Positions 1 to 64,000 of a DNA stretch of 64,000 bases are shown here, piece by piece. Position numbers and translations under genes: made by a program. The notes beneath the pieces were generated by a model. That model was not told where the DNA came from and did no database searches. It was given only the letters and a program-made list of their open reading frames with translations. Location: NCBI RefSeq assembly GCF_002093975.1, contig NZ_MSZZ01000044.1:1-64000 (forward strand), read 5' to 3'. The stretch comes from Thermoactinospora rubra (lineage in GTDB: Bacteria > Actinomycetota > Actinomycetes > Streptosporangiales > Streptosporangiaceae). Within the stretch, counting starts at the first letter, position 1, and every line of letters starts with the position of its first letter.

Positions 1-258
1 CTCCGACATCATCACGCCCTTGAGCGGGGCGTACGGCCCGTCGTAGGTGACGTGCGCCATGCTCGGCTGGAACCAGAACGTCAAAAACGTGCCGGTCAGC
101 AGCAAGATGACGAAGGAGTACAGCGCGATCTCACCCAGCAGGAACGACCAGTGGTCGGGGAACATCTTGCGCAGATTGCGCTTGAGGAAGCTCCCCGCCC
201 CCAGCCGGTCGTCCAGGAAGCTCGACGGCCCCGCGATCGCCTTGGGGACTGCGGTCAT
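1..258 (-). CDS. qcrB: Cytochrome b subunit of a bc1-type complex, N-terminal part only
   Basis: The reverse-strand frame is open from the ATG at 258 to the window edge and gives 86 residues. It contains [20 protein letters not shown] followed by a hydrophobic helix and the segment [16 protein letters not shown], which is the conserved start of actinobacterial QcrB (menaquinol to cytochrome c/aa3 electron transfer, integral membrane). Its start overlaps the stop of the upstream membrane-protein gene by 4 bp (ATGA). In most actinomycetes qcrB follows qcrC and qcrA. Here it follows an unknown 175-residue protein, so this is probably an accessory paralogue. The haem-ligand helices lie outside the window. 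Confidence 0.9.
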
Positions 259-782
259 GTGCCACCCCCCGAGTGTCCGGGTGCGAAGGCCCTCCACGTC
301 AGGCGGGCCGCCCAGCCACCGGCGGCCAAGCCCGTGACGACCGACACGGCATAGAGCACCAGCCGGTAGGTGTCCGCTCCGGGGACGTATCGAGCGCTCC
401 TCGCCAAGACGGCCAGGAGCATCGCCGTCAACAGTGCCACGCAGATCGCTGTGACCAGCCCGTACGCCAGCGCACGCAGCAGCCGCCGCCACTTCGGCCT
501 GCCGGAAGGCACCTCGGCGGACGACCACAGCCGGCCGGCGACGGTACGCGGTGGCTCGCCGATCCGTCCCACGACGCCGTAGGAGGTCAGGCCGGAGGGC
601 CCCTGCTTGAGGCAGACCCAGCGGTCCTCTTCCACGAACAGCAGCGTGGTGTCGCCCTCCGGCGGGGTGAACCGGATGAAACGGCCGCCTTCGGGAAAGC
701 GTCTGATCCTGCACCGCGCGTACGGTAGGCGCTCGCGCAAGGCGTCAAGGATCTCAGCCAGCTGACGGTCTTTGAGGCTCAT
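255..782 (-). CDS. Membrane protein of unknown function upstream of qcrB
   Basis: Predicted 175 residues. The ATG at 782 is preceded by AGGAGG at good spacing, so I prefer it to the longer frame beginning at 833. Residues 1 to about 95 are soluble and mixed in charge. Two hydrophobic segments follow in the C-terminal half (around [19 protein letters not shown] and [18 protein letters not shown]), giving a probable two-helix membrane anchor. I do not recognise a family. The 4-bp overlap with the cytochrome b gene implies translational coupling, and hence a possible role in assembly or function of that complex. That role is an inference from position only. Confidence 0.65.
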
Positions 783-1018
783 GACCGCTACCTCCTCTGT
801 GGTCCTTCGTCCCGGCACGCCGCGTGGATGCATCCGCGGGCGATGTACCTGTGCGCGACCGGCGTGCCTGCGGGACCGAAATGGTGGAGGAGCCGATCAG
901 GTGCCCACCGGTGGTCTCCATCGGGTCCGGCTGATTTCCGTGGCCCGAAACGGCAAAGGCCGCATCCGGCGCCACCCCCTCCGCCGAAGTCCTTGTCGTC
1001 AGAAGGAGGGGAGAAACG

Positions 1019-1144
1019 ATGAACGCCGGATTCCTCATCGTCATGGCACTCGCCGTGCTGCTGGTGACCGCCATGGGAGGCACGCTGGTCGTGACGGTCC
1101 TGCGGCAGGTCAGGAACGGGGACCTGCCCGCCCGTCACCGTTGA
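1019..1144 (+). CDS. 41-residue single-pass membrane peptide
   Basis: A short frame starts with ATG behind a strong AAGGAGG and encodes one long hydrophobic helix (FLIVMALAVLLVTAMGGTLVVTVL) with a basic C-terminal tail ending ARHR. It is the first translated unit ahead of crtE, 68 bp upstream of it, and may be co-transcribed with the carotenoid genes. The strong ribosome-binding site and clean transmembrane profile support it being real. No family is recognised. Confidence 0.55.
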   Translation: MNAGFLIVMALAVLLVTAMGGTLVVTVLRQVRNGDLPARHR

Positions 1145-1172
1145 CGCAACCGCCGCGGCTCCTCCGCCGAAG

Positions 1173-1196
1173 AGATGTTCAGGCTGCTGAACATCT
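1173..1196. promoter_or_regulatory. 10-bp perfect inverted repeat before crtE
   Basis: AGATGTTCAG and CTGAACATCT form a perfect 10-bp dyad around a 4-bp centre (GCTG). It ends 16 bp before the crtE start, just ahead of its ribosome-binding site. It could be an operator for a dimeric regulator or a hairpin in the crtE leader that affects translation. It is not followed by a T-run, so a terminator is unlikely. Confidence 0.5.
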
Positions 1197-1212
1197 ACGG
1201 AGGAAACCGCAC

Positions 1213-2265
1213 ATGCAGACGGTGACAGCGCCGGCCGTACGGCTGCGCGAGATGGTCGACCGGCGACTGGAAGCCTTGCTGGCTCAAGGCCTGGGCGAAC
1301 TCGGCTTCCTCGGCGCCGACGCGGCCGTGGTGCGCGACCACCTGGCCAGGTTCGCCCTGGACGGCGGCAAGCGCCTGCGGCCGATGTTCGTCTACTGGGG
1401 CCACCGCGCGGCCGGCGGCGACGGCAGGCAGGAGGCGGTGCTGGCGGCAGGCTGCGCGGTCGAGCTGATCCACGTGGCCGCCCTGCTGCTGGACGACGTC
1501 ATGGACCAGACCGGCGCCCGCCGGGGGCGGCAGAGCGCGCACGCCGGGCTCGCCGCCCTCCACCGGCGGTCGGGCTGGCGCGGCGACCCCGCGCGGTTCG
1601 GGGAGTCCGCCGCCTCGCTGCTGGCGTTGCTCGCGTTCACCTGGGCGGACGCCGCCCTGGCGGAGACCGGCCGCGACCTGGGCGAGGCGCTGGACGTCCT
1701 GACGCGGCTGCGGGTGGAGGTGATCGGCGGGCAGTACCTCGACCTGGCCTGCTCGGCGCGCGGCACGGCCGACGCCACCCAGGTCCGCGCGATCGCGGTC
1801 TACAAGACGGCCAAGTACACCGTCGAGCGTCCTTTGCACCTGGGCCATGCCATCGCGGGCGGCAGCCCGCTCACCCGCCGGCTGCTGACCGCCTACGCGC
1901 TGCCGGTCGGCGAGGCCTTCCAGCTCAGGGACGACATCCTGGGCGTCTTCGGCGACCCGGCCGTCACCGGCAAGCCCGTGGGCGAGGACCTCCGCCAGGG
2001 CAAGCAGACGCTCCTGCTGGACGAAGCCCGCAGACGGGCGCCCGCCCGCGGCGCCGCGGTGCTGGCCGACGTCCGCGACGAGCGAGACGTCGCCGCCGCG
2101 CGCGAGCTGATCGCCTCGTGCGGCGCACTGGAGGCGGTCGAGCGGCGCATCGGCGAACTCGTGGACCGGGCGGCCGCGGTGCTCGACAGCGGCGAGTGGC
2201 TGCCTCCGGACGCCAGGGCCGCCCTGGTGGAGCTGGCGGAACTGGCCACGGCGAGGAGCGCCTGA
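1213..2265 (+). CDS. crtE: Geranylgeranyl diphosphate synthase
   Basis: A 350-residue trans-isoprenyl diphosphate synthase that condenses IPP with allylic diphosphates to make GGPP, the C20 precursor of phytoene. The first Asp-rich motif DDVMD is at residues 94-98 and the second, DDILG..D, starts near residue 240. The GGKRLRP substrate-binding segment is near residue 51. The chosen ATG has GGAGGAAA upstream and no conserved sequence before it. It begins the crtE-crtI-crtB run and overlaps crtI by 3 bp (ATG at 2265, stop 2263-2265). Chain length (C20 rather than C25/C30) is inferred from the carotenoid context. Confidence 0.93.
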   Translation: MQTVTAPAVRLREMVDRRLEALLAQGLGELGFLGADAAVVRDHLARFALDGGKRLRPMFVYWGHRAAGGDGRQEAVLAAGCAVELIHVAALLLDDVMDQTGARRGRQSAHAGLAALHRRSGWRGDPARFGESAASLLALLAFTWADAALAETGRDLGEALDVLTRLRVEVIGGQYLDLACSARGTADATQVRAIAVYKTAKYTVERPLHLGHAIAGGSPLTRRLLTAYALPVGEAFQLRDDILGVFGDPAVTGKPVGEDLRQGKQTLLLDEARRRAPARGAAVLADVRDERDVAAARELIASCGALEAVERRIGELVDRAAAVLDSGEWLPPDARAALVELAELATARSA

Positions 2266-3692
2266 TGAGCCGGACCGTGGTGGTCGGCGCGGGGCTGGGC
2301 GGGCTGTCGGCGGCGGTGCACCTGGCGGCGGCCGGCCGCGAGGTGGTCGTGGTGGAGGCGCGGGAGGAACCGGGCGGCTGCTGCGGCACCGACACGGCGG
2401 GGCCGTACACCTTCGACATCGGGCCGTCGGTCCTGACCATGCCCGGCGTCCTCGCCGCCACCTTCGGCGCGGCGGGCGAGGAGCTGGATCGATGGCTTCC
2501 GCTGCGCCGCCTCGACCCCTCCTACCGGCTGTGCTTCGACGACGGTTCGCATCTGGACGTGCGGGCCGGGGAGGAGGCCATGATCGAGGAGGTGCGCGCG
2601 GTGTGCGGGCCCGCTGAGGCCGACCGGTACCGGCGCTTCCGGCGGCTGGTGGAGAGGATGTTCCGCCTGGAGTGGCCGGCGTTCATCGACGCGGACATGA
2701 CGGGGCCGGGCGCGCTGGCGCGCCCGCTCCTGTTGCTGAGGCTGGCCGCGATGGGCGGCCTGCGCCGGCTGGACCGGCTCGCCGCGGCGTACCTGACCGA
2801 CGAGCGGCTGATCAAGGCGCACACCTTTCAGGCGCTCTATGTCGGCCTGTCACCGGAGCGGGCGCTCGGCATGTACGCGGTGATCGCGTACATGGACACC
2901 GTGGGCGGCGTGTACTACCCCGAACGCGGCGGCATGCACGCCGTTCCGGTCGCCATGGCCGGCCTGCTGGAGAAACTGGGCGCCACCATCCGGTACGGCA
3001 CGCGGGCCGTCCGGGTGACGGCCGACGGCGAGGGCGTGAGCGGCGTCCGCCTGGACACGGGCGAACTGCTCCCGGCCCGCCACGTGGTCGTGGCCGCAGA
3101 CCGGCTGGCGGCGCAGACGATGCTGCCCCCGGCCGCCCGGGACTGGCGGCTGCGCCGTCCCCGCCTGTCGCCCTCGTGCCTGGTGCTGCACGTCGGCCTG
3201 GAGCGAGAACCGCCCGGACAGGCACACCACACCCTGCACTTCGGGCGCGGCTGGCGGGAGACCTTCGCCGCCCTGGAGCGGGGCCGGCCGCAACCTGATC
3301 CCAGCCTTCTGGTCACCTGTCCGGGCGACGGCACCCTCAGCGTCCTGGAGCCCGCGCCGAACCTGTGCGGCGCCGACTGGGACCGGCTCCGGCCCCGGCT
3401 GGAGGAGAGGCTGCTGGCCCGCGTGGCCGCGCTCGGCTACGGCGACCACGGCACGGCCGCCCGCCTGGTGATCGACCCCCGGGACTGGCGGCGGCGCGGC
3501 CACACGGCGGGCACGCCGTTCGCGCTGGACCACCGCTTCACCCAGACGGCGTGGTTCCGCCCCTCCGGGCGCGCGCCGCGCGTGCCCGGACTGCACTTCG
3601 CCGGAATGTACACCGCGCCCGGTGTCGGCGTCCCCCCTGTCCTCATCTCCGGGCGGCTGGCCGCCCACCGGATCCTGGAGGACCCCCGATGA
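2265..3692 (+). CDS. crtI: Phytoene desaturase
   Basis: A 475-residue FAD-dependent CrtI-family desaturase introducing double bonds into phytoene on the way to lycopene or neurosporene. The N-terminal Rossmann motif VVGAGLGGLSAAVHLAAAG, followed by VVVEAREEPGG, binds FAD. The DIGPSVLTMP segment and the C-terminal HFAGMYTAPGVGVPPVLISG signature are typical of the family. The start is set by the ATGA-type junction with crtE, and the stop overlaps crtB by 4 bp. The placement between crtE and crtB makes it the primary phytoene desaturase. A second CrtI-type enzyme lies at 7939-9390. Confidence 0.92.
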   Translation: MSRTVVVGAGLGGLSAAVHLAAAGREVVVVEAREEPGGCCGTDTAGPYTFDIGPSVLTMPGVLAATFGAAGEELDRWLPLRRLDPSYRLCFDDGSHLDVRAGEEAMIEEVRAVCGPAEADRYRRFRRLVERMFRLEWPAFIDADMTGPGALARPLLLLRLAAMGGLRRLDRLAAAYLTDERLIKAHTFQALYVGLSPERALGMYAVIAYMDTVGGVYYPERGGMHAVPVAMAGLLEKLGATIRYGTRAVRVTADGEGVSGVRLDTGELLPARHVVVAADRLAAQTMLPPAARDWRLRRPRLSPSCLVLHVGLEREPPGQAHHTLHFGRGWRETFAALERGRPQPDPSLLVTCPGDGTLSVLEPAPNLCGADWDRLRPRLEERLLARVAALGYGDHGTAARLVIDPRDWRRRGHTAGTPFALDHRFTQTAWFRPSGRAPRVPGLHFAGMYTAPGVGVPPVLISGRLAAHRILEDPR

Positions 3693-4588
3693 GCCTGACC
3701 GCCAGTTACGAGCGGTGCCGCCGGCTGCACGCCGCCTACGGCAGGTCCTACTACCTGGCCACGCGGCTGCTTCCCGCCTGGAAGCGGCGGCACGTGCACG
3801 CTCTGTACGGCTTCGCCCGCTACGCCGACGAGATCGTCGACTCCTTCACCATGACCGCCGACCGGGCGACCGCTCTCGACCGCCTGGCCACCGGCGTCGC
3901 CGCCGCGCTGGCGGGCGAGCCGGTGCACGATCCGGTCCTGCCGGCGTTCGCGCACACCGTGCGTTCCTTCGGCATCGACCGCGGTGACATCGACGCCTTC
4001 CTGCGGGCGATGCGCGCCGACCTGACCGTCACCCGCTACGACACCTACGACGACCTGCTCGGCTACATGGAGGGCTCGGCCGCCGTGATCGGGACCATGA
4101 TGCTGCCCATCCTGGAGCCGCTGCCGGGCCTGGAGACCGCCGCCCGCGAACCGGCCCGCCGGCTGGGCCTGGCCTTCCAGCTCACCAACTTCCTCAGGGA
4201 CGTGGCGGAGGACTTCGCCAGAGGCCGCGTCTACCTGCCGCTGGAGGACCTGGTGGCGTTCGGGGTCAAGGAGGACGACCTGCAGGGGCCGCCGACCGGT
4301 CCCGCCGTGCGCGAGCTGCTGGCCTACGAGGCGGATCGCGCCCGCCTGCACTATCGGGCCGCGCTGAAGGGCGTGGACATGCTAGTGCCCTCCTCCCGCC
4401 CCTGTGTCAGGGCGGCCTACGAGCTTTACGGCGGCATCCTGGAGTCGATCGAGCGGGCCGGGTTCGACGTGCTGCCGCGCCGTATCCGCGTGCCGGTCCA
4501 CCGCAGGGCCGCCGTCTTCGCCCGCCACCTGCTTGCCGCGGCGCAGGCCGGCCGCGCCGAGCGCCGTGTGACCGTGGAGGTGCCATGA
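3689..4588 (+). CDS. crtB: Phytoene synthase
   Basis: A 299-residue squalene/phytoene synthase family enzyme joining two GGPP molecules head to head into 15-cis-phytoene. The two Asp-rich Mg2+/diphosphate motifs are visible: DEIVD at residues 47-51 and LTNFLRDVAEDFARGRVYLP near residue 165. Length fits the family (about 290-320). It overlaps crtI and the downstream plsX homologue by 4 bp each, so the whole crtE-I-B-plsX run is probably translated as a coupled operon. Confidence 0.93.
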   Translation: MSLTASYERCRRLHAAYGRSYYLATRLLPAWKRRHVHALYGFARYADEIVDSFTMTADRATALDRLATGVAAALAGEPVHDPVLPAFAHTVRSFGIDRGDIDAFLRAMRADLTVTRYDTYDDLLGYMEGSAAVIGTMMLPILEPLPGLETAAREPARRLGLAFQLTNFLRDVAEDFARGRVYLPLEDLVAFGVKEDDLQGPPTGPAVRELLAYEADRARLHYRAALKGVDMLVPSSRPCVRAAYELYGGILESIERAGFDVLPRRIRVPVHRRAAVFARHLLAAAQAGRAERRVTVEVP

Positions 4589-5574
4589 GCCGGGTCGTCC
4601 TGGACGCGATGGGCGGCGACCACGGCCCCGCCGAGATCGTCGCCGGCGCCGTGGCCGCCGTCCGCGAGCACGGGGTGCCGGTCACGCTGGTGGGTCCCGA
4701 GCCGCTGGTGCGCCGGGAGCTGGCGCGGCACGGCGCCGCGGACGACGTCGCCGTCGTGCATGCCCCGGACGCGGTGCCGATGGCCGAGCGGGGCCCGGCC
4801 GCCGCCCACGGCTCTACGACGAGCCTGGCCGTGGGCTGTGAGCTGACCGCCGGGGGCGGCGGGGCATTCGTGTCCGCCGGGTCCACCGGGGCGGTGGTCT
4901 CCTGCGCCGTCCGCCGGATCGGCCGGGCGCCGGGCGTGCTGCGCCCGGCGCTGGCCGTGGCGCTCCCGACCCTCCCCGGAGGCGCGAGCGTGCTGATCGA
5001 CGCGGGCGCCACGGCCGATCCGACACCGGAGATGATGGCGCAGTTCGCGCTGCTCGGCGCCCGCTATGCCCAGGCGGTCCTCGCGGTGCCGGAACCGCGC
5101 GTCGGGTTGCTGTCCATCGGCTCGGAGCCGGGCAAGGGCAGCCGGCTCGCCAGACGGGCCGAGCAGCTGCTGTCCCGGCTCCCGGTGCGGTTCGCCGGCA
5201 ACGTGGAGGGCCACGACGTGCTGGCGGGCGCGGTCGACGTGATCGTGACCGACGGTTTCACCGGCAACGTCGTGCTCAAGAACGTCGAGGGCTGCGTCCG
5301 CACCGTGCTGACCATGGCCGCGCAAGCCGGGGCGGCGCCGCGTGCCCTGGCCGAAGTGGCCGCGCTTTACCGGCCCGAGACGCACGGCGGGGCGGCCCTG
5401 GTGGGGTTGCGCGGCACGGTGCTGGTGGCGCACGGCTCCTCGAGGGCCACCACCGTGGCACGTGCCTGCGCCGTCGCGCACGCGCTGGCGTCCGCCGGCA
5501 TCGCGGGCGCGGTCGGCCTGCACACGGCCGGCCTGCACGCGGGCGGCCTGCCTGCGGCCGAGCCGGTACGGTGA
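4585..5574 (+). CDS. plsX: PlsX-like acyl-ACP:phosphate acyltransferase in the carotenoid operon
   Basis: A 329-residue protein starting VVLDAMGGDHGP, the hallmark of PlsX, with FVSAGSTGA, LLSIGSEPGKG and the conserved TDGFTGNVVLKNVEG segment. PlsX makes acyl-phosphate from acyl-ACP, normally for phosphatidic acid synthesis with PlsY. It is the fourth gene of the crtE-I-B operon with a 4-bp overlap, and a PlsY relative lies 0.7 kb downstream, so its acyl-phosphate may be used for a carotenoid ester. The family assignment is firm. The carotenoid role is inference. It could instead simply be a spare lipid gene. Confidence 0.85.
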   Translation: MSRVVLDAMGGDHGPAEIVAGAVAAVREHGVPVTLVGPEPLVRRELARHGAADDVAVVHAPDAVPMAERGPAAAHGSTTSLAVGCELTAGGGGAFVSAGSTGAVVSCAVRRIGRAPGVLRPALAVALPTLPGGASVLIDAGATADPTPEMMAQFALLGARYAQAVLAVPEPRVGLLSIGSEPGKGSRLARRAEQLLSRLPVRFAGNVEGHDVLAGAVDVIVTDGFTGNVVLKNVEGCVRTVLTMAAQAGAAPRALAEVAALYRPETHGGAALVGLRGTVLVAHGSSRATTVARACAVAHALASAGIAGAVGLHTAGLHAGGLPAAEPVR

Positions 5575-5588
5575 CCGGGCGCTCCCGC

Positions 5589-6296
5589 TCAGGCGGTCAG
5601 CGGGTCGGAGCCGTCCCAGGTGCCCTCCTGGGCGTAGGGGGCGAAACGAGCGAACAGCTCTTCGCTGTACCAGTTGTGCGCCCGCACCCGGGCGATCACG
5701 TCCCGGTGCGCGGCTCCCCGGTAGGCGAAGCCGTGCACGGCGGCCTGATCGCGCCACAGCGAGAAGGTCGCCTGACGCGCCAGCGGCCACTCCCCCATGC
5801 CGACCGAGCGCAGGCAGCCCTCCTGGTCACGCAGCGACGCGTCGACCGCGGGCACCGAGCGGTAGAAGGCCACCAGGCGGCCCGGCCTGATCGCCGCGCG
5901 GGTGAGCACGGCCACCGGCCCCGCCCACTCGGCGGGACGCGCGGACACGTCGGCGAACGGATCGGTCCCGCCCCAGCGGCCGCGGGCGGCCAGCGGCAGC
6001 AGCCGTACGTGCCAGGCCTCCCGCGCCTCCGCCCGCCACCGGCCGGCGACGGGCGAGGCGCGCAGGAACCCTTCCAGGTCCTCCTCCGACCGCCAGACCG
6101 CGAGCAGCGCCCAGCGGCGCAGGTCCGCGCCCGGCGTCGTCGATCGGCCGCGGCCGGTGCCCAGCAGCCGCCAGAACCGCAGGCCGGCGGTACGGCGCAG
6201 CAGTGGCCGGTCGAAGGCCGCGTGCCGCATGGAACCCACCGTGTCGTACCTGATGAGGTGAAACGAAGCGATGCTTGTTGTGCTGGTCCCGGCCAT
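5589..6296 (-). CDS. crtA: Spheroidene monooxygenase-like carotenoid ketolase (CrtA family)
   Basis: A 235-residue protein matching the CrtA pattern: an N-terminal SFHLIRYDTVGSM segment, LRFWRLLGTGRG, WALLAVWRSEEDLEGF, then GMGEWPLARQATFSLWRD and RAHNWYSEELFARFAPY near the C-terminus. CrtA enzymes oxidise C2 of acyclic carotenoids such as spheroidene. The ATG at 6296 has GAGGAGG 9 bp upstream. This start lies inside the divergent plsY-like gene, so the two 5' ends overlap by 26 bp. It converges on plsX with a 14-bp gap. The family call rests on remembered conserved blocks. The exact substrate is unknown. Confidence 0.75.
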   Translation of the reverse strand: MAGTSTTSIASFHLIRYDTVGSMRHAAFDRPLLRRTAGLRFWRLLGTGRGRSTTPGADLRRWALLAVWRSEEDLEGFLRASPVAGRWRAEAREAWHVRLLPLAARGRWGGTDPFADVSARPAEWAGPVAVLTRAAIRPGRLVAFYRSVPAVDASLRDQEGCLRSVGMGEWPLARQATFSLWRDQAAVHGFAYRGAAHRDVIARVRAHNWYSEELFARFAPYAQEGTWDGSDPLTA

Positions 6297-6867
6297 CGCC
6301 GGCTACCTCCTCGGCTCGGTGCCGGTGGCGGTCCTCGTGGCGCGTCTGCACGGCTTCGACCCGCGTGACGTGGGCGACCGCAATCCGGGGTTCTGGAACG
6401 TCAAGGAACGGCTGGGCTGGCGCGCCGCCGTCCCGGTGTTCGCCGGCGACCTGCTGAAGGGCACGGCCGCCGGGATCGTCGCGCTGGCCGTCAGCGGCTT
6501 CCACACCACCGGCTCGGGGGTCGTGGCGGGCGCGAGCGTCGTGCCGGTGTACACGGCGGTCGCGGCCGCCATGGCCGGGCACGCCTGGCCGGTCTTCGCC
6601 GGGTTGCGCGGGGGGAGGTCCGTCCTGACGTTCGCCGGCGGGATCGCCGTGATCTGCCCGCCCGCGTTCGCCCTGGCCGTGGTGGCGCTGGCGGCGGTGG
6701 CGCTGGCGACCAGGTCTTTCGCGGTCGGCGCCAGGGTGGCGGTCTTCGGGGTGCCGGTGGTGCAGCTGTTGTTCGCGCCGGTCTCGCACGTCGCCGCCAC
6801 GGGTCTGCTCATGTGCCTGATCGGCCTGCGCTTCGGCCAGGCCGCGCTGGCTTCGCCGCGGCGCTGA
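6271..6867 (+). CDS. PlsY-like membrane acyltransferase with altered motifs
   Basis: A 198-residue, strongly hydrophobic protein with PlsY architecture: YLLGSVPVAVLVARLHGFDPRDVGDRNPGFWNV at the start, FAGDLLKG, then GHAWPVFAGLRGGRSVLTFAGG. PlsY transfers acyl from acyl-phosphate to glycerol-3-phosphate. Canonical PlsY has GSGNxGATN and KGGKGVAT. Here these read GDRNPGFWN and RGGRSVLT, so the acceptor site differs. Together with the operonic PlsX this suggests acylation of another acceptor, perhaps a carotenoid glycoside. It overlaps crtA at its start and the glycosyltransferase end by 59 bp. GAGGTGA upstream supports the start. Confidence 0.75.
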   Translation: MLVVLVPAIAGYLLGSVPVAVLVARLHGFDPRDVGDRNPGFWNVKERLGWRAAVPVFAGDLLKGTAAGIVALAVSGFHTTGSGVVAGASVVPVYTAVAAAMAGHAWPVFAGLRGGRSVLTFAGGIAVICPPAFALAVVALAAVALATRSFAVGARVAVFGVPVVQLLFAPVSHVAATGLLMCLIGLRFGQAALASPRR

Positions 6868-7942
6868 GCGGCCCGCGGACGGAGTAGGCGCGCCCGCGCC
6901 AGGTGCGCACCGGGCGGAGCGTCGCCCATGTCAGCCGTACGGCTGCCGCCGGGTCCAGCAGAGGCGACACCAGGACGCTCAGCCCGGGCGCGCGGTAGCT
7001 GCCGCGCAGCGCCACGGTCAGCAGCAGGCGCACGGCCAGCAGGGTCAGGTCCAGCCGGGTGGGCCTGCCCGCCAGCAGTCGCAGCACCGGCAGGGCCATG
7101 GCCAGCCAGATCACCGCCAGGTCGGCGGCCCGCCGGCCGGGCGTGGTCACGTCGGCGAGCGGGAGGGAGCGGCCCCACTCACGCCAGACCTCGCGTGCCG
7201 AGTCGTGCATGTCGACTTCCAGCAGGCCACCGGCGTCGAGGAAGCCCACACGCCGGCCGCGGCGCGCCAGCCACCGGGCGAGCGCCACGTCGTCGGTCAT
7301 GTGGCCGCGGACCGCCGCGAAAGCGGCCGACCGGACCATCGGCTCGCGTCGGAAGCCCATGCACTGGCCGTTGGCCAGCACCCGGTGCGGCGCCGCGGGG
7401 CGGGTCGTGTCGGCGGGACCGAGCCGGTAGACCAGGGTGGCCAGCATGGAGGCGTGCAGGGCCTGCTCCACGAACCCGTCGCAGGAAAAGCGGGGACCGA
7501 CGCTCACCAGGTCGTAATCCTCCAGCGCGGCTGCCAGCGCCCCGGCCAGCCCCGGGCGGGGGCGGGCGTCGGCGTCCAGCGTGACGACGATCTCCCCGCT
7601 CGCCGCCGCCACGCCGTGGTGGAGGGCCCACTGCTTGCCCACCCAGCCCTCCGGCAGGGGCGGAGCGGCGATCACCTTCGCGCCCATCGAGGCGGCCAGC
7701 CGCGCCGTCCCGTCACTGGAGGCGTCGTCGACCACGACGACCTCCGTGACGGCCGGGTCCGCCGCCACGGCCGCCAGGCAGGGGCCGATCCTGCGTTCCT
7801 CGTCGCGGGCGGGGATCACCACGGAGATCGTGGCGGTGACATGCCCGGCCGCGCGAAGCGGGGCCGCCCGCCGCCTGCCGCGCGCCAGCCTGGACAGGGC
7901 CGCGGCGGCGGCGAGCGCCTGGGCCACGGTGAGCGGCCTCAT
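6809..7942 (-). CDS. Family 2 glycosyltransferase, probably carotenoid glycosyltransferase
   Basis: A 377-residue GT2 enzyme. After a short basic/hydrophobic N-terminus comes ISVVIPARDEERRIGPCL, VVVVDDASSDGT, the DXD-like LDADARP and the acceptor loop VLANGQCMGFRRE. RGHMTDDVALARWL supplies the ED/DD base region. C-terminal hydrophobic helices (DLAVIWLAMALPVLRLL and LTLLAVRLLLTVAL) indicate membrane association, as in CrtQ/CruC-type and hopanoid-linked transferases. Its start overlaps the crtD-like stop by 4 bp and its 3' end overlaps the convergent plsY-like gene by 59 bp. Its job is probably glycosylating a hydroxylated acyclic carotenoid made by CruF. Confidence 0.8.
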   Translation of the reverse strand: MRPLTVAQALAAAAALSRLARGRRRAAPLRAAGHVTATISVVIPARDEERRIGPCLAAVAADPAVTEVVVVDDASSDGTARLAASMGAKVIAAPPLPEGWVGKQWALHHGVAAASGEIVVTLDADARPRPGLAGALAAALEDYDLVSVGPRFSCDGFVEQALHASMLATLVYRLGPADTTRPAAPHRVLANGQCMGFRREPMVRSAAFAAVRGHMTDDVALARWLARRGRRVGFLDAGGLLEVDMHDSAREVWREWGRSLPLADVTTPGRRAADLAVIWLAMALPVLRLLAGRPTRLDLTLLAVRLLLTVALRGSYRAPGLSVLVSPLLDPAAAVRLTWATLRPVRTWRGRAYSVRGPLSAAAKPARPGRSAGRSGT

Positions 7943-9390
7943 GCCGGTCCGCCCCGCGCCGCAGGGCCGAAGTCCTCGGCCACCATGCGGGCCACCATCC
8001 GCCCGCCCAGCGCCACCATCGGCAGGCCGCCGCCCGGGTGCGTGGACCCGCCCACCAGGTACAGCCCCCGCCGCGGGCCACGGTTGCCGGGACGCAGGAA
8101 CGGCGCCAGCCTGCCCCGGTAGGCGGTGCCGTACACGGCTCCGCCCCAGGCGTCGTACCTGTCACGTATGTCCGCGGGCGTGAACATGTCGACGAACCGC
8201 AACCGCCCGGCCAGGTCGTGGCCGCGCCCGGCCAGCCGCTCCAGCACCAGGTCCCGGTAGGCCTCGGGGCCGACCGGCCAGCCGCCGGGGTCTCCCGCGG
8301 GGACGTTGACGAGCATCACCCAGTTCTCCGCCCCCTCCGGCGCCTGGGACGAGTCGTCCACGGCCGAGCAACCGATGTAGACCGTCGGGTCCCGGGGCGG
8401 GCGGCGCCGGTCGAAGATGTCGCCGAACTCCTGCTCGTAGTCTGCGGAGAACACGATCGAGTGATGGGCCAGCCCCGGCGTGCGCCCCTCCACCCCGGCC
8501 AGCAGCAACAACACCGACGACGACGGTCCCAGTCCGGCGATGCGCCGCATCCGCCGCCGATCCGGCAGCAGCCTGCCGTACAGCGTCGCGGCGTCGGCGT
8601 TGGCCACCACGACGTCGGCCCGCACCCTCTCGCCGCCGGCCAGCCGTATGCCCGTGACCTGCCGGGAGTCGGCGAGCACCGCCTCCACCTGGGTGCCCGG
8701 CCGTACCTCGGCCCCGGCCTCTTTGAGCAGGGCCGCCAGGTCGTCGGCCAGCCGGGGCAGGCCGCCGGGCACATACCAGCCGCCCTGCTCGTGCTCCAGC
8801 GCCGGCACGCATCCCAGAGCCGCGGGCGCGCGATAGGGGGACGAACCGGCGTAGGTGGCGTAGCGGCCCACGTACTGGCGCAGGCGCCGATCATGGAAGA
8901 ACCGGCGGGCGAGCCCGGCCAGGGTGCGTCCCGGGGCCACCGCCGCCAGGTCCGACAAGTGTGCCCGCTCCGGCAGACGGGTGGGCGGGCCCGCGAAGAA
9001 CGTGCGCTCGGCGGCGCGCAGGCAGCGTGACGCCCAGGCGTGGAAGGCCCGCCAGGACCTCCCCTCGCCGGGCGCCAGCCGTTCGACCCGCTCGGCCATC
9101 CGGTCCGGATCCCGGCAGGCCGACAGCGCCGACCCGTCCGCGAAGCGGTAGCGGCACAGCTCCTCCGGCTCGACGAAGGTCCTGTGCAGGCCCAGGTCGC
9201 GAAAGACGTGCGGCATCGTCAGCAGGGACGGTCCCAGGGAGAAGGTGAACCCGTCGCGGTGGTGCTCGGCCAGCTTCCCCCCGAGCCGGGGGAGCCGTTC
9301 GATCACCAGCACCTGGTGGCCGAGCCTGGCCAGCGACAGGGCGGCCACCATGCCGCCCACCCCGCCGCCGACGACGATCACCTCTGCCAT
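7939..9390 (-). CDS. crtD: Second CrtI-type desaturase, CrtD-like
   Basis: A 483-residue FAD-dependent amine-oxidase/CrtI family protein: VIVVGGGVGGMVAALSLARLG, then VIERLPRLGGKL, TFSLGPSLLTMP, and the C-terminal LYLVGGSTHPGGGLPMVALGGRM signature. The GSTHPGGGxP ending and the cruF neighbour favour a carotenoid 3,4-desaturase (CrtD) acting after hydration, rather than a second phytoene desaturase. The start codon is preceded by AGAGGTGATC, which is itself a copy of the gene's own codons 2-5 (a 15-bp repeat, see 9376-9407). A CrtO/CrtP oxygenase role cannot be excluded. Confidence 0.78.
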   Translation of the reverse strand: MAEVIVVGGGVGGMVAALSLARLGHQVLVIERLPRLGGKLAEHHRDGFTFSLGPSLLTMPHVFRDLGLHRTFVEPEELCRYRFADGSALSACRDPDRMAERVERLAPGEGRSWRAFHAWASRCLRAAERTFFAGPPTRLPERAHLSDLAAVAPGRTLAGLARRFFHDRRLRQYVGRYATYAGSSPYRAPAALGCVPALEHEQGGWYVPGGLPRLADDLAALLKEAGAEVRPGTQVEAVLADSRQVTGIRLAGGERVRADVVVANADAATLYGRLLPDRRRMRRIAGLGPSSSVLLLLAGVEGRTPGLAHHSIVFSADYEQEFGDIFDRRRPPRDPTVYIGCSAVDDSSQAPEGAENWVMLVNVPAGDPGGWPVGPEAYRDLVLERLAGRGHDLAGRLRFVDMFTPADIRDRYDAWGGAVYGTAYRGRLAPFLRPGNRGPRRGLYLVGGSTHPGGGLPMVALGGRMVARMVAEDFGPAARGGPA

Positions 9391-9407
9391 TGGATCACCT
9401 CTGCCAT
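9376..9407. repeat. 15-bp direct duplication spanning the crtD-like start
   Basis: GATCACCTCTGCCAT (plus strand) occurs at 9376-9390 and again at 9393-9407, 17 bp apart. On the coding strand the copy nearer crtD is its first five codons. The other copy ends cruF, contains its stop codon and supplies the Shine-Dalgarno for crtD. The duplicated ATG at 9407 is in a different frame. Confidence 0.9.
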
Positions 9408-10279
9408 CGCCGCCTCCACGCCAGCACGACGAAGATCCCCATGCCGATGCCTCCGACGGTTGCGACCAGCGGATCGGGCGGACGGAAGACCACAGCGAAG
9501 CCCAGCGTCTCCATCACGGCCATGACCGTGTACAACCACAGCAGGCCACGCCCGGCCAGTCCGGCGCCGGCGACGCGGTCGAGCACCGCCATGATGGCCA
9601 GCGAGACCAGCAGCCACCCGGCGAAGTTGCTCCAGGGAATCCCGTGGTAGGGGCCGTCCTCGCGCCACACCCACACGCCCTGCCTGACCATCTGCGGATC
9701 CAGGAACAGGTCCCACGCCGTCAGGGCGAGAGCGCCGACCGCCAGGCGCAGCCATCGGCGGCCCGGCACAGCCGCCCGGGCCACGGCGTAGGCGGCCAGG
9801 CCCATGCCCGCCCATGCCGCCGCCACCACGACGGGCACGCCGAAGAGCCGGGGATGCAGAGCGTCGGTGTACTCGTACTCGCCGAACGGCCAGCCCGTGC
9901 CGACCCCCACGAGCTCGGCCGCATACCCCAGCACCGCCGCCGCGGCGAACCCCGCGGCCGCGCGGCCGGCCCCCGCCGTCGAGGCCGCCAGACCCACCGC
10001 GCTCGCCGCGAGCAGGACCACGATGACTTCGGTGAACCGTCCGGGGTCGGCGCTCAACCCGGACGCGACCTGGCACCCGACCATGGCCGCGAGACACGCC
10101 AGCCCTGGCGCGATGCTCCACGTATGCGCTTCGCGCGTCACCACCACGTCTTGGCTTTCGCCGAGGGGGCGCCGGCGGTTGCCGATCCTGTCGACGGCGT
10201 CTCGTACGGCATGCCGAGCCCGAGCTCCATCCCAGGACACACCGGCACCCCGTCCACATGGCGGCCGCTCGCCGGTCAC
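9395..10279 (-). CDS. cruF: Carotenoid 1,2-hydratase-type membrane protein (CruF)
   Basis: A polytopic membrane protein of up to 294 residues from the CruF family, which adds water to the psi end of acyclic carotenoids to give a tertiary hydroxyl that can then be glycosylated. Diagnostic blocks are AELVGVGTGWPFGEYEYTD, VPVVVAAAWAGM, AWDLFLDPQMV and YHGIPWSNFAGWLLVS, with about seven hydrophobic helices. The GTG at 10279 overlaps the sigma-factor stop (GTGA). The first 45 residues are not conserved-looking, so an internal GTG near 10141 is an alternative start. Confidence 0.85.
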   Translation of the reverse strand: MTGERPPCGRGAGVSWDGARARHAVRDAVDRIGNRRRPLGESQDVVVTREAHTWSIAPGLACLAAMVGCQVASGLSADPGRFTEVIVVLLAASAVGLAASTAGAGRAAAGFAAAAVLGYAAELVGVGTGWPFGEYEYTDALHPRLFGVPVVVAAAWAGMGLAAYAVARAAVPGRRWLRLAVGALALTAWDLFLDPQMVRQGVWVWREDGPYHGIPWSNFAGWLLVSLAIMAVLDRVAGAGLAGRGLLWLYTVMAVMETLGFAVVFRPPDPLVATVGGIGMGIFVVLAWRRRWQR

Positions 10280-10755
10280 GCCGCCGCCAGGAGCGAGGAC
10301 AGGCGGTGCAGACCGCGGGCCGTCCTGGCCTTGACGGTGCCCAGCGGCACGTCGAGATACTCGGCGATCTCCCGCTGGCTAAGCTCGCCGTAGTAAGCCA
10401 GGGTGAGGGCCTCCCGCTGGACGGCGGGCAGCGCCGACAGCGCCTGCCGCACCCGGTCGCGGTCGGCGAGGGTCTCGCCGGGGTCCCGGCCATCGCGGTC
10501 CGCGGGGTCGCCGATGACCTCCAGCGGAATCGTCGCAGGTCGCCGCGCGCGCAGATGGTCGATGGCCCGCTTGCGCGCGATGCCCAGCAGCCACGCCTCC
10601 GGGCTGCGCGTGGAGTCGTATCGGTCACGGGCGCGCCATGCCTCGGTGAAGACGACCTGCAGCACGTCGTCGACGTCCTGCCACGACACCATCCGGGCCA
10701 GGTAGGCGCGGATCAACGGGCCGTGGGCGCGATACCAGCCGGTGAGCGGGTCCAT
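10276..10755 (-). CDS. ECF sigma factor linked to carotenoid genes (LitS-like)
   Basis: A 159-residue sigma-70 family ECF factor with region 2 (DVDDVLQVVFTEAWRARDRYD..SPEAWLLGIARKRAIDHLRAR) and region 4 (LPAVQREALTLAYYGELSQREIAEYLDVPLGTVKARTARGLHRL). No anti-sigma gene is adjacent. In Streptomyces carotenoid loci an ECF sigma (LitS) is induced through the B12-dependent MerR protein LitR. The same pair occurs here with litR directly upstream on the same strand, so light control is likely by analogy. The start has AGAGG upstream and lies 20 bp from an AT-rich dyad. Confidence 0.85.
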   Translation of the reverse strand: MDPLTGWYRAHGPLIRAYLARMVSWQDVDDVLQVVFTEAWRARDRYDSTRSPEAWLLGIARKRAIDHLRARRPATIPLEVIGDPADRDGRDPGETLADRDRVRQALSALPAVQREALTLAYYGELSQREIAEYLDVPLGTVKARTARGLHRLSSLLAAA

Positions 10756-10774
10756 GCGGGCTACCTCTCGGCAG

Positions 10775-10799
10775 ATAACTTATTCAAAAGTTATTCAAT
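10775..10799 (-). promoter_or_regulatory. AT-rich dyad and direct repeat before the sigma gene
   Basis: ATAACTT-ATTCAA-AAGTTAT (10775-10794) is a 7-bp perfect inverted repeat. Read on the coding strand, the same stretch also holds TTGAATAA twice, 11 bp apart. It is the most AT-rich spot in this part of the window and lies 20-40 bp before the sigma start codon. It probably overlaps the promoter and is a good candidate for the binding site of the adjacent MerR/B12 regulator. Confidence 0.55.
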
Positions 10800-11023
10800 C
10801 CTTCGGGAGGCGCGCACGCAACAAAGAGGGGGGAGATCGCCCCATGGCCGCACCAAAACCGATTTCAGAAGGGGAACGCGGGCCGCGGTGGCACGTCGCC
10901 TGTGGTGATGGGCCCACTCACGCATCCGCCGCCGTGCCTGCCCCGGCTCATGCCGACAGGTACGTCCCGCGCGGCGTCCGGTCTCATGCCGTCAACCGCA
11001 GGTCGTGACGACGACCACGCCGA
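10800..11023. other. Intergenic stretch between litR stop and sigma promoter
   Basis: About 220 bp without a convincing gene. A 54-codon plus-strand frame starts at the ATG in CCCCATGGCCGCACC (about 10843), but its composition is not gene-like and it has no recognisable product. No terminator hairpin with a T-run was seen. Confidence 0.4.
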
Positions 11024-11992
11024 TCAGCGGCGAGGAGCCGCGCCCGCGCCGCCACCGGGCGGGACGCCGAGGGCTCCGGCGATCCACTCGGCGGCCGCCC
11101 TCAGGGAGGTCACACGGGTCAGCCGTGCGGGCAGGAGCTCCGGCCACCCCGGACCGCCCACGAGAACCCTGCAAGGCGGCCGCAGGGACGGCAGCCTGGT
11201 GAGCGGCAGAGGATCGCCTGTCGCGGCCAGCTGGGAGTAGACGAAGACCACCGCGGGCCCCAGCCGCCGCATCGCGTCCGCCAGCGCCGCATACGGGGTG
11301 CGCGCGCCCAGCACCCGGCCTTCCACACGGTGCTCGGTGGCCAGCGTCGCGGCCAGCGCATGGACCGGAAGGCTGTGCTGCTCCTCCTCGGCGCAGGCCA
11401 GGAGCACGAGCCGGGCGTTCGCCGGCTCGGCGGGCCGGCGCGCCAGTCCGTGCAGGGCCGCCAGGACCTGGTCGGAGAACAGGTGCTCGATGTCGACGTC
11501 GGCACCGCTCGCCGCCTGCCGGCGGCAGATCGTCTCGAAGGCCGGGCGCACCAGGCGATCCCACGTCCAGACCACGCCGTGCCGGGCCAGAGCGGCAGCG
11601 AGGCCTTCCGCCACGGCCCGCCCGTCCAATGCCGCCGCCGCCCGGGCCATCATGGCGGCCGAAGGCACCCCGCCACCGGCAGGATGTCCGGCATCGAGTC
11701 CCATCGGGCCAGGCGAAGCCCTCTCCTCGGCGGGTACGGGCTGCACCGAGCTCGTCGTCGACAGCAACGCCCGGCGGGCCGCCTCGGCGGGCGGCATGCC
11801 CGCATGGATCAGGCGATTCATCTCCTCCAGGCGGCGCAGGTCGTCCTCGCCGTACCGGCGGTGCCCGCCGGGACTGCGGCGGCTGGGCCCGATGCCGTAC
11901 CGCAGGTTCCACGTCCGCAACGTCGCGGACGGCACGCCGAGCCGCCGCGAGACGGCCCCGATGCCGTACCCCTGCTGCTCCTGATCGGTCAC
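11024..11992 (-). CDS. litR: MerR-family regulator with cobalamin-binding domain (LitR/CarH type)
   Basis: A 322-residue regulator. An N-terminal MerR helix-turn-helix (IGAVSRRLGVPSATLRTWNLRYG..SPGGHRRY) is followed by a linker, a B12-binding four-helix region and a Rossmann-like cobalamin domain. The EH of the W-x9-EH upper-face motif is present (VDIEHLFSDQV), but the tryptophan position is Gln. The lower-ligand histidine is kept in EEEQHSLPVHAL. CarH/LitR proteins are dark-state repressors that release DNA when light breaks adenosylcobalamin. It precedes the ECF sigma and cruF-crtD-GT genes on the same strand. Confidence 0.85.
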   Translation of the reverse strand: MTDQEQQGYGIGAVSRRLGVPSATLRTWNLRYGIGPSRRSPGGHRRYGEDDLRRLEEMNRLIHAGMPPAEAARRALLSTTSSVQPVPAEERASPGPMGLDAGHPAGGGVPSAAMMARAAAALDGRAVAEGLAAALARHGVVWTWDRLVRPAFETICRRQAASGADVDIEHLFSDQVLAALHGLARRPAEPANARLVLLACAEEEQHSLPVHALAATLATEHRVEGRVLGARTPYAALADAMRRLGPAVVFVYSQLAATGDPLPLTRLPSLRPPCRVLVGGPGWPELLPARLTRVTSLRAAAEWIAGALGVPPGGGAGAAPRR

Positions 11993-12205
11993 AGACCTTG
12001 CCTTCCTCGCATCCGCCCGCCGCTCATTCTTTCGGTCACGACGACCGTCCGGTTCGCCGGCGGACCGGACCTTCGTGGTGTGGCGGTGGCGCAGTGGGCA
12101 GGTAGCGTGACGGGCGGCACCCGCGGCATCGGACGCGGGCGGGTGGAGCGGCGGCGCCGACGGGCCCGTCCGGGCTCATCTGGGCTCGTCCCTGTCACAT
12201 CCCTG

Positions 12206-14224
12206 TCACGCCCCGGCCGTCTCGCGGACGACGACGACCTCGCCTGGCGCCACCTCCACGCCACCGTCGGCGGGGCGCGCCGCCCCGGTGACGACCGTGC
12301 CGCGCACGGGAACGAAGACCGTCTCGTCGGTGTGATTCATCACGAACAGGTGGGCCGAGTCCGCGCCCGCCCGGCGCACGGCCTCCACGCCCCCGGGCGC
12401 CGATACGGCAGGCGTGACGCCGGCTTCGCCGCAGGCGTCCATGAGGATGCGCTCCAGCGCGTCCGCCTCGGGGCGGGTGGCCACGTACCAGGCCGTGCCC
12501 CGGCCGTGGGCGTGCCGGGTGAGGGCCGGGCCGCCCGCGGCGGGCCCGCTCGCAAAGGTCCTGACGGCCTGGGCGCCCTCCAGGACGATCCGCTCGCTCC
12601 ACACCGTGCCGGTCGTGCCGTCGTCGAGGGCGACGGTCTCCTTCTCGCGCAGCGGGAGGAACTCGTCGACGAGCAGGCCGAGCAGGCCGCGGTAGGCCCC
12701 GGGATGGCCGCCCAGCCGTACGTGGTCGCGCTCGTCGGCCACGCCGCTGAAGAAGCCGACGACGGCGTGCCCGCCGTCCTCGACGTACCGGCACAGCGAG
12801 GCGGCGTCGGCGTCGGTGACGAGGTACTGACTCGGGACGAGCACCAGGCGGTAGCGCGACAGGTCCGTGCCGGGATGCACGACGTCGCAGGTGACGCCGC
12901 CCCGCCACAAAGCCGCGTACCAGTGGCGGATCAGGTCCAGGTAGCGCACGTCCACCGACGGGCGGGCCTCCAGCTCCAGAGCCCACCAGGCGTGCCAGTC
13001 GAACAGCATCGCCACCTCGGCCTCGACCGCGCCGCCCGCCACGGGCCGCAGCGTCCGCAACTCGGCGCCCAGGTCCCGCACCGCCCGCCACGTGGTGGTC
13101 GCCGTGCCCCCGTGCGGGAGCATGGCCGAATGCCACTTCTCGGCCCCCGCCCTGGACTGGCGCCACTGGAAGTACATGATGCCGTCGGCGCCCCTGGCCA
13201 GGTGCGCCAGCGAGTTGCGGCGCATCTCCCCCGGCGCCTTGGCGATGTTGCGCGGCTGCCAGTTGACCGCCGAGGTCGAGTGCTCCATCAGCAGCCACGG
13301 CCCGCCCCCGGCCATGCCCCGGGCGAGGTCGGCGTTGAGCGACAGGTCGATGTGCGCCTGCGGGTCGGCCGCGGTGAGGTAGTGGTCGACGGCGACCAGG
13401 TCGCATTCGCGGGCGAAGGCGAAGCCGTCGACCTTCTTCTCCAGCGTGCCCATCAGGTTGGTGGTGATCGGGACATCGGGGCTGAGCCGCCGCAGGACGG
13501 CCGCCTCGGCCCGGTGCAGGGCCAGCAGGGCGTCGGAGGAGAACCTCCAGTAGTCCAGCTGCTGGCCGGGGTTGCGGAAGGCCGGTGTGGCGCGCGGCGG
13601 CATCACCTCCGCCCAGTCGCCGTACCGCTGGCTCCAGAAGGCCGTGCCCCAGGCGTCGTTCAGCGCGTCGAGGTCGCCGTAGCGCTCCCGCAGCCAGTCG
13701 CGGAACGCCGCCGCGCTGGCGTCGCAGAAGCAGTGCGCGTTGTGGTTGCCCCACTCGTTGTGGACGTGCCACAGGGCCAGCGCCGGGTGACCGGCGTAGC
13801 GGGCCGCGAGCTGCTCGACGAGCCTGCCGGCCGCCTCGGCGTAGGCGGGGCTGCTGGGGCAGAACCCCTGCCGGGAGCCGTGCCACAGCCTGACCCCCTC
13901 GGCGGTCACCGGCATGGCCTCGGGGTGCCGCGCGAGGAACCACGGCGGCGGCGAGGCGGTGGCGGTGGCCAGGTCGACGGCGATCCCGTGCTCGTGCAGC
14001 AGGCCGAGCACCTCGTCCAGGAAGCCGAACTCGTAGCGGCCGGGGCGCGGCTCGATCCACGCCCACGAGAACACCCCCACGGTGACGAGGTTGACGCCCG
14101 CCTCGCGCATCAGCCGGGCGTCCTCCTTCCACACCTCCCTGGGCCACTGCTCGGGGTTGTAGTCGCCGCCGTAGGCGATCATGCCGCCCAGCCGGGCGGT
14201 CAGACGTGCCATCACGTCGCTCAC
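12206..14224 (-). CDS. GH42 beta-galactosidase
   Basis: A 672-residue family 42 glycoside hydrolase releasing galactose from beta-galactosides. YGGDYNPEQWPREVWKEDARLM opens the TIM barrel. The acid/base Glu is in WHVHNEWGNHN and the nucleophile Glu in LLMEHSTSAVNWQPRN. A Cys near the first site (CFCD) fits the zinc cluster seen in some members. The GTG at 14224 overlaps the permease stop (GTGA), and an ATG 12 bp further in is an alternative. No signal peptide is seen, so it is cytoplasmic and works on imported oligosaccharides. Last gene of the importer operon. Confidence 0.92.
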   Translation of the reverse strand: MSDVMARLTARLGGMIAYGGDYNPEQWPREVWKEDARLMREAGVNLVTVGVFSWAWIEPRPGRYEFGFLDEVLGLLHEHGIAVDLATATASPPPWFLARHPEAMPVTAEGVRLWHGSRQGFCPSSPAYAEAAGRLVEQLAARYAGHPALALWHVHNEWGNHNAHCFCDASAAAFRDWLRERYGDLDALNDAWGTAFWSQRYGDWAEVMPPRATPAFRNPGQQLDYWRFSSDALLALHRAEAAVLRRLSPDVPITTNLMGTLEKKVDGFAFARECDLVAVDHYLTAADPQAHIDLSLNADLARGMAGGGPWLLMEHSTSAVNWQPRNIAKAPGEMRRNSLAHLARGADGIMYFQWRQSRAGAEKWHSAMLPHGGTATTTWRAVRDLGAELRTLRPVAGGAVEAEVAMLFDWHAWWALELEARPSVDVRYLDLIRHWYAALWRGGVTCDVVHPGTDLSRYRLVLVPSQYLVTDADAASLCRYVEDGGHAVVGFFSGVADERDHVRLGGHPGAYRGLLGLLVDEFLPLREKETVALDDGTTGTVWSERIVLEGAQAVRTFASGPAAGGPALTRHAHGRGTAWYVATRPEADALERILMDACGEAGVTPAVSAPGGVEAVRRAGADSAHLFVMNHTDETVFVPVRGTVVTGAARPADGGVEVAPGEVVVVRETAGA

Positions 14225-15123
14225 GACTTCACCGCCCCGGCGGCGAGCCCGGCCCGCCAGTAGCGCTGGAGCAGCAGGAAGGTGATCACGATCGGCACCA
14301 CCGACACCAGCGACCCGGCGACGGTGAGGATCTGCAGGCCGGGCTCCCGGCTGACCTGGGACTGCCAGGTGAACAGGCCGAGGGTCACCGGATAGAGCCG
14401 GTCGTCCTGCAGCATCACCAGCGGCAGCAGGAAGTTGTTCCAGATGACGACGAACTGGAACAGGAAGATCGTCACCAGGGCCGGGGACATGAGCCGCAGC
14501 GCGATGGTGAAGAAGATCCGCCACTCTCCCGCGCCGTCCAGCCGGGCCGCCTCGATCAGCTCGTCCGGGACCGAGGCCGCGGCGAAGATGCGTGACAGGT
14601 ACACCCCGAAGGGGCTGACGACGCTGGGCAGGAACACCGACCAGAAGGTGTTGGTGGCCTCCAGCTTGGCGAACAGCAGGAACAGCGGCAGGGCCAGCGC
14701 GGTGGCCGGGACGAGGACGCCGCCCAGGATCACCGAGAAGACCAGTTCCCGGCCGCGGAAGGGGAACTTCGCCAGCGCGTAGCCCGCCAGGGCCGCCAGC
14801 AACGTGCCGACCGCCGCCCCGAGCCCCGCGTACAGCAGGCTGTTGACCATCCACCGCAGGTAGACGCCGTCCTGCTCGGTGAACAGGGCCCGCAGGTTGT
14901 CGGCCAGGTGCATCTCGGCGAACCAGAAGCCGAAGGTGCTCACCAGGTCGCCCTGGCTCTTGGTGGCCGACACCAGCAGCCAGAACACCGGCAGCAGCAT
15001 GTAGACGGCCACCAGCGCGAGGAAGACGAACGCCAGTCCCACGGCCGCCGGGCTGTCCCGGCGGCCGCCGAGCCTGGCGTGCCGCGGAGGATGCGCCCCG
15101 GCGATGTCGGTGAGCATGCTCAT
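14221..15123 (-). CDS. Sugar ABC transporter permease (MalG type)
   Basis: A 300-residue membrane subunit with six hydrophobic helices and the EAA loop IEAARLDGAGEWRIFFTIALRLMSPA that docks to the ATPase. VVIWNNFLLPLVM near the C-terminus is typical of MalG-type subunits. The start is fixed by the ATGA overlap with the upstream permease stop, and its own stop overlaps GH42. With its partner and the binding protein at 16071-17450 it forms a CUT1 importer, probably for galacto-oligosaccharides given GH42 and GH36 next to it. No ATPase gene is nearby. Confidence 0.9.
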   Translation of the reverse strand: MSMLTDIAGAHPPRHARLGGRRDSPAAVGLAFVFLALVAVYMLLPVFWLLVSATKSQGDLVSTFGFWFAEMHLADNLRALFTEQDGVYLRWMVNSLLYAGLGAAVGTLLAALAGYALAKFPFRGRELVFSVILGGVLVPATALALPLFLLFAKLEATNTFWSVFLPSVVSPFGVYLSRIFAAASVPDELIEAARLDGAGEWRIFFTIALRLMSPALVTIFLFQFVVIWNNFLLPLVMLQDDRLYPVTLGLFTWQSQVSREPGLQILTVAGSLVSVVPIVITFLLLQRYWRAGLAAGAVKS

Positions 15124-16010
15124 GAGCGGGCCTTTCGACTGCTGAGCTTGAGGAAGCCGAACGACAGGACGAACGTGGCCAGCGCCAGCGTCACCGACAT
15201 GGCCGCGGCCTCGCTGTAGTTGTTGGCCGACGCCAGCGAGTAGGCCGCCAGGTTGGGGGTGTAGGTGCTGGTGACGCTGGTGGAGATGGCGCGGAAGACC
15301 TGCGGCTCGGTGAACAGCTGCAGGGTGCCGATGATGGAGAACACGCCGGTCAGGATCAGCGCCGGGCGCACGATGGGGACCTTGATGCGCCAGGCGATCG
15401 TCGTGCCGCCCGCGCCGTCGGTGCGCGCCGCCTCGTAGATGTCGGCCGGGATGGCCTGCAGCGCCGCATAGATGATCAGCATGTTGTAGCCGGTGTAGGT
15501 CCAGGTGACCACGTTGGCCATGGACCACAGGATGGTGTCGGCGCCGAGGAAGTCGGGCCGGATCCCGATCCGGCCGAGCAGGTCCACCACCGGCGACAGC
15601 CTCGGGTCGTACAGGAAGCCCCACATCAGGGCCGCGATGACGCCGGGGATGCCGTAGGGCACGAAGTAGGCGATGCGGAAGAACCGCTTCAGCCGTACCA
15701 CGGCCGAATCCAGCAGCAGCGCCAGCAGCAGGGCGAGCAGCAGCATGAGGGGGATCTGCACCACGCCGAACAGCAGGACCCGGCCGAGGCTGCGCAGGAA
15801 CTCCGGGTCGGTCAGCACCTCGCGGTACTGCGACAGCCCCGCGAAGACGGTGGTGCGCCGGCCGAACGTGCCGCCGACCCGCCTGGTGGCGAACAGGCTC
15901 TGGTAGGCGGCGTAGCCGACGGGCGCCAGCGTGAACAGCGTGAACGGGATGAGGAAGGGAGCCAGGAAGAGCCAGGGATCCCAGCGGCGCCTGCGGTGCC
16001 GAACGCTCAT
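15120..16010 (-). CDS. Sugar ABC transporter permease (MalF type)
   Basis: A 296-residue membrane subunit. It has a basic N-terminus (RHRRRRWDPW), a first helix LFLAPFLIPFTLFTLAPVGYA and the EAA loop YEAARTDGAGGTTIAWRIKVPIVRPA. It pairs with the MalG-type permease, whose start overlaps its stop by 4 bp. It is separated from the binding-protein gene by 60 bp that hold a strong stem-loop, an arrangement that usually gives higher expression of the binding protein. Confidence 0.9.
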   Translation of the reverse strand: MSVRHRRRRWDPWLFLAPFLIPFTLFTLAPVGYAAYQSLFATRRVGGTFGRRTTVFAGLSQYREVLTDPEFLRSLGRVLLFGVVQIPLMLLLALLLALLLDSAVVRLKRFFRIAYFVPYGIPGVIAALMWGFLYDPRLSPVVDLLGRIGIRPDFLGADTILWSMANVVTWTYTGYNMLIIYAALQAIPADIYEAARTDGAGGTTIAWRIKVPIVRPALILTGVFSIIGTLQLFTEPQVFRAISTSVTSTYTPNLAAYSLASANNYSEAAAMSVTLALATFVLSFGFLKLSSRKARS

Positions 16011-16033
16011 GGGGGACTCCTTCGGTCAGGGGC

Positions 16034-16064
16034 GCGGGCGGCCACGGCGCGGCGCGCCGCCCGC
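16034..16064 (-). promoter_or_regulatory. Intercistronic stem-loop after the binding-protein gene
   Basis: GCGGGCGGC (16034-16042) and GCCGCCCGC (16056-16064) form a perfect 9-bp stem with a 13-nt loop between the binding-protein stop and the first permease. There is no T-run, so mRNA 3'-end stabilisation or partial termination is more likely than full termination. Confidence 0.6.
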
Positions 16065-16070
16065 TGCCGG

Positions 16071-17450
16071 CTACTCGGCGACCTGCAGGGACTGCTTGCG
16101 CAGCGACTCGGCCGTCTTGCCGTCGACGTCCTGCAGCGCCTGGGCGAGGGTGCCCTTGCCGCCCAGCACGCCGGCGAAGGCGTCGCTCATGAACCGGTAG
16201 GTGTCCACCATGGTCGGGCCCCACGTCCACGCGGTGTCGACGCCCTTGCTCGCCTCGGCGAAGACGTCGAAGATCTGCTGCCCGCCGTAGAAGTCGACCG
16301 GCGCCTTCAGCGCCGGCAGGTCCAGCCCCGCGGTGGCGGCCGGGTACAGCCCGCCCTCCCGGTTGAGGATCTCCAGGGACTTGGGGTCGGAGTTGAGCCA
16401 CATCGCGAACTTGGCGGCCTCGTAGGGGTGCTTGCTGCCCGCCAGGACGGCGGTGGTCGAGCCGCCCCAGTTGCCGGCCTTGCCCTCCCCCGCCGACCAC
16501 TGCGGCATGGGCGCGACGGCCCACTTGCCCGCGGTGGACTTGGCGTTGTCGCGGATGGTGCTGTAGCCCCAGGCGGCGCTGATCCAGGTGACGACGTCGC
16601 CGGAGTTCCACGCCTTGTACAGCGCCGGGGAGAAGCCCTGCAGGTCGGTCGCGACCAGCTTCTCGTCGATCATCTTCTGCCAGTAGTCGGCGACCTTGCG
16701 GCTGTCGGGGTTGTCCACGGTGACGCTCCACTGGTCGCCCTGCTGGGCGAACAGCTTGGCGCCGCTCTGCCACAGCAGCCCGGTGAACCAGTTGGGGTCG
16801 GTCTGGGAGAAGTGCGTGATGAAGGCGTCGGGGTCGGCGCTCTTCAGCTTCCTGGCGGCCTGGTAGTACTCCTCCCAGGTCTTCGGTACGGCGATGCCGT
16901 GCTTGTCGAACAGGTCCTTGCGGTAGTAGAGCGCCATGGGGCCGGTGTCCTGCGGGATCGCCCAGACGCCGTCCTTGCCGCCGGAGCCGAAGGTCACCTG
17001 CGACCAGGTCCACGGGGCGAACAGGCCGGCGGCCTGCTTGACGGGCTCGCAGGCGGCGATGTCGGTCAGTCCCTCCTGGAGGCGGAAGCTGGCCAGGGAG
17101 TCGAACTCGACCTGGCCCAGGTCGGGCGCGTTGCCCGCCTTCAGGGCGTTGTACATGTTCTGGTAGGTGCCGGCGTTGCCGGCCGGCGTGGTCTTGACGG
17201 TGACCTGGATGTCGGGGTTCTGGCGGTTCCACTCCTCCACCGCCTTCTCCACGCCGGGCACCCACGACCAGAACGTCAGGTTCACCTTGCCGGAGCTCTT
17301 GGGGCACGCCGCGGCCGGGGGCTGCTGCTCGGCGGGGGCCGCGCCTTCACCGCCGCCTCCGCCGCACGCCGTGACGGCAGCGGCGAGGGCCAGGCAGGCC
17401 AGGGCTCCCAGGAGGCGCCGGGGCGCCGGGCTGATCGTGCGCAAGGACAT
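16071..17450 (-). CDS. Extracellular sugar-binding lipoprotein (CUT1)
   Basis: A 459-residue solute-binding protein of family 1. The N-terminus MSLRTISPAPRRLLGALACLALAAAVTACGGGG-type leader has a basic start, a hydrophobic core and a V-T-A-C lipobox, so the mature protein is lipid-anchored outside the membrane. LTFWSWVPGVEKAVEEWNRQNPDI is the usual first lobe. The ATG at 17450 is chosen because AAGGAGAGC precedes it. The open frame further upstream is not signal-like. First gene of the GH42 operon, with two hairpins in its leader. Confidence 0.9.
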   Translation of the reverse strand: MSLRTISPAPRRLLGALACLALAAAVTACGGGGGEGAAPAEQQPPAAACPKSSGKVNLTFWSWVPGVEKAVEEWNRQNPDIQVTVKTTPAGNAGTYQNMYNALKAGNAPDLGQVEFDSLASFRLQEGLTDIAACEPVKQAAGLFAPWTWSQVTFGSGGKDGVWAIPQDTGPMALYYRKDLFDKHGIAVPKTWEEYYQAARKLKSADPDAFITHFSQTDPNWFTGLLWQSGAKLFAQQGDQWSVTVDNPDSRKVADYWQKMIDEKLVATDLQGFSPALYKAWNSGDVVTWISAAWGYSTIRDNAKSTAGKWAVAPMPQWSAGEGKAGNWGGSTTAVLAGSKHPYEAAKFAMWLNSDPKSLEILNREGGLYPAATAGLDLPALKAPVDFYGGQQIFDVFAEASKGVDTAWTWGPTMVDTYRFMSDAFAGVLGGKGTLAQALQDVDGKTAESLRKQSLQVAE

Positions 17451-17472
17451 CGCGCTCTCCTTGAAATCTCCA

Positions 17473-17519
17473 CGTGCCGCTCCTCGTTGAGCGGCACGCG
17501 TCGCAGACGCTTCGTCTGC
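17473..17519 (-). promoter_or_regulatory. Two tandem hairpins in the binding-protein leader
   Basis: On the coding strand GCAGACG-AAG-CGTCTGC (17519-17503) comes first. CGTGCCGCTC-AACGAG-GAGCGGCACG (17498-17473) follows, both perfect stems, ending 22 bp before the start codon. They may act as leader RNA structures or as repressor sites for the ROK protein encoded just upstream. Confidence 0.55.
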
Positions 17520-17724
17520 TTTGCTGGGAAAGTTGGTTGTGAAAAATCCGTCGCCGACGTCGGCTCCGGCACGGCCGCCGCGCGGAAGGCGACGACGAGA
17601 CACCGCGAGGAATCGAAGAACGCCTCGCGGCCGTCCAGGAATCAGTGATCAAGCAGCGGGCAATGCCGCTTCGATGCGCCGTACGCGCGTAACTGTCGAG
17701 AAACCCAGCGGGCGACGCCCCCGT

Positions 17725-18918
17725 TCACCTCAGCCCCTTACCACCTCCCGGGAAGATGAACTCCTGCACGGCGACGGCTGCCGCCCCGCGGGCCCATTCG
17801 TCGAACGGCAGCGGGTCCACGACGATGGGGCAGTAGGCGGCGGCGCCGAACGCCTGCCGGGCGAAAGCCGTACGGATCGGCTTTTCGAACAGGTCGTAGG
17901 CGGCCACCCCCTCCCCCGACACGACGATCTTCTCGGGGCCGATGAGGTTCGCCATCGCCGCCAGCCCGCGCCCGATGGCCTCACCGGCACGCCTGAAGAC
18001 CTCCTGCACGGCGGCGTCCCCGTCGCGGGCCCGCCACACGGCCTGGTCGATGGACAGGTCTGCCTGGCCGGTGACCGCGCGCGCCGCCTCGACGATGGCC
18101 TGGGTGGCGGCGATCGCCTCCACGCAGCCCGTGCCGCCGCAGTGGCAGTCCGGGCCGTCGCCGGACACCGGCACGTGGCCGATCTCGCCGGCCACGCCGT
18201 TGGCGCCGGCCACCAGCGAGCCGTTGACCACCAGCGCGCACCCGATGCCGGTCCCGATGGTCAGCAAGGCGAAGTTGGCCGTTCCCGCTCCGGCGCCGAA
18301 GAGGTGCTCGGCCACCGCGAGGGCCTTGACGTCGTTCTCCAGGGTGACGGTCAGGCCGGTGACCTCGGCCACGAGCGCGCCCAGCGGGACCTCCCGCCAT
18401 CGCAGGAACGGCGAATATCTGACGAACCCCCGTTCCTTGTCGACGTCACCCGAGACGGCCACGCCGAGGCAGTGGACCCGGCCGGCGTAGTCGGGCGACG
18501 CTTCGCAGAGCTCGGTCACCACCTCGCCCAGGGCGGCGACCACGTCCATCACCTCGTTGGACGACAGGGGACGGTGGACGCGGGTGCGCACCTGGCAGCG
18601 CAGGTCGGCCAGCACGCCGATCAGCTCGTCGGTCGTGATCTTCACGCCGGCGAAGAACTCCCGGTCCGCGCGGATGGCCAGCGGGCTGGCCGGCCGCCCG
18701 GCGCCGCGCCCCACCGGCGCCTCGACGGGCACCTCCTCCAGGTATCCCGCCTCCACCAGCGGCCGGGCCGCCTTGGTGACCGCGCCGGACGACAGCCCGG
18801 TCAGCCGGGCGATCTCCGTGCGCGGCACGGGGCCCCGGGCCAGCACCGTGGTGAAGACCTGGGCGGTGGCGCGCGAGGTGATCGGCACTCGCCGCGAAGC
18901 GCGTCGGGGCATGGACAC
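17725..18918 (-). CDS. ROK-family transcriptional repressor
   Basis: A 397-residue ROK regulator. An N-terminal winged helix (GPVPRTEIARLTGLSSGAVTKAARPLVEAGYL) is followed by the sugar-kinase-like fold with LTIGTGIGCALVVNG, the GEIGHVPV segment and the zinc motif CHCGGTGCVEAIA. ROK repressors of this layout respond to sugars and control adjacent glycosidase and transporter genes. It lies between the importer operon and the divergent GH36 gene. GTG at 18918 or ATG at 18912 are both usable starts. Confidence 0.9.
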   Translation of the reverse strand: MSMPRRASRRVPITSRATAQVFTTVLARGPVPRTEIARLTGLSSGAVTKAARPLVEAGYLEEVPVEAPVGRGAGRPASPLAIRADREFFAGVKITTDELIGVLADLRCQVRTRVHRPLSSNEVMDVVAALGEVVTELCEASPDYAGRVHCLGVAVSGDVDKERGFVRYSPFLRWREVPLGALVAEVTGLTVTLENDVKALAVAEHLFGAGAGTANFALLTIGTGIGCALVVNGSLVAGANGVAGEIGHVPVSGDGPDCHCGGTGCVEAIAATQAIVEAARAVTGQADLSIDQAVWRARDGDAAVQEVFRRAGEAIGRGLAAMANLIGPEKIVVSGEGVAAYDLFEKPIRTAFARQAFGAAAYCPIVVDPLPFDEWARGAAAVAVQEFIFPGGGKGLR

Positions 18919-18991
18919 AACCTAGAGGCTCGTATTAGCTTCCACAAGACTTTAATTGTGAGATAATCTGCTTCGGCCTCCAGGGGGACAC
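18919..18991. promoter_or_regulatory. Divergent ROK/GH36 promoter with operator-like dyad
   Basis: A 73-bp AT-rich gap. CACAA-GACTTTAA-TTGTG is an imperfectly spaced 5-bp dyad, and GATAAT directly after it is a plausible -10 for the GH36 direction. A TTGTGA half-site also occurs at about 17535-17542 upstream of the binding-protein gene, so the ROK protein could act at both. Confidence 0.5.
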
Positions 18992-21061
18992 GTGACGTCC
19001 GTGAGCTTCGACTCCCACAGCGGCGTGTGGCTGCTCCGCACCAGGACCACCGCCTATGCCATGCGCCTGGACGGCGACGGGCTCCTGCGGCACCTCCACT
19101 GGGGAGGACCGCTGTCCCTGGAGGACGCGCGGCGCCTGCCCCCTCCCGCTCCGCCGGCCAGCAGCTTCGACGGCGTCACGGGCGAGGAGTACCCGTGCGA
19201 GGGGGGCGCCCGCTTCGGCGTGCCCTCCCTCCAGGTACGGTTCCCCGACCGCAGCCGCGACGTGGAGTGGGACTACGCCGGCCACGACATCGACGGCGGC
19301 GAGCTCACGATCCGCCTGCGCGACCGGCACCATCCCCTGGAAGCCGACCTGTGCTACCGCGTCCGCCACGACTGCGACGTGATCGAGAGGTGGACGGTCC
19401 TGCGCAACACCGCCGCCGGCGGGCCCGCCTTCGAGCTGCTGCGGGCCGACTCGGCCTGCTGGACGCTGCCGGCCCTGCCGTCCTGCCGCCTCAGCCACAC
19501 CACCGGCGGGTGGACGGCCGAGGGACGCCTCCACCGCGTCCCCCTCCCCCACGCCGAGACCACGCTCACCAGCAGGCGCGGCGTCTCCAGCCACCACGTC
19601 AACCCCTGGCTGATGATCGACGCCGGTGACGCCGACGAGCGGCGGGGGGAGGTCTGGAGCGGCGTCCTGGCGTGGAGCGGCAGCTGGCGCATCACCGTGC
19701 AGCGGACGGCGGGAAGCGTTCCGTCCTTCACCGGCGGCGCCGGCCACGAAGGGCCGGCCGTCCTGCTCGGACCGGGCGAATCCTGGCAGACCCCGGTCTT
19801 CGCCGGCCTCTACAGCGCCGAAGGCTTCGGCGGCGCCAGCCGTGCCTGGCACCGCTACATCGCCGCGCACGTCCTGCCGCACCCCGACGAGCTGCGCCCG
19901 GTGGTCTACAACTCCTGGGAGGCCACGGGCTTCGACGTCGACGAAGAGGGCCAGCGACGCCTGGCCCGGCTCGCCGCCGCCGTCGGCGCCGAGCTGTTCG
20001 TCGTGGACGACGGCTGGTACGGCGAGCGCCGCAGCGACGAGGCCGGCCTCGGCGACTGGACGCCGAACCGCGAGCGCTTCCCCCGGGGACTGGCGCCCCT
20101 GGCGGCGGAGGTCAGGCGGCTCGGCATGAAGTTCGGGCTGTGGGTGGAGCCGGAGATGGTCAACCCCGACAGCGACCTCTACCGGCGGCACCCGGACTGG
20201 GTGCTCCACCTGCCCCACCGCGCCCGCACCACGCTGAGGAACCAGCTCGTCCTCAACTTCGCCCGCCCGGACGTGGCCGAATGGGCCTACTCGTGGCTCG
20301 ACGACCTGGTGACCGCCCACGGGATCGACTACCTGAAGTGGGACATGAACCGGGCCCTCGCCCAGGCCGGCTGGCCCGGCCACGCCGATCCCGACCGCGT
20401 GTGGTCCGAGCACGTGCGCAACGTCTACCGCGTCATGGACCGCCTGCGCGCCCAGCACCCCGCCCTGCGCATCGAGGCGTGCGCGGGCGGCGGCGGCCGC
20501 CTCGACCTCGGCATCCTCGCGCACGCCGACCTGGTCTGGCCGTCGGACAACACCGACGCCGTCGACCGCATCGCCATCCAGCACGGCTTCAGCCAGATCC
20601 ATCCGGCCAGGACCATGTCGGCCTGGGTGACCGACAGCCCCAACCCCCTCACCGGACGCTCGCTCCCGCTGGACTTCCGGTTCCACGTGGCGATGACCGG
20701 CGTGCTCGGCATCGGCGGCAACCTGCCGGCGTGGGACGACACCGAGCTCAAGCAGGCCGCGACGCTGGTCGCCGCCTACAAGCGGGTCCGCCCCGTCATC
20801 CAGCTGGGCGAGCAGTACCGGCTGCCGGACGCGGTGCAGTACGTCCACCAGGACCGGGTCGTCGTCATCGCCTGGCGCCTGCCCTCGGGCCGCGGCCTGC
20901 CCGTCCCGCCCCTGCGCCTGGCCGGCCTGGACCCCGAGGCCGCCTACCGCGACGAGGAGACCGGCGAGGTCCACCTGGGGGCGGCGCTCATGAACCACGG
21001 GCTGACGCTCGCCCTGGCGGGCGACCATGCCAGCACGCTGGTCCGCCTGGTGCGGGAGTAG
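18992..21061 (+). CDS. GH36 alpha-galactosidase
   Basis: A 689-residue family 36 glycosidase removing terminal alpha-galactosyl residues, for example from raffinose-type sugars. An N-terminal beta-supersandwich of about 300 residues precedes the barrel, which contains VVDDGWYG, GLWVEPEMVNPDSDLY, the nucleophile Asp in YLKWDMNR and the acid/base Asp in WPSDNTDAVDR. There is no signal peptide, so it is cytoplasmic. The GTG start has CAGGGGG upstream. It is transcribed away from the ROK repressor, and with GH42 it would break down both linkage types. Confidence 0.93.
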   Translation: MTSVSFDSHSGVWLLRTRTTAYAMRLDGDGLLRHLHWGGPLSLEDARRLPPPAPPASSFDGVTGEEYPCEGGARFGVPSLQVRFPDRSRDVEWDYAGHDIDGGELTIRLRDRHHPLEADLCYRVRHDCDVIERWTVLRNTAAGGPAFELLRADSACWTLPALPSCRLSHTTGGWTAEGRLHRVPLPHAETTLTSRRGVSSHHVNPWLMIDAGDADERRGEVWSGVLAWSGSWRITVQRTAGSVPSFTGGAGHEGPAVLLGPGESWQTPVFAGLYSAEGFGGASRAWHRYIAAHVLPHPDELRPVVYNSWEATGFDVDEEGQRRLARLAAAVGAELFVVDDGWYGERRSDEAGLGDWTPNRERFPRGLAPLAAEVRRLGMKFGLWVEPEMVNPDSDLYRRHPDWVLHLPHRARTTLRNQLVLNFARPDVAEWAYSWLDDLVTAHGIDYLKWDMNRALAQAGWPGHADPDRVWSEHVRNVYRVMDRLRAQHPALRIEACAGGGGRLDLGILAHADLVWPSDNTDAVDRIAIQHGFSQIHPARTMSAWVTDSPNPLTGRSLPLDFRFHVAMTGVLGIGGNLPAWDDTELKQAATLVAAYKRVRPVIQLGEQYRLPDAVQYVHQDRVVVIAWRLPSGRGLPVPPLRLAGLDPEAAYRDEETGEVHLGAALMNHGLTLALAGDHASTLVRLVRE

Positions 21062-21065
21062 CGGC

Positions 21066-21611
21066 TCAGGACCAGTCGCGAGCCTCGAAACGGGGGCGGT
21101 AGCCGCGCGCCCACTCGGCGAAGGTGGTCGCGGGACGGCCCAGCAGCCCGGGCAGCTCGCCGCGGTCCATGATGTCGACGCCGTGGGTGGAGACCGCGCG
21201 GCACAGGTTCTGCATGAAGTAACCGCACCGCAGGAAGGTGTGCCCCACGCCGGTGGCCTCGATGTGCCGCTCCACCGCGTGGTGCGGGATGATCCTGCTG
21301 CGGTCCGCGGCCGGCACGCTGACGTAGACGATGTGCCGGCAGCCCGCCCGCACGGCGGCGTCGATGAAAGGGATCATGCTGGTGCGCACGGTGCGCGGAT
21401 GCGGCAGCGGGAAGAGCAGGAACAGGGTGCTCACGCCGTCGAGCACGGCGTCGAAGGTGGCCGGGTCGTCGTAGTCGAGCCGGGCGACGGGCGCGCCGGG
21501 GAACCGCTGCGGACGGTGGGCGGCGATGCGGTACTCCAGCTCGTCCTGTTCCCGCAGGAGCTCGACCACCTCGGCGCCCACGTTGCCGGTGGGACCGGTC
21601 ACCACGATCAT
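21066..21611 (-). pseudogene. NmrA-like NAD(P)-binding protein with internal deletion
   Basis: A 181-residue frame with the NmrA/atypical-SDR opening IVVTGPTGNVGAEVVELL and segments FLLFPLPHP, HIVYVSVP and FLRCGYFMQNL. Family members are about 280-300 residues. Here the text passes directly from the FMQNL region (about residue 135) to the usual C-terminal block LLGRPATTFAEWARGY, so roughly 100 residues of the substrate domain are absent while the frame is kept. It is likely non-functional. It is the last gene of the TetR-linked operon, 22 bp after the peptidase remnant. A natural short paralogue is the alternative. Confidence 0.65.
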
Positions 21612-21633
21612 GGTCTCGCCTTCCGCGCCGATG

Positions 21634-22953
21634 TCATCTCATGATCGCACGGGCGCCGAAGACGGCCAGGGTGCGCCTGGTGCATTCGACCCCGAGATGC
21701 AGTTGCTCGACGGCGAGGTGCTCGTCCGGGGCGTGGATGTTGTCGGTCGGCAGGCCGTACCCCACCATCGTGACGGGCGCCCCGAGGACGTCGAGGAGCT
21801 CCGGGACGACCGGCTCGGAGCCGCCTCCGCGCAGGAACACCGGGGCGGCGCCCACCACCTCGCGATAAGCCCGCACCGCGGCGAGCGTGAGGGGTGCGTC
21901 CCGGTCCATGACGGCCGGGCGGCCGCCCGCCAGGCGGCGCACCTCGACGGCGACCGTGGGCGGCGCGACGGCCAGCAGATGGTCGCGCAACCGGGTGAAG
22001 ACCTCCTCCGGCCGCTGGTCGGGCACCAGGCGGCAGCCCAGCTTGGCGACGGCGGCCGCGGGGATCACGGACTTCCTCCCGGGGCCGGTGTACCCGCTGA
22101 CCATGCCGTTGACCTCGAGCGTCGGGCGGACACTGACCCGCTGCGCCAGCGGGTACCCGGCCTCGCCGGCCAGCGCCCTGGCCCCGGTCATGGCCAGGCC
22201 CACGGCGTCGTCGACGGGGTTGCCGGCGAACTCGGCCGGGTCCACGTCGCGGACGTCGTCGTAGAACCCGGGGACCAGCACCCGGCGGCTCTCGCCGTCC
22301 ATCAGCGAGGCGAGCATGCGGGCCAGCACGAGAGCGGGGTTGTCCACGGCGCCGCCGTAGGTGCCCGAGTGCAGGTCGCGCGGGGTACCGCGCACTTCCA
22401 CCTCCGCGTAGACGCAGCCGCGCACGCCGTACAGGATGAGCGGGGTGCGCCGGTCCAGCATCGGCTGGTCGGCGATGAGCACCGCGTCGCAGGCCAGCCG
22501 GTCCCGCTCCCGCCGCAGCAGCTCGCCCGCGTGCGGGCTGGAGATCTCCTCCTCTCCCTCGGCGAGGATCTTGACATTCACCGGAGCGTCGGCGGCCCCG
22601 GCGATCAGGGCGAGCAACTGCCCCTTGTCGTCGGAGACGCCGCGCGCTCAGATGGCGCCGTCGCGGACGACCGGTTCGTACGGCGGGCTGGTCCAGGCGT
22701 CCAACGGCTCGGCGGGCTGGACGTCGAAGTGACCGTAGATCAGCACGGTCGGGGCGTGCGGGCCGGCCCCGCGCTCGGCGTACACCGAGGGGTGGCCGGG
22801 CGTCTCCAGCAGCCGCGCACCGGTGTAGCCGCGGGCGGTCAGGTGGTCGCGCAGCCACAGCGCGGCGCGCCTGACGTCCGGGGCGCGCTCGGGCGTGGTG
22901 CTCTCGCTGGGGATGGAGCAGAACTCCAGCACGTCGGCGACCAGGTCAGTCAT
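21634..22953 (-). pseudogene. M20-family metallopeptidase interrupted by an in-frame TGA
   Basis: The two parts lie in one reading frame and together give the normal length of about 438 residues. The N-terminal part (from ATG 22953) holds the first zinc motif IYGHFDVQPAEP and ends VVRDGAI-stop at 22648-22650. The frame then continues ARGVSDDKGQ (bridging Asp) and GEEEI (catalytic Glu and zinc ligand). The codon at the stop is normally an aromatic residue (DGxxYGRG-type), so a point nonsense mutation is likely. Its start overlaps the TetR stop by 8 bp. Readthrough is possible but unsupported. Confidence 0.8.
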
Positions 22954-23554
22954 GGGAGATCCCCAGCGCACCGGCGAGGTGGGCGGTGAGCAGGGCGGTG
23001 AAGGCGGCCACGTGCTCGGGACGGGCGGGGTCGTCGTGGCCCAGCCGCCAGTCCAGCGGCCCGGCCAGGAAGTAGCCGTAGAGCAGCCAGGTGACGCTGG
23101 ACAGCAGCAGTTCCCTGTTCTCCGCGGCGTATCCGGCGTCGGCCAGCCGGTCCAGCACCTTGCCGAAGGCCCGGTAGGGACTCAGCGTGTACTCCGGATC
23201 GAGGTCGGCGGGCCCGTCGAGCCACTGGCGGACCCACAGCCTGGGCACGTGCGGCCGGTCACGGGTCATCCGCACCAGCACCTCGGCGGCGTGGCCGAGG
23301 AAGGCCAGCGCGTCCGCGCGGGAGCGGAGCGGCCGGGAGTCCAGGTCGGCCAGCAGCGCGGCGGCCACGTCGCGTTCCTGCTCGGCCAGGCGGGCCAGGC
23401 ACCTGCGGTAGAGGGACGCCTTGCCGCGGGCGTGGTAGTCGACGGTCGCGACGCTGAGGCCGGTGGCCGCCGCGATCATCCGGATGCTCGTCCCGGCGTA
23501 GCCGTGCTCGGCGAACAGCGCCGTGGCCGCTTCGACGACCCTCTCCTCGCTCAT
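22946..23554 (-). CDS. TetR-family regulator of the SDR-TPP/MFS operon
   Basis: A 202-residue TetR protein with a clean N-terminal helix-turn-helix (EERVVEAATALFAEHGYAGTSIRMIAAATGLSVATVDYHARGKASLYRRCL) and an all-helical ligand domain. It is intact although most genes around it are damaged. It starts 10 bp after the SDR-TPP stop, so it is operonic and probably autoregulated. Two identical 20-bp TetR-like sites occur at 26980-26999 and 29145-29164. Confidence 0.88.
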   Translation of the reverse strand: MSEERVVEAATALFAEHGYAGTSIRMIAAATGLSVATVDYHARGKASLYRRCLARLAEQERDVAAALLADLDSRPLRSRADALAFLGHAAEVLVRMTRDRPHVPRLWVRQWLDGPADLDPEYTLSPYRAFGKVLDRLADAGYAAENRELLLSSVTWLLYGYFLAGPLDWRLGHDDPARPEHVAAFTALLTAHLAGALGISHD

Positions 23555-23564
23555 GAAGCCATCC

Positions 23565-25664
23565 TCACTCGTAGATCCACGGCAGGCCGGAGACGGCGGT
23601 GCTGGTCTGCCGGCGGTCGGTGGCGACGTCGACCACGGCGGGGCGGCCGCAGGCCAGCGCCCGTTCCAGGGCCGGGCGCAGCTCGGCGAGCTCCTCCACG
23701 TGCTCGCCGTGGCCGCCGAGGGCGACGGCGAGCTGGTCGTAGCGGGTGGGGTTCAGCTCCGAGCCGGTCAGCCTGCCGAAGCGGCGGCGCTGCCCGTCGC
23801 GGATCTCGCCCCATCCGGCGTCGTTGGCGACGACGACGGTGATCGGCAGGCCGTGCCGTACGGCGGTGTCGAACTCCAGCCCCGACAGGCCGAACGAGCC
23901 GTCGCCGACCAGCGCCACCACGGGCAGGCCGGGGTGGGCCAGCTTGGCCGCCATGGCGTGGGCGACGCCGACGCCGAGGTGGCCGGTGGAGCCCACCCAG
24001 CTCACGCCGCCCGGGATGTGTGCCTGGAGCAGCTGGAGGGCGAAGGCGGCGATGTAGCCGCCGTCGACGACGGTGATGGACTCCCGGGGCAGGACGTCCT
24101 GGAGCGCGGCGACGAGCTGGATGGAGTGGATGGGCCCGTGGTGGCCTGCGACGGAGGCCGACAGCTCCCGGCGGGCGTCGAGCACGGAGCGGCGGACCGC
24201 CTCCGTCCATGACGGGGCGACCCGCTTGACGCCGGTGAGCTGGGACAGCACCGCCCCGGCGTCGCCGGCCACGGCGACGTCCACGGGGCGGGTCTTGCCG
24301 ATCGCCTCGGGCCGGATGTCCACCTGGGCCACGGGGGCGTCAGGGGCGAAGAGCGGGAAGCGGCCGTTGCCGATCGTCCAGTCCAGCCGGGTGCCGACCA
24401 CGAGGAAGGCGTCGGCGAGGGCGGCGGGGGCGGGGAAGAACCCGACGGCGCACGGGTGGTCCTCCGGCAGGATCCCCCTGGCCAGGTTCCTGGTGAGGAC
24501 CGGCATGCCGGTGGCCTCGGCGAAGGCGACGAGCTCGGCCTCCGCCCGTGACCACCACACGCCGGACCCGGCGATCAGCATGGGCACCTGGGCCTCGTAC
24601 CCCACCTCCAGCCCGGGCAGCGCGTTGACCAGCCCGGGGGCGGCGTCCACGGTCACCACCCCGACCTGCCGGGTGAAGCGCGCCCAGCCGTCGGCCAGGT
24701 GGGCGGCCTGCTGCTCGTGGCGCACGTCGACGAACCTGACGCCGTGGTCGGCGCAGGCGTCGGCGATCTCGTAGTTGTGGCCGCCGACCAGGCCGAAGAC
24801 GGCGGTGACGCCGTGGGCGGCCAGCTCGCGGACCACCAGCTCGCCGCCCGTCACGCCCGCCTGGGGCCTGCCGCCGCCGGCGGCGACCCGGCCGAGGAAG
24901 GCCAGGAACTCCTCGTCGGGCACCTGGCGGCGCAGGGCGACGAGCCTGGTGCGCTCGGCCGGGCCGACCGTGGTGCGAAGCGGCGGGTCGGGGTGCGCCA
25001 CCAGGTTCACGATGGCCGTGGCGACCAGGTCGGGGTCGGCGGCGTGCTCCCATTCGGCCCGCATCCTGGCGGCGGTCTCGGCCACCACCTCCGCGTAGGG
25101 GCTGTCCTCGGGTACGGCGACCGCCGCCACGGCCTCGCGCGGCATGTCGGTCCTGAACTGGCCGCACGGCTCGACCAGGCAGACCCGCACGCCGAGGCCG
25201 GCCAGCTCCAGCCGCAGCGCCTCGGAGAACCCCTCGACGGCGTGCTTGCTCGCGTCGTAGACGCTCTGGAACGGAAAGCCGATGCGCCCGCTGTCGGAGG
25301 AGACGTTGACGATCGTCCCGCAGCCGCGTGCCACCATGTGCGGCAGCACGGCCCTGGTCACGGTCATCACCCCGAGGGCGTTGACCTCCATGAGCCAGCG
25401 GGCCTCGGCCAGATCGCAGTGCAGGAACGGCCCGCCCAGGCCGAGCCCGGCGTTGTTGACCAGGACGTCGATCCGGCCGAGCCGCGCCACGGCCTCGGCC
25501 ACGACGGACTCCACCGCGCCGGGGTCGGTGACGTCCATGGGCAGGCACTGCTCGCCCGGCGCCACGTCGGCGGCAACGACGTGGTCGCCGGCCGTACGCG
25601 CCCGGTCGGCCAGGCGGGCGCCGAACCCGCGGGCGGCGCCGGTGATGAGCCAGACCTTGGTCAC
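23565..25664 (-). CDS. SDR oxidoreductase fused in frame to a shortened TPP-dependent enzyme
   Basis: One open frame of 699 residues. Residues 1-262 are a short-chain dehydrogenase: TGAARGFG cofactor motif, NNAG, serine in NVSSDSG and YDASK catalytic Tyr/Lys. From about residue 271 comes a thiamine-diphosphate enzyme: GGELVVRELAAHGVTAVFGLVGGHN, catalytic Glu in RHEQQAAHLADG, and the GDGSFGLSG..VVAND diphosphate motif. The TPP part is only about 429 residues against about 540 expected. The PYR-domain end VPMLIAG runs straight into GVWWSRAEAELV of the middle domain, so about 110 residues seem missing. A GTG at 24854 could start the TPP part alone. The start GTG overlaps the MFS stop. Confidence 0.7.
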   Translation of the reverse strand: MTKVWLITGAARGFGARLADRARTAGDHVVAADVAPGEQCLPMDVTDPGAVESVVAEAVARLGRIDVLVNNAGLGLGGPFLHCDLAEARWLMEVNALGVMTVTRAVLPHMVARGCGTIVNVSSDSGRIGFPFQSVYDASKHAVEGFSEALRLELAGLGVRVCLVEPCGQFRTDMPREAVAAVAVPEDSPYAEVVAETAARMRAEWEHAADPDLVATAIVNLVAHPDPPLRTTVGPAERTRLVALRRQVPDEEFLAFLGRVAAGGGRPQAGVTGGELVVRELAAHGVTAVFGLVGGHNYEIADACADHGVRFVDVRHEQQAAHLADGWARFTRQVGVVTVDAAPGLVNALPGLEVGYEAQVPMLIAGSGVWWSRAEAELVAFAEATGMPVLTRNLARGILPEDHPCAVGFFPAPAALADAFLVVGTRLDWTIGNGRFPLFAPDAPVAQVDIRPEAIGKTRPVDVAVAGDAGAVLSQLTGVKRVAPSWTEAVRRSVLDARRELSASVAGHHGPIHSIQLVAALQDVLPRESITVVDGGYIAAFALQLLQAHIPGGVSWVGSTGHLGVGVAHAMAAKLAHPGLPVVALVGDGSFGLSGLEFDTAVRHGLPITVVVANDAGWGEIRDGQRRRFGRLTGSELNPTRYDQLAVALGGHGEHVEELAELRPALERALACGRPAVVDVATDRRQTSTAVSGLPWIYE

Positions 25665-26970
25665 ACGACCTCCTCGGCGGGACGAAGACGATGGACGCGC
25701 AGGGCGGCGAAGCCGAGCACGACGAAGCCGAGCACGCAGCACAGCAGCGGCACCCCGGCGAACAGGAACCTGATGCCCGCCAGGGCACCGGCGGGCTGGC
25801 CGGCGCCGGGGACGTAGCCGGTGAGCGGCAGCACCGTGGCGACCAGGAGCCCCTGGACGGCGAAGGCGGCCTTGCTCAGCATGCCGTTGAGCCCGAAGTA
25901 GGCTCCCGTCCTGCGCAGGCCGGTCCGTGCGGCGTCGTCGTCGGCGATCTCGGCGAGCAGGCAGAGCCGGGCCACCTGCATCCCCGCCAGGCCGGGGGCC
26001 AGCAGGGTGGTGCCGGCGAAGGCGGCCTCGAAGCCGGGCGCCAGCAGCAGCAGGACCACGCCGGGAACGAACACCGCGAAGGCCAGCCGGTAGGACTTGG
26101 CGGCGCCGAGCGTGCGCACGATGGCGTTCCACGCGGCATCAGCGGCACCACCAGCACGAACGGCGTGCCCAGCAGGACCGCCTCGGTCAGGCCCCGGCCG
26201 ACGGTCAGCCCGAAGAGCGTCGCGCCCTGGGCGGCGCCGAGCACGTACTTGATGTAGAAGGGCAGCAGCGCCGGCATGATCGTCCAGATCAGCCAGGTGA
26301 GCACGCTCGCGACGGCGAAGACCTGGAACGGGCGGTGGGCCAGGCACATCCGCATCGACCTCCACAGCCCGGGGGCGAGCGCCCGCTCGGCCCGCCGGGC
26401 CGGCCCCGACCCGAGCGCGGCCAGGTAGAACACGGCTGTCGCCGTGCCGAGGACCGCCCCCATGGCCGGGTATCCCAGGCTCCTGGACAGCTCCGGCGCG
26501 GCCACGAAGGCGGCGAGCAGGGCCACCCCGGCCAGGGCCTCGCGCCAGGCGGCCAGGCTCGCCCGCTCCCTCACTGCCGTGGCCAGCTCGGCGAAGTAGG
26601 CGTTGTAGGCCACCGTGACCAGGCTGAAGACGGTGTCGAAGAGCAGCAGGCTGCCCAGGAACCACAGCGGGAGGAGGCCCTGCGGCGGCACCCACAACGC
26701 GAAGAACGCCGCGCCCAGCGGGACCGCCCCGAAGAGGATGTACGGCTTGCGCCGCCCCAGCCTGCCGGTGGTGCGGTCGCTGAGGGTGCCGGCCAGCGGG
26801 TCGTTGACCGCGTTCCACACGCTGTAGGCGATCCAGGCCGTGCCGGCGAAGGCGGGCGACAGCCCGAGCTCGTCGATGTAGTAGAACTGCAGCAGCAGGC
26901 CGGCCGTCTGCTGGCACAGCGTGTTGGCGAAGTTCCCCGAGGCATACGCGATCTTGTTCGGTAATCTCAT
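25661..26970 (-). pseudogene. MFS/GPH-family sugar transporter with a frameshift
   Basis: From ATG 26970 the frame reads like a glycoside-pentoside-hexuronide symporter (PNKIAYASGNFANTL, the DPLAGTLSDRTTGRLGRRKP cytoplasmic loop) to GTPFVLVVPLM near 26140. The homologous sequence then continues in another frame (AAWNAIVRTLGAAKSYRLAFAVF) to the stop at 25661. One missing G in the run around 26135-26139 explains this: ATG-GCC-GCG-TGG would restore the frame. Combined length is about 436 residues, normal for the family. A sequencing error is the main alternative. Confidence 0.8.
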
Positions 26971-26979
26971 GCCGGCGCC

Positions 26980-26999
26980 TCTATCGAACGACCGTTAGA
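26980..26999. promoter_or_regulatory. TetR-type operator, copy 1
   Basis: TCTATCGAACGACCGTTAGA, an imperfect palindrome (TCTA...TAGA with internal CG steps), lies 10 bp before the MFS start codon. The identical 20-mer in reverse orientation is found at 29145-29164. An exact 20-bp repeat upstream of two operons beside a TetR gene is strong evidence for a shared operator. Confidence 0.75.
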
Positions 27000-27055
27000 G
27001 CGAGTGTGACGCAGCCCCGGCCGCCTGACCAGCCCTGGCGGCCGGGGCCTGGCGG

Positions 27056-29023
27056 TCACCGACCCGAGGGGGCCTTGCACGGCGCGCCGCCGCAGGTGTC
27101 GATCACCTCGCCGGTCGCGAAGAAGTGCGCGAGCTGCGCGCGGGCCTCGGGCGAGCCGCCGGTGTCGCCGTGCGGGTCGTGGCCTTCACGGGGCGGCGTG
27201 TTGGTGAGCGGCGGGGGCGGGCTGCCGCTGTCCCACATGACCAGCGCCGACCCGGCGTGGGGAGAGGACGGGACGGCCGGGATGCCCCAGAACGGCGTGA
27301 CGTCCGGGCTGCGGCCCGGCTCCAGCGCGGGCTGCCTGACGCGGGCGCCCATGGTCCGGGCCAGCACCTCGGTGGCCACGTTGGCCACCTGGTGGTCGCC
27401 GAACGCCTCGTGGATCAGCACCCGCTTGGCGGGCGTGCCCGGCAGCGGGTCGGAGGCCAGGTGCGCCGCGTAGCCGTTGCCCTCGCCGCGGTCCCACAGC
27501 ATCTGGATCAGCCCGAAGACCAGCTGCTGGTCGAGCTTGTCGGGATAGGTGGCATCCAGCAGCGGCTGGAACTGGTCGAAGTCGACGCTGCGGTTGAGGA
27601 GCGTGCTGTAGTTGATCGCGGGGACGATCAACGCGGAGCGGGTGAAGTCCTGCGCGACGCCGGTCAGCGCGGCCCCGAGGATGCCGCCCTGGCTGGCCCC
27701 GGCGTACACCAGGCCGTTCGGGTCGAACCTGCCGCGGAACGCGGCGTGCGAGGCCAGGCCGTCCGGATGCTTGAGCGCCCGCCCCAGGAACAGGAAGTTC
27801 AAAAAGCCCTGCTGGGTCCGGTCGGGGATGGTCTTGAAGCGGCTGAAGTCGCCGAAGACGGTGACGACGTTCGGCACGTCGGCCGAGGACATGCCGATCC
27901 AGTCGGTCGCGCACAGCATGATGTTGTGCTCGAAGCTCGCCTGCTTCAGGTCGCCGGCGTCGATCTGGTCGGCGGTGCCGAGCAGGCCGTGCCCGAACAG
28001 CGCCGGGCGGGCGGGAGCCGTACCACGTGGCAGGTTGCAGACGAAGCCGGCCGTCTGGGTGTTGCCGCCGGCCTGTGCGGGCAGGCCGTTCGAGCCGTAG
28101 GAGAAGGACGATCCGGGCGGCCCGCCGGGCTGGTCGAGGTAGCTCGGCAGCGTGACGGTGCCGCGGACCTTCCGGGCGATCCGCGCGTCCTGCTCGGGCG
28201 TGTAGTCGGTCACCTGGGTGACGGTGAAGGCGGGCGCGGCGGCGCCGAGCTTGGCGAAGGCGTCGTCGCGGATGTGGAGCATGCGCGAGGTCAGGCCCCG
28301 GGTGCTGGCGACCGTGAAGTCCCAGGCGAGGTAGACGCCCTCGGTCGACACGCCGAGACGCTGGAGTTCGGAGACGGTACGGCGCAGCCGGTCGGACCGC
28401 TCGCGGTCGGGGCTGTACCAGGGCTCGCCGTCGAGCAGGTCGGCGGTCTTGGCGCCGGGCGGGATCACGGCGCCGGAAGCGGTGCGGAGGTTGCGCAGGA
28501 GCACCAGGTAGCGGTGGCCTTCGGCGAAGTTGCGGGCGGGCCGCACGATCAGCGCCCTGCGGCTGTCGGGAGCGTTGGCGTCGAGCTCGGCCCAGTACGG
28601 GTGGCGCTCGCCGGTCGCGGCGTCGACGATGACGATCGGCGCGTCGGGGGCGAGCGAGCGCGCCATGTCGGTGATCGGGGCGGCGCCGGTGGCTCGCAGG
28701 TCGATGCCGGGGACCCGGGCGAGGACGGCCTGGCCGGGCGAGAAGCCGTCGTTCTTGTTCCACTCGGCCGGGTCGATCGGGATCAGGCCGACGCTGCGCG
28801 GGGTGGCGAGGATCGACAGGTCGACGCGGCGGCCGGTCGGGCTGCCGGCATCGGCGCGGGTGAACCAGTCGTTGGGGAACGGCAGCAGGCAGGCCGCCGG
28901 GTCGACGGGGTCGCAGATGTGGTTGGCCGGGATCGCCGCCGCGGGGGCGGCGTGGAGTAACCCGGAGCCGAGGACGAGCGCTGCTGCCGTGGCGACGGTC
29001 AGCAGGCGGGATCGAAGGCGCAT
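27056..29023 (-). CDS. Secreted alpha/beta-hydrolase-like protein
   Basis: A 655-residue protein with an N-terminal signal peptide (MRLRSRLLTVATAAALVLGSGLLHAAPAAA). HICDPVDPAACLLPFPNDWFTRAD follows, the usual opening of a family of large secreted bacterial hydrolases. The nucleophile elbow GASQGG near residue 455 and a late HE/DHQ segment (IHEAFGDHQV) suggest a Ser-His-Asp esterase or lipase fold. The C-terminal ETCGGAPC-like pair of cysteines may form a disulfide. The start at 29023 has GGAAAGG upstream. A copy of the TetR operator lies 122 bp upstream. The substrate is unknown. Confidence 0.7.
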   Translation of the reverse strand: MRLRSRLLTVATAAALVLGSGLLHAAPAAAIPANHICDPVDPAACLLPFPNDWFTRADAGSPTGRRVDLSILATPRSVGLIPIDPAEWNKNDGFSPGQAVLARVPGIDLRATGAAPITDMARSLAPDAPIVIVDAATGERHPYWAELDANAPDSRRALIVRPARNFAEGHRYLVLLRNLRTASGAVIPPGAKTADLLDGEPWYSPDRERSDRLRRTVSELQRLGVSTEGVYLAWDFTVASTRGLTSRMLHIRDDAFAKLGAAAPAFTVTQVTDYTPEQDARIARKVRGTVTLPSYLDQPGGPPGSSFSYGSNGLPAQAGGNTQTAGFVCNLPRGTAPARPALFGHGLLGTADQIDAGDLKQASFEHNIMLCATDWIGMSSADVPNVVTVFGDFSRFKTIPDRTQQGFLNFLFLGRALKHPDGLASHAAFRGRFDPNGLVYAGASQGGILGAALTGVAQDFTRSALIVPAINYSTLLNRSVDFDQFQPLLDATYPDKLDQQLVFGLIQMLWDRGEGNGYAAHLASDPLPGTPAKRVLIHEAFGDHQVANVATEVLARTMGARVRQPALEPGRSPDVTPFWGIPAVPSSPHAGSALVMWDSGSPPPPLTNTPPREGHDPHGDTGGSPEARAQLAHFFATGEVIDTCGGAPCKAPSGR

Positions 29024-29144
29024 GGTGGACCTTTCCGGTGGAGGGCGCCTCGATAGCACGCCCTCCCACCAGGCCGGTCAAGTCGCGAAAAGTCGCCAGA
29101 AATCTGGTCTAGGCAGGGCCTTGGCCGTGCGCCACACTGGAGTG

Positions 29145-29164
29145 TCTAACGGTCGTTCGATAGA
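29145..29164. promoter_or_regulatory. TetR-type operator, copy 2
   Basis: TCTAACGGTCGTTCGATAGA is the exact reverse complement of the element at 26980-26999. It lies in the gap between the deacetylase-like gene and the secreted hydrolase, in the promoter position of the latter. Confidence 0.75.
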
Positions 29165-29188
29165 CCTCGGTGAGGCGCCAGGGTCCCG

Positions 29189-29869
29189 TCAGGCGATGCG
29201 CTGGATCATCGTGTTGCTGATCTGGTAGCGGTAGCCCGCTTCGCGGACCGCCGCGTCCTGCTCCGGGTTCATCCCGTACGGCGCGCCGTACAGCCACACG
29301 AACCCGGGGGCCTCGCGGCCGGTGACCCGCTCGACGGCCCGGCGCGGCTCGAAGATCTCCCGTTCGACGTCCTCGCGGGTGACCACCTTCGAGATCTGCT
29401 CGTGCGAGCCGGTGTGCGGGATCACCACGTGCCGCTCCGCGATCCGGGCCACGTCGTCCCAGCTCATGGCGAGCCGCTCGGCGGCGAGCTCCTCCTCGAC
29501 CAGGTCGATGTGGTGCGCCTCGGCGAAGGCCCGCTGGTCGGGCACCGGGCAGTCGACGAACCGGGTGATGATCGGGAACCAGGCCACGATGCCGAGCTCG
29601 TCACAGATGGGCGCGGCGACGGTGGCGTTGTTGAGGTAACCCTCGTAGAAGACCGGGATGAAGCCCGGCCGGTCCAGGTGCCACTCGCCGGTGGCGTAGA
29701 ACCGGTCCAGGTCCTCCAGGGTGACGCAGGCGAAGGCGGCGGCGTACGCGGCGAGCTCCGCGCGGAGCTGGTCCGCCGTGGACTGCGGCGTGTTGTGGTA
29801 GTTGACCACGCGAAGGTACCGGCCCTCGCGCAGCGCGGCCCGGTGCTGGGCGAACCCGTACCCGCTCAC
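29189..29869 (-). CDS. Polysaccharide-deacetylase-like protein with an altered active site
   Basis: A 226-residue NodB-like fold. The metal-binding pair of motif 2 is present (IPHTGSHEQI), and LYGAPYG matches motif 3. Motif 1, normally TFDDG, reads VFYEGYLNNATVAAP, so the catalytic Asp and metal Asp are Tyr and Glu. Activity may be changed or lost. The GTG start overlaps the stop of the 97-residue gene. It ends the coupled sugar-catabolism operon. A role on an N-acetylated sugar is possible given the upstream AgaS-like protein, but this is inference. Confidence 0.65.
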   Translation of the reverse strand: MSGYGFAQHRAALREGRYLRVVNYHNTPQSTADQLRAELAAYAAAFACVTLEDLDRFYATGEWHLDRPGFIPVFYEGYLNNATVAAPICDELGIVAWFPIITRFVDCPVPDQRAFAEAHHIDLVEEELAAERLAMSWDDVARIAERHVVIPHTGSHEQISKVVTREDVEREIFEPRRAVERVTGREAPGFVWLYGAPYGMNPEQDAAVREAGYRYQISNTMIQRIA

Positions 29870-30159
29870 GCCTTGCTCCCCTCGTCGAAGTGCGCCCGCG
29901 CCAGCACGGTGAGCACCGAGGCCAGCGCCTTCAGATCGTCGTCGGCCGCGCCGGGGCGCAGCCGCTCGCCGTAGTGGCCGAGCAGGCGGGCCAGCTCGGG
30001 CCCCTCGGCGAGCGCGGAGGCGTCCCGTACCGGCGGCAGCCCGCCGGTCAGGTCCTCCAGCGCCAGGACCATCGGGATGCCCTCGCGCTCCAGCGCCCGC
30101 TGCTCGCAGTCGGCCAGCACCGTCTCGGGATCGGGGTGGGGAACGTATCCCAGGCTCAT
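29866..30159 (-). CDS. 97-residue protein of unknown function
   Basis: Small acidic protein starting MSLGYVPHPDPETVLADCEQRALEREGIP, with no membrane segment and no family I recognise. It overlaps the aldolase stop (ATGA) and the deacetylase-like start (GTGA), so it is translated as part of the operon and may be a partner of the deacetylase-like protein. Confidence 0.65.
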   Translation of the reverse strand: MSLGYVPHPDPETVLADCEQRALEREGIPMVLALEDLTGGLPPVRDASALAEGPELARLLGHYGERLRPGAADDDLKALASVLTVLARAHFDEGSKA

Positions 30160-31025
30160 CTGTCCTCTCCTTCGTCCACCGGGTCTTCGTCCACCGGGTC
30201 GATGACCCGCAGCAGGTGCGCGACCTGCTCGGCCACCGCCTCGCGCGCCGCGCCCAGATAGCCGCGCGGGTCCACCTTCCGCGGCCGGGCCGCCAGATGC
30301 TCGCGGACGGCCGCGGTGAACACCTTGTTCAGCTGCGTGGAAACGTTGATTTTCGTCATGCCGTGCCGTACGGCCTCGGCGAGGCCCTCGTCCGGCACGC
30401 CGGAGGAGCCGTGCAGCACCAGCGGCACCGGCACGGCGTCGTGCAACCGTGCGATCAGCCCGAAGTCCAGGGCGGCGTCGCGGGTGAGCATCGCGTGCGA
30501 GCTCCCGACCGCGACGGCGAGCGCGTCCACGCCGGTGGCCGCGACGTACTCGGCGGCCTCCCCCGGATCGGTGCGCGCTCCGGGCGCGTGCACGCCGTCC
30601 TTCCCTCCAATCTCTCCCAGCTCCGCCTCGACGAGGACGCCCCGCGCGTGTGCCGCCGCGACGACCCCGGCGGTGGCGGCGACGTTCTCCTCGTACGGCA
30701 GCGCGGAGGCGTCGAACATCACCGAGCCGAAGCCCAGCTCGACCGCCTCGTCCACCAGCGTGGTCCGGGTGGCGTGGTCGAGGTGGACGGCCACCGGCAC
30801 CGCCGCCTCGCGGGCCACCGCCAGCAGCGCGGCGCCGATCGGCGCGAGCGAGCCGTGGTAGGCGACGGTGTTCTCGCTGAGCTGGAGGATCACCGGACGG
30901 CCCGCCCGCCGTGCGCCCTCGACGATGCCCTGGGCGTGCTCGATCTGGATGACGTTGAAGGCCCCCGCTCCCCTCCCGCTGCCGCGGGCTTCGGCGAGGA
31001 TCTCGGCGGTGGATGTCAGCGGCAC
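30156..31025 (-). CDS. Class II ketose-bisphosphate aldolase (GatY/AgaY type)
   Basis: A 289-residue zinc aldolase splitting tagatose- or fructose-1,6-bisphosphate. Zinc ligands appear in AVHLDHATR and later in LHGSSGVPDEGL. TKINVSTQLNKVF is the usual C-terminal barrel segment, and EAELGEIGGKDG matches the family. The GTG at 31025 overlaps the PfkB kinase by 10 bp and has GAGAGGAAG upstream. The C-terminus carries a duplicated DPVDE (15-bp tandem repeat at 30171-30200). The adjacent kinase and SIS protein favour the tagatose branch. Confidence 0.88.
   Translation of the reverse strand: MPLTSTAEILAEARGSGRGAGAFNVIQIEHAQGIVEGARRAGRPVILQLSENTVAYHGSLAPIGAALLAVAREAAVPVAVHLDHATRTTLVDEAVELGFGSVMFDASALPYEENVAATAGVVAAAHARGVLVEAELGEIGGKDGVHAPGARTDPGEAAEYVAATGVDALAVAVGSSHAMLTRDAALDFGLIARLHDAVPVPLVLHGSSGVPDEGLAEAVRHGMTKINVSTQLNKVFTAAVREHLAARPRKVDPRGYLGAAREAVAEQVAHLLRVIDPVDEDPVDEGEDR
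30171..30200. repeat. 15-bp tandem repeat in the aldolase 3' end
   Basis: TTCGTCCACCGGGTC occurs twice head to tail and encodes DPVDE-DPVDE at the aldolase C-terminus, outside the catalytic barrel. Confidence 0.9.
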
Positions 31026-31951
31026 TGCGGGGCTTCCTCTCCCGCCCTTAGGGAGACACGTCCGAGGTTGTCGTGATAGGCGGCGAGCTCGACCTGGCCG
31101 GCCAGCGGAGCCGTGGCGGCCGCCGCCGACAGTGCGGCCGCGTGGGCGAGCGTGCGGGGCCAATCCCAGCCCTCGGCCAGCCCGACGGCGAGCGCGGCGA
31201 CGGCCGCGTCCCCCGCCCCGGTGGGATTGCCGCCCACGACCCGCGGCGGAACGGCCCGCCAGGATCCGTCGGGGGTGTCGGCGTACAGCCCCCGGGGCCC
31301 GTCCGACACGACGACCGCGTGGGCGCCGTCGCGGCGCAGCAGGCGGGCGCCCGCCTCCAGGCCCGGCAGGCCGGTGGCCCCGGCCAGCTCGGCGGCGTTG
31401 GGCTTGACGACCCGCGGCCCGGCGGGCACGGCCTGGCGCAGCGCCACCCCGTCGGCGTCCAGGACGACCGGCACGCCGTGCCGCTCCGCCTGCCGTACCA
31501 GCATGGCGTAGGCGTCGTCGGGCAGGCCGCGGGGCAGGCTGCCCGACAGCACCAGCACCGACGCCCCGGGGAGCCGGGACTCCACCCGGTCTCGCAGCGC
31601 CGTCCACTCCGACTCCGTGATCACCGGCCCCGGCTCGTTCAGCAGCGTCACGGTTCCCGCCGCCGGATCGACCACGGCGACCGTGCGCCGGGTCTCGCCG
31701 CGGGTCGCGACGAGGTCGTGCGCGATGCCGCGGGCGTCGAGGCCGGCCCGCAGCGCGTCGCCGTCCCGGCCGCCCGCGAAGCCCAACGCCGTCGCGGGGA
31801 CGCCCAGGGCGTGCAGCACGCGGGCGACGTTGATGCCCTTGCCGCCGGCGCGGGCGTCCGTCCCGGCCACCCGGTTGACCGCGTCCACGGTCAGGCCGGC
31901 GACCCGGTAGGTGACGTCGAGCGCGGGATTGGGGGTGACCGTGAGGATCAC
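31016..31951 (-). CDS. PfkB sugar-phosphate kinase (1-PFK / tagatose-6-P kinase type)
   Basis: A 311-residue kinase beginning ILTVTPNPALDVTY, the classic start of FruK/LacC proteins. It has the GGKGINVARVLHALG substrate motif and the ATP/catalytic signature GNPTGAGDAAVAAL. It would phosphorylate tagatose-6-phosphate or fructose-1-phosphate to the bisphosphate used by the aldolase encoded directly after it. The GTG start overlaps the tautomerase-like stop (GTGA). Confidence 0.88.
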   Translation of the reverse strand: MILTVTPNPALDVTYRVAGLTVDAVNRVAGTDARAGGKGINVARVLHALGVPATALGFAGGRDGDALRAGLDARGIAHDLVATRGETRRTVAVVDPAAGTVTLLNEPGPVITESEWTALRDRVESRLPGASVLVLSGSLPRGLPDDAYAMLVRQAERHGVPVVLDADGVALRQAVPAGPRVVKPNAAELAGATGLPGLEAGARLLRRDGAHAVVVSDGPRGLYADTPDGSWRAVPPRVVGGNPTGAGDAAVAALAVGLAEGWDWPRTLAHAAALSAAAATAPLAGQVELAAYHDNLGRVSLRAGEEAPQCR

Positions 31952-32292
31952 GTCAGCGCTCCCGCGCCGGTGGCGGCCGTGCCCGGGTCCGGCCAGGAGA
32001 CGAACACCAGGTCCGGGTCAAGTCCGAGGCCGGCGGCGAGCAGCGCCCCCACCCGGGTCACGGCCTCGCGCATGGCCGCGGGATCGCGGAGCCTGCCGCG
32101 GACGACGGCGACCGCCCCGAGATCGACCGGCCGGTCCCCGCGCGCCGCATCCTCCGCGGCCAGGGCGGCACGCTGGACGACGACCGCGCCGTCCGGCAGG
32201 CCGAGCGCCCCGGCGACCTCGGCCGCCAGCCGCGCCGCCAGCTCGGCGGAGACCGGCGCGGCGGAGGTGATCTGGACGAACGGCACGGTCAC
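31948..32292 (-). CDS. Tautomerase-like small protein
   Basis: A protein of 112-114 residues. GTG at 32292 forms a GTGA overlap with the SIS gene. A second GTG at 32286 would give M-P-F-V-Q-I-T, leaving Pro as the mature N-terminal residue as in 4-oxalocrotonate tautomerase/MIF enzymes. VPFVQITSAAPVSAELAARLAAEVAGALG and the later LGLDPDLVFVSWPD fit that fold in pattern only. It might isomerise a sugar or keto intermediate of the pathway. The family call is tentative. Confidence 0.5.
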   Translation of the reverse strand: MTVPFVQITSAAPVSAELAARLAAEVAGALGLPDGAVVVQRAALAAEDAARGDRPVDLGAVAVVRGRLRDPAAMREAVTRVGALLAAGLGLDPDLVFVSWPDPGTAATGAGALT

Positions 32293-33194
32293 TCCACGAC
32301 GACGGAACGGGACAGGTGCATGGGCGCGTCGCACTCCAGGCCGCGACGGCGGGCGTAGGCCACCGCCAGGCGGTGCACACGCACCAGCTCGGCCTGCGGG
32401 TCGGCCGAGGCCACGCGGAGGGTGGCGCCGGTGCCGGCGATCGCCTCGACGACGTCCTCGGGCAACGGGGACAGGGCCCAGACGAGGCTTCGCGGTCCCG
32501 CGCAGGCGATGGGGCCGTGGCGGTACTCCAGCGCCGCGTAGGACTCGGTCCACAGCCGGGCCGCCTCCCGGCACTTGAGCGCGGCCTCCTCGGCAAGCCC
32601 CCGCGTCCATCCGGTGCCGAGGAAGACCAGGTGGTCGTAGTCCGCCGGGTCGGCCACGAGCGGCTCGGCCAGCGCCGCCCTGGCCTGGGCGGGCAGGCCC
32701 GCCACGTCGTCGCCGATCGAGGCGCGCAACAGGGTCAGCGCGGAGGTCGCGTAGCGGGTCTGCACCACCGACTGCTCGTCGGCGTAGTCGAGCAGCACGT
32801 GCCGGTGGGTGACCTCGGTGATCGGCGAGCCGGGCGTGCCGGTGATCGCGACGGTGGTCGTGTGCTCCGACAGCTCGCGCGCCAGCCGTACCAGGTCGCT
32901 CGTGGTGCCGGAACGGGACAGCAGCACCACCGCGTCGTAGCGGTCGGGGTCGTCCAGCTCGGAGGCGATGGCCGCCCGGGTCTTGCCGTGGCCGAGCCGC
33001 TGGCGGCGGTGAGCGTAGGAGTCGAGGATGTAGTAGGAGGTTCCGCAGCCGACGGCGAGCACGCTCGCGCCGCTGCCGGGCAGCGCGGCGCCCAGGCTCT
33101 CGGCGGAGTGGATCACACGCTCCCACGTCTCGGGCTGGCTGACGACCTCGCTTTCGGTACGGCGGGCGAGTCCGGACTCGGTCGTGGTGGTCAC
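32289..33194 (-). CDS. SIS-domain sugar isomerase/deaminase (AgaS-like)
   Basis: A 301-residue double-SIS protein. First SIS: VLAVGCGTSYYILDSY and LLSRSGTTSDLVRL. Second: VFLGTGWTRGLAEEAALKCREAARLWTESYAALEYRHGP, which resembles the GlmS/AgaS sugar-phosphate pocket. AgaS-type enzymes convert galactosamine-6-phosphate to tagatose-6-phosphate, which suits the kinase and aldolase encoded downstream. The start GTG overlaps the upstream sugar kinase stop (GTGA). A glucosamine substrate is the alternative. Confidence 0.8.
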   Translation of the reverse strand: MTTTTESGLARRTESEVVSQPETWERVIHSAESLGAALPGSGASVLAVGCGTSYYILDSYAHRRQRLGHGKTRAAIASELDDPDRYDAVVLLSRSGTTSDLVRLARELSEHTTTVAITGTPGSPITEVTHRHVLLDYADEQSVVQTRYATSALTLLRASIGDDVAGLPAQARAALAEPLVADPADYDHLVFLGTGWTRGLAEEAALKCREAARLWTESYAALEYRHGPIACAGPRSLVWALSPLPEDVVEAIAGTGATLRVASADPQAELVRVHRLAVAYARRRGLECDAPMHLSRSVVVE

Positions 33195-34177
33195 TGCTTC
33201 TCTCTTCCTTGTCCTTCTGGCAGGGGTCCTTCTGGCGGGGTGACGGTGAGCGTTCCGGCGAGTGCGCGGGCCTGGTCCGCCGTCGGTTGCGCGGCGGTGC
33301 CGCCCCGGCCCTGCGTGGACAGCGCGCCGCAGGCGGAGGCCGTGCGCAGGGCGGTGGCGAGATCGCCGCCGGTGAGCAGGGAGGCGAGCAGGCCGGCGTC
33401 GAAGGAGTCTCCCGCGCCGGTCGTCTCGACAGGGGTGATCCGCGGCGCGTCGACCGTGAGGACCGTGCCGTCGGGATGGTGCAGGAGGGCGCCGTCGCCG
33501 CCGCGCTTGACGACCGCACAGGCGCCCCGCGCGGCGATCGCGGCCGCGGCCTCCTCCACGCCGTCCGCGCGGGCGATGCGCACGGCCTCGGCCTCGTTGG
33601 GCAGCAGGTAGTCCACGAGCGGCAGCAGCTCGGGCAGGCCGTGGCCGAAGTCGCGGGCGGGGTCCCAGTTGGGGTCCACCGACGTGGTGGCGCCGCGGTC
33701 CCGCACCGACCGGAACAGGCCGGGCAGCCCTGCCCACAGGTCGTACTGGAGGAAGTAGGAGCTGACGTGCACGTGCCGGGCGGCGGCCAGGGCCTGCGGC
33801 GCCACGTCGGCGGCGGCCAGGCGCCCGATCTCACCGGGGAAGGTGAGGATCGACCGGTCGCCGCGGGAGCCGAGCACGATGCTCATGCCGGTGCGCCGGC
33901 CCGGCCTGCGCAGGCAGTGAGTCGTGTCCACGCCGCGCTCGCGGAGCCGCTCCAGCACGAACTCGCCGAGCCAGTCGTCGCCGACGACGCCTACCATGGC
34001 CACCCTGGCGCCGAGCCGGGCGGCGCCGCAGGCGGTGATCGCCCCTGAGCTGCCGAGGACGATCTCGGCGTCCTCCACAATGTCCTCGACCTGCCCGAAC
34101 GAGGGGCGGGTGTCGCCGCACTCGACGATGACGTCCGCGTTGAGCTCGCCCAAGACGAGGAGATCTATGTCAGCCAT
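33191..34177 (-). CDS. PfkB/ribokinase-family sugar kinase
   Basis: A 328-residue carbohydrate kinase with LVLGELNADVIVE at the start, LGSSGAITACGAARLG and the catalytic ITPVETTGAGDSFDAGLL. It would phosphorylate a free sugar after ABC import, supplying the sugar-phosphate for the SIS enzyme. It is the first gene of the seven-gene operon. The ATG at 34177 has GAGGTGG upstream and overlaps head to head with the plus-strand gene starting at 34167. Confidence 0.87.
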   Translation of the reverse strand: MADIDLLVLGELNADVIVECGDTRPSFGQVEDIVEDAEIVLGSSGAITACGAARLGARVAMVGVVGDDWLGEFVLERLRERGVDTTHCLRRPGRRTGMSIVLGSRGDRSILTFPGEIGRLAAADVAPQALAAARHVHVSSYFLQYDLWAGLPGLFRSVRDRGATTSVDPNWDPARDFGHGLPELLPLVDYLLPNEAEAVRIARADGVEEAAAAIAARGACAVVKRGGDGALLHHPDGTVLTVDAPRITPVETTGAGDSFDAGLLASLLTGGDLATALRTASACGALSTQGRGGTAAQPTADQARALAGTLTVTPPEGPLPEGQGREKQ

Positions 34178-34706
34178 GCCACCTCACGTTCTGGTCGTCG
34201 GGGGTACGGGCATCCTCGCTCCGGCCGTGGAGACGCTGGCGGCCCGCGGAGCGCTGGTGTCCGTCGTGTCCCGCTCCTCCGGGCGGGCGGCCCGCCTGGC
34301 GGGAACCGCGCACCCGGTGGTCGCGGACGTCACGGATGCCGCGGCGTTCGCGCGGGCGCTCGACCGGGCGGTCGAGGAGCGCGGCCCGATCAGCCTGGCG
34401 CTCGCCTACCAGCCGTTCGCGCCGGATGAGGCCTGGCACGTGCTGGCCGCCCGGGTCGAGGGCCTGCTGGTGGCGCTGCTCGTCAGCGCCTATGCCGCGA
34501 AGGACGCGCCCGCGCCGCCGCTGGCCGAGGGCAGGCACGGGCGGGCCGACGTCCGCCACCTGCTGCTCGGCTGGCACCGTGACGCCGGAGGCGTCCGCTG
34601 GCACACGCCGCGGGAGGTGTCGGCCGCCGCGGTGGGCGTAGCCGACCGCGGGGAGAGCGCCGTGCTGGGGGTGATCCGCCCGTGGAGTGAGCGGCCAGGG
34701 TCCTGA
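34167..34706 (+). CDS. Small Rossmann-fold protein, divergent from the kinase operon
   Basis: A 179-residue protein with the dinucleotide-binding start HVLVVGGTGILAPAVETLAARGALVSVVSRSS. It has a following ADVTDAAAFARAL segment but no YxxxK active site, so it is an atypical NAD(P)-binding protein. The ATG at 34167 has GAGGAG 6 bp upstream. The second ATG at 34176 is also possible. Its start overlaps the divergent kinase start by 11 bp. Function unknown. Confidence 0.65.
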   Translation: MSAMPPHVLVVGGTGILAPAVETLAARGALVSVVSRSSGRAARLAGTAHPVVADVTDAAAFARALDRAVEERGPISLALAYQPFAPDEAWHVLAARVEGLLVALLVSAYAAKDAPAPPLAEGRHGRADVRHLLLGWHRDAGGVRWHTPREVSAAAVGVADRGESAVLGVIRPWSERPGS

Positions 34707-34969
34707 CCGGGACCGGCTGTCACGCATGCGGCTCCTGTTCACGGGCGACGATCAGCCCGGCAAGCAGTTTCTCTCAGAAACACTCAAAACTCTCAAGCAG
34801 AGACCGTACCGGAGCGCAGGCATGCACTGTCAAGCGGCAAAGGTGTCCGAAACAAGCAGTGATTGCATCAATAACGCGCAGATCTGCAAAGCTTCTGAGA
34901 GGTATTGACGCTTAATGGATGAAGTTGATAGGAACGGCCCTACTGGTCGGAACCCCCCGAGGAGGCCCC
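34707..34969 (+). promoter_or_regulatory. Promoter region of the plus-strand sugar-acid operon
   Basis: A 263-bp gap with no gene. GTTTCT-CTC-AGAAAC (34767-34781) is a 6-bp dyad, followed by short CTCAAAACT/CTCAAG repeats. TTGACG at about 34903 with GATAGG 16-17 bp on is a possible promoter, close to the binding-protein gene. A sharp drop in GC content marks the region. The DeoR protein encoded downstream is the likely binder. Confidence 0.45.
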
Positions 34970-36277
34970 ATGAATCTCAGCCGTCGCCGGTTCCTGCGCG
35001 CGACAGGTTCCGCGGTCATCGGCGCAGCAGCCGCGAGCGGCCTCGCGGCCTGTGGCGGCACGTCGTCCACGAGCGGCGGCGCGTCGAAGGGAACGCTGAC
35101 GTTCTCGGTCTGGGGCTCCGACGCCGAGATGGGCGCCTTCAACGCCGTCGCCCGGGCCTTCGAGAAGCAGCACCCGGACATCAAGATCAAGGTCGAGCGG
35201 CTGCCGTACGAGCAGATGCGGCAGACCCTGGACGCCCGGCTGCAGTCCGGCCAGGGCCCGGATCTGTTCCGCGTCACCTACAACGACATCGGCATCTACA
35301 GCTCCCAGGGCGTGCTGCAGGACCTCAGCTCCACCATCGGCGGCGAGAGCTCGGCCTTCATCGACGCGCTGTGGGCGGGCGTGCAGTACGAAGGCAAGCC
35401 GTACGGCGTGCCCCACCACACCGACACCAGCGCGGTGCTCTACAACAAGGAGCACTTCGCCAAGGCCGGCATCAAGGACGTGCCCGCCACGCTGGAGGAG
35501 GCGTGGACCTGGGAGCAGTTCATCGAGGTGGCCGAGAAGCTCAAGGCCGTCAACCCCGGCGGCGCGGCGTTCGGCGTCAACTGGCAGCAGTACGGCGCCT
35601 ACCGCTGGTTCAACTGGCTCTGGCAGGCCGGCGGCCGGGCCCTGGCCGCCGACGGCAAGAGCGTCGCCCTGGACTCCCCGCAGGCCCGGCAGGCGCTGGC
35701 CTTCACCAAGTCGTTCTACGACAAGGGGCTGATGCCCAAGAACATGCTGGTGAAGACCAGCAACAGCCCCGACCTCGTCTTCCCGTCCGGGAAGATCTCC
35801 ATGGCGTTCGCCGGCGACTTCCTGCTCCCCGACATCACCACCCGCGTCACCGACTTCGAGTTCGGCGTGACCTTCCTGCCCAGGGGAGCCGCGGGCGCCG
35901 CCGCCGACCTCGGCGGCAACGCGATCGCGGTCACCACGCAGAGCGCCAACCCGGAGGCGGCCGCGCAGTTCGCCAAGTTCCTGGCCTCGCCGGAGAACAT
36001 GAAGATGTTCTGCGAGAAGACCACCGTGCTCCCCGTGCGCAAGGACCTGGCCGCGGCCAAGCTCGACTACGCCGTCCGCCCCGATCTGATGCCGGTCTTC
36101 CAGCAGCAGGCCACCACGATGCCGCCGGACCTGGTGAGGCTGGTGACGCTGCCCGGCTTCTCCGGCGTCAACGACGCCCTGGTGCAGCAGCTGGAGGCGT
36201 ACTTCGCCGGAGGGCAGTCCCCCGACGACACGCTCGGCGGGCTGACGGCGGCGATCCAGAAGGCGATCACCGCCTAG
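34970..36277 (+). CDS. Sugar-binding lipoprotein with Tat-type signal (CUT1)
   Basis: A 435-residue family 1 binding protein. The leader has consecutive arginines (LSRRRFLRATGS), a hydrophobic stretch and the lipobox GLAAC. This suggests Tat export and lipid anchoring. LTFSVWGSDAEMGAFNAVARAFEKQHPDIKIKVE is the first lobe. The ATG at 34970 is chosen for GAGGAGG directly upstream. First gene of a nine-gene plus-strand run. The ligand is probably an oligosaccharide containing a uronic or modified sugar, judged from GH4 and the acid-pathway genes. Confidence 0.9.
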   Translation: MNLSRRRFLRATGSAVIGAAAASGLAACGGTSSTSGGASKGTLTFSVWGSDAEMGAFNAVARAFEKQHPDIKIKVERLPYEQMRQTLDARLQSGQGPDLFRVTYNDIGIYSSQGVLQDLSSTIGGESSAFIDALWAGVQYEGKPYGVPHHTDTSAVLYNKEHFAKAGIKDVPATLEEAWTWEQFIEVAEKLKAVNPGGAAFGVNWQQYGAYRWFNWLWQAGGRALAADGKSVALDSPQARQALAFTKSFYDKGLMPKNMLVKTSNSPDLVFPSGKISMAFAGDFLLPDITTRVTDFEFGVTFLPRGAAGAAADLGGNAIAVTTQSANPEAAAQFAKFLASPENMKMFCEKTTVLPVRKDLAAAKLDYAVRPDLMPVFQQQATTMPPDLVRLVTLPGFSGVNDALVQQLEAYFAGGQSPDDTLGGLTAAIQKAITA

Positions 36278-36298
36278 ACCTGAGGAGGCCACAGGCAG

Positions 36299-37252
36299 AT
36301 GGCATCGGTGAGCAGTCTCCCCCGGGAGACACCTGCCGTCCCGCCACCGGCGGGACGAGGAGTGCGACCGGCACGACTGCGGTCCCGGCGCAGCCGCGAG
36401 GCGATCGCGGGGCTGCTGTTCGCGGCCCCGGCCATCGCGGTCTTCGCGGTCTTCATGTTCTGGCCCCTGGTCAAGGTGGTCTGGATCAGCCTGCAGAAGA
36501 CCAGCGGGTTCGGCATCGCCCGGTGGGTGGGCCTGCGCAACTACCAGGACATCCTGGCCGACCCGATCTTCTGGCGGGCGCTGCTCAACACCACGCTCTA
36601 CACCGCGCTGTCGGTGCCCCTCTGCCTGGTCGCGGGCCTGGCGGCGGCGCTGCTGCTCAACAAGCGCATGCCGGCCCGCGGCCTGCTCCGGGCGATCTAC
36701 TACATGCCCGCGGTGATCTCGGGGGTGAGCAGCGCGCTGATCGCCGTGTGGATGTTCAACGAGGATCTCGGCATCGTCAACCGGCTGCTGGACCTGCTGG
36801 GCCTCGACCCGGTGCACTGGCAGTCCGAGGGGCTGCCGGCGATGCTCTCGCTGGTCGCCGTCGGCCTGTGGATCGGGCTCGGCTTCAACATGGTGGTCTA
36901 CCTCGCGGCCCTGCAGGGCATCCCGCGCCAGGTGTACGAGGCCGCCCGCTGCGACGGCGCGTCCCGGTGGCAGACGCTGCGCTCCATCACGATCCCCTCG
37001 CTGGCCCCGACGACCTTCTTCCTGGTGGTCATCGGGATCATCAACAGCTTCCAGGTGTTCGACATCGTCTACGTGATGACCGGCGGCGGCCCCGGCAACT
37101 CCACGACGATGCTCGTCACCTACGCCTACACCACCGGCTTCGAGCAGCGCCAGCAGGGCTACGCCTCCGCCATCGGCGTGCTGCTCTACCTGATCGTGCT
37201 GGTGATGACCATCGTCCAGTGGCGGGTCAACCGCCGCAGGGACACGCCGTGA
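36299..37252 (+). CDS. Sugar ABC transporter permease (MalF type)
   Basis: A 317-residue, six-helix permease with a long basic N-terminus (RPARLRSRRSREAIAG) and the EAA loop YEAARCDGASRWQTLRSITIPSLAPT. GGGPGNSTTMLVTYAY near the end is typical of the family. It starts 21 bp after the binding-protein stop behind GAGGAGG. Confidence 0.92.
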   Translation: MASVSSLPRETPAVPPPAGRGVRPARLRSRRSREAIAGLLFAAPAIAVFAVFMFWPLVKVVWISLQKTSGFGIARWVGLRNYQDILADPIFWRALLNTTLYTALSVPLCLVAGLAAALLLNKRMPARGLLRAIYYMPAVISGVSSALIAVWMFNEDLGIVNRLLDLLGLDPVHWQSEGLPAMLSLVAVGLWIGLGFNMVVYLAALQGIPRQVYEAARCDGASRWQTLRSITIPSLAPTTFFLVVIGIINSFQVFDIVYVMTGGGPGNSTTMLVTYAYTTGFEQRQQGYASAIGVLLYLIVLVMTIVQWRVNRRRDTP

Positions 37253-37263
37253 GGAGGGACGCC

Positions 37264-38103
37264 ATGACGGTTCCAGGTGCGGGCTCCCCCGGGAGCCGTA
37301 CGGCGAGGCTGCGCTTCGCGCTGGCGGCCACCGGGGCGCTGGCGATGCTCTTCCCAGTCTACTGGATGGTCGTCACCGCGCTGTCCTCCCCCGCCGAGCT
37401 GCGCAGCGCGGAGCTGCGCCTGTGGCCGAGCGCGATCAACTGGGCCAACTTCACCGGTCCCTGGAGCAAGTTCCCCTACCCGACCTGGTTCCTCAACTCC
37501 GTCGTGATCGCCGTCACGGCCGTGGTGCTCACCGTGGTGATCAACCTGATGGCCGGGTACGCGTTCGCCAAGCTCCGCTTCCCCGGCCGGAACGTGCTGT
37601 TCATCCTGATCCTCAGCACGTTGATGGTGCCGGTGCAGGTCGTGATGGTGCCGCAGTTCCATCTGGTGGTGGACTTCGGCATGCTCGGGTCCAACTGGGG
37701 AGTCATCGTGCCCCGGCTGGCCGAGGCGTTCGGGCTGTTCATGGCCCGGCAGTTCATGATGGCCATCCCCGACGAGCTGGTCGAGGCGGCGCAGGTGGAC
37801 GGCGCCGGCCAGCTGCGGATCTTCACGCGGGTCGTGCTGCCGCTGTGCAAGCCGCTGATCGCCGTCCTGGTGATCTTCACGTTCATGTGGCGCTGGAACG
37901 AGTTCGCCTGGCCGCTGATCGTGCTCAAGGAGGCCGAGAGCTACACGCTCCAGGTGGGGCTGCTGTTTCTGAAGAACCAGTACGGCCACGACTACGGCGC
38001 CCTGCTGGCCATGTCGCTGGTGTCGATGATCCCCATGCTCGTGGTCTTCGCGCTGTTCCAGCGGCACTTCGTCGAGGGCATGGCCCGCTCGGGCATCAAG
38101 TGA
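37264..38103 (+). CDS. Sugar ABC transporter permease (MalG type)
   Basis: A 279-residue permease with EAA loop VEAAQVDGAGQLRIFTRVVLPLCKPL and the MalG-like WRWNEFAWPLIVL. It starts 11 bp after the first permease with GAGGAGGGAC upstream. No ATPase gene follows, so a shared ATPase elsewhere in the genome is expected, as for MsiK-dependent importers of streptomycetes. Confidence 0.92.
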   Translation: MTVPGAGSPGSRTARLRFALAATGALAMLFPVYWMVVTALSSPAELRSAELRLWPSAINWANFTGPWSKFPYPTWFLNSVVIAVTAVVLTVVINLMAGYAFAKLRFPGRNVLFILILSTLMVPVQVVMVPQFHLVVDFGMLGSNWGVIVPRLAEAFGLFMARQFMMAIPDELVEAAQVDGAGQLRIFTRVVLPLCKPLIAVLVIFTFMWRWNEFAWPLIVLKEAESYTLQVGLLFLKNQYGHDYGALLAMSLVSMIPMLVVFALFQRHFVEGMARSGIK

Positions 38104-38113
38104 TGGGAACGAC

Positions 38114-39109
38114 ATGATCAACGTCTGTGTGACGCTCGACTTCGACGACGCCTGGCTCGCCGACGTGGCCGCGGTCTCCCCCGAGGTGCGCGTGCACAAG
38201 CACCTGGCCGCCTCCGCGGATGAGCTCCCGGCCGGCCTGCTGGCCCGCACCGACGTGCTCTACACCAACACCGCCTTCCCCACGCGCGCCCAGGCGCCGC
38301 GGCTGGGCTGGGTGCAGCTGGACACCTCCGGCTGCGACCACGTCGTCGGCACCGACCTGTGGGCCGCCGAGACGCCGATCACCACCATCGGCGGCGTCTC
38401 CCCCAAGCCGCTGGCCGAGTACGTGCTGATGATGATCCTCGCCCACGCCCACCACCTGCCCGAGATCATCGCGTTGCAGGGCCGGTCGTTCTGGCCGGAC
38501 CTGGACTACCGCTGGAACCGGCTGATGCCGCGCATGATCCCGGGCTCGACGGTCGGCGTCGTGGGCTACGGCCGGATCGGCCGCGAGATCGGCCGGCTGG
38601 CCCACGCCTTCGGGATGAACGTCATCGGCATGCGCAGGGGCGGGCCGCGGGCCGGCGAGCGGTACGGCGAGCCCGCCCAGGAGGCGCAGGCCGAGGTGGT
38701 CGGCCCCGAGGGGCTGCACGACCTGCTCTCCAGGTCGGACTACGTCGTGCTCACCGTGCCGCACACCCCGCAGACGCACCACCTGCTCGACGCGGCGGCC
38801 TTCGCCAGCATGAAGGCGGGAGCCGTACTGATCAACGCGGCCCGGGGCGGGGTGGTCGACGAGGAGGCGCTGCTCGCCGCGCTGCGCTCCGGCCAGGTCG
38901 GCTTCGCCGCGCTCGACGTCTTCGCCACCGAGCCGCTGCCCGCCGGCAGCCCGTTCTGGCGCGAGAGCAATGTACTGATCACCCCGCACGTGGCAGGATT
39001 CGCGCCCGGCTACCGCGATCAGGTCCGTGCGCTGTTCACCGAGAATCTGCGCCGGTTCATCGCGGGCGACCCCCTGTTGAACCTGGTGGACAGAAAGGCC
39101 GGGTACTGA
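38114..39109 (+). CDS. D-isomer-specific 2-hydroxyacid dehydrogenase family protein
   Basis: A 331-residue NAD(P)-dependent enzyme. GSTVGVVGYGRIGREIGRLA binds the cofactor. The catalytic Arg lies in LINAARGGVVDEEAL, Glu in DVFATEPLP and His in LITPHVAGFAPG. It would interconvert a 2-keto acid and a 2-hydroxy acid or oxidise a sugar acid in this pathway. It is 10 bp after the permease, and its stop shares a base with the DeoR start (TGATG). Confidence 0.88.
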   Translation: MINVCVTLDFDDAWLADVAAVSPEVRVHKHLAASADELPAGLLARTDVLYTNTAFPTRAQAPRLGWVQLDTSGCDHVVGTDLWAAETPITTIGGVSPKPLAEYVLMMILAHAHHLPEIIALQGRSFWPDLDYRWNRLMPRMIPGSTVGVVGYGRIGREIGRLAHAFGMNVIGMRRGGPRAGERYGEPAQEAQAEVVGPEGLHDLLSRSDYVVLTVPHTPQTHHLLDAAAFASMKAGAVLINAARGGVVDEEALLAALRSGQVGFAALDVFATEPLPAGSPFWRESNVLITPHVAGFAPGYRDQVRALFTENLRRFIAGDPLLNLVDRKAGY

Positions 39110-39876
39110 TGCTGAGTGAGAAGCGCAGGAGCAGGCTCCTGGAGCTCGTGCGGCGCAACGGCTCGATCGGTGTCGACGAGCTCGCGGAGCTGCTCGGGGT
39201 GAGCGTCTCGACCGTCCGGCGGGACCTGGACGAGATGGACGAGCGCGGGCTGCTGCGCCGGGTGCACGGCGGCGCGGTGGCGATCGACCAGCCCGAGCCG
39301 CACGAGAACTCCATCACCGAGCGGGCCGTGCGCAACCTCGAGGAGAAGACCCGCATCGCGGCCCGCGCCGTCGAGCTCATCGCCCCCGGCAGCACGATCC
39401 TGCTGACCGGCGGCTCCACGACCGCGCAGCTCGTGCCCCACCTCAAGACGGTTCCCGACATCACCGTGGTCACCAACTCCATCGCGATAGCCCACGCCAT
39501 CGGCACCACGGCCGAGCCCGTGCAGGTGCTCGTGCTCGGCGGGCTGATGCGCAACGTCGAGCTGTCGCTGCTGGGCCACCTCACCACCCAGGCGCTCGCC
39601 GACGTGCACATCGACACGGCGTTCTTCGGCGCCTACGGCATCGACCCCGACTACGGCGTCCTCGGCGCGCACCTGGCCGAGGCGGAGACCGACCGCAACA
39701 TGATCGCCGCCGCCCGCCGCCTGGTGGTCCTCGCGGACCACAGCAAGTTCAGCCAGCGCAGCGCGGTGCGCATCGCCCCCATCTCCCGCGTCGACACCGT
39801 CGTGACCGACCGCCTGACCCCGGACAGCGCGGTGGCCGCGCTGCGGGCGCAGAACGTCACCGTGATCCAGGCCTAG
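39109..39876 (+). CDS. DeoR-family transcriptional regulator
   Basis: A 255-residue repressor with the typical N-terminal winged helix (RRSRLLELVRRNGSIGVDELAELLGVSVSTVRRDLDEMDERGLLRRVHGGA) and a sugar-phosphate-sensing C-domain (LLTGGSTTAQLVPHL, VVLADHSKFSQRSA). It sits inside the operon it probably controls, sensing a phosphorylated or acidic sugar intermediate. Confidence 0.92.
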   Translation: MLSEKRRSRLLELVRRNGSIGVDELAELLGVSVSTVRRDLDEMDERGLLRRVHGGAVAIDQPEPHENSITERAVRNLEEKTRIAARAVELIAPGSTILLTGGSTTAQLVPHLKTVPDITVVTNSIAIAHAIGTTAEPVQVLVLGGLMRNVELSLLGHLTTQALADVHIDTAFFGAYGIDPDYGVLGAHLAEAETDRNMIAAARRLVVLADHSKFSQRSAVRIAPISRVDTVVTDRLTPDSAVAALRAQNVTVIQA

Positions 39877-39894
39877 ATTGGAGCTCTTCCCGGC

Positions 39895-41256
39895 ATGACC
39901 GACTCCCGAGTACTCGTCCTGATCGGCGCGGGCAGCGCCGTGTTCACCCGAGGGCTGCTCGCCGACCTGATCTCCGCCGACGACCTCGGCTCGTGGGAGA
40001 TCCGCCTCGTCGACGTCGGCGAGGAGGCGCTCTCGGTCGCCGCCCGTCTCGCGAACCTGATGGTCGAGGCCCGCGGCGCCCAGGAGAGGATCGCGGTCCG
40101 GGCGTCCACCGACCGCGCGGCGATGCTGCCCGGCGCCGACTACGTCGTCACCTGCGTGGGGGTGGGCGGCCGTCCGGCCTGGCAGGCCGACCACGAGATC
40201 TGCATGGAGCACGGCGTCTTCCAGCCGGTCGGCGACTCGGTGATGCCGGGCGGCATCTCGCGCCTGCTGCGCACGGTGCCGGTCATGGTGGAGATCGCCC
40301 GGGACGTCGCCGCGCTCGCCCCCGGAGCGTTCTTCTTCAACTACAGCAACCCGATGACCGCCAACGTCATGGCCATGACGAAGTACGCCGGAGTGGACGT
40401 GGTGGGCCTGTGCCACGGCATGCACCACGTGCAGCGCGAGCTGGCCGCGTTCGCCGGGCTGCCGTTCGAGGAGACCTCGACGCTGTACGCGGGCATCAAC
40501 CACCTGACGTTCATCTACGACTTCCGGCACAACGGGCGCGACGCCTGGCCGATCGTCCGCGAGCGGATGGAGCGGGAGCTCTCCCAGCCGGCCGACCCCG
40601 CCGACATCGGCTCCATCTGGGAGAACGGCAAGGCCTGGCACAACCCCTTCTCCTGGGAGATCTTCCGCCGGTACGGCGCCTACCCGGCGGCCAATGACCG
40701 GCACGTGGTGGAGTTCTTCCCCGAGCGCTGGGCGAACGGCGACTACTACGGCAAGAAGCTGGGCGTGGACGCCTTCTCGGTGCCGGAGATCCTGGAGTGG
40801 GGCGAGGGCCGCTACCAGGCCATGCGCGCCCAGGCCGAGGGCGAGGCCCCGCTGGATGAGTCGATCTTCGATCGCTCGACCGGCGAGCAGGAGCAGCTCA
40901 TCGCGATCATCCGTTCGATCACGTTCGACCGGCGCGAGATGTTCTCGGTGAACGTGCCGAACCGCGGCGCGGTGCCCGGCCTGCCCGACGACGCCGCCCT
41001 GGAGATCCCGGGAGTGGCCACCGCCCGCGGCCTGCGCCCCGTGCAGGTGCCCGACCTGTCCGCCCCGCTCACCTCGATCCTGGCCCGGCGGCTGGCCTCC
41101 GTCTACCTGGCGGTGGAGGCCGCGATGACGGGCAGCCGCGACCTCGCGGTGGAGGCCGTGATCGCCGACGGGGCGGTGACCGATCCGGCCGCCGCCGCGG
41201 CGCTGACGGACGCGCTCATCGCCGCGCACAAGCGCTTCCTGCCGAACTTCGCCTGA
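39895..41256 (+). CDS. GH4 family NAD/Mn-dependent glycosidase
   Basis: A 453-residue family 4 glycosidase, which cleaves by an NAD-dependent redox mechanism. The NAD site is LIGAGSAVFTRGLLADL. Metal-site Cys and His are in VGLCHGMHHV and YAGINHL. FFFNYSNPMTANV fits the family. GH4 includes alpha-galactosidases, alpha-glucosidases, alpha-glucuronidases and alpha-galacturonidases. The sugar-acid genes around it favour a uronic or galacto-configured substrate, but this cannot be decided from sequence alone. It is cytoplasmic and 18 bp after DeoR. Confidence 0.88.
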   Translation: MTDSRVLVLIGAGSAVFTRGLLADLISADDLGSWEIRLVDVGEEALSVAARLANLMVEARGAQERIAVRASTDRAAMLPGADYVVTCVGVGGRPAWQADHEICMEHGVFQPVGDSVMPGGISRLLRTVPVMVEIARDVAALAPGAFFFNYSNPMTANVMAMTKYAGVDVVGLCHGMHHVQRELAAFAGLPFEETSTLYAGINHLTFIYDFRHNGRDAWPIVRERMERELSQPADPADIGSIWENGKAWHNPFSWEIFRRYGAYPAANDRHVVEFFPERWANGDYYGKKLGVDAFSVPEILEWGEGRYQAMRAQAEGEAPLDESIFDRSTGEQEQLIAIIRSITFDRREMFSVNVPNRGAVPGLPDDAALEIPGVATARGLRPVQVPDLSAPLTSILARRLASVYLAVEAAMTGSRDLAVEAVIADGAVTDPAAAAALTDALIAAHKRFLPNFA

Positions 41257-41288
41257 CCACAGACGGCCATCAGGCCCTTGGAGAAGAC

Positions 41289-42137
41289 ATGAGAATCGCC
41301 CGTGTACGGCGCGGAGACGGAAAGATCTTCGTCGCCCGAGTCCAGGACGGCCTCGCCGTCCCGGTGGCCGAGCAGCGGCCCGCCTTCATGGCCGACGCCC
41401 TGCGCGACCTGATCGCCGACGGCGCCGCGATCGCCACACTGGAGCCGGTCGCCCCCGCGCTGCCCCTGGCCGAGGTCACCCTGCTCAGCCCGCTGGCCGC
41501 CCCGCAGAAGATCGTCTGCATCGGCCTCAACTACGCCGACCACATCCGCGAGACCGGACTGGAGGCCCCGCAGCGGCCGCTCGCCTTCGTCAAGACCGCG
41601 CACACGCTGGCCGGGCCGTACGAGGAGATCGTGATCCCGGAGGGCGCCACCGGCCAGCTCGACTGGGAGGCCGAGCTGGCCGTGGTCATCGGCAGCGCCG
41701 CCCGCGACGTCTCCCCCGCACGGGCCCTGGAGCACGTCTTCGGCTACACCGCCGCCAACGATCTGTCCGCCAGGGACGCGCAGTTCGCCGACGGGCAGTG
41801 GTTCCGCGGCAAGAACTTCGACGGCTTCTGCCCGCTGGGCCCGTGGATCGTGACTCCCGACGAGCTCGGGGACCCGCACAGCCTGGCCGTCGGCGCCCGC
41901 GTCAACGGCGAGACCGTCCAGGACGGCTCCACCAAGGAGATGATCTTCGGGGTCGGCGAGATCGTCTCCTACCTGTCCCGCTACCTGACCCTCCATCCCG
42001 GCGACGTGATCGCCACCGGCACCCCGCACGGCGTCGGCATGGGCCGCAGCCCGCAGCTGTGGCTGAAGGACGGCGACGTGGTCGAGGTGGAGATCGAGGG
42101 CATCGGCACGCTGCGCAACACGGTGAGGTTCGCATGA
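41289..42137 (+). CDS. Fumarylacetoacetate-hydrolase family enzyme
   Basis: A 282-residue protein with IVCIGLNYADHIRETG, the metal ligands in QLDWEAELAVVIG, NDLSARDAQ and ATGTPHGVGMGRSP. Relatives cleave or hydrate 2,4-diketo-3-deoxy sugar acids (for example the L-fuconate/L-rhamnonate routes). It overlaps the amidohydrolase by 4 bp (ATGA). In this operon it probably acts after the dehydratase and dehydrogenase to release pyruvate-level products. Confidence 0.88.
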   Translation: MRIARVRRGDGKIFVARVQDGLAVPVAEQRPAFMADALRDLIADGAAIATLEPVAPALPLAEVTLLSPLAAPQKIVCIGLNYADHIRETGLEAPQRPLAFVKTAHTLAGPYEEIVIPEGATGQLDWEAELAVVIGSAARDVSPARALEHVFGYTAANDLSARDAQFADGQWFRGKNFDGFCPLGPWIVTPDELGDPHSLAVGARVNGETVQDGSTKEMIFGVGEIVSYLSRYLTLHPGDVIATGTPHGVGMGRSPQLWLKDGDVVEVEIEGIGTLRNTVRFA

Positions 42138-43111
42138 GCCGCTGGGGCTTCCCCGTCGTCGACTTCCACTGCCACCTCCCCGGCCCCGAGCCCACCCAGG
42201 ACCGGCTGGACGCCGAGTACGAGCACGTCTGCGGCCCGGCCAAGCTGGCCCGGCTCCGGGAGAACGCCAAGGGCTACCACGAGCGGGTACGGCGCGCCCG
42301 CACGCTGCCGCCCACCGGGCCGGAGACCCGGTCCACCGAGGAGGTCGCGGCCGCCTGGCGTGCCGAGGCCGACGACGTAGGCCTGGCCCGCGTGGTGTTC
42401 ATGAGCGGCGGCGGCAACGACCGCCTGGCGAAGGTCGTCGCGGCGCACCCGGACCGGTTCGCCGGCTTCGCCAACCACCAGCCCTGCTCTCCCGGCGCCG
42501 CCGCCGAGCTGCGGCGGGCCGCCGGCGAGCTCGGCCTGTCGGGCTACAAGGTCATCGCGCCGTGGGTGACCGTGCCGCTCGCCGACCGGTCGCTGTGGCC
42601 GGTGTGGGAGGTCTGCGAGGAGTACGGCCTGCCGGTCGTGATGCACTTCGGCCCGGTGAACGGCGGCGGCGGCCTGGGGCACGCGCCCAACATGGACCCG
42701 ATCGCCCTGCACGACGTGGCCAAGGCGTTCCCGACCGTGAACTTCGTGGTGGCGCACTTCGGCTGCGGTTACCCGGGTGAGCTGCTCCGCCTCGGCTGGG
42801 CCAACGCCAACGTGCACGCCGACACCTCCAGCAACCACGAGTGGACCCGCTGGATGCCCTACGAGCTCACGCTCAAGGACCTGTTCCGGCGTTTCCGCGA
42901 GACCTTCGGACCGGAGCGGATCCTGTTCGGCACCGACTCCTGCGACTTTCCGTGGGGCTACATCCGGCAGTACGCCGACGAGCAGGTGCGCATCGTCCAC
43001 GAGCTCAACCTGTCCGCCCGCGACCGTGGGCTGATCTTCGCGGGGAACGCGGCGCGGCTGCTCGGCCTGGACCTTCCAGGCGTCACAACGACCAGGGAGG
43101 ACGTGGCATGA
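42134..43111 (+). CDS. Amidohydrolase-2 family protein (lactonase/decarboxylase type)
   Basis: A 325-residue TIM-barrel metal hydrolase: [12 protein letters not shown] with the HxH motif, [14 protein letters not shown] and [13 protein letters not shown] with the metal Asp. Members near sugar-acid genes are often sugar lactonases. Others are decarboxylases. It is coupled to both neighbours by ATGA overlaps. The precise reaction is inferred from context only. Confidence 0.8.
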
Positions 43112-44760
43112 CCACCGGTATCGCCGACGATCCCGACCGCGCGCCGGCCCGCTCCCACCTGTACGCGATGGGCATGACCGAGGAGGACATGCGCCGCCCG
43201 GCCGTGGGCATCGCCTCCACCTGGACCGGCACGATGCCGTGCAACCTCACCCACCGCGAGCTGGCCGCCCACGTGGCCACCGGGGTGCGCCGCGCGGGCG
43301 GTACCCCGATGGAGTTCAACACGATCGCGGTGTCCGACAACCTCACCATGGGCACGCCCGGCATGCGGGCCTCCCTGGTGAGCCGGGAGGTCATCGCCGA
43401 CTCGATCGAGCTGATGGGCCGGGCCCACCAGTTCGACGCCATGGTCTGCATCGTCGGCTGTGACAAGACCGTGCCCGCCGCGATCATGGCGCTGGCCCGC
43501 CTCGACGTCCCCGCGGTGGTCCTCTACAGCGGCAGCATGATGCCCGGCCGGTGGCGCGGCCGGGATGTCACCATCCAGGACATGTGGGAGGCGCTGGGCG
43601 AGCGGGCCGTCGGGCGTCTCAACCAGGACGAGGTCGACGACCTGGCCCGGCACGCTTGCCCGGGAGCGGGCACCTGCGCCGCGCAGTACACCGCCAACAC
43701 CATGGGCGGCGTTGCCGACTTCCTCGGCCTGGCCCCCTTCGGGACCGGTGACATCCCGGCGGTGGCCGACGGCAAGAACGCCGCCGCCGAGCGGGCGGGC
43801 GAGATCGCGATGGCGGCGCTGGCCAGGGACGCCCGGCCCTCCCGGATCCTCACCGAGGCATCCCTGTACAACGCGATCGTGTCGGTGGCCGCGATGGGCG
43901 GCTCGACCAACGCGGTGCTGCACCTGCTCGCCATCGCGCGCGAGGCGGGAGTGCCGTTGCGGATCGACGAGATCGGCGACGTCTGCCGGAAGGTGCCGAT
44001 CATCACCGGGCTCAAGCCGAGCGGCCCGCACACCGCCGCCGACCTGTGGCGGGCGGGCGGCACCGCGCTGGTGGCCAGGCGGCTCCTGGAGGCGGGGCTG
44101 CTGCGCGAGGACGTCACGCTGGTCGACGGGCGCACCCTGGCCGAGGTCGCGGCCGACGCCGTGGAGGCTCCCGGCCAGCGCGTGGTCACCTCCGTGGCCG
44201 CCCCGGTCAAGCCTCCGGGCGCGCTGGCGATCCTGCGGGGCTCGCTCGCCCCGGACGGCTGCGTGCTCAAGCTCGGCGGGCGGCCCGATTTCCGCTTCGA
44301 GGGCCCGGCCAGGGTCTTCGACTCGGAGGAGGAGTGCTTCGCCGCCATCCAGCGCGGCGGCGTCATGGCGGGCGACGTCGTGATCGTCCGCTACGAGGGT
44401 CCCGCGGGCGGCCCCGGCATGCGGGAGATGCTGTCGATCACTGGCGCCCTCGTCGGCCAGGGGTTGGGCGATTCCGTGGCGCTGGTGACCGACGGGCGGT
44501 TCAGCGGCGTCTCCCACGGCCTGGTCATCGGCCATGTCGCCCCCGAGGCGTTTCACGGCGGGCCGATCGCCCTGGTCCGCGACGGCGACACGGTCGTCGT
44601 CGACACCGCCGCCCGTACCCTGGACCTCGTGGTCGGCGAGGAGGAGCTGGCACGCAGGCGCGCCGCTTGGCGCCGCCCGGATCGGCCCGTGGAGCGGGGC
44701 GTGCTGTCCAGGTACGTGGCGTCCGTCGGCTCGGCGTCGGACGGGGCGGTGACCGTCTGA
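43108..44760 (+). CDS. IlvD/Edd-family dehydratase, probably for a sugar acid
   Basis: A 550-residue Fe-S dehydratase: [13 protein letters not shown] and [16 protein letters not shown] give cluster cysteines, [15 protein letters not shown] follows, and [22 protein letters not shown] is the C-terminal signature. IlvD acts in branched-chain amino acid synthesis, but this operon position (after GH4, FAA hydrolase and amidohydrolase) indicates a sugar-acid dehydratase making a 2-keto-3-deoxy acid. Last gene of the coupled run. Confidence 0.88.
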
Positions 44761-44839
44761 AAAGGACGCGGCAAGGGGACGGCGCGTACGGCTGACGCCC
44801 TTGACGGTCCGGGGTTCCTCGACCAGCGTGGCAGGAGAT

Positions 44840-44852
44840 CGAACCGCGTTCG
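44840..44852. promoter_or_regulatory. Short dyad before the carotenoid-oxygenase gene
   Basis: CGAAC-CGC-GTTCG lies 9 bp before the GTG start in the 101-bp gap after the dehydratase gene. It may be an operator or a weak hairpin. The right arm overlaps the GGAG ribosome-binding region. Confidence 0.3.
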
Positions 44853-44861
44853 GAGACCGCC

Positions 44862-46538
44862 GTGCCCGTGCCCCGCTCCATCCTCACCAAGACCGACCCG
44901 GCCGACCTCGATCTGGACGTCGTCCGGGGTGAGTGGCCCGCCGACCTGACCGGCTTCGTGGTGATGAGCACCGCCGACCAGCGCACCCATCCCGTCCACG
45001 CCTTCTTCGGCGACGGCATCCTGGTCCGCCTCGCGCTGCGCCCCGACGAGCGGGGCCGGTTCGCGTGGCGGCCGCGCCTGATCGAGTCGCCGTCGGTACG
45101 GCTGCGCCGGGCGCGGCCCGGCCTGTTCGTCCCCGGCCCGGTCGGCACCTCCTCCCCCTTCGGCACGGTCAACGCGGCCAACACGGCGCCGCTGCCCTGG
45201 AGAGACCGGCTGTTCGCCACCTGGGACGCGGGACGCCCCGTCGAGGTCGACCCGGTCACGCTCGGCTTCCTGGCCGAGGTGGGGCACCGCGACGACTGGG
45301 CGCCCGCGCTGGACGCGCCCGTCCTGCCCTCGATCCTGTCGACCGCCCACCCGGTGATCGACCCGGAACGCGGCTGCCTGTGGTCGGTCACCCGCGACCC
45401 CGTCACCGGCGTGGTGTCGGTGGTGCGCTACGACGGCGAGGGCAGGCACGTGCGCCGATGGCCCGTCGACGGCGTCGCCTTCCCCCAGGCGACGCACACG
45501 ATCACCCAGACCCGCGACTGGCTCGTGCTGGCCGACACCGCCTACAAGGTCGACCTGGAGGAGGTGCTCGGGGCCGGCGACAGGAAGGTCGCCAACAACC
45601 CCGGCGGGCCGCTCGTCCTGGTCCGCAAGGACGCCCTGGAGCGGACGCCGCCCGGCGCGGGCGTACCGGGGACGGTCTTCCGCATCGCGCCCGAGGTCAA
45701 CCACTTCTACGCCACCTACGACGACTCGGCGGGCATCCGCGTCGTCATGGAGCACACCCCGGGCGTCGACATCGGGCTGTACCTGCGCGAGGACGACGTC
45801 GACGTCTTCGGCAGGCCCGTCGACCCGGCGCTGCGCGGCATGTACTGCCACGGCGCCACCCCGGCCGTCGTCACCGTGCTGGAGTTCGATCCCGAACGCG
45901 GCACCGTGACGGATGTGGCCCGGCTGCGCGATCCGGCGCGCTACTGGCAGGCCGAGCTGTCGGCCGTCGACTGGTCCTTCGAGGGGCTGCTCGCACCCAC
46001 CCGGCACCACATCGTCTTCCAGGGCTTCCACCCCGAGGCCGTCACCCGACGGCTGCTGCGCAACTACGGCACGCGGATCGACCCGTCGCTGTTCCCGCGC
46101 GAGGGGACGCCCTCGGTGCTGGCCTCGCTGGAGCGCGACTCGCTCAAACCGCTGGCGGAATGGGACTGGCCGCTGGAGGACTACCCGACCTCCCCGGTGT
46201 TCGTGCCGCGGGCGCCCGGCGGGCCCGGCCGGTCCCGCTACGCGGGCGCCGATCCCGGCGGGCACGACGGCTACCTCGTGGTGGTCGTGCACAACGACGC
46301 GCGGTTCCGGGTGGAGGTGTTCGACGCCGGCGACGTCTCGCGGGGGCCCGTGGCGACGCTCGCGCCGCCGTACGGGACCGTGATCCCCTTCATGATCCAT
46401 GCGGCGTGGATGCCGGCGTGCGTGCCGCACGACCCGTCCATCGAGCGGCTGCGCTTCGCCGACGACCTCGACGAGCGCCTCGACCGGCTGGATCCGGACC
46501 TGCGTGAGGTGGCGCGCCGGGTGGCCGCTCAGCTTTAG
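44862..46538 (+). CDS. Carotenoid/stilbene cleavage oxygenase family protein
   Basis: A 558-residue RPE65/lignostilbene-dioxygenase type enzyme, a seven-bladed propeller with four iron-binding histidines. Candidates are His in STAHPVIDPERG, ATHTITQTRDWL, EVNHFYATYDD and the C-terminal IHAAWMP. Such enzymes split a double bond of carotenoids or stilbenes with O2. The start is a GTG with GGAG upstream. It follows the sugar-acid operon by 101 bp and converges on the enolase gene with 7 bp between. A link to the carotenoid locus about 35 kb away is possible but unproven. Confidence 0.85.
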   Translation: MPVPRSILTKTDPADLDLDVVRGEWPADLTGFVVMSTADQRTHPVHAFFGDGILVRLALRPDERGRFAWRPRLIESPSVRLRRARPGLFVPGPVGTSSPFGTVNAANTAPLPWRDRLFATWDAGRPVEVDPVTLGFLAEVGHRDDWAPALDAPVLPSILSTAHPVIDPERGCLWSVTRDPVTGVVSVVRYDGEGRHVRRWPVDGVAFPQATHTITQTRDWLVLADTAYKVDLEEVLGAGDRKVANNPGGPLVLVRKDALERTPPGAGVPGTVFRIAPEVNHFYATYDDSAGIRVVMEHTPGVDIGLYLREDDVDVFGRPVDPALRGMYCHGATPAVVTVLEFDPERGTVTDVARLRDPARYWQAELSAVDWSFEGLLAPTRHHIVFQGFHPEAVTRRLLRNYGTRIDPSLFPREGTPSVLASLERDSLKPLAEWDWPLEDYPTSPVFVPRAPGGPGRSRYAGADPGGHDGYLVVVVHNDARFRVEVFDAGDVSRGPVATLAPPYGTVIPFMIHAAWMPACVPHDPSIERLRFADDLDERLDRLDPDLREVARRVAAQL

Positions 46539-46545
46539 GCGGCTG

Positions 46546-47634
46546 TCACGCCCGGCAGGACTCCAGCCGGTCCCAGTCCAGCTCGACGCCGTGTCCGGGC
46601 CGCTCGGGCGCGATCGCGCAGCCGTTCACGATCTTCAGCGGCTCGGCCAGGAAGCGGTCGAGGGCGAAGCCGTGCGCCTCCATGTAGGTGCGGTTCGGGG
46701 CCGAGGCGAGCGGGTGGACGGTGAGGTCGTGGACGCCGTGGGAGGTCACCGGGAGGTTGTGCGCCTCGGCGAGCGCGCAGATCTTGCGGAAGACGGTCAT
46801 GCCGCCGCAGTTGCTCACGTCGGGCTCGGGATAGGTCACGGCGCCGGCGGTGATGAAGGTCTGGAACTCATACAGCGTGTGCAGGTTCTCCCCGGTCGCC
46901 ACCGGCACCCCGCCCTCGCGCACGACGCGCAGGTGGCCCGCGACGTCGTCGGGGATGGTGGGCTCCTCCACCCAGACCAGGCCGAACTCGCGCAACGCGC
47001 GGCCCGCCGCGACGGCCTGGTCGGCGCTCCACTTCATGTTCGCGTCGACCATGAGCGGGAAGTCGTCGCCCAGATGCTCACGCATCCGGCGCACCCGCTC
47101 GAGGTCCTCGCGCAGGCTCGGCCGGCCGACCTTCATCTTGATGGCTCGGAAGCCCTGCTCCTGGAAGCGGTCGGCCTGCGCCAGCAGCTCCTCGATCGGG
47201 AAGTCGAGGTCGATGCCGCCGGCGTAGACGGGGACCTGCGGATCGTAGCCGCCGAAGTAGCGCCACAGCGGCAGCCCGGCGCGGCGGGCCTTGAGGTCCC
47301 ACAGCGCGATGTCGACGGCGGAAATCGCCGAGGTGAGATGCCCGCCGCGGCCGGCGTAGTGCAGGTGCCACCACATGTCCTGCCACAGCCGCTCGATGTC
47401 GTCGGCGTCCTGGCCGGCCAGCCTGCCGGCGAGGTAGCGGTCGATCATCACCTGGATGGCCGCCGCCCCGGCGTGCACGGTGTAGGTGTAGCCGAGGCCC
47501 TCGGCGCCGTCGGCGTCCCGTATCCGGACGGTGAGCAGCTCGAAGTCCACCATCACGCCGTGGGTGCTGTCGCTGTAGGCGGTCGGGGTGGGAAGCCGGT
47601 ACAGGTCCGTGCGGACATTGTCGATCTTCGCCAT
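46546..47634 (-). CDS. Mandelate-racemase/enolase-superfamily sugar-acid dehydratase
   Basis: A 362-residue enolase-superfamily enzyme. The KxK base is in RAIKMKVGRP. Mg2+ ligands are Asp in MVDANMKW, Glu in VWVEEPTIP and Glu in ATGENLHT, and the His in PVTSHGVHDL completes the site. Such enzymes dehydrate sugar acids or isomerise their lactones. The substrate is not readable, but the KdgK-like kinase in the LacI-linked operon is a fitting next step. A perfect 22-bp LacI-type palindrome lies 40 bp upstream of its start. Confidence 0.88.
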   Translation of the reverse strand: MAKIDNVRTDLYRLPTPTAYSDSTHGVMVDFELLTVRIRDADGAEGLGYTYTVHAGAAAIQVMIDRYLAGRLAGQDADDIERLWQDMWWHLHYAGRGGHLTSAISAVDIALWDLKARRAGLPLWRYFGGYDPQVPVYAGGIDLDFPIEELLAQADRFQEQGFRAIKMKVGRPSLREDLERVRRMREHLGDDFPLMVDANMKWSADQAVAAGRALREFGLVWVEEPTIPDDVAGHLRVVREGGVPVATGENLHTLYEFQTFITAGAVTYPEPDVSNCGGMTVFRKICALAEAHNLPVTSHGVHDLTVHPLASAPNRTYMEAHGFALDRFLAEPLKIVNGCAIAPERPGHGVELDWDRLESCRA

Positions 47635-47673
47635 GGTGGTCCCTTCCGTCAGCCGCGCGTCCCTGTCGTTGAC

Positions 47674-47695
47674 GTAAGAAAACCGGTTTTCTTAC
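47674..47695. promoter_or_regulatory. LacI-type operator, copy 1 (perfect palindrome)
   Basis: GTAAGAAAACC followed immediately by its reverse complement gives a perfect 22-bp palindrome with the central CCGG/CG step usual for LacI-family sites. It lies between the LacI gene and the enolase gene, upstream of the latter. A near-copy is at 62267-62288. Confidence 0.85.
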
Positions 47696-47733
47696 CGGGT
47701 GTCAAGGACGGCGGCGGTTCGCGGGGTGCGGGC

Positions 47734-48780
47734 TCAGCGGCGGGCGGGCGCGGTGGAGGCCCGGAGCATCAGGGCCGGGTGGGCGGCGAGCACCACGTCG
47801 GCCGGGGCGCCGCCCCGCAGCTGGCCGATCAGCGCGTCGACGGCGGCGGCGCCCAGCTCCACCAGCGGCATGGCCACCGTCGTGAGGGGCGGGTCGACGT
47901 AGTCCGCCTGGGGCAGGTCGTCGAACGCGACGACCGACACGTCGCCGGGTACTTCCCGCCCGAGCTCGCGAAGCGCCCGCAGGACGCCGATCGCCTGGGT
48001 GAACGTGCTGGCGTAGACGGCCGAGACCGTCCGGTGCCGGCGCAGCAGCCGCAGCGCCGCCCGGTAGCCGCCCTCCTCGGAGATCTCCGCGCGCTGCACC
48101 GGGCACGCCTCCACCCCGGCGTCCCGGCACGCCTGGAGGAAGGCGGCTTCGCGGTCGAGCGCGGGGACGATGCCGGCCGGCCCGGCGACGTGGCCGATGC
48201 GCCGATGGCCGAGCCCGGCCAGGTGACCGACCGCCTCCCGGCTCGCGGCGGCGACGTCCATGGTCACGTTACGCCCGGAGCCCGGGATGGCCCGGTTGAC
48301 GAACACGTGCGGCACCCGCCGCCCGGCCAGCAGCCCGACGATCGGATCGCCCGGCTTGGCCGAGGCCACGATCAGCCCGTCGACGCGGCCCGCCGACACC
48401 AGGTCGGTGAAGGAGGTGTCGGTGGCCAGGTCGCCGGTGTCCTCGGCGATGAGCAGCACGTACCCGTGTTCGCGGGCCCGCTGGAAGGCTCCGCGCACGA
48501 TGCGCGAGTAGGTCAGGTTCGTCAGATCCGGGATGAGCAGGGCGAGCGCGCGGGCTTCCGCCCCCGCCAGGGCTCGGGCCCCGGCGTGCGCCCGGTAGCC
48601 GAGCTCGACCGCGGCCTGGATGATCCGCTCGCGGGTCTCCGGGCGGACCGAGACCGTCGGATCGTCGTTGAGCACCCGCGAGGCGATGGACTTGGTGACA
48701 CCGGCACGCGCGGCGACGTCCTCCAGGCGCGTGCGGCGACCGCTCGCCGTACCCGCCGACGTGCCGTGGGACCGCGCCAC
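47734..48780 (-). CDS. LacI-family transcriptional regulator
   Basis: A 348-residue LacI protein. The N-terminal helix-turn-helix and hinge read RLEDVAARAGVTKSIASRVLNDDPTVSV, followed by a periplasmic-binding-like sensor domain (ALALLIPDLTNLTYSRIVRGAF, VSVVAFDDLPQADYVDPPLTTV). It is the last gene of the long minus-strand operon and ends 38 bp from the operator before the enolase gene. It probably represses both the operon and the enolase gene. Confidence 0.92.
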   Translation of the reverse strand: MARSHGTSAGTASGRRTRLEDVAARAGVTKSIASRVLNDDPTVSVRPETRERIIQAAVELGYRAHAGARALAGAEARALALLIPDLTNLTYSRIVRGAFQRAREHGYVLLIAEDTGDLATDTSFTDLVSAGRVDGLIVASAKPGDPIVGLLAGRRVPHVFVNRAIPGSGRNVTMDVAAASREAVGHLAGLGHRRIGHVAGPAGIVPALDREAAFLQACRDAGVEACPVQRAEISEEGGYRAALRLLRRHRTVSAVYASTFTQAIGVLRALRELGREVPGDVSVVAFDDLPQADYVDPPLTTVAMPLVELGAAAVDALIGQLRGGAPADVVLAAHPALMLRASTAPARR

Positions 48781-48822
48781 CGCTCACCTCATCCGTGCAG
48801 AACCGCCGAGGCAAGACTAGCC

Positions 48823-51078
48823 TCACCGTTCCTCGCCCTGCTGCAGCCGCTTCACCAGCTGCTCGGCCGCCCGCATCGTGAGCGCCCAGATGGTCAGCTG
48901 CGGGTTGACGCCGTGGCAGGTCGGGAAGACCGCGCCGCCGAAGACGTACAGCCCCGGGGTGTCGTGCACGCGCAGCGTGGGGTCCACCACGGACGCGCGC
49001 GGATCCTCGCCCATCCGGGCGCCGCCGAGGTCGTGGCTGCTGCACACCCCGCGGAACCGCGTGCCGCGCCAGGTCTTGGCGGCGCCCATGGCGCGCAGGA
49101 TCTCCTCGCCCTTGGCCTCCATCCACGCCAGCAGCCGGTTCTCGTTGGGCCGCAGGTCGGCGGTGATGCGGACGACGGGCAGCCCCAGCCCGCTGCGGTC
49201 CCGGTGATCGGGGTCGAGGTCCAGGAAGTCGGTGTGGTAAGGCAGGGAGTCGGGCTGGATGCGCAGCGCCGCCACGTGCTGCCACCGGCGGATGTGGTCC
49301 TTGTACGGCTTGCCCCAGCGGCGCACGCCGTCCGGCACGGGGTCGCGGCTCACCTGGATCGGCAGCCGCTGGTTCTCGACGTTGTAGGTCGCCCCGCCCA
49401 CGAAGCCGTGGGCGGCCGAGTCGAAGCTCGCGGCGTTGAAGTCGTCCAGGCTCCACATCTGCGCCGCCGGGCCGGTGTGGCCGTTGAACACGACGTCGGG
49501 GAAGTAGCCGAACACGTCGTCCCACAGCTTGGTCATGAAGTATTTGCCGACCTGGCCGGTGTTGTTGCCCAGGCCGCCGGGATGCCGGTCGTCGCGGGAC
49601 AGCAGCAGCAGCCGGACGTTCTCGAACGTGTAGCCGCACAGGATGACCGCGCGGGCCCGCTGGACGTGCCGGGTGCCGTTGGCGTCGACGTACTCCACGC
49701 CGTCGGCGTGGCCGTCCCGGTCGGTCAGGACACGCAGCACCCGGCAGTGGGTGCGCAGGTCGAGGTTCCCCGTCGCCAGCGCGTCGGGCACCGAGGTCAG
49801 GCCGGGGTTCCACCGTTCGTTGAAGAACGAGCCGAACCCGGCGCTCCACGGATGGTAGGTCGTGGCCGGCAGGCCGTTGTACGGCACGCTGTTCATGCAC
49901 ACCGGCGTCGGGTAGGGGTGCAGGCCCATGTCCTGGGTGGCCTCGCGGAAGACCTCGGCCAGCCGGAAGGTGCGCAGCGGCGGCATGGGGTAGGGCTTGC
50001 TGCGCGCGACGAACGGGTTGGACTCGTCGCCCGCGACGCCGGCGATGTACTCCACCACGGTGTAGTACGGCTCCAGCTCCTCGTAGCCGATCGGCCAGTC
50101 GGCCAGGGCGTGGTGCTCGGGCAGCACGCCGGTGCCGTACGCCTCCCGCACGTGGCTGAGGAAGCGGAAGTGGTGGGGGTGCATGCGGCGCAGCGCGCCG
50201 CCCCAGTGCACGACCGACCCGCCCACGCCGTTCATCATCCGGCCGAGGGAGAAGGTGGCCGGGCGCGTCGGCTCGCCGGCGTCGCGGCGCCAGCGCGGCG
50301 TCTCGCTGAGGTACTTCGGTCCCATGTCGCCGCGGCAGTAGTAGGTGGCGCCGACCTCGTCGGGGACGTAGTCGTGCTTGGTGCGGTACGGCCCGGCCTC
50401 GAGGGCGACGACCTTCAGGCCGGCGCGGGCCAGGATCGGCGCCACGAAGCCGCCGACGGCGCCCAGCCCGACGAGGACCACGTCGGTGGGGCCGTCGGGC
50501 GGCAGCACGCTGCGTTGCGGGTCGTAGCCGGGGATCTCCAGGGGCTCGCGGTCGTCGGTGGCCGACCAGCCGGCGTCGGCGAGCGAGCGTATCTCGCCGC
50601 CCCGGTCGACCGGCTCCTCGGCGAGGTGGTCCTCGGCGGTGTGCTCGAACCAGATGCCGGGATGGCCCAGGAACCTCCAGCCGAGCTTGTCGCGGTTGCC
50701 GCCGTGCGCGGGGTCGGCGAAGAGCCCCTCCTGCAGGTGCAGCCGCAGCAGGTCGAAGAACTCGGCTTGCGGCGGCACGTGGAAGCCGGGCAGCCGCCCG
50801 TGCTCCATGTCGGCGAGCAGCCCGTCCTGCTCCTCACCGCCGCACCGGGCGAACGGCGTGCCGTGGCGTGCGCGGGCCGCCCGGTCCAGGGCCCGCAGGC
50901 CGAGCCGGTAGGTGTCGGCGTGATCGTGGTAGGCGCCGGACAGCGCCCGGTCGACGTAGGTGACGACGCCGATCGCCGAGGCGGCGGGGCTGTTCTCGTC
51001 GGCGGGGAAGAGGCGGTCGAACACGGCCGCCGCGATCCGCGCCTCGTAGGGGTTCAGCGTGATGAGTGCCGTGTCCAC
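48823..51078 (-). CDS. Fused gluconate-dehydrogenase-like protein: subunit-3 domain plus GMC flavoprotein
   Basis: A 751-residue protein. Residues 1 to about 190 resemble gluconate 2-dehydrogenase subunit 3 (NPYEARIAAAVFDRLFPADENSPAA, then YDPQRSVLP at the joint). The rest is a GMC oxidoreductase: VVLVGLGAVGGFVAPILARAG binds FAD, RMMNGVGGSVVHWGG is the family loop, and SHDLGGARMG plus FPTCHGVNPQLTIWALTMRAAEQL form the C-terminal active-site block. In known enzymes the two parts are separate chains. It probably oxidises the imported sugar or its acid. The GTG start follows AAGGGA. Confidence 0.85.
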   Translation of the reverse strand: MDTALITLNPYEARIAAAVFDRLFPADENSPAASAIGVVTYVDRALSGAYHDHADTYRLGLRALDRAARARHGTPFARCGGEEQDGLLADMEHGRLPGFHVPPQAEFFDLLRLHLQEGLFADPAHGGNRDKLGWRFLGHPGIWFEHTAEDHLAEEPVDRGGEIRSLADAGWSATDDREPLEIPGYDPQRSVLPPDGPTDVVLVGLGAVGGFVAPILARAGLKVVALEAGPYRTKHDYVPDEVGATYYCRGDMGPKYLSETPRWRRDAGEPTRPATFSLGRMMNGVGGSVVHWGGALRRMHPHHFRFLSHVREAYGTGVLPEHHALADWPIGYEELEPYYTVVEYIAGVAGDESNPFVARSKPYPMPPLRTFRLAEVFREATQDMGLHPYPTPVCMNSVPYNGLPATTYHPWSAGFGSFFNERWNPGLTSVPDALATGNLDLRTHCRVLRVLTDRDGHADGVEYVDANGTRHVQRARAVILCGYTFENVRLLLLSRDDRHPGGLGNNTGQVGKYFMTKLWDDVFGYFPDVVFNGHTGPAAQMWSLDDFNAASFDSAAHGFVGGATYNVENQRLPIQVSRDPVPDGVRRWGKPYKDHIRRWQHVAALRIQPDSLPYHTDFLDLDPDHRDRSGLGLPVVRITADLRPNENRLLAWMEAKGEEILRAMGAAKTWRGTRFRGVCSSHDLGGARMGEDPRASVVDPTLRVHDTPGLYVFGGAVFPTCHGVNPQLTIWALTMRAAEQLVKRLQQGEER

Positions 51079-51097
51079 GAAGGATCCCTTCTGTAGC

Positions 51098-52060
51098 TCA
51101 GCGCACGACCGTGCCGGTGGACATGGTGAGCAGCCCCAGCTCCGCGCGGGTGGGCTGCCCCTCCCAGTCGCCGGGTGCGGTGACCGCGAACGCGCCGCAC
51201 GCCGCCGCCGTGGCCAGCCGCTCCTTCACCGGCGCGCCGCGCAGCAGCTCGGCGAGGTAGCCGGCGACGAAGGCGTCGCCCGCGCCGACCGCGTCCACGG
51301 CGTTGACGGGCACCGGCGCGACCTCGTGCACCTCGCCGTCGACGCAGGCGACCGCGCCGCGGGCGCCCAGCTTCACCACCGCCTGCCGCGGACCGAGCGC
51401 GCACAGCCCGCGCGCCAGGTCCGCCGGCTGCCCCGCGACCCCCAGCAGGCCGGCCTCGTCGTCCCCGGCGAAGAGGATGTCGCAGGCGGAGGCGAGCTCC
51501 CGGAGCACGGGTCCGGCCTGGTCCCGGCTCCACAGGGCGGCGCGGTAGTTGACGTCGAAGGACACGGGCACGCCGGAGCTCCTCGCGAGGCTCATGGCCG
51601 CTTCGACGGTCGCGCGCGGGGAGGGGCCGAGCGCGGGGGTGATGCCGGTGAGGTGCAGGACTCCGGCTCCCACGATCCGGTCCCAGCGCAGGTCGTCGGG
51701 GTGCAGGCGGGTGCCGGGGCCGCCCGCGCGGTAGTAGGTGACCCGGGTGATGTCGGCGGTGCGCCGCTCCTTCACCATGAGGCTGGTCGGGACGCCGGGA
51801 TCGGTGACCACGCCGGAGACGTCGACACCCTCCGCCCGCAGCCGGCTGACGACCAGCTCGCCGAGCTCGTCGGCGCCCACCCGGCCGATCCACGCGGCGG
51901 GGCAGCCCAGCCGCCGCACGCCGATGGCGACGTTGGACTCGGCGCCGCCGACGCTCAGCGTCAGCGACGGCGCGTGCCTGAGCCGTCCCACGGCCGGCGT
52001 GGTGAGCAGGGCCATGGTCTCGCCGATCGTCACGAGCCCGCGGTGACCTGTCATGATCAT
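51098..52060 (-). CDS. PfkB kinase, 2-keto-3-deoxygluconate kinase-like
   Basis: A 320-residue ribokinase-family kinase: VTIGETMALL and LSVGGAESNVAIGVRRLG at the start, YYRAGGPGTRL in the KdgK position, and NAVDAVGAGDAFVAGYLAEL as catalytic signature. It would phosphorylate a 2-keto-3-deoxy sugar acid produced by the enolase-type dehydratase. ATG 52060 or 52054 could be used. It is 5 bp after the aldehyde dehydrogenase. Confidence 0.82.
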   Translation of the reverse strand: MIMTGHRGLVTIGETMALLTTPAVGRLRHAPSLTLSVGGAESNVAIGVRRLGCPAAWIGRVGADELGELVVSRLRAEGVDVSGVVTDPGVPTSLMVKERRTADITRVTYYRAGGPGTRLHPDDLRWDRIVGAGVLHLTGITPALGPSPRATVEAAMSLARSSGVPVSFDVNYRAALWSRDQAGPVLRELASACDILFAGDDEAGLLGVAGQPADLARGLCALGPRQAVVKLGARGAVACVDGEVHEVAPVPVNAVDAVGAGDAFVAGYLAELLRGAPVKERLATAAACGAFAVTAPGDWEGQPTRAELGLLTMSTGTVVR

Positions 52061-52065
52061 GGTAT

Positions 52066-53541
52066 TCAGCCCCGGTACCGCAGGTAGACCGTCTTCTTGC
52101 GCAGGTAGCGCTGGTAGCCGTACTTGCCGTCCTCGCCGCCGAGGCCGGACATCTTCCAGCCGGTGTGGAAGCCCTGCGGCTGCTCGGGCCCGATCTTGTT
52201 GACGTAGACCTCGCCGAACTGGAGGTCGTCCACGGCCCGCATGGCGATGTCGATGTTCTGCGTGAACACGTACGCCGTCAGGCCGTAGTCGGTGGAGTTG
52301 GCCCAGGCGATGACCTCGTCGTACTTCTCGAACGGCACGATCGGCAGGACCGGCCCGAAGACCTCCTGCCGCACGATGTCCATCTCGTTGCCGACCCCGG
52401 TGATCACAGTCGGGCTGAACCAGTAGCCCTTGGCGAACTCCGCGCCCGCGGGACGGTCGCCGCCGTAGACCACGGTCGCGCCGGCGGCCTCGGCTCCGTC
52501 GACGAAGTCCTTGACCTTCCGCCACTCCTCGGCCGAGACCTTCGGGCCCATCTGCGCGTCCTCCCGCGTCGGGTCCGCGACCTTGACCTGCTTGGCGACC
52601 TCGACGAACCGGCTGGCGAACTCGTCGTACCGGCTGGCGTGGACGTAGGTGCGCTCGTTGCAGGTGCACACCTGCCCGCAGTTCCAGAACCTCGCCTCGG
52701 CCGCCCGCTCCACGGCGGCGTCGAGGTCGGCGTCCTCGAACACGATCACGGGCGCCTTGCCGCCGAGCTCCAGCGAGACCGGGATCACCTTGGCCGCGGT
52801 CTGCCGGAGGATCTCCTGCCCCGCACGGCTGGACCCGGTCAGGGTGACCATCTGGGTCACCGGGTGCTCGCACATCTGCTTGCCGACGACGCGGCCCTCT
52901 CCCGTGACGACGTTGACCACGCCGTCCGGAACGCCGGCCTGCTGGCACAGCCGCGCCAGCGCCAAGGCGGCCAGGGGTGTCACCTCGCTCGGCTTGAGCA
53001 CGACGGCGTTCCCCGCCATGATCGCCGGCGCCACCTTCCGCGCGAAGATCGCCGCCGGGTAGTTCCACGGCGTGATGGCCGCGACGACGCCGTACGGCTC
53101 CTCGCGGACCATCAGGTGCTCCCCCGGCTGGTTGGGCGGGAATATCTCGCCGATGGGCGCGTACTTGTTGCCGTGGGCGACGTCGAAGAACAGCCTCGTG
53201 CCGACGATCTCGCCGCGGGCCTCGGTGATGGTCTTGCCCTGCTCGGCGACCACGATCTGGGCGAGCTCCTCGGCGTGCGCGTCGATCTCCCGCATCACGG
53301 CGGCGAGCACCTCGGCGCGCTCGGGGAGGCTGCGCCCGGCCCATTCCCGCTGGGCGGTCTCGGCGGCGCGCATGGCCTGGTCGACGTGCTCGGCCGTGGC
53401 CTCGGGCACCTCGGTGAACACCTCGCCGGTGGCCGGATTGTCGACCGGCCTGGTCTGCGGGCTGTCCACCCGCTCGCCGCCGATGAACATCGCCGGACGC
53501 TCGCCGAGGAGCCGGTCCGGGCCGAAAAGCTGGTATGCCAT
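52066..53541 (-). CDS. NAD(P)-dependent aldehyde dehydrogenase
   Basis: A 491-residue ALDH. TPWNYP and KPSEVTPLAALALA bind cofactor, the general base Glu is in SLELGGKAP and the catalytic Cys in FWNCGQVCTCNERTYVH. The C-terminal MSGLGGEDGKYG..RKKTVYLRY resembles lactaldehyde/glycolaldehyde dehydrogenases (AldA). It may oxidise the aldehyde released at the end of the pathway. A distinct ATG at 53541 starts the recognisable N-terminus. Confidence 0.9.
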   Translation of the reverse strand: MAYQLFGPDRLLGERPAMFIGGERVDSPQTRPVDNPATGEVFTEVPEATAEHVDQAMRAAETAQREWAGRSLPERAEVLAAVMREIDAHAEELAQIVVAEQGKTITEARGEIVGTRLFFDVAHGNKYAPIGEIFPPNQPGEHLMVREEPYGVVAAITPWNYPAAIFARKVAPAIMAGNAVVLKPSEVTPLAALALARLCQQAGVPDGVVNVVTGEGRVVGKQMCEHPVTQMVTLTGSSRAGQEILRQTAAKVIPVSLELGGKAPVIVFEDADLDAAVERAAEARFWNCGQVCTCNERTYVHASRYDEFASRFVEVAKQVKVADPTREDAQMGPKVSAEEWRKVKDFVDGAEAAGATVVYGGDRPAGAEFAKGYWFSPTVITGVGNEMDIVRQEVFGPVLPIVPFEKYDEVIAWANSTDYGLTAYVFTQNIDIAMRAVDDLQFGEVYVNKIGPEQPQGFHTGWKMSGLGGEDGKYGYQRYLRKKTVYLRYRG

Positions 53542-53570
53542 GGTGTCGGGTCCTTTCCTGCAGCGGAAGG

Positions 53571-54602
53571 TCACGGGCGGCGCGGGTCCAGCAGCGCCTT
53601 GACGACGTGGCGTTCGGCGAGCGCGGTGAAGGCGTCCTGCCAGTCGCCGAGGGGGAACACGGTGGCCAGCGGCGCGGGGTCGAGGGCGCCGCGCGCCATG
53701 AGCGCGAGCGCGGCGTCCCAGCTGGACCAGGAGCTGGACAGGGAGAACGTCACATCCAGCGCCCGGTTCATGGCCGTCGCCCACGGCACCCGGATCTGCG
53801 GGCTGTCACTGACGCCGAGCACCAGCAGCCGGCCACGGCGGCGCAGCGCGCCGATCGCCGCCGCCAGGGCGTCCGGCGAGCCGGAGGACTCGATCACGAG
53901 GTCGGCGCCGCGGCCGCCGGTGATCTCATGCGCGCGCTCGGCCACGTCCGCGGTGGTCGAGTCCCAGGTCTCCAGGCCGAGCCGCCGCGCCAGGTCGAGC
54001 CGCGACCGGCTGGAGGGGCGGCCGACGAGGACGACGCGGCCGGCGCCGCAGGCGCGGGCGGCCATCGCGGACAGCAGGCCGATCGGCCCGGGCCCGAAGA
54101 CCAGCACGACCGAGCCCGGGTGGACGGGCATGCGTTCCAGCCCGCTCAGCACGATGGCGGCCGGTTCGCACAGCGCGGCCGCCAGGTCCGGCACGCTGTC
54201 GGGCACGCGGTGCAGCAGGTGCGCGGGCACGTGAACCAGCTCGGCCATGCCGCCGTCGATGCCCCATCCCGGGGACCGCTTGCGCGCGCAGATCTCGGCG
54301 TGCCCGCGGCGGCACAGGTGGCAGACGCCGCAGGCCAGCGCGTGCGGCTCGCACACCACGCGGTCGCCGACGGCCCACTCCCCGACGCCGTCGCCGACCG
54401 CGGCCACCCGGCCGAGGAACTCGTGCCCGACGGTGACCGGCGGCCAGCTCGGGAAGGCGTTGTGCATGATGTGCAGGTCGGTGCCGCAGATCCCGGCGTA
54501 GAGCACGCGCAGCACGACCCAGCCCGCGGCCGGCTCGGGCTCCTCGACGTCGGCCAGCTCGAAGTGCTCGTGCTCCTTGGCGAGCTTGCGCAGGGCCTTC
54601 AC
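53571..54602 (-). CDS. Zinc-dependent alcohol/polyol dehydrogenase (first)
   Basis: A 343-residue medium-chain dehydrogenase. Catalytic zinc: YAGICGTDLH and TVGHEFLG. Structural zinc: four Cys in ACGVCHLCRRGHAEIC. NAD site: VLVFGPGPIGLLSA. It belongs to the threonine/sorbitol dehydrogenase branch and probably oxidises a sugar or sugar acid hydroxyl. The GTG start overlaps the second dehydrogenase's stop (GTGA). Confidence 0.88.
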   Translation of the reverse strand: MKALRKLAKEHEHFELADVEEPEPAAGWVVLRVLYAGICGTDLHIMHNAFPSWPPVTVGHEFLGRVAAVGDGVGEWAVGDRVVCEPHALACGVCHLCRRGHAEICARKRSPGWGIDGGMAELVHVPAHLLHRVPDSVPDLAAALCEPAAIVLSGLERMPVHPGSVVLVFGPGPIGLLSAMAARACGAGRVVLVGRPSSRSRLDLARRLGLETWDSTTADVAERAHEITGGRGADLVIESSGSPDALAAAIGALRRRGRLLVLGVSDSPQIRVPWATAMNRALDVTFSLSSSWSSWDAALALMARGALDPAPLATVFPLGDWQDAFTALAERHVVKALLDPRRP

Positions 54603-55576
54603 GACGCCCCCCGCACGAGGACCTTGACCTGGCGCCCGGCGCGCAGGTCGGCGATCGCGCCGGCCGCCTCCTCCAGCGGCACGGTCCCGGTGAGGAACGG
54701 CTCCGGGTCGACCTGTCCCGCGCAGATCATCTCGGTCGCGGTGCGGATGTCGTCGCGGGAGTAGACGCGGGTGCCGATCAGCGTGATCTCCTTGAAGGTC
54801 ACGGCCTGCAGGTCCACCGCCGCCGGCGTCCCGTAGACGCCCACCAGCACGATCCTTCCGGCCGGCGCCGTCGCGGCCGTCATCCCGGCGGCGACGGCGG
54901 GGTGGGCGGCGGCGTCGAAGAACACGTCGGCGGACAGGTCACCGAACGACTCCACGGACTCGAAGCCGAGCTCGGCGGCCAGGCCGCGGCGCAGCGGGGA
55001 CGGCTCGGCCACGACGACATCGCCCGCCCCGGCGCGCCGGGCGCACAGGGCCACGGCCAGGCCGACCGGTCCGGCGCCCGCCACGATCACCGTCTGGCCG
55101 AGCCGGAGCCCGGACTGGCGCACCGCCCTGACCGCCACCGCCAGCGGCTCGGCGAAGGCCAGGTGCCGCAGGTCGGCGGTGGGCGGCACAGGGATGAGCC
55201 GATCGGCCGGGACGGCGACCTGCCGCGCGGCTCCGCCCGGCGCGTCGATGCCGATCAGGCGCAGCGAGGCGCAGGTGTGCGGCCGTCCGTTGCGGCAGGG
55301 GCCGCACCTGCCGCACGGCAGCAGCGGGTCGACCACGACCTTGGTGCCGGCCGGCAGCCCGGCCGCGTCGGCGTGGACCGTGCCCGAGATCTCGTGGCCG
55401 ATCACGATCCCGGGCTTGGCGCGCGGATGCTCTCCGGCGCAGATGTGCAGGTCGGTGCCGCACAGGCCGCAGTAGGCCACGTCGACGAGCGCCCAGCCGT
55501 CCGGCACCGCGGGCCGGGGCTCCTCGCGCACGACGACGTCGTGGCCGCCGTTCCAGACCAGGGCCGGCACGCTCAT
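54599..55576 (-). CDS. Zinc-dependent alcohol/polyol dehydrogenase (second)
   Basis: A 325-residue paralogue of the adjacent enzyme: YCGLCGTDLHICAGEHP, VIGHEISG, structural Cys in PCGRCGPCRNGRPHTC, and VIVAGAGPVGLAVAL for the cofactor. It is coupled by 4-bp overlaps on both sides. The pair may oxidise two positions of the substrate or form a hetero-oligomer. Confidence 0.88.
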   Translation of the reverse strand: MSVPALVWNGGHDVVVREEPRPAVPDGWALVDVAYCGLCGTDLHICAGEHPRAKPGIVIGHEISGTVHADAAGLPAGTKVVVDPLLPCGRCGPCRNGRPHTCASLRLIGIDAPGGAARQVAVPADRLIPVPPTADLRHLAFAEPLAVAVRAVRQSGLRLGQTVIVAGAGPVGLAVALCARRAGAGDVVVAEPSPLRRGLAAELGFESVESFGDLSADVFFDAAAHPAVAAGMTAATAPAGRIVLVGVYGTPAAVDLQAVTFKEITLIGTRVYSRDDIRTATEMICAGQVDPEPFLTGTVPLEEAAGAIADLRAGRQVKVLVRGAS

Positions 55577-56574
55577 GCGCGCACCGCCTTCGGCTCGTTG
55601 ACCGGGCACCGGGGCCGCTCGCCGCGCAGCACGCGGAGCGCCTCGCGGGCCACCTCCGTCTTGAGGGTGTGGAAGGCCTCTTCGGAGTACCAGGCCGCAT
55701 GCGGTGTCATCACCACCCGGTCGTGCCGGGCCAGGGCCCGGCCGATCTCGTCCGGCGGCTCTGCTTCCAGCACGTCGAGGGCCGCCCCGGCGATCCGGCC
55801 GCGGTCCAGCGCGTCGAGCAGGGCGGCGGTGTCGACGAGCCCGCCGCGCGCGGTGTTCACCAGGTACGCCGTCGGCTTCATCGCCGCCAGCTGCGGCGCG
55901 CCGATCAGGTGGCGGGAGCCGGCGGCCAGCGTGGCGTGCAGCGAGACCACGTCCGCCGAGGCCAGCAGGTCCTCCAGCGGCACCTTCTCGATCACGCTCC
56001 CGTCCTGGCCCGGGCGCGCGGCGAGCGGGTCGGCGCCGATCACGCGCAGCCCCAGCGCGGCGGCCCTGCGACCGGCCGCCGTGCCGATGGCGCCGCAGCC
56101 GACGACGCCGAAGGTGAGCGTGCCCAGCCGCCGCAGGGGGCGTGCCACCCGGTAGTCCCACCGGCCCTCCCGCACCGCGCGGTCGAGGGACGCGATCCCT
56201 CGCAGCAGCGACATGGCCAGCGCGATGGTGTGGTCGGCCACCTCCCCCACGCCGTAGTCCGGCACATTGGCCACCCACACGCCGCGCTCGGTCGCGGCGG
56301 CCACGTCCACGTTGTCCACGCCGACGCCGTACCGCACGACCAGCCGGCAGCGGGGCAGCGCGTCCAGCACCGGGCCCGTGATGGGCACGTACTGGTTGAT
56401 CAGCACGTCGGCGTCGGCGGCCTGGTCGGCGACGTCCTCGGGCGTTTTGCAGGCGGCCAGCCGCAGCGACACGCCTTGGCCGCGCAGCACGCTCTCCTCC
56501 GGCGCGATCGTGCCGTGGTCGCAGTCCGTGATCACCACCGTGCCCAGCCGGGCGTTCACGGCGTTCGAGATCAT
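55573..56574 (-). CDS. D-isomer-specific 2-hydroxyacid dehydrogenase (C-terminal-binding-protein-like)
   Basis: A 333-residue enzyme: TFGVVGCGAIGTAAGRRAAALG cofactor site, Arg in YLVNTARGGLVDTAALL, Glu in VLEAEPPDEI, His in VMTPHAAWYSEEAF. The AxYSEE ending resembles CtBP/phosphoglycerate-dehydrogenase relatives. It starts at 56574 sharing one base with the IclR stop (TGATG) and ends overlapping the second zinc dehydrogenase. It probably acts on a keto acid of the pathway. Confidence 0.87.
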   Translation of the reverse strand: MISNAVNARLGTVVITDCDHGTIAPEESVLRGQGVSLRLAACKTPEDVADQAADADVLINQYVPITGPVLDALPRCRLVVRYGVGVDNVDVAAATERGVWVANVPDYGVGEVADHTIALAMSLLRGIASLDRAVREGRWDYRVARPLRRLGTLTFGVVGCGAIGTAAGRRAAALGLRVIGADPLAARPGQDGSVIEKVPLEDLLASADVVSLHATLAAGSRHLIGAPQLAAMKPTAYLVNTARGGLVDTAALLDALDRGRIAGAALDVLEAEPPDEIGRALARHDRVVMTPHAAWYSEEAFHTLKTEVAREALRVLRGERPRCPVNEPKAVRA

Positions 56575-57347
56575 CACAGGTTCCCCAGTCGCTTCGAGAT
56601 CTCCCGCGCCGCCTTCATGACCAGCGGCGCGATGGCCGGTTCGTTGGCGAGCACCCGGTCGGCCGGTCCTGCTACGGACACGGCCGCCACCGGGGCGCCG
56701 TGGACGTCGCACACCGCCGCGGCGAGGCAGCCGACGCCGGGTTCGACCTCGCGGTCGTCGACCGCGTATCCCTGCTCCCTGACGAGGCTGATGTGCTCGC
56801 GCAGCGTCGCGGCGTCGGCGGGCGAGCGGTCGGTCAGGCGCGCGTACCGCAGCGCCGGCAGCCGCTCGGCCAGCACGTCGTCCGTCAGCGCGGCGAGGTA
56901 GGCCTTGCCGAGCGCGGTGCAGGTCATCGGCCTGCGGGTGCCCAGCCGGGCGGTCACCTTCAGCGCCCCCGGCCCCTCCTGCTGCAGGATGTAGACCATC
57001 TCGTCCCCGTCCGGGACGGCCAGGTTCACGGTCTCCCCGACCAGGTCGGCGAGCTGGTGGAGGTGCTCGGGCGCGAGGCGCACGATGTCGCTGCCGCGCA
57101 GGGCCGACGCGCCGATGGCCACGGCGCGCAGCCCGAGGCGCAGGCCTCCGCCGGGCGCGTCCTCCAGGAAGCCCGCGGTGCGCAGCCGGTCGACGAGCCG
57201 GTAGGTGGCGCTCCTGCTGAGCCCCAGCTCCCCGGCCAGCAGGGCCGGGGTGGCGGTCCCGGCCCGGGCCACGGCCTCCAGCATGGCCAGGCCCTTCTCC
57301 AGGATCGTGCCGCCCCCGGCCGGCCGGTCGCCGCTTGTGCCCGTCAT
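56574..57347 (-). CDS. IclR-family transcriptional regulator
   Basis: A 257-residue regulator with winged helix (TILEKGLAMLEAVARAGTATPALLAGELGLSRSATYRLVDRLRTAGFL) and the IclR ligand domain (RPMTCTALGKAYLAAL, EVEPGVGCLAAAVCD). It is embedded in the operon after the two permeases (ATGA overlap). It gives a second control layer besides LacI, possibly sensing a downstream metabolite. Confidence 0.9.
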   Translation of the reverse strand: MTGTSGDRPAGGGTILEKGLAMLEAVARAGTATPALLAGELGLSRSATYRLVDRLRTAGFLEDAPGGGLRLGLRAVAIGASALRGSDIVRLAPEHLHQLADLVGETVNLAVPDGDEMVYILQQEGPGALKVTARLGTRRPMTCTALGKAYLAALTDDVLAERLPALRYARLTDRSPADAATLREHISLVREQGYAVDDREVEPGVGCLAAAVCDVHGAPVAAVSVAGPADRVLANEPAIAPLVMKAAREISKRLGNL

Positions 57348-58345
57348 GCCGGCGCCGTCCCGCCCGAGGCCCTCCGCCGCGAGAGCTTGACCTGCAGCAG
57401 CACGACGAGCAGGAGGAACCCGCCTCTGATCACCGACTCCCAGAAGGAGCTGATCTCGATCGCGCCCATGCTGTTCTCGAACACGATCAGGTTGAAGATC
57501 AGCTGGAGCAGGACGACGCCGACGAGGGTGGACATCACCGAGCCGACGCCGCCGGTGAGCAGCGTGCCGCCCACCACGACGGCGGCGATCGCCGACAGCT
57601 CCCATCCGATGCCGGTGTCGGTGCTGACCGATCCGGTCTGGGCCGCCAGGAACGCCCCGGCGAGGCCGGCCAGCGCGCCCGACATGGCGTACACGACGAA
57701 CTTGGTGCGTGCCACCGGCAGCCCCATCAGGCGGGCGGCGTCCTCGCTCCCGCCCACGGCCAGGACCGTGCGGCCGAAGGCGGTGTAGCGCAGCACCGCG
57801 GCGCCGATGAGAAAAGCCGCGAACATGAAGACCGCGGAGACCGGCAGGCCGAGCAGCTCCCAGCGGCCGAAGTCCTGGAAGCTGCCGGTTCCCGAGGCGA
57901 CGACGGCCTTCTTGTCCGACAGGTACAGGGCCAGGCCCCGCACGCCCAGCAGCGCCGCCAGCGTGACGATGAACGGCTCCAGGCGGACCTTGGCGATCAG
58001 CACGCCGTTCAGGGATCCCAGCGCCAGGCCCACCAGCACGGCCAGCCCGAAGGCGGGCACGAGGCCGGCCCCGCTGGCCTGGGCGGCCACGACGCCGCCG
58101 AGCAGCGCCACCGAGCCGACGGACAGGTCGATGCCGCCGCTCATGATGACGAACGTCATCCCGAGCGCGACCAGGGCGAACTTCGCGTCGTCCGCCAGCA
58201 GGTTGGCCAGGTTCTCGCCCGCGAACCGGTCGCCGTAGCGCACGATCCCGAACACGAGCAGCGCGATGAGCGCGATGAGGGCGCCGTGGCGCTGGAGCGC
58301 CAGGACGTTCGACGCCCGCGTGCGGAAGGCGAGCAGCTGGTTCAT
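57344..58345 (-). CDS. Sugar ABC transporter permease (YjfF-like, CUT2)
   Basis: A 333-residue permease of the ribose/galactofuranose class, with ALGMTFVIMSGGIDLSVGSVALLGGVVAA and GSLNGVLIAKVRLEPFIVTLAAL. It is the second of two different permeases in this operon, as in the E. coli YtfT/YjfF pair. The start overlaps the other permease's stop. Confidence 0.9.
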   Translation of the reverse strand: MNQLLAFRTRASNVLALQRHGALIALIALLVFGIVRYGDRFAGENLANLLADDAKFALVALGMTFVIMSGGIDLSVGSVALLGGVVAAQASGAGLVPAFGLAVLVGLALGSLNGVLIAKVRLEPFIVTLAALLGVRGLALYLSDKKAVVASGTGSFQDFGRWELLGLPVSAVFMFAAFLIGAAVLRYTAFGRTVLAVGGSEDAARLMGLPVARTKFVVYAMSGALAGLAGAFLAAQTGSVSTDTGIGWELSAIAAVVVGGTLLTGGVGSVMSTLVGVVLLQLIFNLIVFENSMGAIEISSFWESVIRGGFLLLVVLLQVKLSRRRASGGTAPA

Positions 58346-59349
58346 CCGGCCCCCTCCCCGGCCTGGCGCTGGACGTAGATGGCGGCGACGATGATGAAGC
58401 CGGTGATCATCTGGGCGACCTCCCGGGACACGCCGTGGGCGATCAGAGTGTTCTGCAACAGGCGCAGCATGAGCGCGCCGATCACCACGGCCACCGGGGA
58501 GATCCGGCCGCCCGTGAGCGGCGTGCCGGCGACGGCGACGGCGGCGATCGCGTCGAGTTCCATGCCGAGGCCGGTGTTGTTGGCGTCGGAGGCGGAGACC
58601 CGCGCGACCTCCATGAGGCCGACCAGGCCGGCGAGCGTGGCCGACGTCGCGTAGGCGATCAGCTTCACCCGCCGGACGGGGACGCCGGCGAGCCGGGCGG
58701 CCGGTTCGTTGTCACCGGTGGCCACCAGATAGCGGCCGAACGGCGTCGAGCGGGCGACGAACCAGATCGCCGCGGCGACGACCACCAGGAGGACGACCTG
58801 GACCGGGATCCCGGCGATCGCGCCGAGGCCGAAGAACTGGAAGGCCGGGTCGTCGACGTTCTGCAGCCGTCCGTCGGTCAGCAGCTGGGCGATCCCCCGT
58901 CCGGCGATGAACAGGATCAGCGTCGCGATGATCGGCTGCACGCCGTACCGGGCGACCAGGGTGCCGTTGAACAGCCCGCACAGCAGCGCGGCCAGCAGCG
59001 CGAGCGCGACGGCCGGCACCAGGCCGGTGCCGCTGAGCAGCGCGAGCGCGCCGACCTGTCCGGAGATCGCCATGACGGAGCCGACGGACAGGTCGATGCC
59101 CCTGGTGGCGATCACCATGGCCATGCCGAGGGCGACGATGCCGACGGGAGCCGCCTGGCGCAGCTGGACGTAGAGCAGGTTGGCGGGGGTGAGGAAGTTC
59201 GCGGTGAACAGCGCGTTGAAGATCAGCAGGGCGACGAGGGCGGTGCCGGCGCCGTACCGCTGCGTGTAGGCGGCCCATGAGGTCTTGCGGCGTACGGCGG
59301 GCGCGGCGGCCGCGGACGGCGCGGCGGGTGTGGTGGTGGTCTCCGGCAT
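58342..59349 (-). CDS. Sugar ABC transporter permease (YtfT-like, CUT2)
   Basis: A 335-residue permease with a proline/alanine-rich N-terminal extension before the first helix. VALGMAMVIATRGIDLSVGSVMAISGQVGALA and GLFNGTLVARYGVQPIIATLILF are family-typical. It is encoded directly after the ATPase (5-bp gap) and before the second permease, forming a heteromeric pore. Confidence 0.9.
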   Translation of the reverse strand: MPETTTTPAAPSAAAAPAVRRKTSWAAYTQRYGAGTALVALLIFNALFTANFLTPANLLYVQLRQAAPVGIVALGMAMVIATRGIDLSVGSVMAISGQVGALALLSGTGLVPAVALALLAALLCGLFNGTLVARYGVQPIIATLILFIAGRGIAQLLTDGRLQNVDDPAFQFFGLGAIAGIPVQVVLLVVVAAAIWFVARSTPFGRYLVATGDNEPAARLAGVPVRRVKLIAYATSATLAGLVGLMEVARVSASDANNTGLGMELDAIAAVAVAGTPLTGGRISPVAVVIGALMLRLLQNTLIAHGVSREVAQMITGFIIVAAIYVQRQAGEGAG

Positions 59350-59354
59350 CCGTC

Positions 59355-60896
59355 TCACCTCGCCCCGTCCTCGGCTTCCACGGCGGCCCCGTGCGCCATG
59401 GCGGCCATGATCCGCTCCTCCGAGATCTGGTCGCCGCGCAGTTCGGCGACGTTGCGCCCGTCGCGCAGCACGACGACGCGGTCGGCGTTCTCCACGAGCT
59501 CCTCCAGCTCGGAGGAGATGAACAGCACGCCCAGGCCGTCGTCGGCCAGCTCGCGGATCAGCGACTGGATCTCCTGCTTCGCGCCCACGTCGATGCCCCG
59601 GGTCGGCTCGTCCAGGACGAGCAGCCGCGGATTCATGCACAGCCAGCGGGCCAGCAGCACCTTCTGCTGGTTGCCGCCCGACAGCTCCCGGATCGGCTGG
59701 TCGGCGCTGGACACCTTGATGCCTATGCGCTCGATGAACCGCTCGACGATCTGCTGTTGCCGCCGCCTGTCGACGATGCCGGCCTTGGTCAGCCGGGGCA
59801 GCAGGGCAAGGGTGAGGTTCTCCCGCACCGACATCTGCGGGATGATCCCCTCCACCTTGCGGTCCTCCGGGGAGAAGCCGATGCCCCGGCGGATCGCGTC
59901 CCGCGGCACGGCGAACCGGACCGGCTCGGCGTCCACCCGCACCTCGCCGGAGTCCGGCGCGTCGGCGCCGAACAGCACGCGCGCGGTCTCCGAGCGGCCG
60001 GACCCGAGCAGTCCGGCCAGTCCGACGATCTCCCCTGAGCGGACCGCGACGTCCACCCCGCGCAACGCCTGCCCGAGCTCCAGTCCGCTCGCCTCGATGA
60101 CCGGGGCGGCCTCCGCCTGGTGGGGCGCCCGGGAGGCGGCCCGCCGTACCTCGGCCAGGTCCCGGCCGATCATCTTGGACACCAGCTCGTACTTGGAGAT
60201 GTCGGCCATGGCGCGGTCGTCCACCGTGCGCCCGTCACGCATGATCGTGACCCGGTCGCAGACGGCGTACAGCTCGTCGAGACGATGGGACACGAACACC
60301 ACGGACACGCCACTGTCCCTGAGCCGGCGGATGACGTCGAACAGCACGGACACCTCGTGCTCGGCGAGCGACGACGTCGGCTCGTCCATGATCACCAGCT
60401 TGGCGTCGAACGACAGCGCCCGGGCGATCGCGGTCATCTGCTGGGTGGCGATGGAGAACTCCCGCAGCGGCCGGGTGACGTCCACGTGGACGTCCAGGCC
60501 GGCCAGGAGCTCCCTGGCCTCGGCGTTCATCCGGCGCCAGTCGAGCAGGCCGAACCGGCGGCGCTCCCTGCCGAGGAAGATGTTCTCGGTGACCGTGCGG
60601 TAGGGGACGAGGTTGACCTCCTGGTAGATGGTCGCGATGCCGCCCAGCTGGGCCGCGTGGGGCGAGTCGAAGGCCACCGGCCGGCCGTCGAACGTGACGG
60701 TGCCGCCGTCGGCCTTGTAGACGCCGGTCAAGACCTTGATCAGAGTGGACTTGCCCGCGCCGTTCTGGCCGATCAGCGCGCGCACCTCGCCGCGATTGAC
60801 CTGGAAGGAGGCCTCCGCCAGGGCGGGGACGCCGAGGAAGCTCTTGCGGATGCCGCGCATGTCGAGCAGCGGCGGGGATGGCGAGGATTGTGTCAT
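59355..60896 (-). CDS. Sugar ABC transporter ATPase with two nucleotide-binding domains
   Basis: A 513-residue CUT2 ATPase. Domain 1 has Walker A GQNGAGKSTLIKVL, Q-loop YQEVNLVP and Walker B LVIMDEPTSSL. Domain 2 keeps LSGGNQQKVLLARWL and LLVLDEPTRGIDVG but has the degenerate Walker A GLLGSGRSE usual for RbsA-type second domains. It energises the two permeases encoded next. A strong stem-loop lies between the binding-protein gene and this one. Confidence 0.92.
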   Translation of the reverse strand: MTQSSPSPPLLDMRGIRKSFLGVPALAEASFQVNRGEVRALIGQNGAGKSTLIKVLTGVYKADGGTVTFDGRPVAFDSPHAAQLGGIATIYQEVNLVPYRTVTENIFLGRERRRFGLLDWRRMNAEARELLAGLDVHVDVTRPLREFSIATQQMTAIARALSFDAKLVIMDEPTSSLAEHEVSVLFDVIRRLRDSGVSVVFVSHRLDELYAVCDRVTIMRDGRTVDDRAMADISKYELVSKMIGRDLAEVRRAASRAPHQAEAAPVIEASGLELGQALRGVDVAVRSGEIVGLAGLLGSGRSETARVLFGADAPDSGEVRVDAEPVRFAVPRDAIRRGIGFSPEDRKVEGIIPQMSVRENLTLALLPRLTKAGIVDRRRQQQIVERFIERIGIKVSSADQPIRELSGGNQQKVLLARWLCMNPRLLVLDEPTRGIDVGAKQEIQSLIRELADDGLGVLFISSELEELVENADRVVVLRDGRNVAELRGDQISEERIMAAMAHGAAVEAEDGAR

Positions 60897-60912
60897 GCTC
60901 GGTTCTCCTCGG

Positions 60913-60940
60913 GCCGGGGCAGGGCCGTCCCCGCCCCGGC
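60913..60940 (-). promoter_or_regulatory. Intercistronic stem-loop after the second binding-protein gene
   Basis: GCCGGGGC (60913-60920) pairs perfectly with GCCCCGGC (60933-60940) across a 12-nt loop, inside the 77-bp gap between binding protein and ATPase. A 13-bp direct repeat (CGGATGTCGTCAG at 60951-60963 and 60965-60977) lies next to it, over the binding-protein stop codon. This probably raises binding-protein mRNA over the rest. Confidence 0.6.
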
Positions 60941-60973
60941 GAGCGGCAGGCGGATGTCGTCAGCCGGATGTCG

Positions 60974-62074
60974 TCAGTACGCCTCTTCGATGAACTGCTT
61001 GGCGTTGCTCTGGTCGAAGAACCGGTCCTGGTTGACCAGCACCGTGGGCACCGGCTTGCCCTCGGCGTACTCCTGCATCGTCTTGAAGGCCGCCGGGCCG
61101 AAGCGCGGGTTGCACTCCACGGTCGCGTAGAGCTCACCGCGGGACACCGCCTGCAGCGCGTCCCGGGAGCCGTCGATCGACACCACGACGACGTCCTTTC
61201 CGGGCGTCTTCCCCGCGGCCTTGATCGCCGAGATGGCGCCGATCGCCATCTCGTCGTTGTGCGCGTACACGGCGTTCACGTCGGGGTTGGACTGCAGGAG
61301 CGTCTCCATGACCTGCTGGCCCTTGGCGCGGGTGAAGTCGGCGTCCTGGGAGGCGACGATCTTCATGCCCGGGCACTGCTTGATCGCCTCGTCGAAGCCC
61401 TTCTTCCGGTCGATCGCCGGCGAGGAACCGGTGGTGCCCTCAAGCTCCACGATGTTCGCCCGGCCACCGGTCGCCCGCGCCAGCGCCACCGCGGCACGCA
61501 GCCCTTCCTGCACGAAGTCCGACCGGATCACGGTGACGTAGTGCTCGCCCGGCTTGGCGATGTTCGTGTCCACCGCGCGGTCCAGCAGGAACACCGGAAT
61601 GTCGGCCTTGGCCGCGTCGACCACGACGTTCGCCAGCTGCTCGGTGATCGGCGCGATGAACAGCGCGTCCGGCTTCTGGGCGATCAGGCTGCGGATGTCC
61701 TGGATCTGCTTGGCCTGGCTGTTCTGCGCGTCGGTGATCGTGAGCTGGTGGCCCAGCTTGCCGGCCTCGGCTTTCATGCTCTCGGTCTCGGCGAGCCGCC
61801 ACGGGTTGTTGCTGGCGTTCTGGCTGAAGGCCACCCGGTAGGTGTCCTTCTTGGCGAGCTTCGGGGCGTTCTCGGCGACCGGGACGTTCTGCGGTGGCGC
61901 CGAGTTGCCGGGGTCCTGCGCCGTGGCCAGCTTGCACGCGGGGTCCGGCGCCTTGGTGCCCTCCGCGGCGGTTTCCCCGCCGCCTCCGCCGCCCACCGTC
62001 GTGCACGCCGAGAGCACGCCCATCATCGTGAGCGTGGCGGCGACCAGCGCCCGGCGCGTTTTGTTCAGCTGCAC
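60974..62074 (-). CDS. Sugar-binding lipoprotein (YtfQ-like, CUT2)
   Basis: A 366-residue periplasmic-binding family 4 protein. The leader MQLNKTRRALVAATLTMMG has a basic start, then the lipobox V-L-S-A-C. RVAFSQNASNNPWRLAETESM is the first strand block. VEGTTGSSPAIDRKKGFDEAI, HNDEMAIGAISAI and VECNPRFGP recall YtfQ, the galactofuranose-binding protein. The GTG start has GGAGGAC upstream. The operator at 62267-62288 lies about 190 bp upstream, so the leader is long. Confidence 0.9.
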   Translation of the reverse strand: MQLNKTRRALVAATLTMMGVLSACTTVGGGGGGETAAEGTKAPDPACKLATAQDPGNSAPPQNVPVAENAPKLAKKDTYRVAFSQNASNNPWRLAETESMKAEAGKLGHQLTITDAQNSQAKQIQDIRSLIAQKPDALFIAPITEQLANVVVDAAKADIPVFLLDRAVDTNIAKPGEHYVTVIRSDFVQEGLRAAVALARATGGRANIVELEGTTGSSPAIDRKKGFDEAIKQCPGMKIVASQDADFTRAKGQQVMETLLQSNPDVNAVYAHNDEMAIGAISAIKAAGKTPGKDVVVVSIDGSRDALQAVSRGELYATVECNPRFGPAAFKTMQEYAEGKPVPTVLVNQDRFFDQSNAKQFIEEAY

Positions 62075-62266
62075 TTGTCCTCCAGGGATGGGAGCGCGCC
62101 CGCATGGCGGAGCGCGATGCGTCCGGCGGACGGCTTGAGGGGCGATCGGTCGCCGAGCGGCTCAGGGTCCCGCGCCGTCCCAGTTTGTGGGGATGCGCAC
62201 CCGCGTTGTGAGACGACGGTAGCCACCCAGCCACGCCGGCACAAGACCTCGCACGGGAAAAACTAC
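62075..62266. other. Long leader/promoter region of the CUT2 operon
   Basis: 192 bp between the binding-protein start and the LacI-type site. No gene and no clear terminator or known riboswitch seen. Confidence 0.4.
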
Positions 62267-62288
62267 GGATAAAAACCGGTTTTCTAAC
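62267..62288. promoter_or_regulatory. LacI-type operator, copy 2
   Basis: Centred on AAAACCGGTTTT. The right half TTTTCTAAC and left half GGATAAAAA match the 22-bp palindrome at 47674-47695 with few changes. It lies upstream of the binding-protein gene in an otherwise AT-rich island, the expected place for repression of the whole operon. Confidence 0.8.
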
Positions 62289-62527
62289 GTCGCGGCGAGG
62301 AGGCCGGGCACGAGGGTACGGCGCGGCCGGAGACTCCCAGCCGCCGGGTCCGGTCACGTGCCTCGCAGCCCGGTCGGCACAGGGGCGGCGTGACGACCGA
62401 GCAGCAGGGCCGGCCGGGCCGGCCAACGTAAGGCCATGCGGGATGCCCGGGCGTGGCACAGCGACGCTCCTGCGGGTTTTGACACCGCATTACCCCCGTC
62501 TGGCGACCTGATCCGTAACGTTTGGCC
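62289..62527. other. Intergenic region before the TetR gene
   Basis: About 240 bp. It contains TTTTGACACCGCATTACC about 45 bp before the TetR start (a -35-like TTGACA with no obvious -10). No gene or terminator recognised. Confidence 0.35.
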
Positions 62528-63163
62528 ATGACGGCTTCGCAAGACCGGATCCTCGATGCGGCGACCCGGCTGTTCGCGGCCCTCGGGTACGACGGGACGT
62601 CGATCGATCTGATCGCCCAGACGGCCGGAGTCTCACGGCAGGAGCTCGCCCGGCGGTACGACGGCAAGCAGCACCTCTACCTCGCCGTCATGGAGCGGGC
62701 CTACCAGGCGGAGATGACCGCTCTCCAGGCCGTGCTGAGCACCATGTCGTACGGCGACGCCGCCTCCTTCGCCGCCTCCGTGCACCGGCTCATCGACGCC
62801 TACCTGGCCTTCGCCGCGGACAACCCGCACATCCACGCCCTGTGGATGCACCGCTGGCTGTCGGACGCCCTCGACATCGCCGAGCTCGAGTCGCGGTACG
62901 TCCACCCCCTCTACACGGCCACCCTGGCGGCCTTCGAACCGGCGGCGACCGCCGGTTACATCGACGCCGAGATCGACCGCGAGTATCTCCTCCACTGCAT
63001 GATGTGGTGCGTGCAAGGCTTCGGCCGGAGCGGGGCGCCCGGCCGCGACAGGGCACGCGGCGGTTTCTGCAGCCCTGCCGATACGCGGCGGTTCAGCCTG
63101 ACTCTTCACACGATGATCCATCGCACCCTCCGCCTTCCCGGCGACTACCAGCGGAGGCCATGA
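62528..63163 (+). CDS. TetR-family regulator
   Basis: A 211-residue TetR protein with SQDRILDAATRLFAALGYDGTSIDLIAQTAGVSRQELARRYDGKQHLYLAVM as helix-turn-helix. GGATGxx-type Shine-Dalgarno is weak, so the message may be leaderless or start at the TTG 6 bp earlier. The C-terminal half is long and includes a cysteine pair (HCMMWCVQGF). It converges on the GH43 gene. No target site is obvious. Confidence 0.85.
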   Translation: MTASQDRILDAATRLFAALGYDGTSIDLIAQTAGVSRQELARRYDGKQHLYLAVMERAYQAEMTALQAVLSTMSYGDAASFAASVHRLIDAYLAFAADNPHIHALWMHRWLSDALDIAELESRYVHPLYTATLAAFEPAATAGYIDAEIDREYLLHCMMWCVQGFGRSGAPGRDRARGGFCSPADTRRFSLTLHTMIHRTLRLPGDYQRRP

Positions 63164-63182
63164 AGGCGAGATCGCCACCCCC

Positions 63183-64000
63183 TCACGGTCCGTGGGAGTA
63201 CGGCACCGTCGAGGAGCTGAACTGCCACCAGTTCACGTTGAACAGGTAGCCGCCCCCGCCGGTGAACCGGAGATACAGGTCGCGGGTTCCCGTCGCACCG
63301 CTGACCGGGCAGGAGACGGTGGTCCACGCCTGCCAGCCGCCCGTGCCCGGGACGGTGCACGTCCCGGCCAGTGTGCCGTTGACGCCGTCCAGGCGTAGCT
63401 CGATCTTCCCGCCGCCCGACGCCGAGGCGACCCTCGCGGTGAACGAGGTCGCGCCGGCACCGAAGGCGACACCCTTGACCTTGATGGAGTCGCCGTTCTC
63501 GATCCAGCCGACGTTCATTCCGCCTTCGATGGACGGCTCGGTCTCCACTCCGGACGCCCAGGCGATCGTCTCGGCTTCCTGGCGTGTGTAGGGGTTGAGG
63601 GTGCCCACCTGCGGTGCCCCGGCCGCGGTCATGGTGATCGTGGGGATGGAGCCGTCCGGCCCGTAGGTGAACTTCTCCACGGCGACCGAGCGGGTGAAGC
63701 CTCCGCCGCCCGGCAGGGCGCCGTTGTGGTAGAAGAAGTACGAGCCGCCCTGGAAGTCGATGACGCCGGGGTGGTTGGTGAAGCTGCTGCCCTGCGTGGG
63801 CATGACCGTCCCCCGGTAGGTCCATGGCCCGGTGGGACCGGGGGCCGTGGAGTAGGCGATGAACTCAGGGCAACACTTGGCCGCGAACACGATGTAGTAC
63901 AGGCCGTTGCGCTTGTAGACCCAGGGCCCTTCCTCGAACAGGGTCGGGCGGTTCGGGTCTCCGGTGCGGGTGCCGAACCCCGCCGTGGTCAAGGGGATCT
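63183..64000 (-). CDS. GH43 glycosidase with C-terminal CBM6, N-terminus outside window
   Basis: The frame is open to the right edge. Residues at the edge read GTRTGDPNRPTLFEEGPWVYKRNGLYYIVFAA, with the catalytic acid Glu of GH43 (arabinofuranosidase/xylosidase family) in EEGPW. After about residue 140 a carbohydrate-binding module of family 6 follows (RQEAETIAWASGV, SIKVKGVAFGAGATSFTARVAS, LRFTGGGGYLFNVNWWQF). Its signal peptide and base Asp lie beyond 64000. A secreted enzyme releasing pentose or galactan side chains would feed the importers here. Confidence 0.88.
   Translation of the reverse strand, partial: IPLTTAGFGTRTGDPNRPTLFEEGPWVYKRNGLYYIVFAAKCCPEFIAYSTAPGPTGPWTYRGTVMPTQGSSFTNHPGVIDFQGGSYFFYHNGALPGGGGFTRSVAVEKFTYGPDGSIPTITMTAAGAPQVGTLNPYTRQEAETIAWASGVETEPSIEGGMNVGWIENGDSIKVKGVAFGAGATSFTARVASASGGGKIELRLDGVNGTLAGTCTVPGTGGWQAWTTVSCPVSGATGTRDLYLRFTGGGGYLFNVNWWQFSSSTVPYSHGP

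Follow-up and report, generated by a model that had tools for sequence, protein, structure and literature searches.

The window analysed here, a 64,000 nt stretch of Thermoactinospora rubra DNA, carries a carotenoid (crt) gene cluster. The first gene of the forward-strand operon encodes a crtE-like polyprenyl diphosphate synthase (1213..2265; PF00348, 149.3 bits) and is followed by crtI, of the phytoene desaturase family (2265..3692; TIGR02734, 377.8 bits against a cut-off of 238.1), and crtB, of the phytoene synthase family (3689..4588; PF00494, 249.5 bits). The next gene on this strand, plsX2 (4585..5574), encodes a PlsX paralogue that is a putative producer of acyl-phosphate. The end of crtB (4588) and the start of plsX2 (4585) share an ATGA, and a plsX homologue is indeed the fourth gene of the crtE-I-B operon, as originally noted.

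A crtA-like monooxygenase gene on the reverse strand (5589..6296) separates plsX2 from plsY2 and so also lies inside the interval 4585 to 6867. Its product, proposed to be a psi-end C-2 hydroxylase or ketolase, has a single NCBIfam match, spheroidene monooxygenase (NF045923), at 182.2 bits and below the cut-off of 300. The gene plsY2 (6271..6867, forward strand) encodes a membrane acyltransferase of the PlsY family, proposed to be an acyl-phosphate:carotenoid-glycoside acyltransferase. Downstream of it, on the reverse strand, are genes for a CruG/HpnB-like family-2 glycosyltransferase (GT; 6809..7942), a crtD-like carotenoid 3,4-desaturase (7939..9390) and a cruF-like carotenoid 1,2-hydratase (9395..10279). 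CruG (NF045692) is the best-scoring family for the GT, although 252.8 bits is under its equivalog cut-off of 600; PF00535 scores 77.6. The crtD-like protein reaches 315.3 bits against the CrtD model NF045637 (cut-off 580) and 311 against TIGR02734 (238.1), and the cruF-like protein is above the cut-off for PF04240 (148 bits; cut-off 25) and below that for TIGR03460 (125.2 bits; cut-off 154.7). The profile matches and ORFs thus agree with the placing of a plsY relative that is flanked by CrtA-like and CruG-like GT genes, near crtD- and cruF-like genes.

Two further reverse-strand genes encode a sigma factor that we read as ECF-type, a probable regulator (10276..10755; PF04542 and PF08281), and a MerR-family regulator (11024..11992) that is CarH-like in its HTH alone (NF052513, 65.2 bits against 400), the HTH being its sole Pfam match. 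A promoter and terminator scan of the cluster gave nothing clearly above chance. There is no convincing candidate for a lycopene cyclase in the genome, so an acyclic product is expected.

PlsX2 and PlsY2 belong to families of phospholipid synthesis

PlsX2 scores 255.6 bits against PF02504, well above the cut-off of 29.1, but 235.4 against the equivalog TIGR00182, below its cut-off of 243.4, whereas the genome's second PlsX reaches 310.2 on that model. The AF2 model (pLDDT 87.9) predicts a PlsX fold, with 6a1k as the best PDB match found by Foldseek (E 6.4e-27, TM 0.79). We defined a conserved core of 91 positions shared by B. subtilis PlsX and 10 or more of 11 PlsX1. Of these, 68 are retained in no fewer than 95% of 71 PlsX2 sequences and 23 vary or change. 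In G167 and G187 PlsX2 seems to be split across reading frames.

In B. subtilis PlsX an amphipathic membrane peptide is reported at residues 250-262. Its loop has a median of 32 residues in PlsX2, against 42 (71 of 75 PlsX2 were used, four having been removed by a length filter, and a few loop lengths, 11 to 49, may be mis-anchored). About the peptide columns the median is 3 residues (range 3-20) in the 71 PlsX2 and 13 in the 11 PlsX1, counts that, unlike the loop lengths, are affected by a B. subtilis numbering 2 residues off that of the paper. A membrane-targeting peptide of the B. subtilis type is missing from most PlsX2 copies.

PlsY2 scores 106.1 bits against PF02660 (cut-off 24.1). It falls below the cut-off of the equivalog TIGR00023 (74 against 137.2), and a canonical PlsY of genome G404, at 135.5, is itself just under. 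The AF2 model of PlsY2 (pLDDT 91.7) is predicted to have the seven-helix PlsY fold; compared with 5xj7 it gives a VIA Z of 20.3 and an rmsd of 3.0 over 179 residues. The PlsYs encoded in crt clusters (crt-PlsYs) form one clade, set apart by a branch with 100/100 support.

Other copies in the genome

The genome holds a second plsX, flanked by a P-type ATPase and a KamA-like gene (names given by reading the ORFs). The idea of a separate housekeeping plsX is therefore upheld as to the copy itself but not as to its position, because rpmF and fabH are not among the readable flanks. A check for a separate plsY was also proposed; plsY2 is the only PlsY-family gene of the genome. There is no PlsY match in 165 of the 249 genomes of the order, including 18 of the 34 from the window's own genus, so plsY2 is unlikely to be the general phospholipid enzyme and a housekeeping role is disfavoured. 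Seven PF01553 acyltransferases are encoded in the genome, all of them away from the cluster's contig, and these could serve phospholipid synthesis.

plsY2 is found with cruF and the GT across the order

CruF is present in 96 of the 249 genomes and a PlsY match in 84. The two are found together in 83 genomes, PlsY alone in one and CruF alone in 13 (Fisher p 9e-51, relatedness ignored). In loci fetched from other genomes of the order, CrtA and the GT adjoin plsY2 on the opposite strand in 82/82, with the GT missing from none, and a scan of genome contigs found CrtA, plsY2 and the GT together in all 80 loci kept, a set that overlaps the 82. Nonomuraea fuscirosea and Microbispora rosea are among the culturable strains that carry the cluster. 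The gene arrangement around plsY2 is not due to chance. PlsX2 is present in 74 of the 82 loci and absent from eight. A plasmid search gave one match, a replicon of Nonomuraea gerenzanensis with the same cluster, in an unannotated stretch. The predicted co-occurrence of the pair with cruF and the GT in relatives is borne out by the 83 of 84 PlsY-containing genomes that have CruF and by the 82 loci.

In six of the 13 genomes with CruF and no PlsY the CruF is a distant one (48-63 bits) and the stretch contains no other gene of the cluster; two of these six matches are on short contigs (5175 and 3465 bases). In G240 the cluster leaves the contig, G094 has no GT match, and the remaining five have full clusters without plsX2 or plsY2. 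In five syntenic crt clusters (L103, L104, L105, L107 and L111) the GT is present and both plsX2 and plsY2 are absent. The CrtA and GT open frames abut or overlap in these clusters, leaving no room between them for a substitute acyltransferase. The GT thus occurs without the pair in five clusters and plsY2 at none of the 82 loci without the GT, which fits acylation after glycosylation. The only syntenic cluster without a GT match is L108, in G094, and plsY2 is missing there too.

These data bear on the nature of the acceptor. PlsY2 might acylate a hydroxyl of the carotenoid directly to give a xanthophyll ester; the CruF-like and CrtA-like enzymes are expected to introduce hydroxyls at C-1 and C-2, which would be candidate acceptors. 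However, the GT accompanies plsY2 at every one of the 82 loci, the GT-less L108 also lacks plsY2, and the D and W that occupy the acceptor pocket (see below) would suit a sugar. We regard direct esterification of the carotenoid as improbable.

Among genomes without PlsY, PlsX was typed in the seven with at least two PlsX matches. A PlsX2-type copy was found in one, G190, where it lies within the scar of a deleted crt cluster; its frame stays open though the cluster is gone. The extra matches of the other six are not counter-examples: G128, G188 and G217 each seem to have a single gene that is split, G046 has a PlsX1-like second copy, and G146 and G204 have a third paralogue type. This third type is also seen in G176, which has plsY2. 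Genome G144 has two PF02660 matches and no crt gene within the 20 kb fetched.

The association recurs in other classes

A second class, picked because G361 had a match, was searched in 296 genomes. Five genomes have a crt-type PlsY, and true CruF is found in exactly these five (crt-type PlsY at least 192 bits, next 119; true CruF at least 119.7, next 71). Three of the five were already known before the class search and two are new. All five have a second PlsY match (102 to 117 bits), and the three of these that were aligned (L250, L251 and L252) have canonical residues.

In five distant genomes of other classes plsY2 lies inside crt clusters, with no PlsX2 in the stretch. One of them, G369, has the crt-PlsY alone, no second PlsY having been found. 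Since plsY2 is without plsX2 both here and in eight of the 82 loci within the order, PlsX2 is not obligatory; where it is absent, another PlsX would have to serve.

The nesting of genes within clusters can be historical, and plsX2 and plsY2 might in principle sit in a pigment cluster by coincidence or hitch-hiking. Against this, plsY2 has identical neighbours at 82/82 loci, the co-occurrence is repeated in the second class, and both genes are jointly missing from otherwise intact clusters. Hitch-hiking is therefore very improbable indeed.

The acyl-phosphate site is mostly kept and the G3P clamp is largely replaced

Residues were counted in 83 crt-PlsYs and in an alignment of 15 crt rows with 28 canonical actinobacterial rows. 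On the acyl-phosphate side, H92, N37, G102 and G103 are retained in 83/83. In the loop 104-107 of the crt-PlsYs, which has no proline, position 105 is S or C and 107 is L. The side chain of T41 binds the acyl-phosphate carbonyl, and the T41A mutant of A. aeolicus PlsY keeps 4.75% of activity, as described by Li et al. (PMC5700162). This residue is W in all 83 crt-PlsYs, so conservation of the donor side is incomplete; the position is also variable in the canonical rows (13 A, 9 T, 5 S and 1 M).

The glycerol 3-phosphate (G3P) pocket of PlsY is described as highly invariable (Li et al., PMC5700162). S35 is replaced by D in 83/83 crt-PlsYs, and the position of R45 (46 in PlsY2) has 70 E, 5 Q, 4 G, 1 D and 3 R. 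In the 15 crt rows there is D at S35 and W at T41 in 15/15, E at R45 in 12/15, K retained at K104 in 2/15 and the HxxN motif in 0/15. In the canonical rows S35 is found in 28/28 and R45, K104 and HxxN each in 27/28. At S35, R45, K104, N180, S142 and H177, PlsY2 of the window has D, E, R, (A), A and (F), the brackets marking a structural offset; the pairing of F188 with H177 and of A191 with N180 is taken from the end points of the structural alignment rather than from a residue table. Residual activities reported for PlsY mutants are 1.1% for R45A, 4.6% for N180A and 0.3% for H177F, while K104 to R is mild (25%), and A at S142 and R at K104 are found in known PlsY homologues too (Li et al., PMC5700162). 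The G3P clamp of the crt-PlsYs (S35, mostly R45, and the H177/N180 motif) is largely replaced. D36, W42 and, where present, E46 of PlsY2 would be compatible with a pocket that holds a sugar instead of clamping a phosphate, and these changes give added reason to think that the acceptor has changed.

The replacements also bear on whether PlsX2 and PlsY2 are ordinary enzymes of G3P acylation whose product is a special or additional phospholipid in which the pigment is housed. Both proteins do come from phospholipid families, plsY2 is the only PlsY gene of its genome, and an R persists at position 46 in three of the 83 crt-PlsYs. However, the G3P clamp is largely replaced, with D at S35 in every crt-PlsY and E at R45 in 70, a PlsY match is lacking in 165 of the order's 249 genomes, and the second-class genomes with a crt-PlsY all have a second PlsY match. 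A pigment-housing role would also leave the GT at every plsY2 locus unexplained. We consider ordinary G3P acylation decidedly improbable.

The change of T41 to W and the loss of HxxN are deep changes, and they could also mean that PlsY2 acts on something else, such as a glycolipid or a precursor that the GT uses, or that it has lost acyl transfer and become a binding or structural partner. H92, N37 and the GG pair, however, do not vary along a long branch, in keeping with acyl-phosphate chemistry having been retained, and PlsX2 is encoded at 74 of the 82 loci. Another acceptor or an inactive PlsY2 is unlikely.

Proposed pathway

We propose that an acyclic carotenoid would be hydrated by CruF, 3,4-desaturated by the CrtD-like enzyme, oxidized at C-2 by the CrtA-like enzyme and glycosylated by the CruG-like GT. 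PlsX2 would convert acyl-ACP and phosphate to acyl-phosphate, and PlsY2, as an integral membrane protein, would use this to acylate a hydroxyl on the sugar of the carotenoid; the product would be a fatty-acyl ester of the carotenoid glycoside. We infer the activities of PlsX2 and PlsY2, the acyl-phosphate donor, the sugar acceptor, the ester product and the order of the steps. Taken together, the data suggest that PlsX2 probably makes the acyl-phosphate with which PlsY2 acylates a carotenoid glycoside. The genomic checks, the recurrence in two classes and the residues favour the original prediction of such tailoring, whereas the rpmF/fabH neighbours that it guessed are not among the readable flanks. 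That prediction was made without knowledge of any described pathway of this kind, and none turned up in literature searches: by title, no listed match was on the topic of acyl-phosphate acylation of carotenoids or of plsX/PlsY with carotenoids, in a search that took in few subscription papers.

With some reserve, we favour a history in which a PlsY subfamily arose once beside canonical PlsY and was retargeted from G3P to a carotenoid-linked sugar. In other actinobacterial classes it would have remained part of a CrtA-PlsY-GT module, and it would have reached the Streptosporangiaceae, whose class seems to be without canonical PlsY, and there it would have gained a dedicated PlsX, with the membrane tag mostly lost. 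A clade that has rebuilt the G3P pocket while retaining most of the acyl-phosphate site would reveal what determines acceptor choice in PlsY. If correct, the pathway would be the first case known to us in which acyl-phosphate serves acylation beyond glycerolipid synthesis; it would offer a means of acylating glycosides without CoA and account for the way in which many pigmented actinomycetes complete their carotenoids.

Comparison with known systems

PlsX2 and PlsY2 resemble PlsX and PlsY of phospholipid synthesis in family and predicted fold, and PlsY2 keeps H92, N37, G102 and G103. They differ in the largely replaced clamp of PlsY2, the location in a crt cluster and the separate clade, and in most PlsX2 the region of the amphipathic membrane peptide known from B. 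subtilis PlsX is missing. Staphyloxanthin-type glycosyl acylation by CrtQ/CrtO also gives an acylated carotenoid glycoside, with an acyltransferase of another family and on another backbone.

Acylation of a carotenoid glycoside by CruC/CruD has been proposed for Rhodothermus marinus (PMC5822342), and if our reading is right both systems would use a GT and then an acyltransferase to give an acylated carotenoid glycoside. Here, in contrast, the acyltransferase is of the PlsY family and would use acyl-phosphate, and the cluster's contig has no PF01553 match. CruD belongs to another acyltransferase family. Finally, myxol-type psi-end modification by CruF, CrtD and CrtA-OH is described in Nonlabens spongiae (PMC11855829), and the cluster has a homologous tailoring trio. 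It differs from that system in that an acyclic product is expected and in the additional presence of the GT, PlsX2 and PlsY2.

Arrangement of the carotenoid cluster

The window is the start of one contig of an 8.22 Mb genome, and its pigment cluster spans positions 1213-10279. The genes crtE (PF00348), crtI (TIGR02734), crtB (PF00494) and plsX2 (4585-5574) are arranged in that order as an operon on the forward strand; crtE and crtI have one base in common (TGATG) and there is an ATGA overlap at crtI/crtB and again at crtB/plsX2. The CrtA-like, CruG-like glycosyltransferase (GT), CrtD-like and CruF-like genes are on the opposite strand, and plsY2 (6271-6867) is the lone forward-strand gene between the CrtA-like and GT genes, its called ORF overlapping both. 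A sigma factor gene and then a MerR regulator gene lie beyond the pigment genes. There is no convincing candidate for a lycopene cyclase: PF05834 matches above cut-off covered only 34 residues (23 to 26 bits), the rest were below cut-off and TIGR03462 gave zero matches. The product is therefore expected to be an acyclic carotenoid. From the ORF list only, positions 12206-16010 hold a seemingly ordinary large ORF resembling a beta-galactosidase of the GH42 type, along with sugar ABC transporter permeases.

The original prediction raised the possibility of separate copies of plsX and plsY elsewhere in the genome. This holds for plsX, which has two copies, one in the cluster (254.9 bits) and one on another contig (319.8 bits, above the TIGR00182 cut-off). 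It does not hold for plsY, as the cluster gene is the sole PF02660 match of the genome. There are seven PF01553 matches, none on the contig carrying the crt cluster, so acylation of glycerol-3-phosphate (G3P) has other candidates.

Conservation across the order

We searched 249 Streptosporangiales genomes for PlsY (PF02660), PlsX (PF02504) and CruF (PF04240), which were present in 84, 245 and 96, respectively. PlsY and CruF occurred together in 83 genomes, PlsY without CruF in one, CruF without PlsY in 13 and neither in 152. At least two PlsX matches were found in 75 of the 84 genomes with PlsY versus 7 of the 165 without. These 7 are accounted for by what look like split single genes (G128, G188, G217), a second copy resembling the non-cluster PlsX (G046), a third paralogue type (G146, G204) and the remains of a deleted cluster (G190). 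Stretches were retrieved from the 82 other PlsY/CruF genomes, G144 and the 13 CruF-only genomes, and queried with the window's proteins. The predicted association with cruF and the GT extends to these relatives: in 82/82 stretches from PlsY/CruF genomes plsY2 is accompanied by CrtA and GT encoded on the other strand, their stop codons no more than 1746 bases apart, and the same stretches hold PlsX2 (74), CrtB (81), CrtI (80), CrtD (80) and CruF (80; in G145 and G197 CruF is on another contig). All 82 retrieved PlsYs are of the type found in crt clusters (crt-PlsY). In G144 two adjoining, divergent PF02660 matches are not part of a crt cluster (L100, 9392-11276), the aligned copy lacking S35, N37 and R45 (A. 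aeolicus numbering throughout, unless stated).

No plsY2 locus (0/82) is without a GT. Five syntenic clusters have the GT and lack both plsX2 and plsY2, and one lacks all three. On gene content, this nesting is the pattern that would be expected of a final tailoring step requiring the glycoside. In G190 (genus label g16, as Streptosporangium contigs) an orphan PlsX2 lies beside the remains of a CrtD gene (about 117 bases), with flanks alignable with the intact clusters L124 and L052; the crt cluster has therefore been deleted around plsX2, which is kept open in the scar (L287, 9150-10414). A third PlsX paralogue type is present in G146, G204 and G176 (L288, 6992-7999; L289, 8305-9330; L290, 3705-4736), near an ABC transporter and luciferase-like monooxygenase, a P450, and an NRPS condensation domain and GMC oxidoreductase. 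This may be a further case of PlsX being drawn into secondary metabolism.

A genome_contigs scan, which overlaps the order set, found 89 loci. The 80 kept are from Nonomuraea, Planobispora, Sphaerisporangium, Actinomadura, Streptosporangium, Microbispora, Planotetraspora, Planomonospora, Thermomonospora, Actinocorallia and metagenome-assembled genomes; all have CrtA, plsY2 and GT, and 71 have PlsX2.

Distant relatives

When 396 genomes of the phylum were scored with a crt-PlsY model, five belonging to other classes reached 122 to 193 bits and the rest, the window's own aside, at most 86; from the window's class, whose number in this set is not stated, the window alone matches. In all five, plsY2 lies in a crt cluster close to CrtA and GT, with CruF, CrtD and CrtI also present, and these stretches gave no PlsX match. 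Four have an additional PlsY match (G369 does not).

A second class (296 genomes) was picked because one member, G361, gave a match. PlsY-family matches occur in 227 of its genomes, and only G859, G361, G404, G279 and G821 reached at least 192 bits with the crt-PlsY model A4 (next, 119); G361, G404 and G279 were already found in the phylum scan and included in this model, and G859 and G821 are new. The same five gave the top CruF scores (at least 119.7; next, 71), and in all of them plsY2 is flanked by CrtA and GT and the genome has a second match to PlsY, at 102 to 117 bits. The three second PlsYs aligned (G404, G361, G279) have canonical residues. The G821 crt-PlsY (L297, 2759-3409) is further diverged; its contig also has CrtA and GT, and crtE, crtI, crtB, cruF and crtD lie on another.

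Residues and phylogeny of PlsY2

According to Li et al. (2017; PMC5700162), S35, R45, K104 and N180 bind the phosphate of G3P, and S142 and H177 bind its 2-OH. The contacts to acyl-phosphate are the backbone amides of 104-107, H92, A40/T41 and the T41 hydroxyl, and N37 probably stabilizes the reaction intermediate. Most activity was lost in A. aeolicus mutants at these sites, least in K104R and S142A (25% and 32% left). In the window's PlsY2 and 82 other crt-PlsYs, S35 is D, K104 is R and T41 is W in 83/83; R45 is E in 70, Q in 5, G in 4, R in 3 and D in 1. N37, H92, G102 and G103 are kept in all 83. The G821 protein, outside this table, has T at position 46 of the window PlsY2 numbering (read by eye). 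Among 28 distinct canonical actinobacterial rows, S35 is present in 28 and R45, K104 and HxxN in 27 each; in the 15 crt rows aligned with them S35, R45 and HxxN are absent and K104 is present in 2. Against the crystal structures of PlsY, the AF2 model of PlsY2 (pLDDT 91.7) scored Z 19.5 to 20.3 (next row, 3.6), and the end points of the structural alignment put F188 of this predicted model at H177 and A191 at N180.

In an IQ-TREE phylogeny of 44 rows a single branch (support 100/100; stem, 1.74 changes per site) separates the 15 crt-PlsYs from the other rows. Five rows (L100, L242, L225, L227 and L249) are on long branches. The nearest rows (88/71, not starred) hold canonical PlsYs, three from f32 genomes and one from an f26 genome. 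The same three f32 genomes also hold a crt-PlsY, which suggests duplication in the f32 lineage and later transfer.

PlsX2 and the proposed reaction

PlsX2 is predicted to have the PlsX fold and retains 68 of 91 positions common to B. subtilis PlsX and at least 10 of 11 PlsX1 (the non-cluster type). Its LKxxEG-to-GGA loop has a median of 32 residues in 71 PlsX2 (range 11-49) versus 42 in 10 PlsX1 and B. subtilis, and the gap coincides with the amphipathic membrane peptide site of B. subtilis PlsX. A PlsX no longer directed to membranes in general would suit a dedicated role.

Taken together, the data make it fairly probable that PlsX2 supplies acyl-phosphate with which PlsY2 makes an acylated carotenoid glycoside. 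The retained site of PlsY2 would receive acyl-phosphate made by PlsX2, and in a pocket lined by D36, W42 and usually E46 (window PlsY2 numbering) a sugar hydroxyl of the glycoside would replace G3P as acceptor. The sugar may be at C-1 or C-2, because CrtA homologues can hydroxylate (CrtA-OH; PMC11855829) or ketolate (PMC10604819) the psi-end C-2.

The original prediction knew of no described pathway of this kind, and we likewise found no PlsX/PlsY route to acylated carotenoid glycosides among the titles listed for literature linking these enzymes or acyl phosphate to carotenoids or secondary metabolites. The PlsX and PlsY families are already known; the novelty, as far as these searches reach, is a pigment pathway with a retargeted PlsY clade. 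Acylated carotenoid glycosides themselves are known, and CruC and CruD have been proposed for those of Rhodothermus (PMC5822342).
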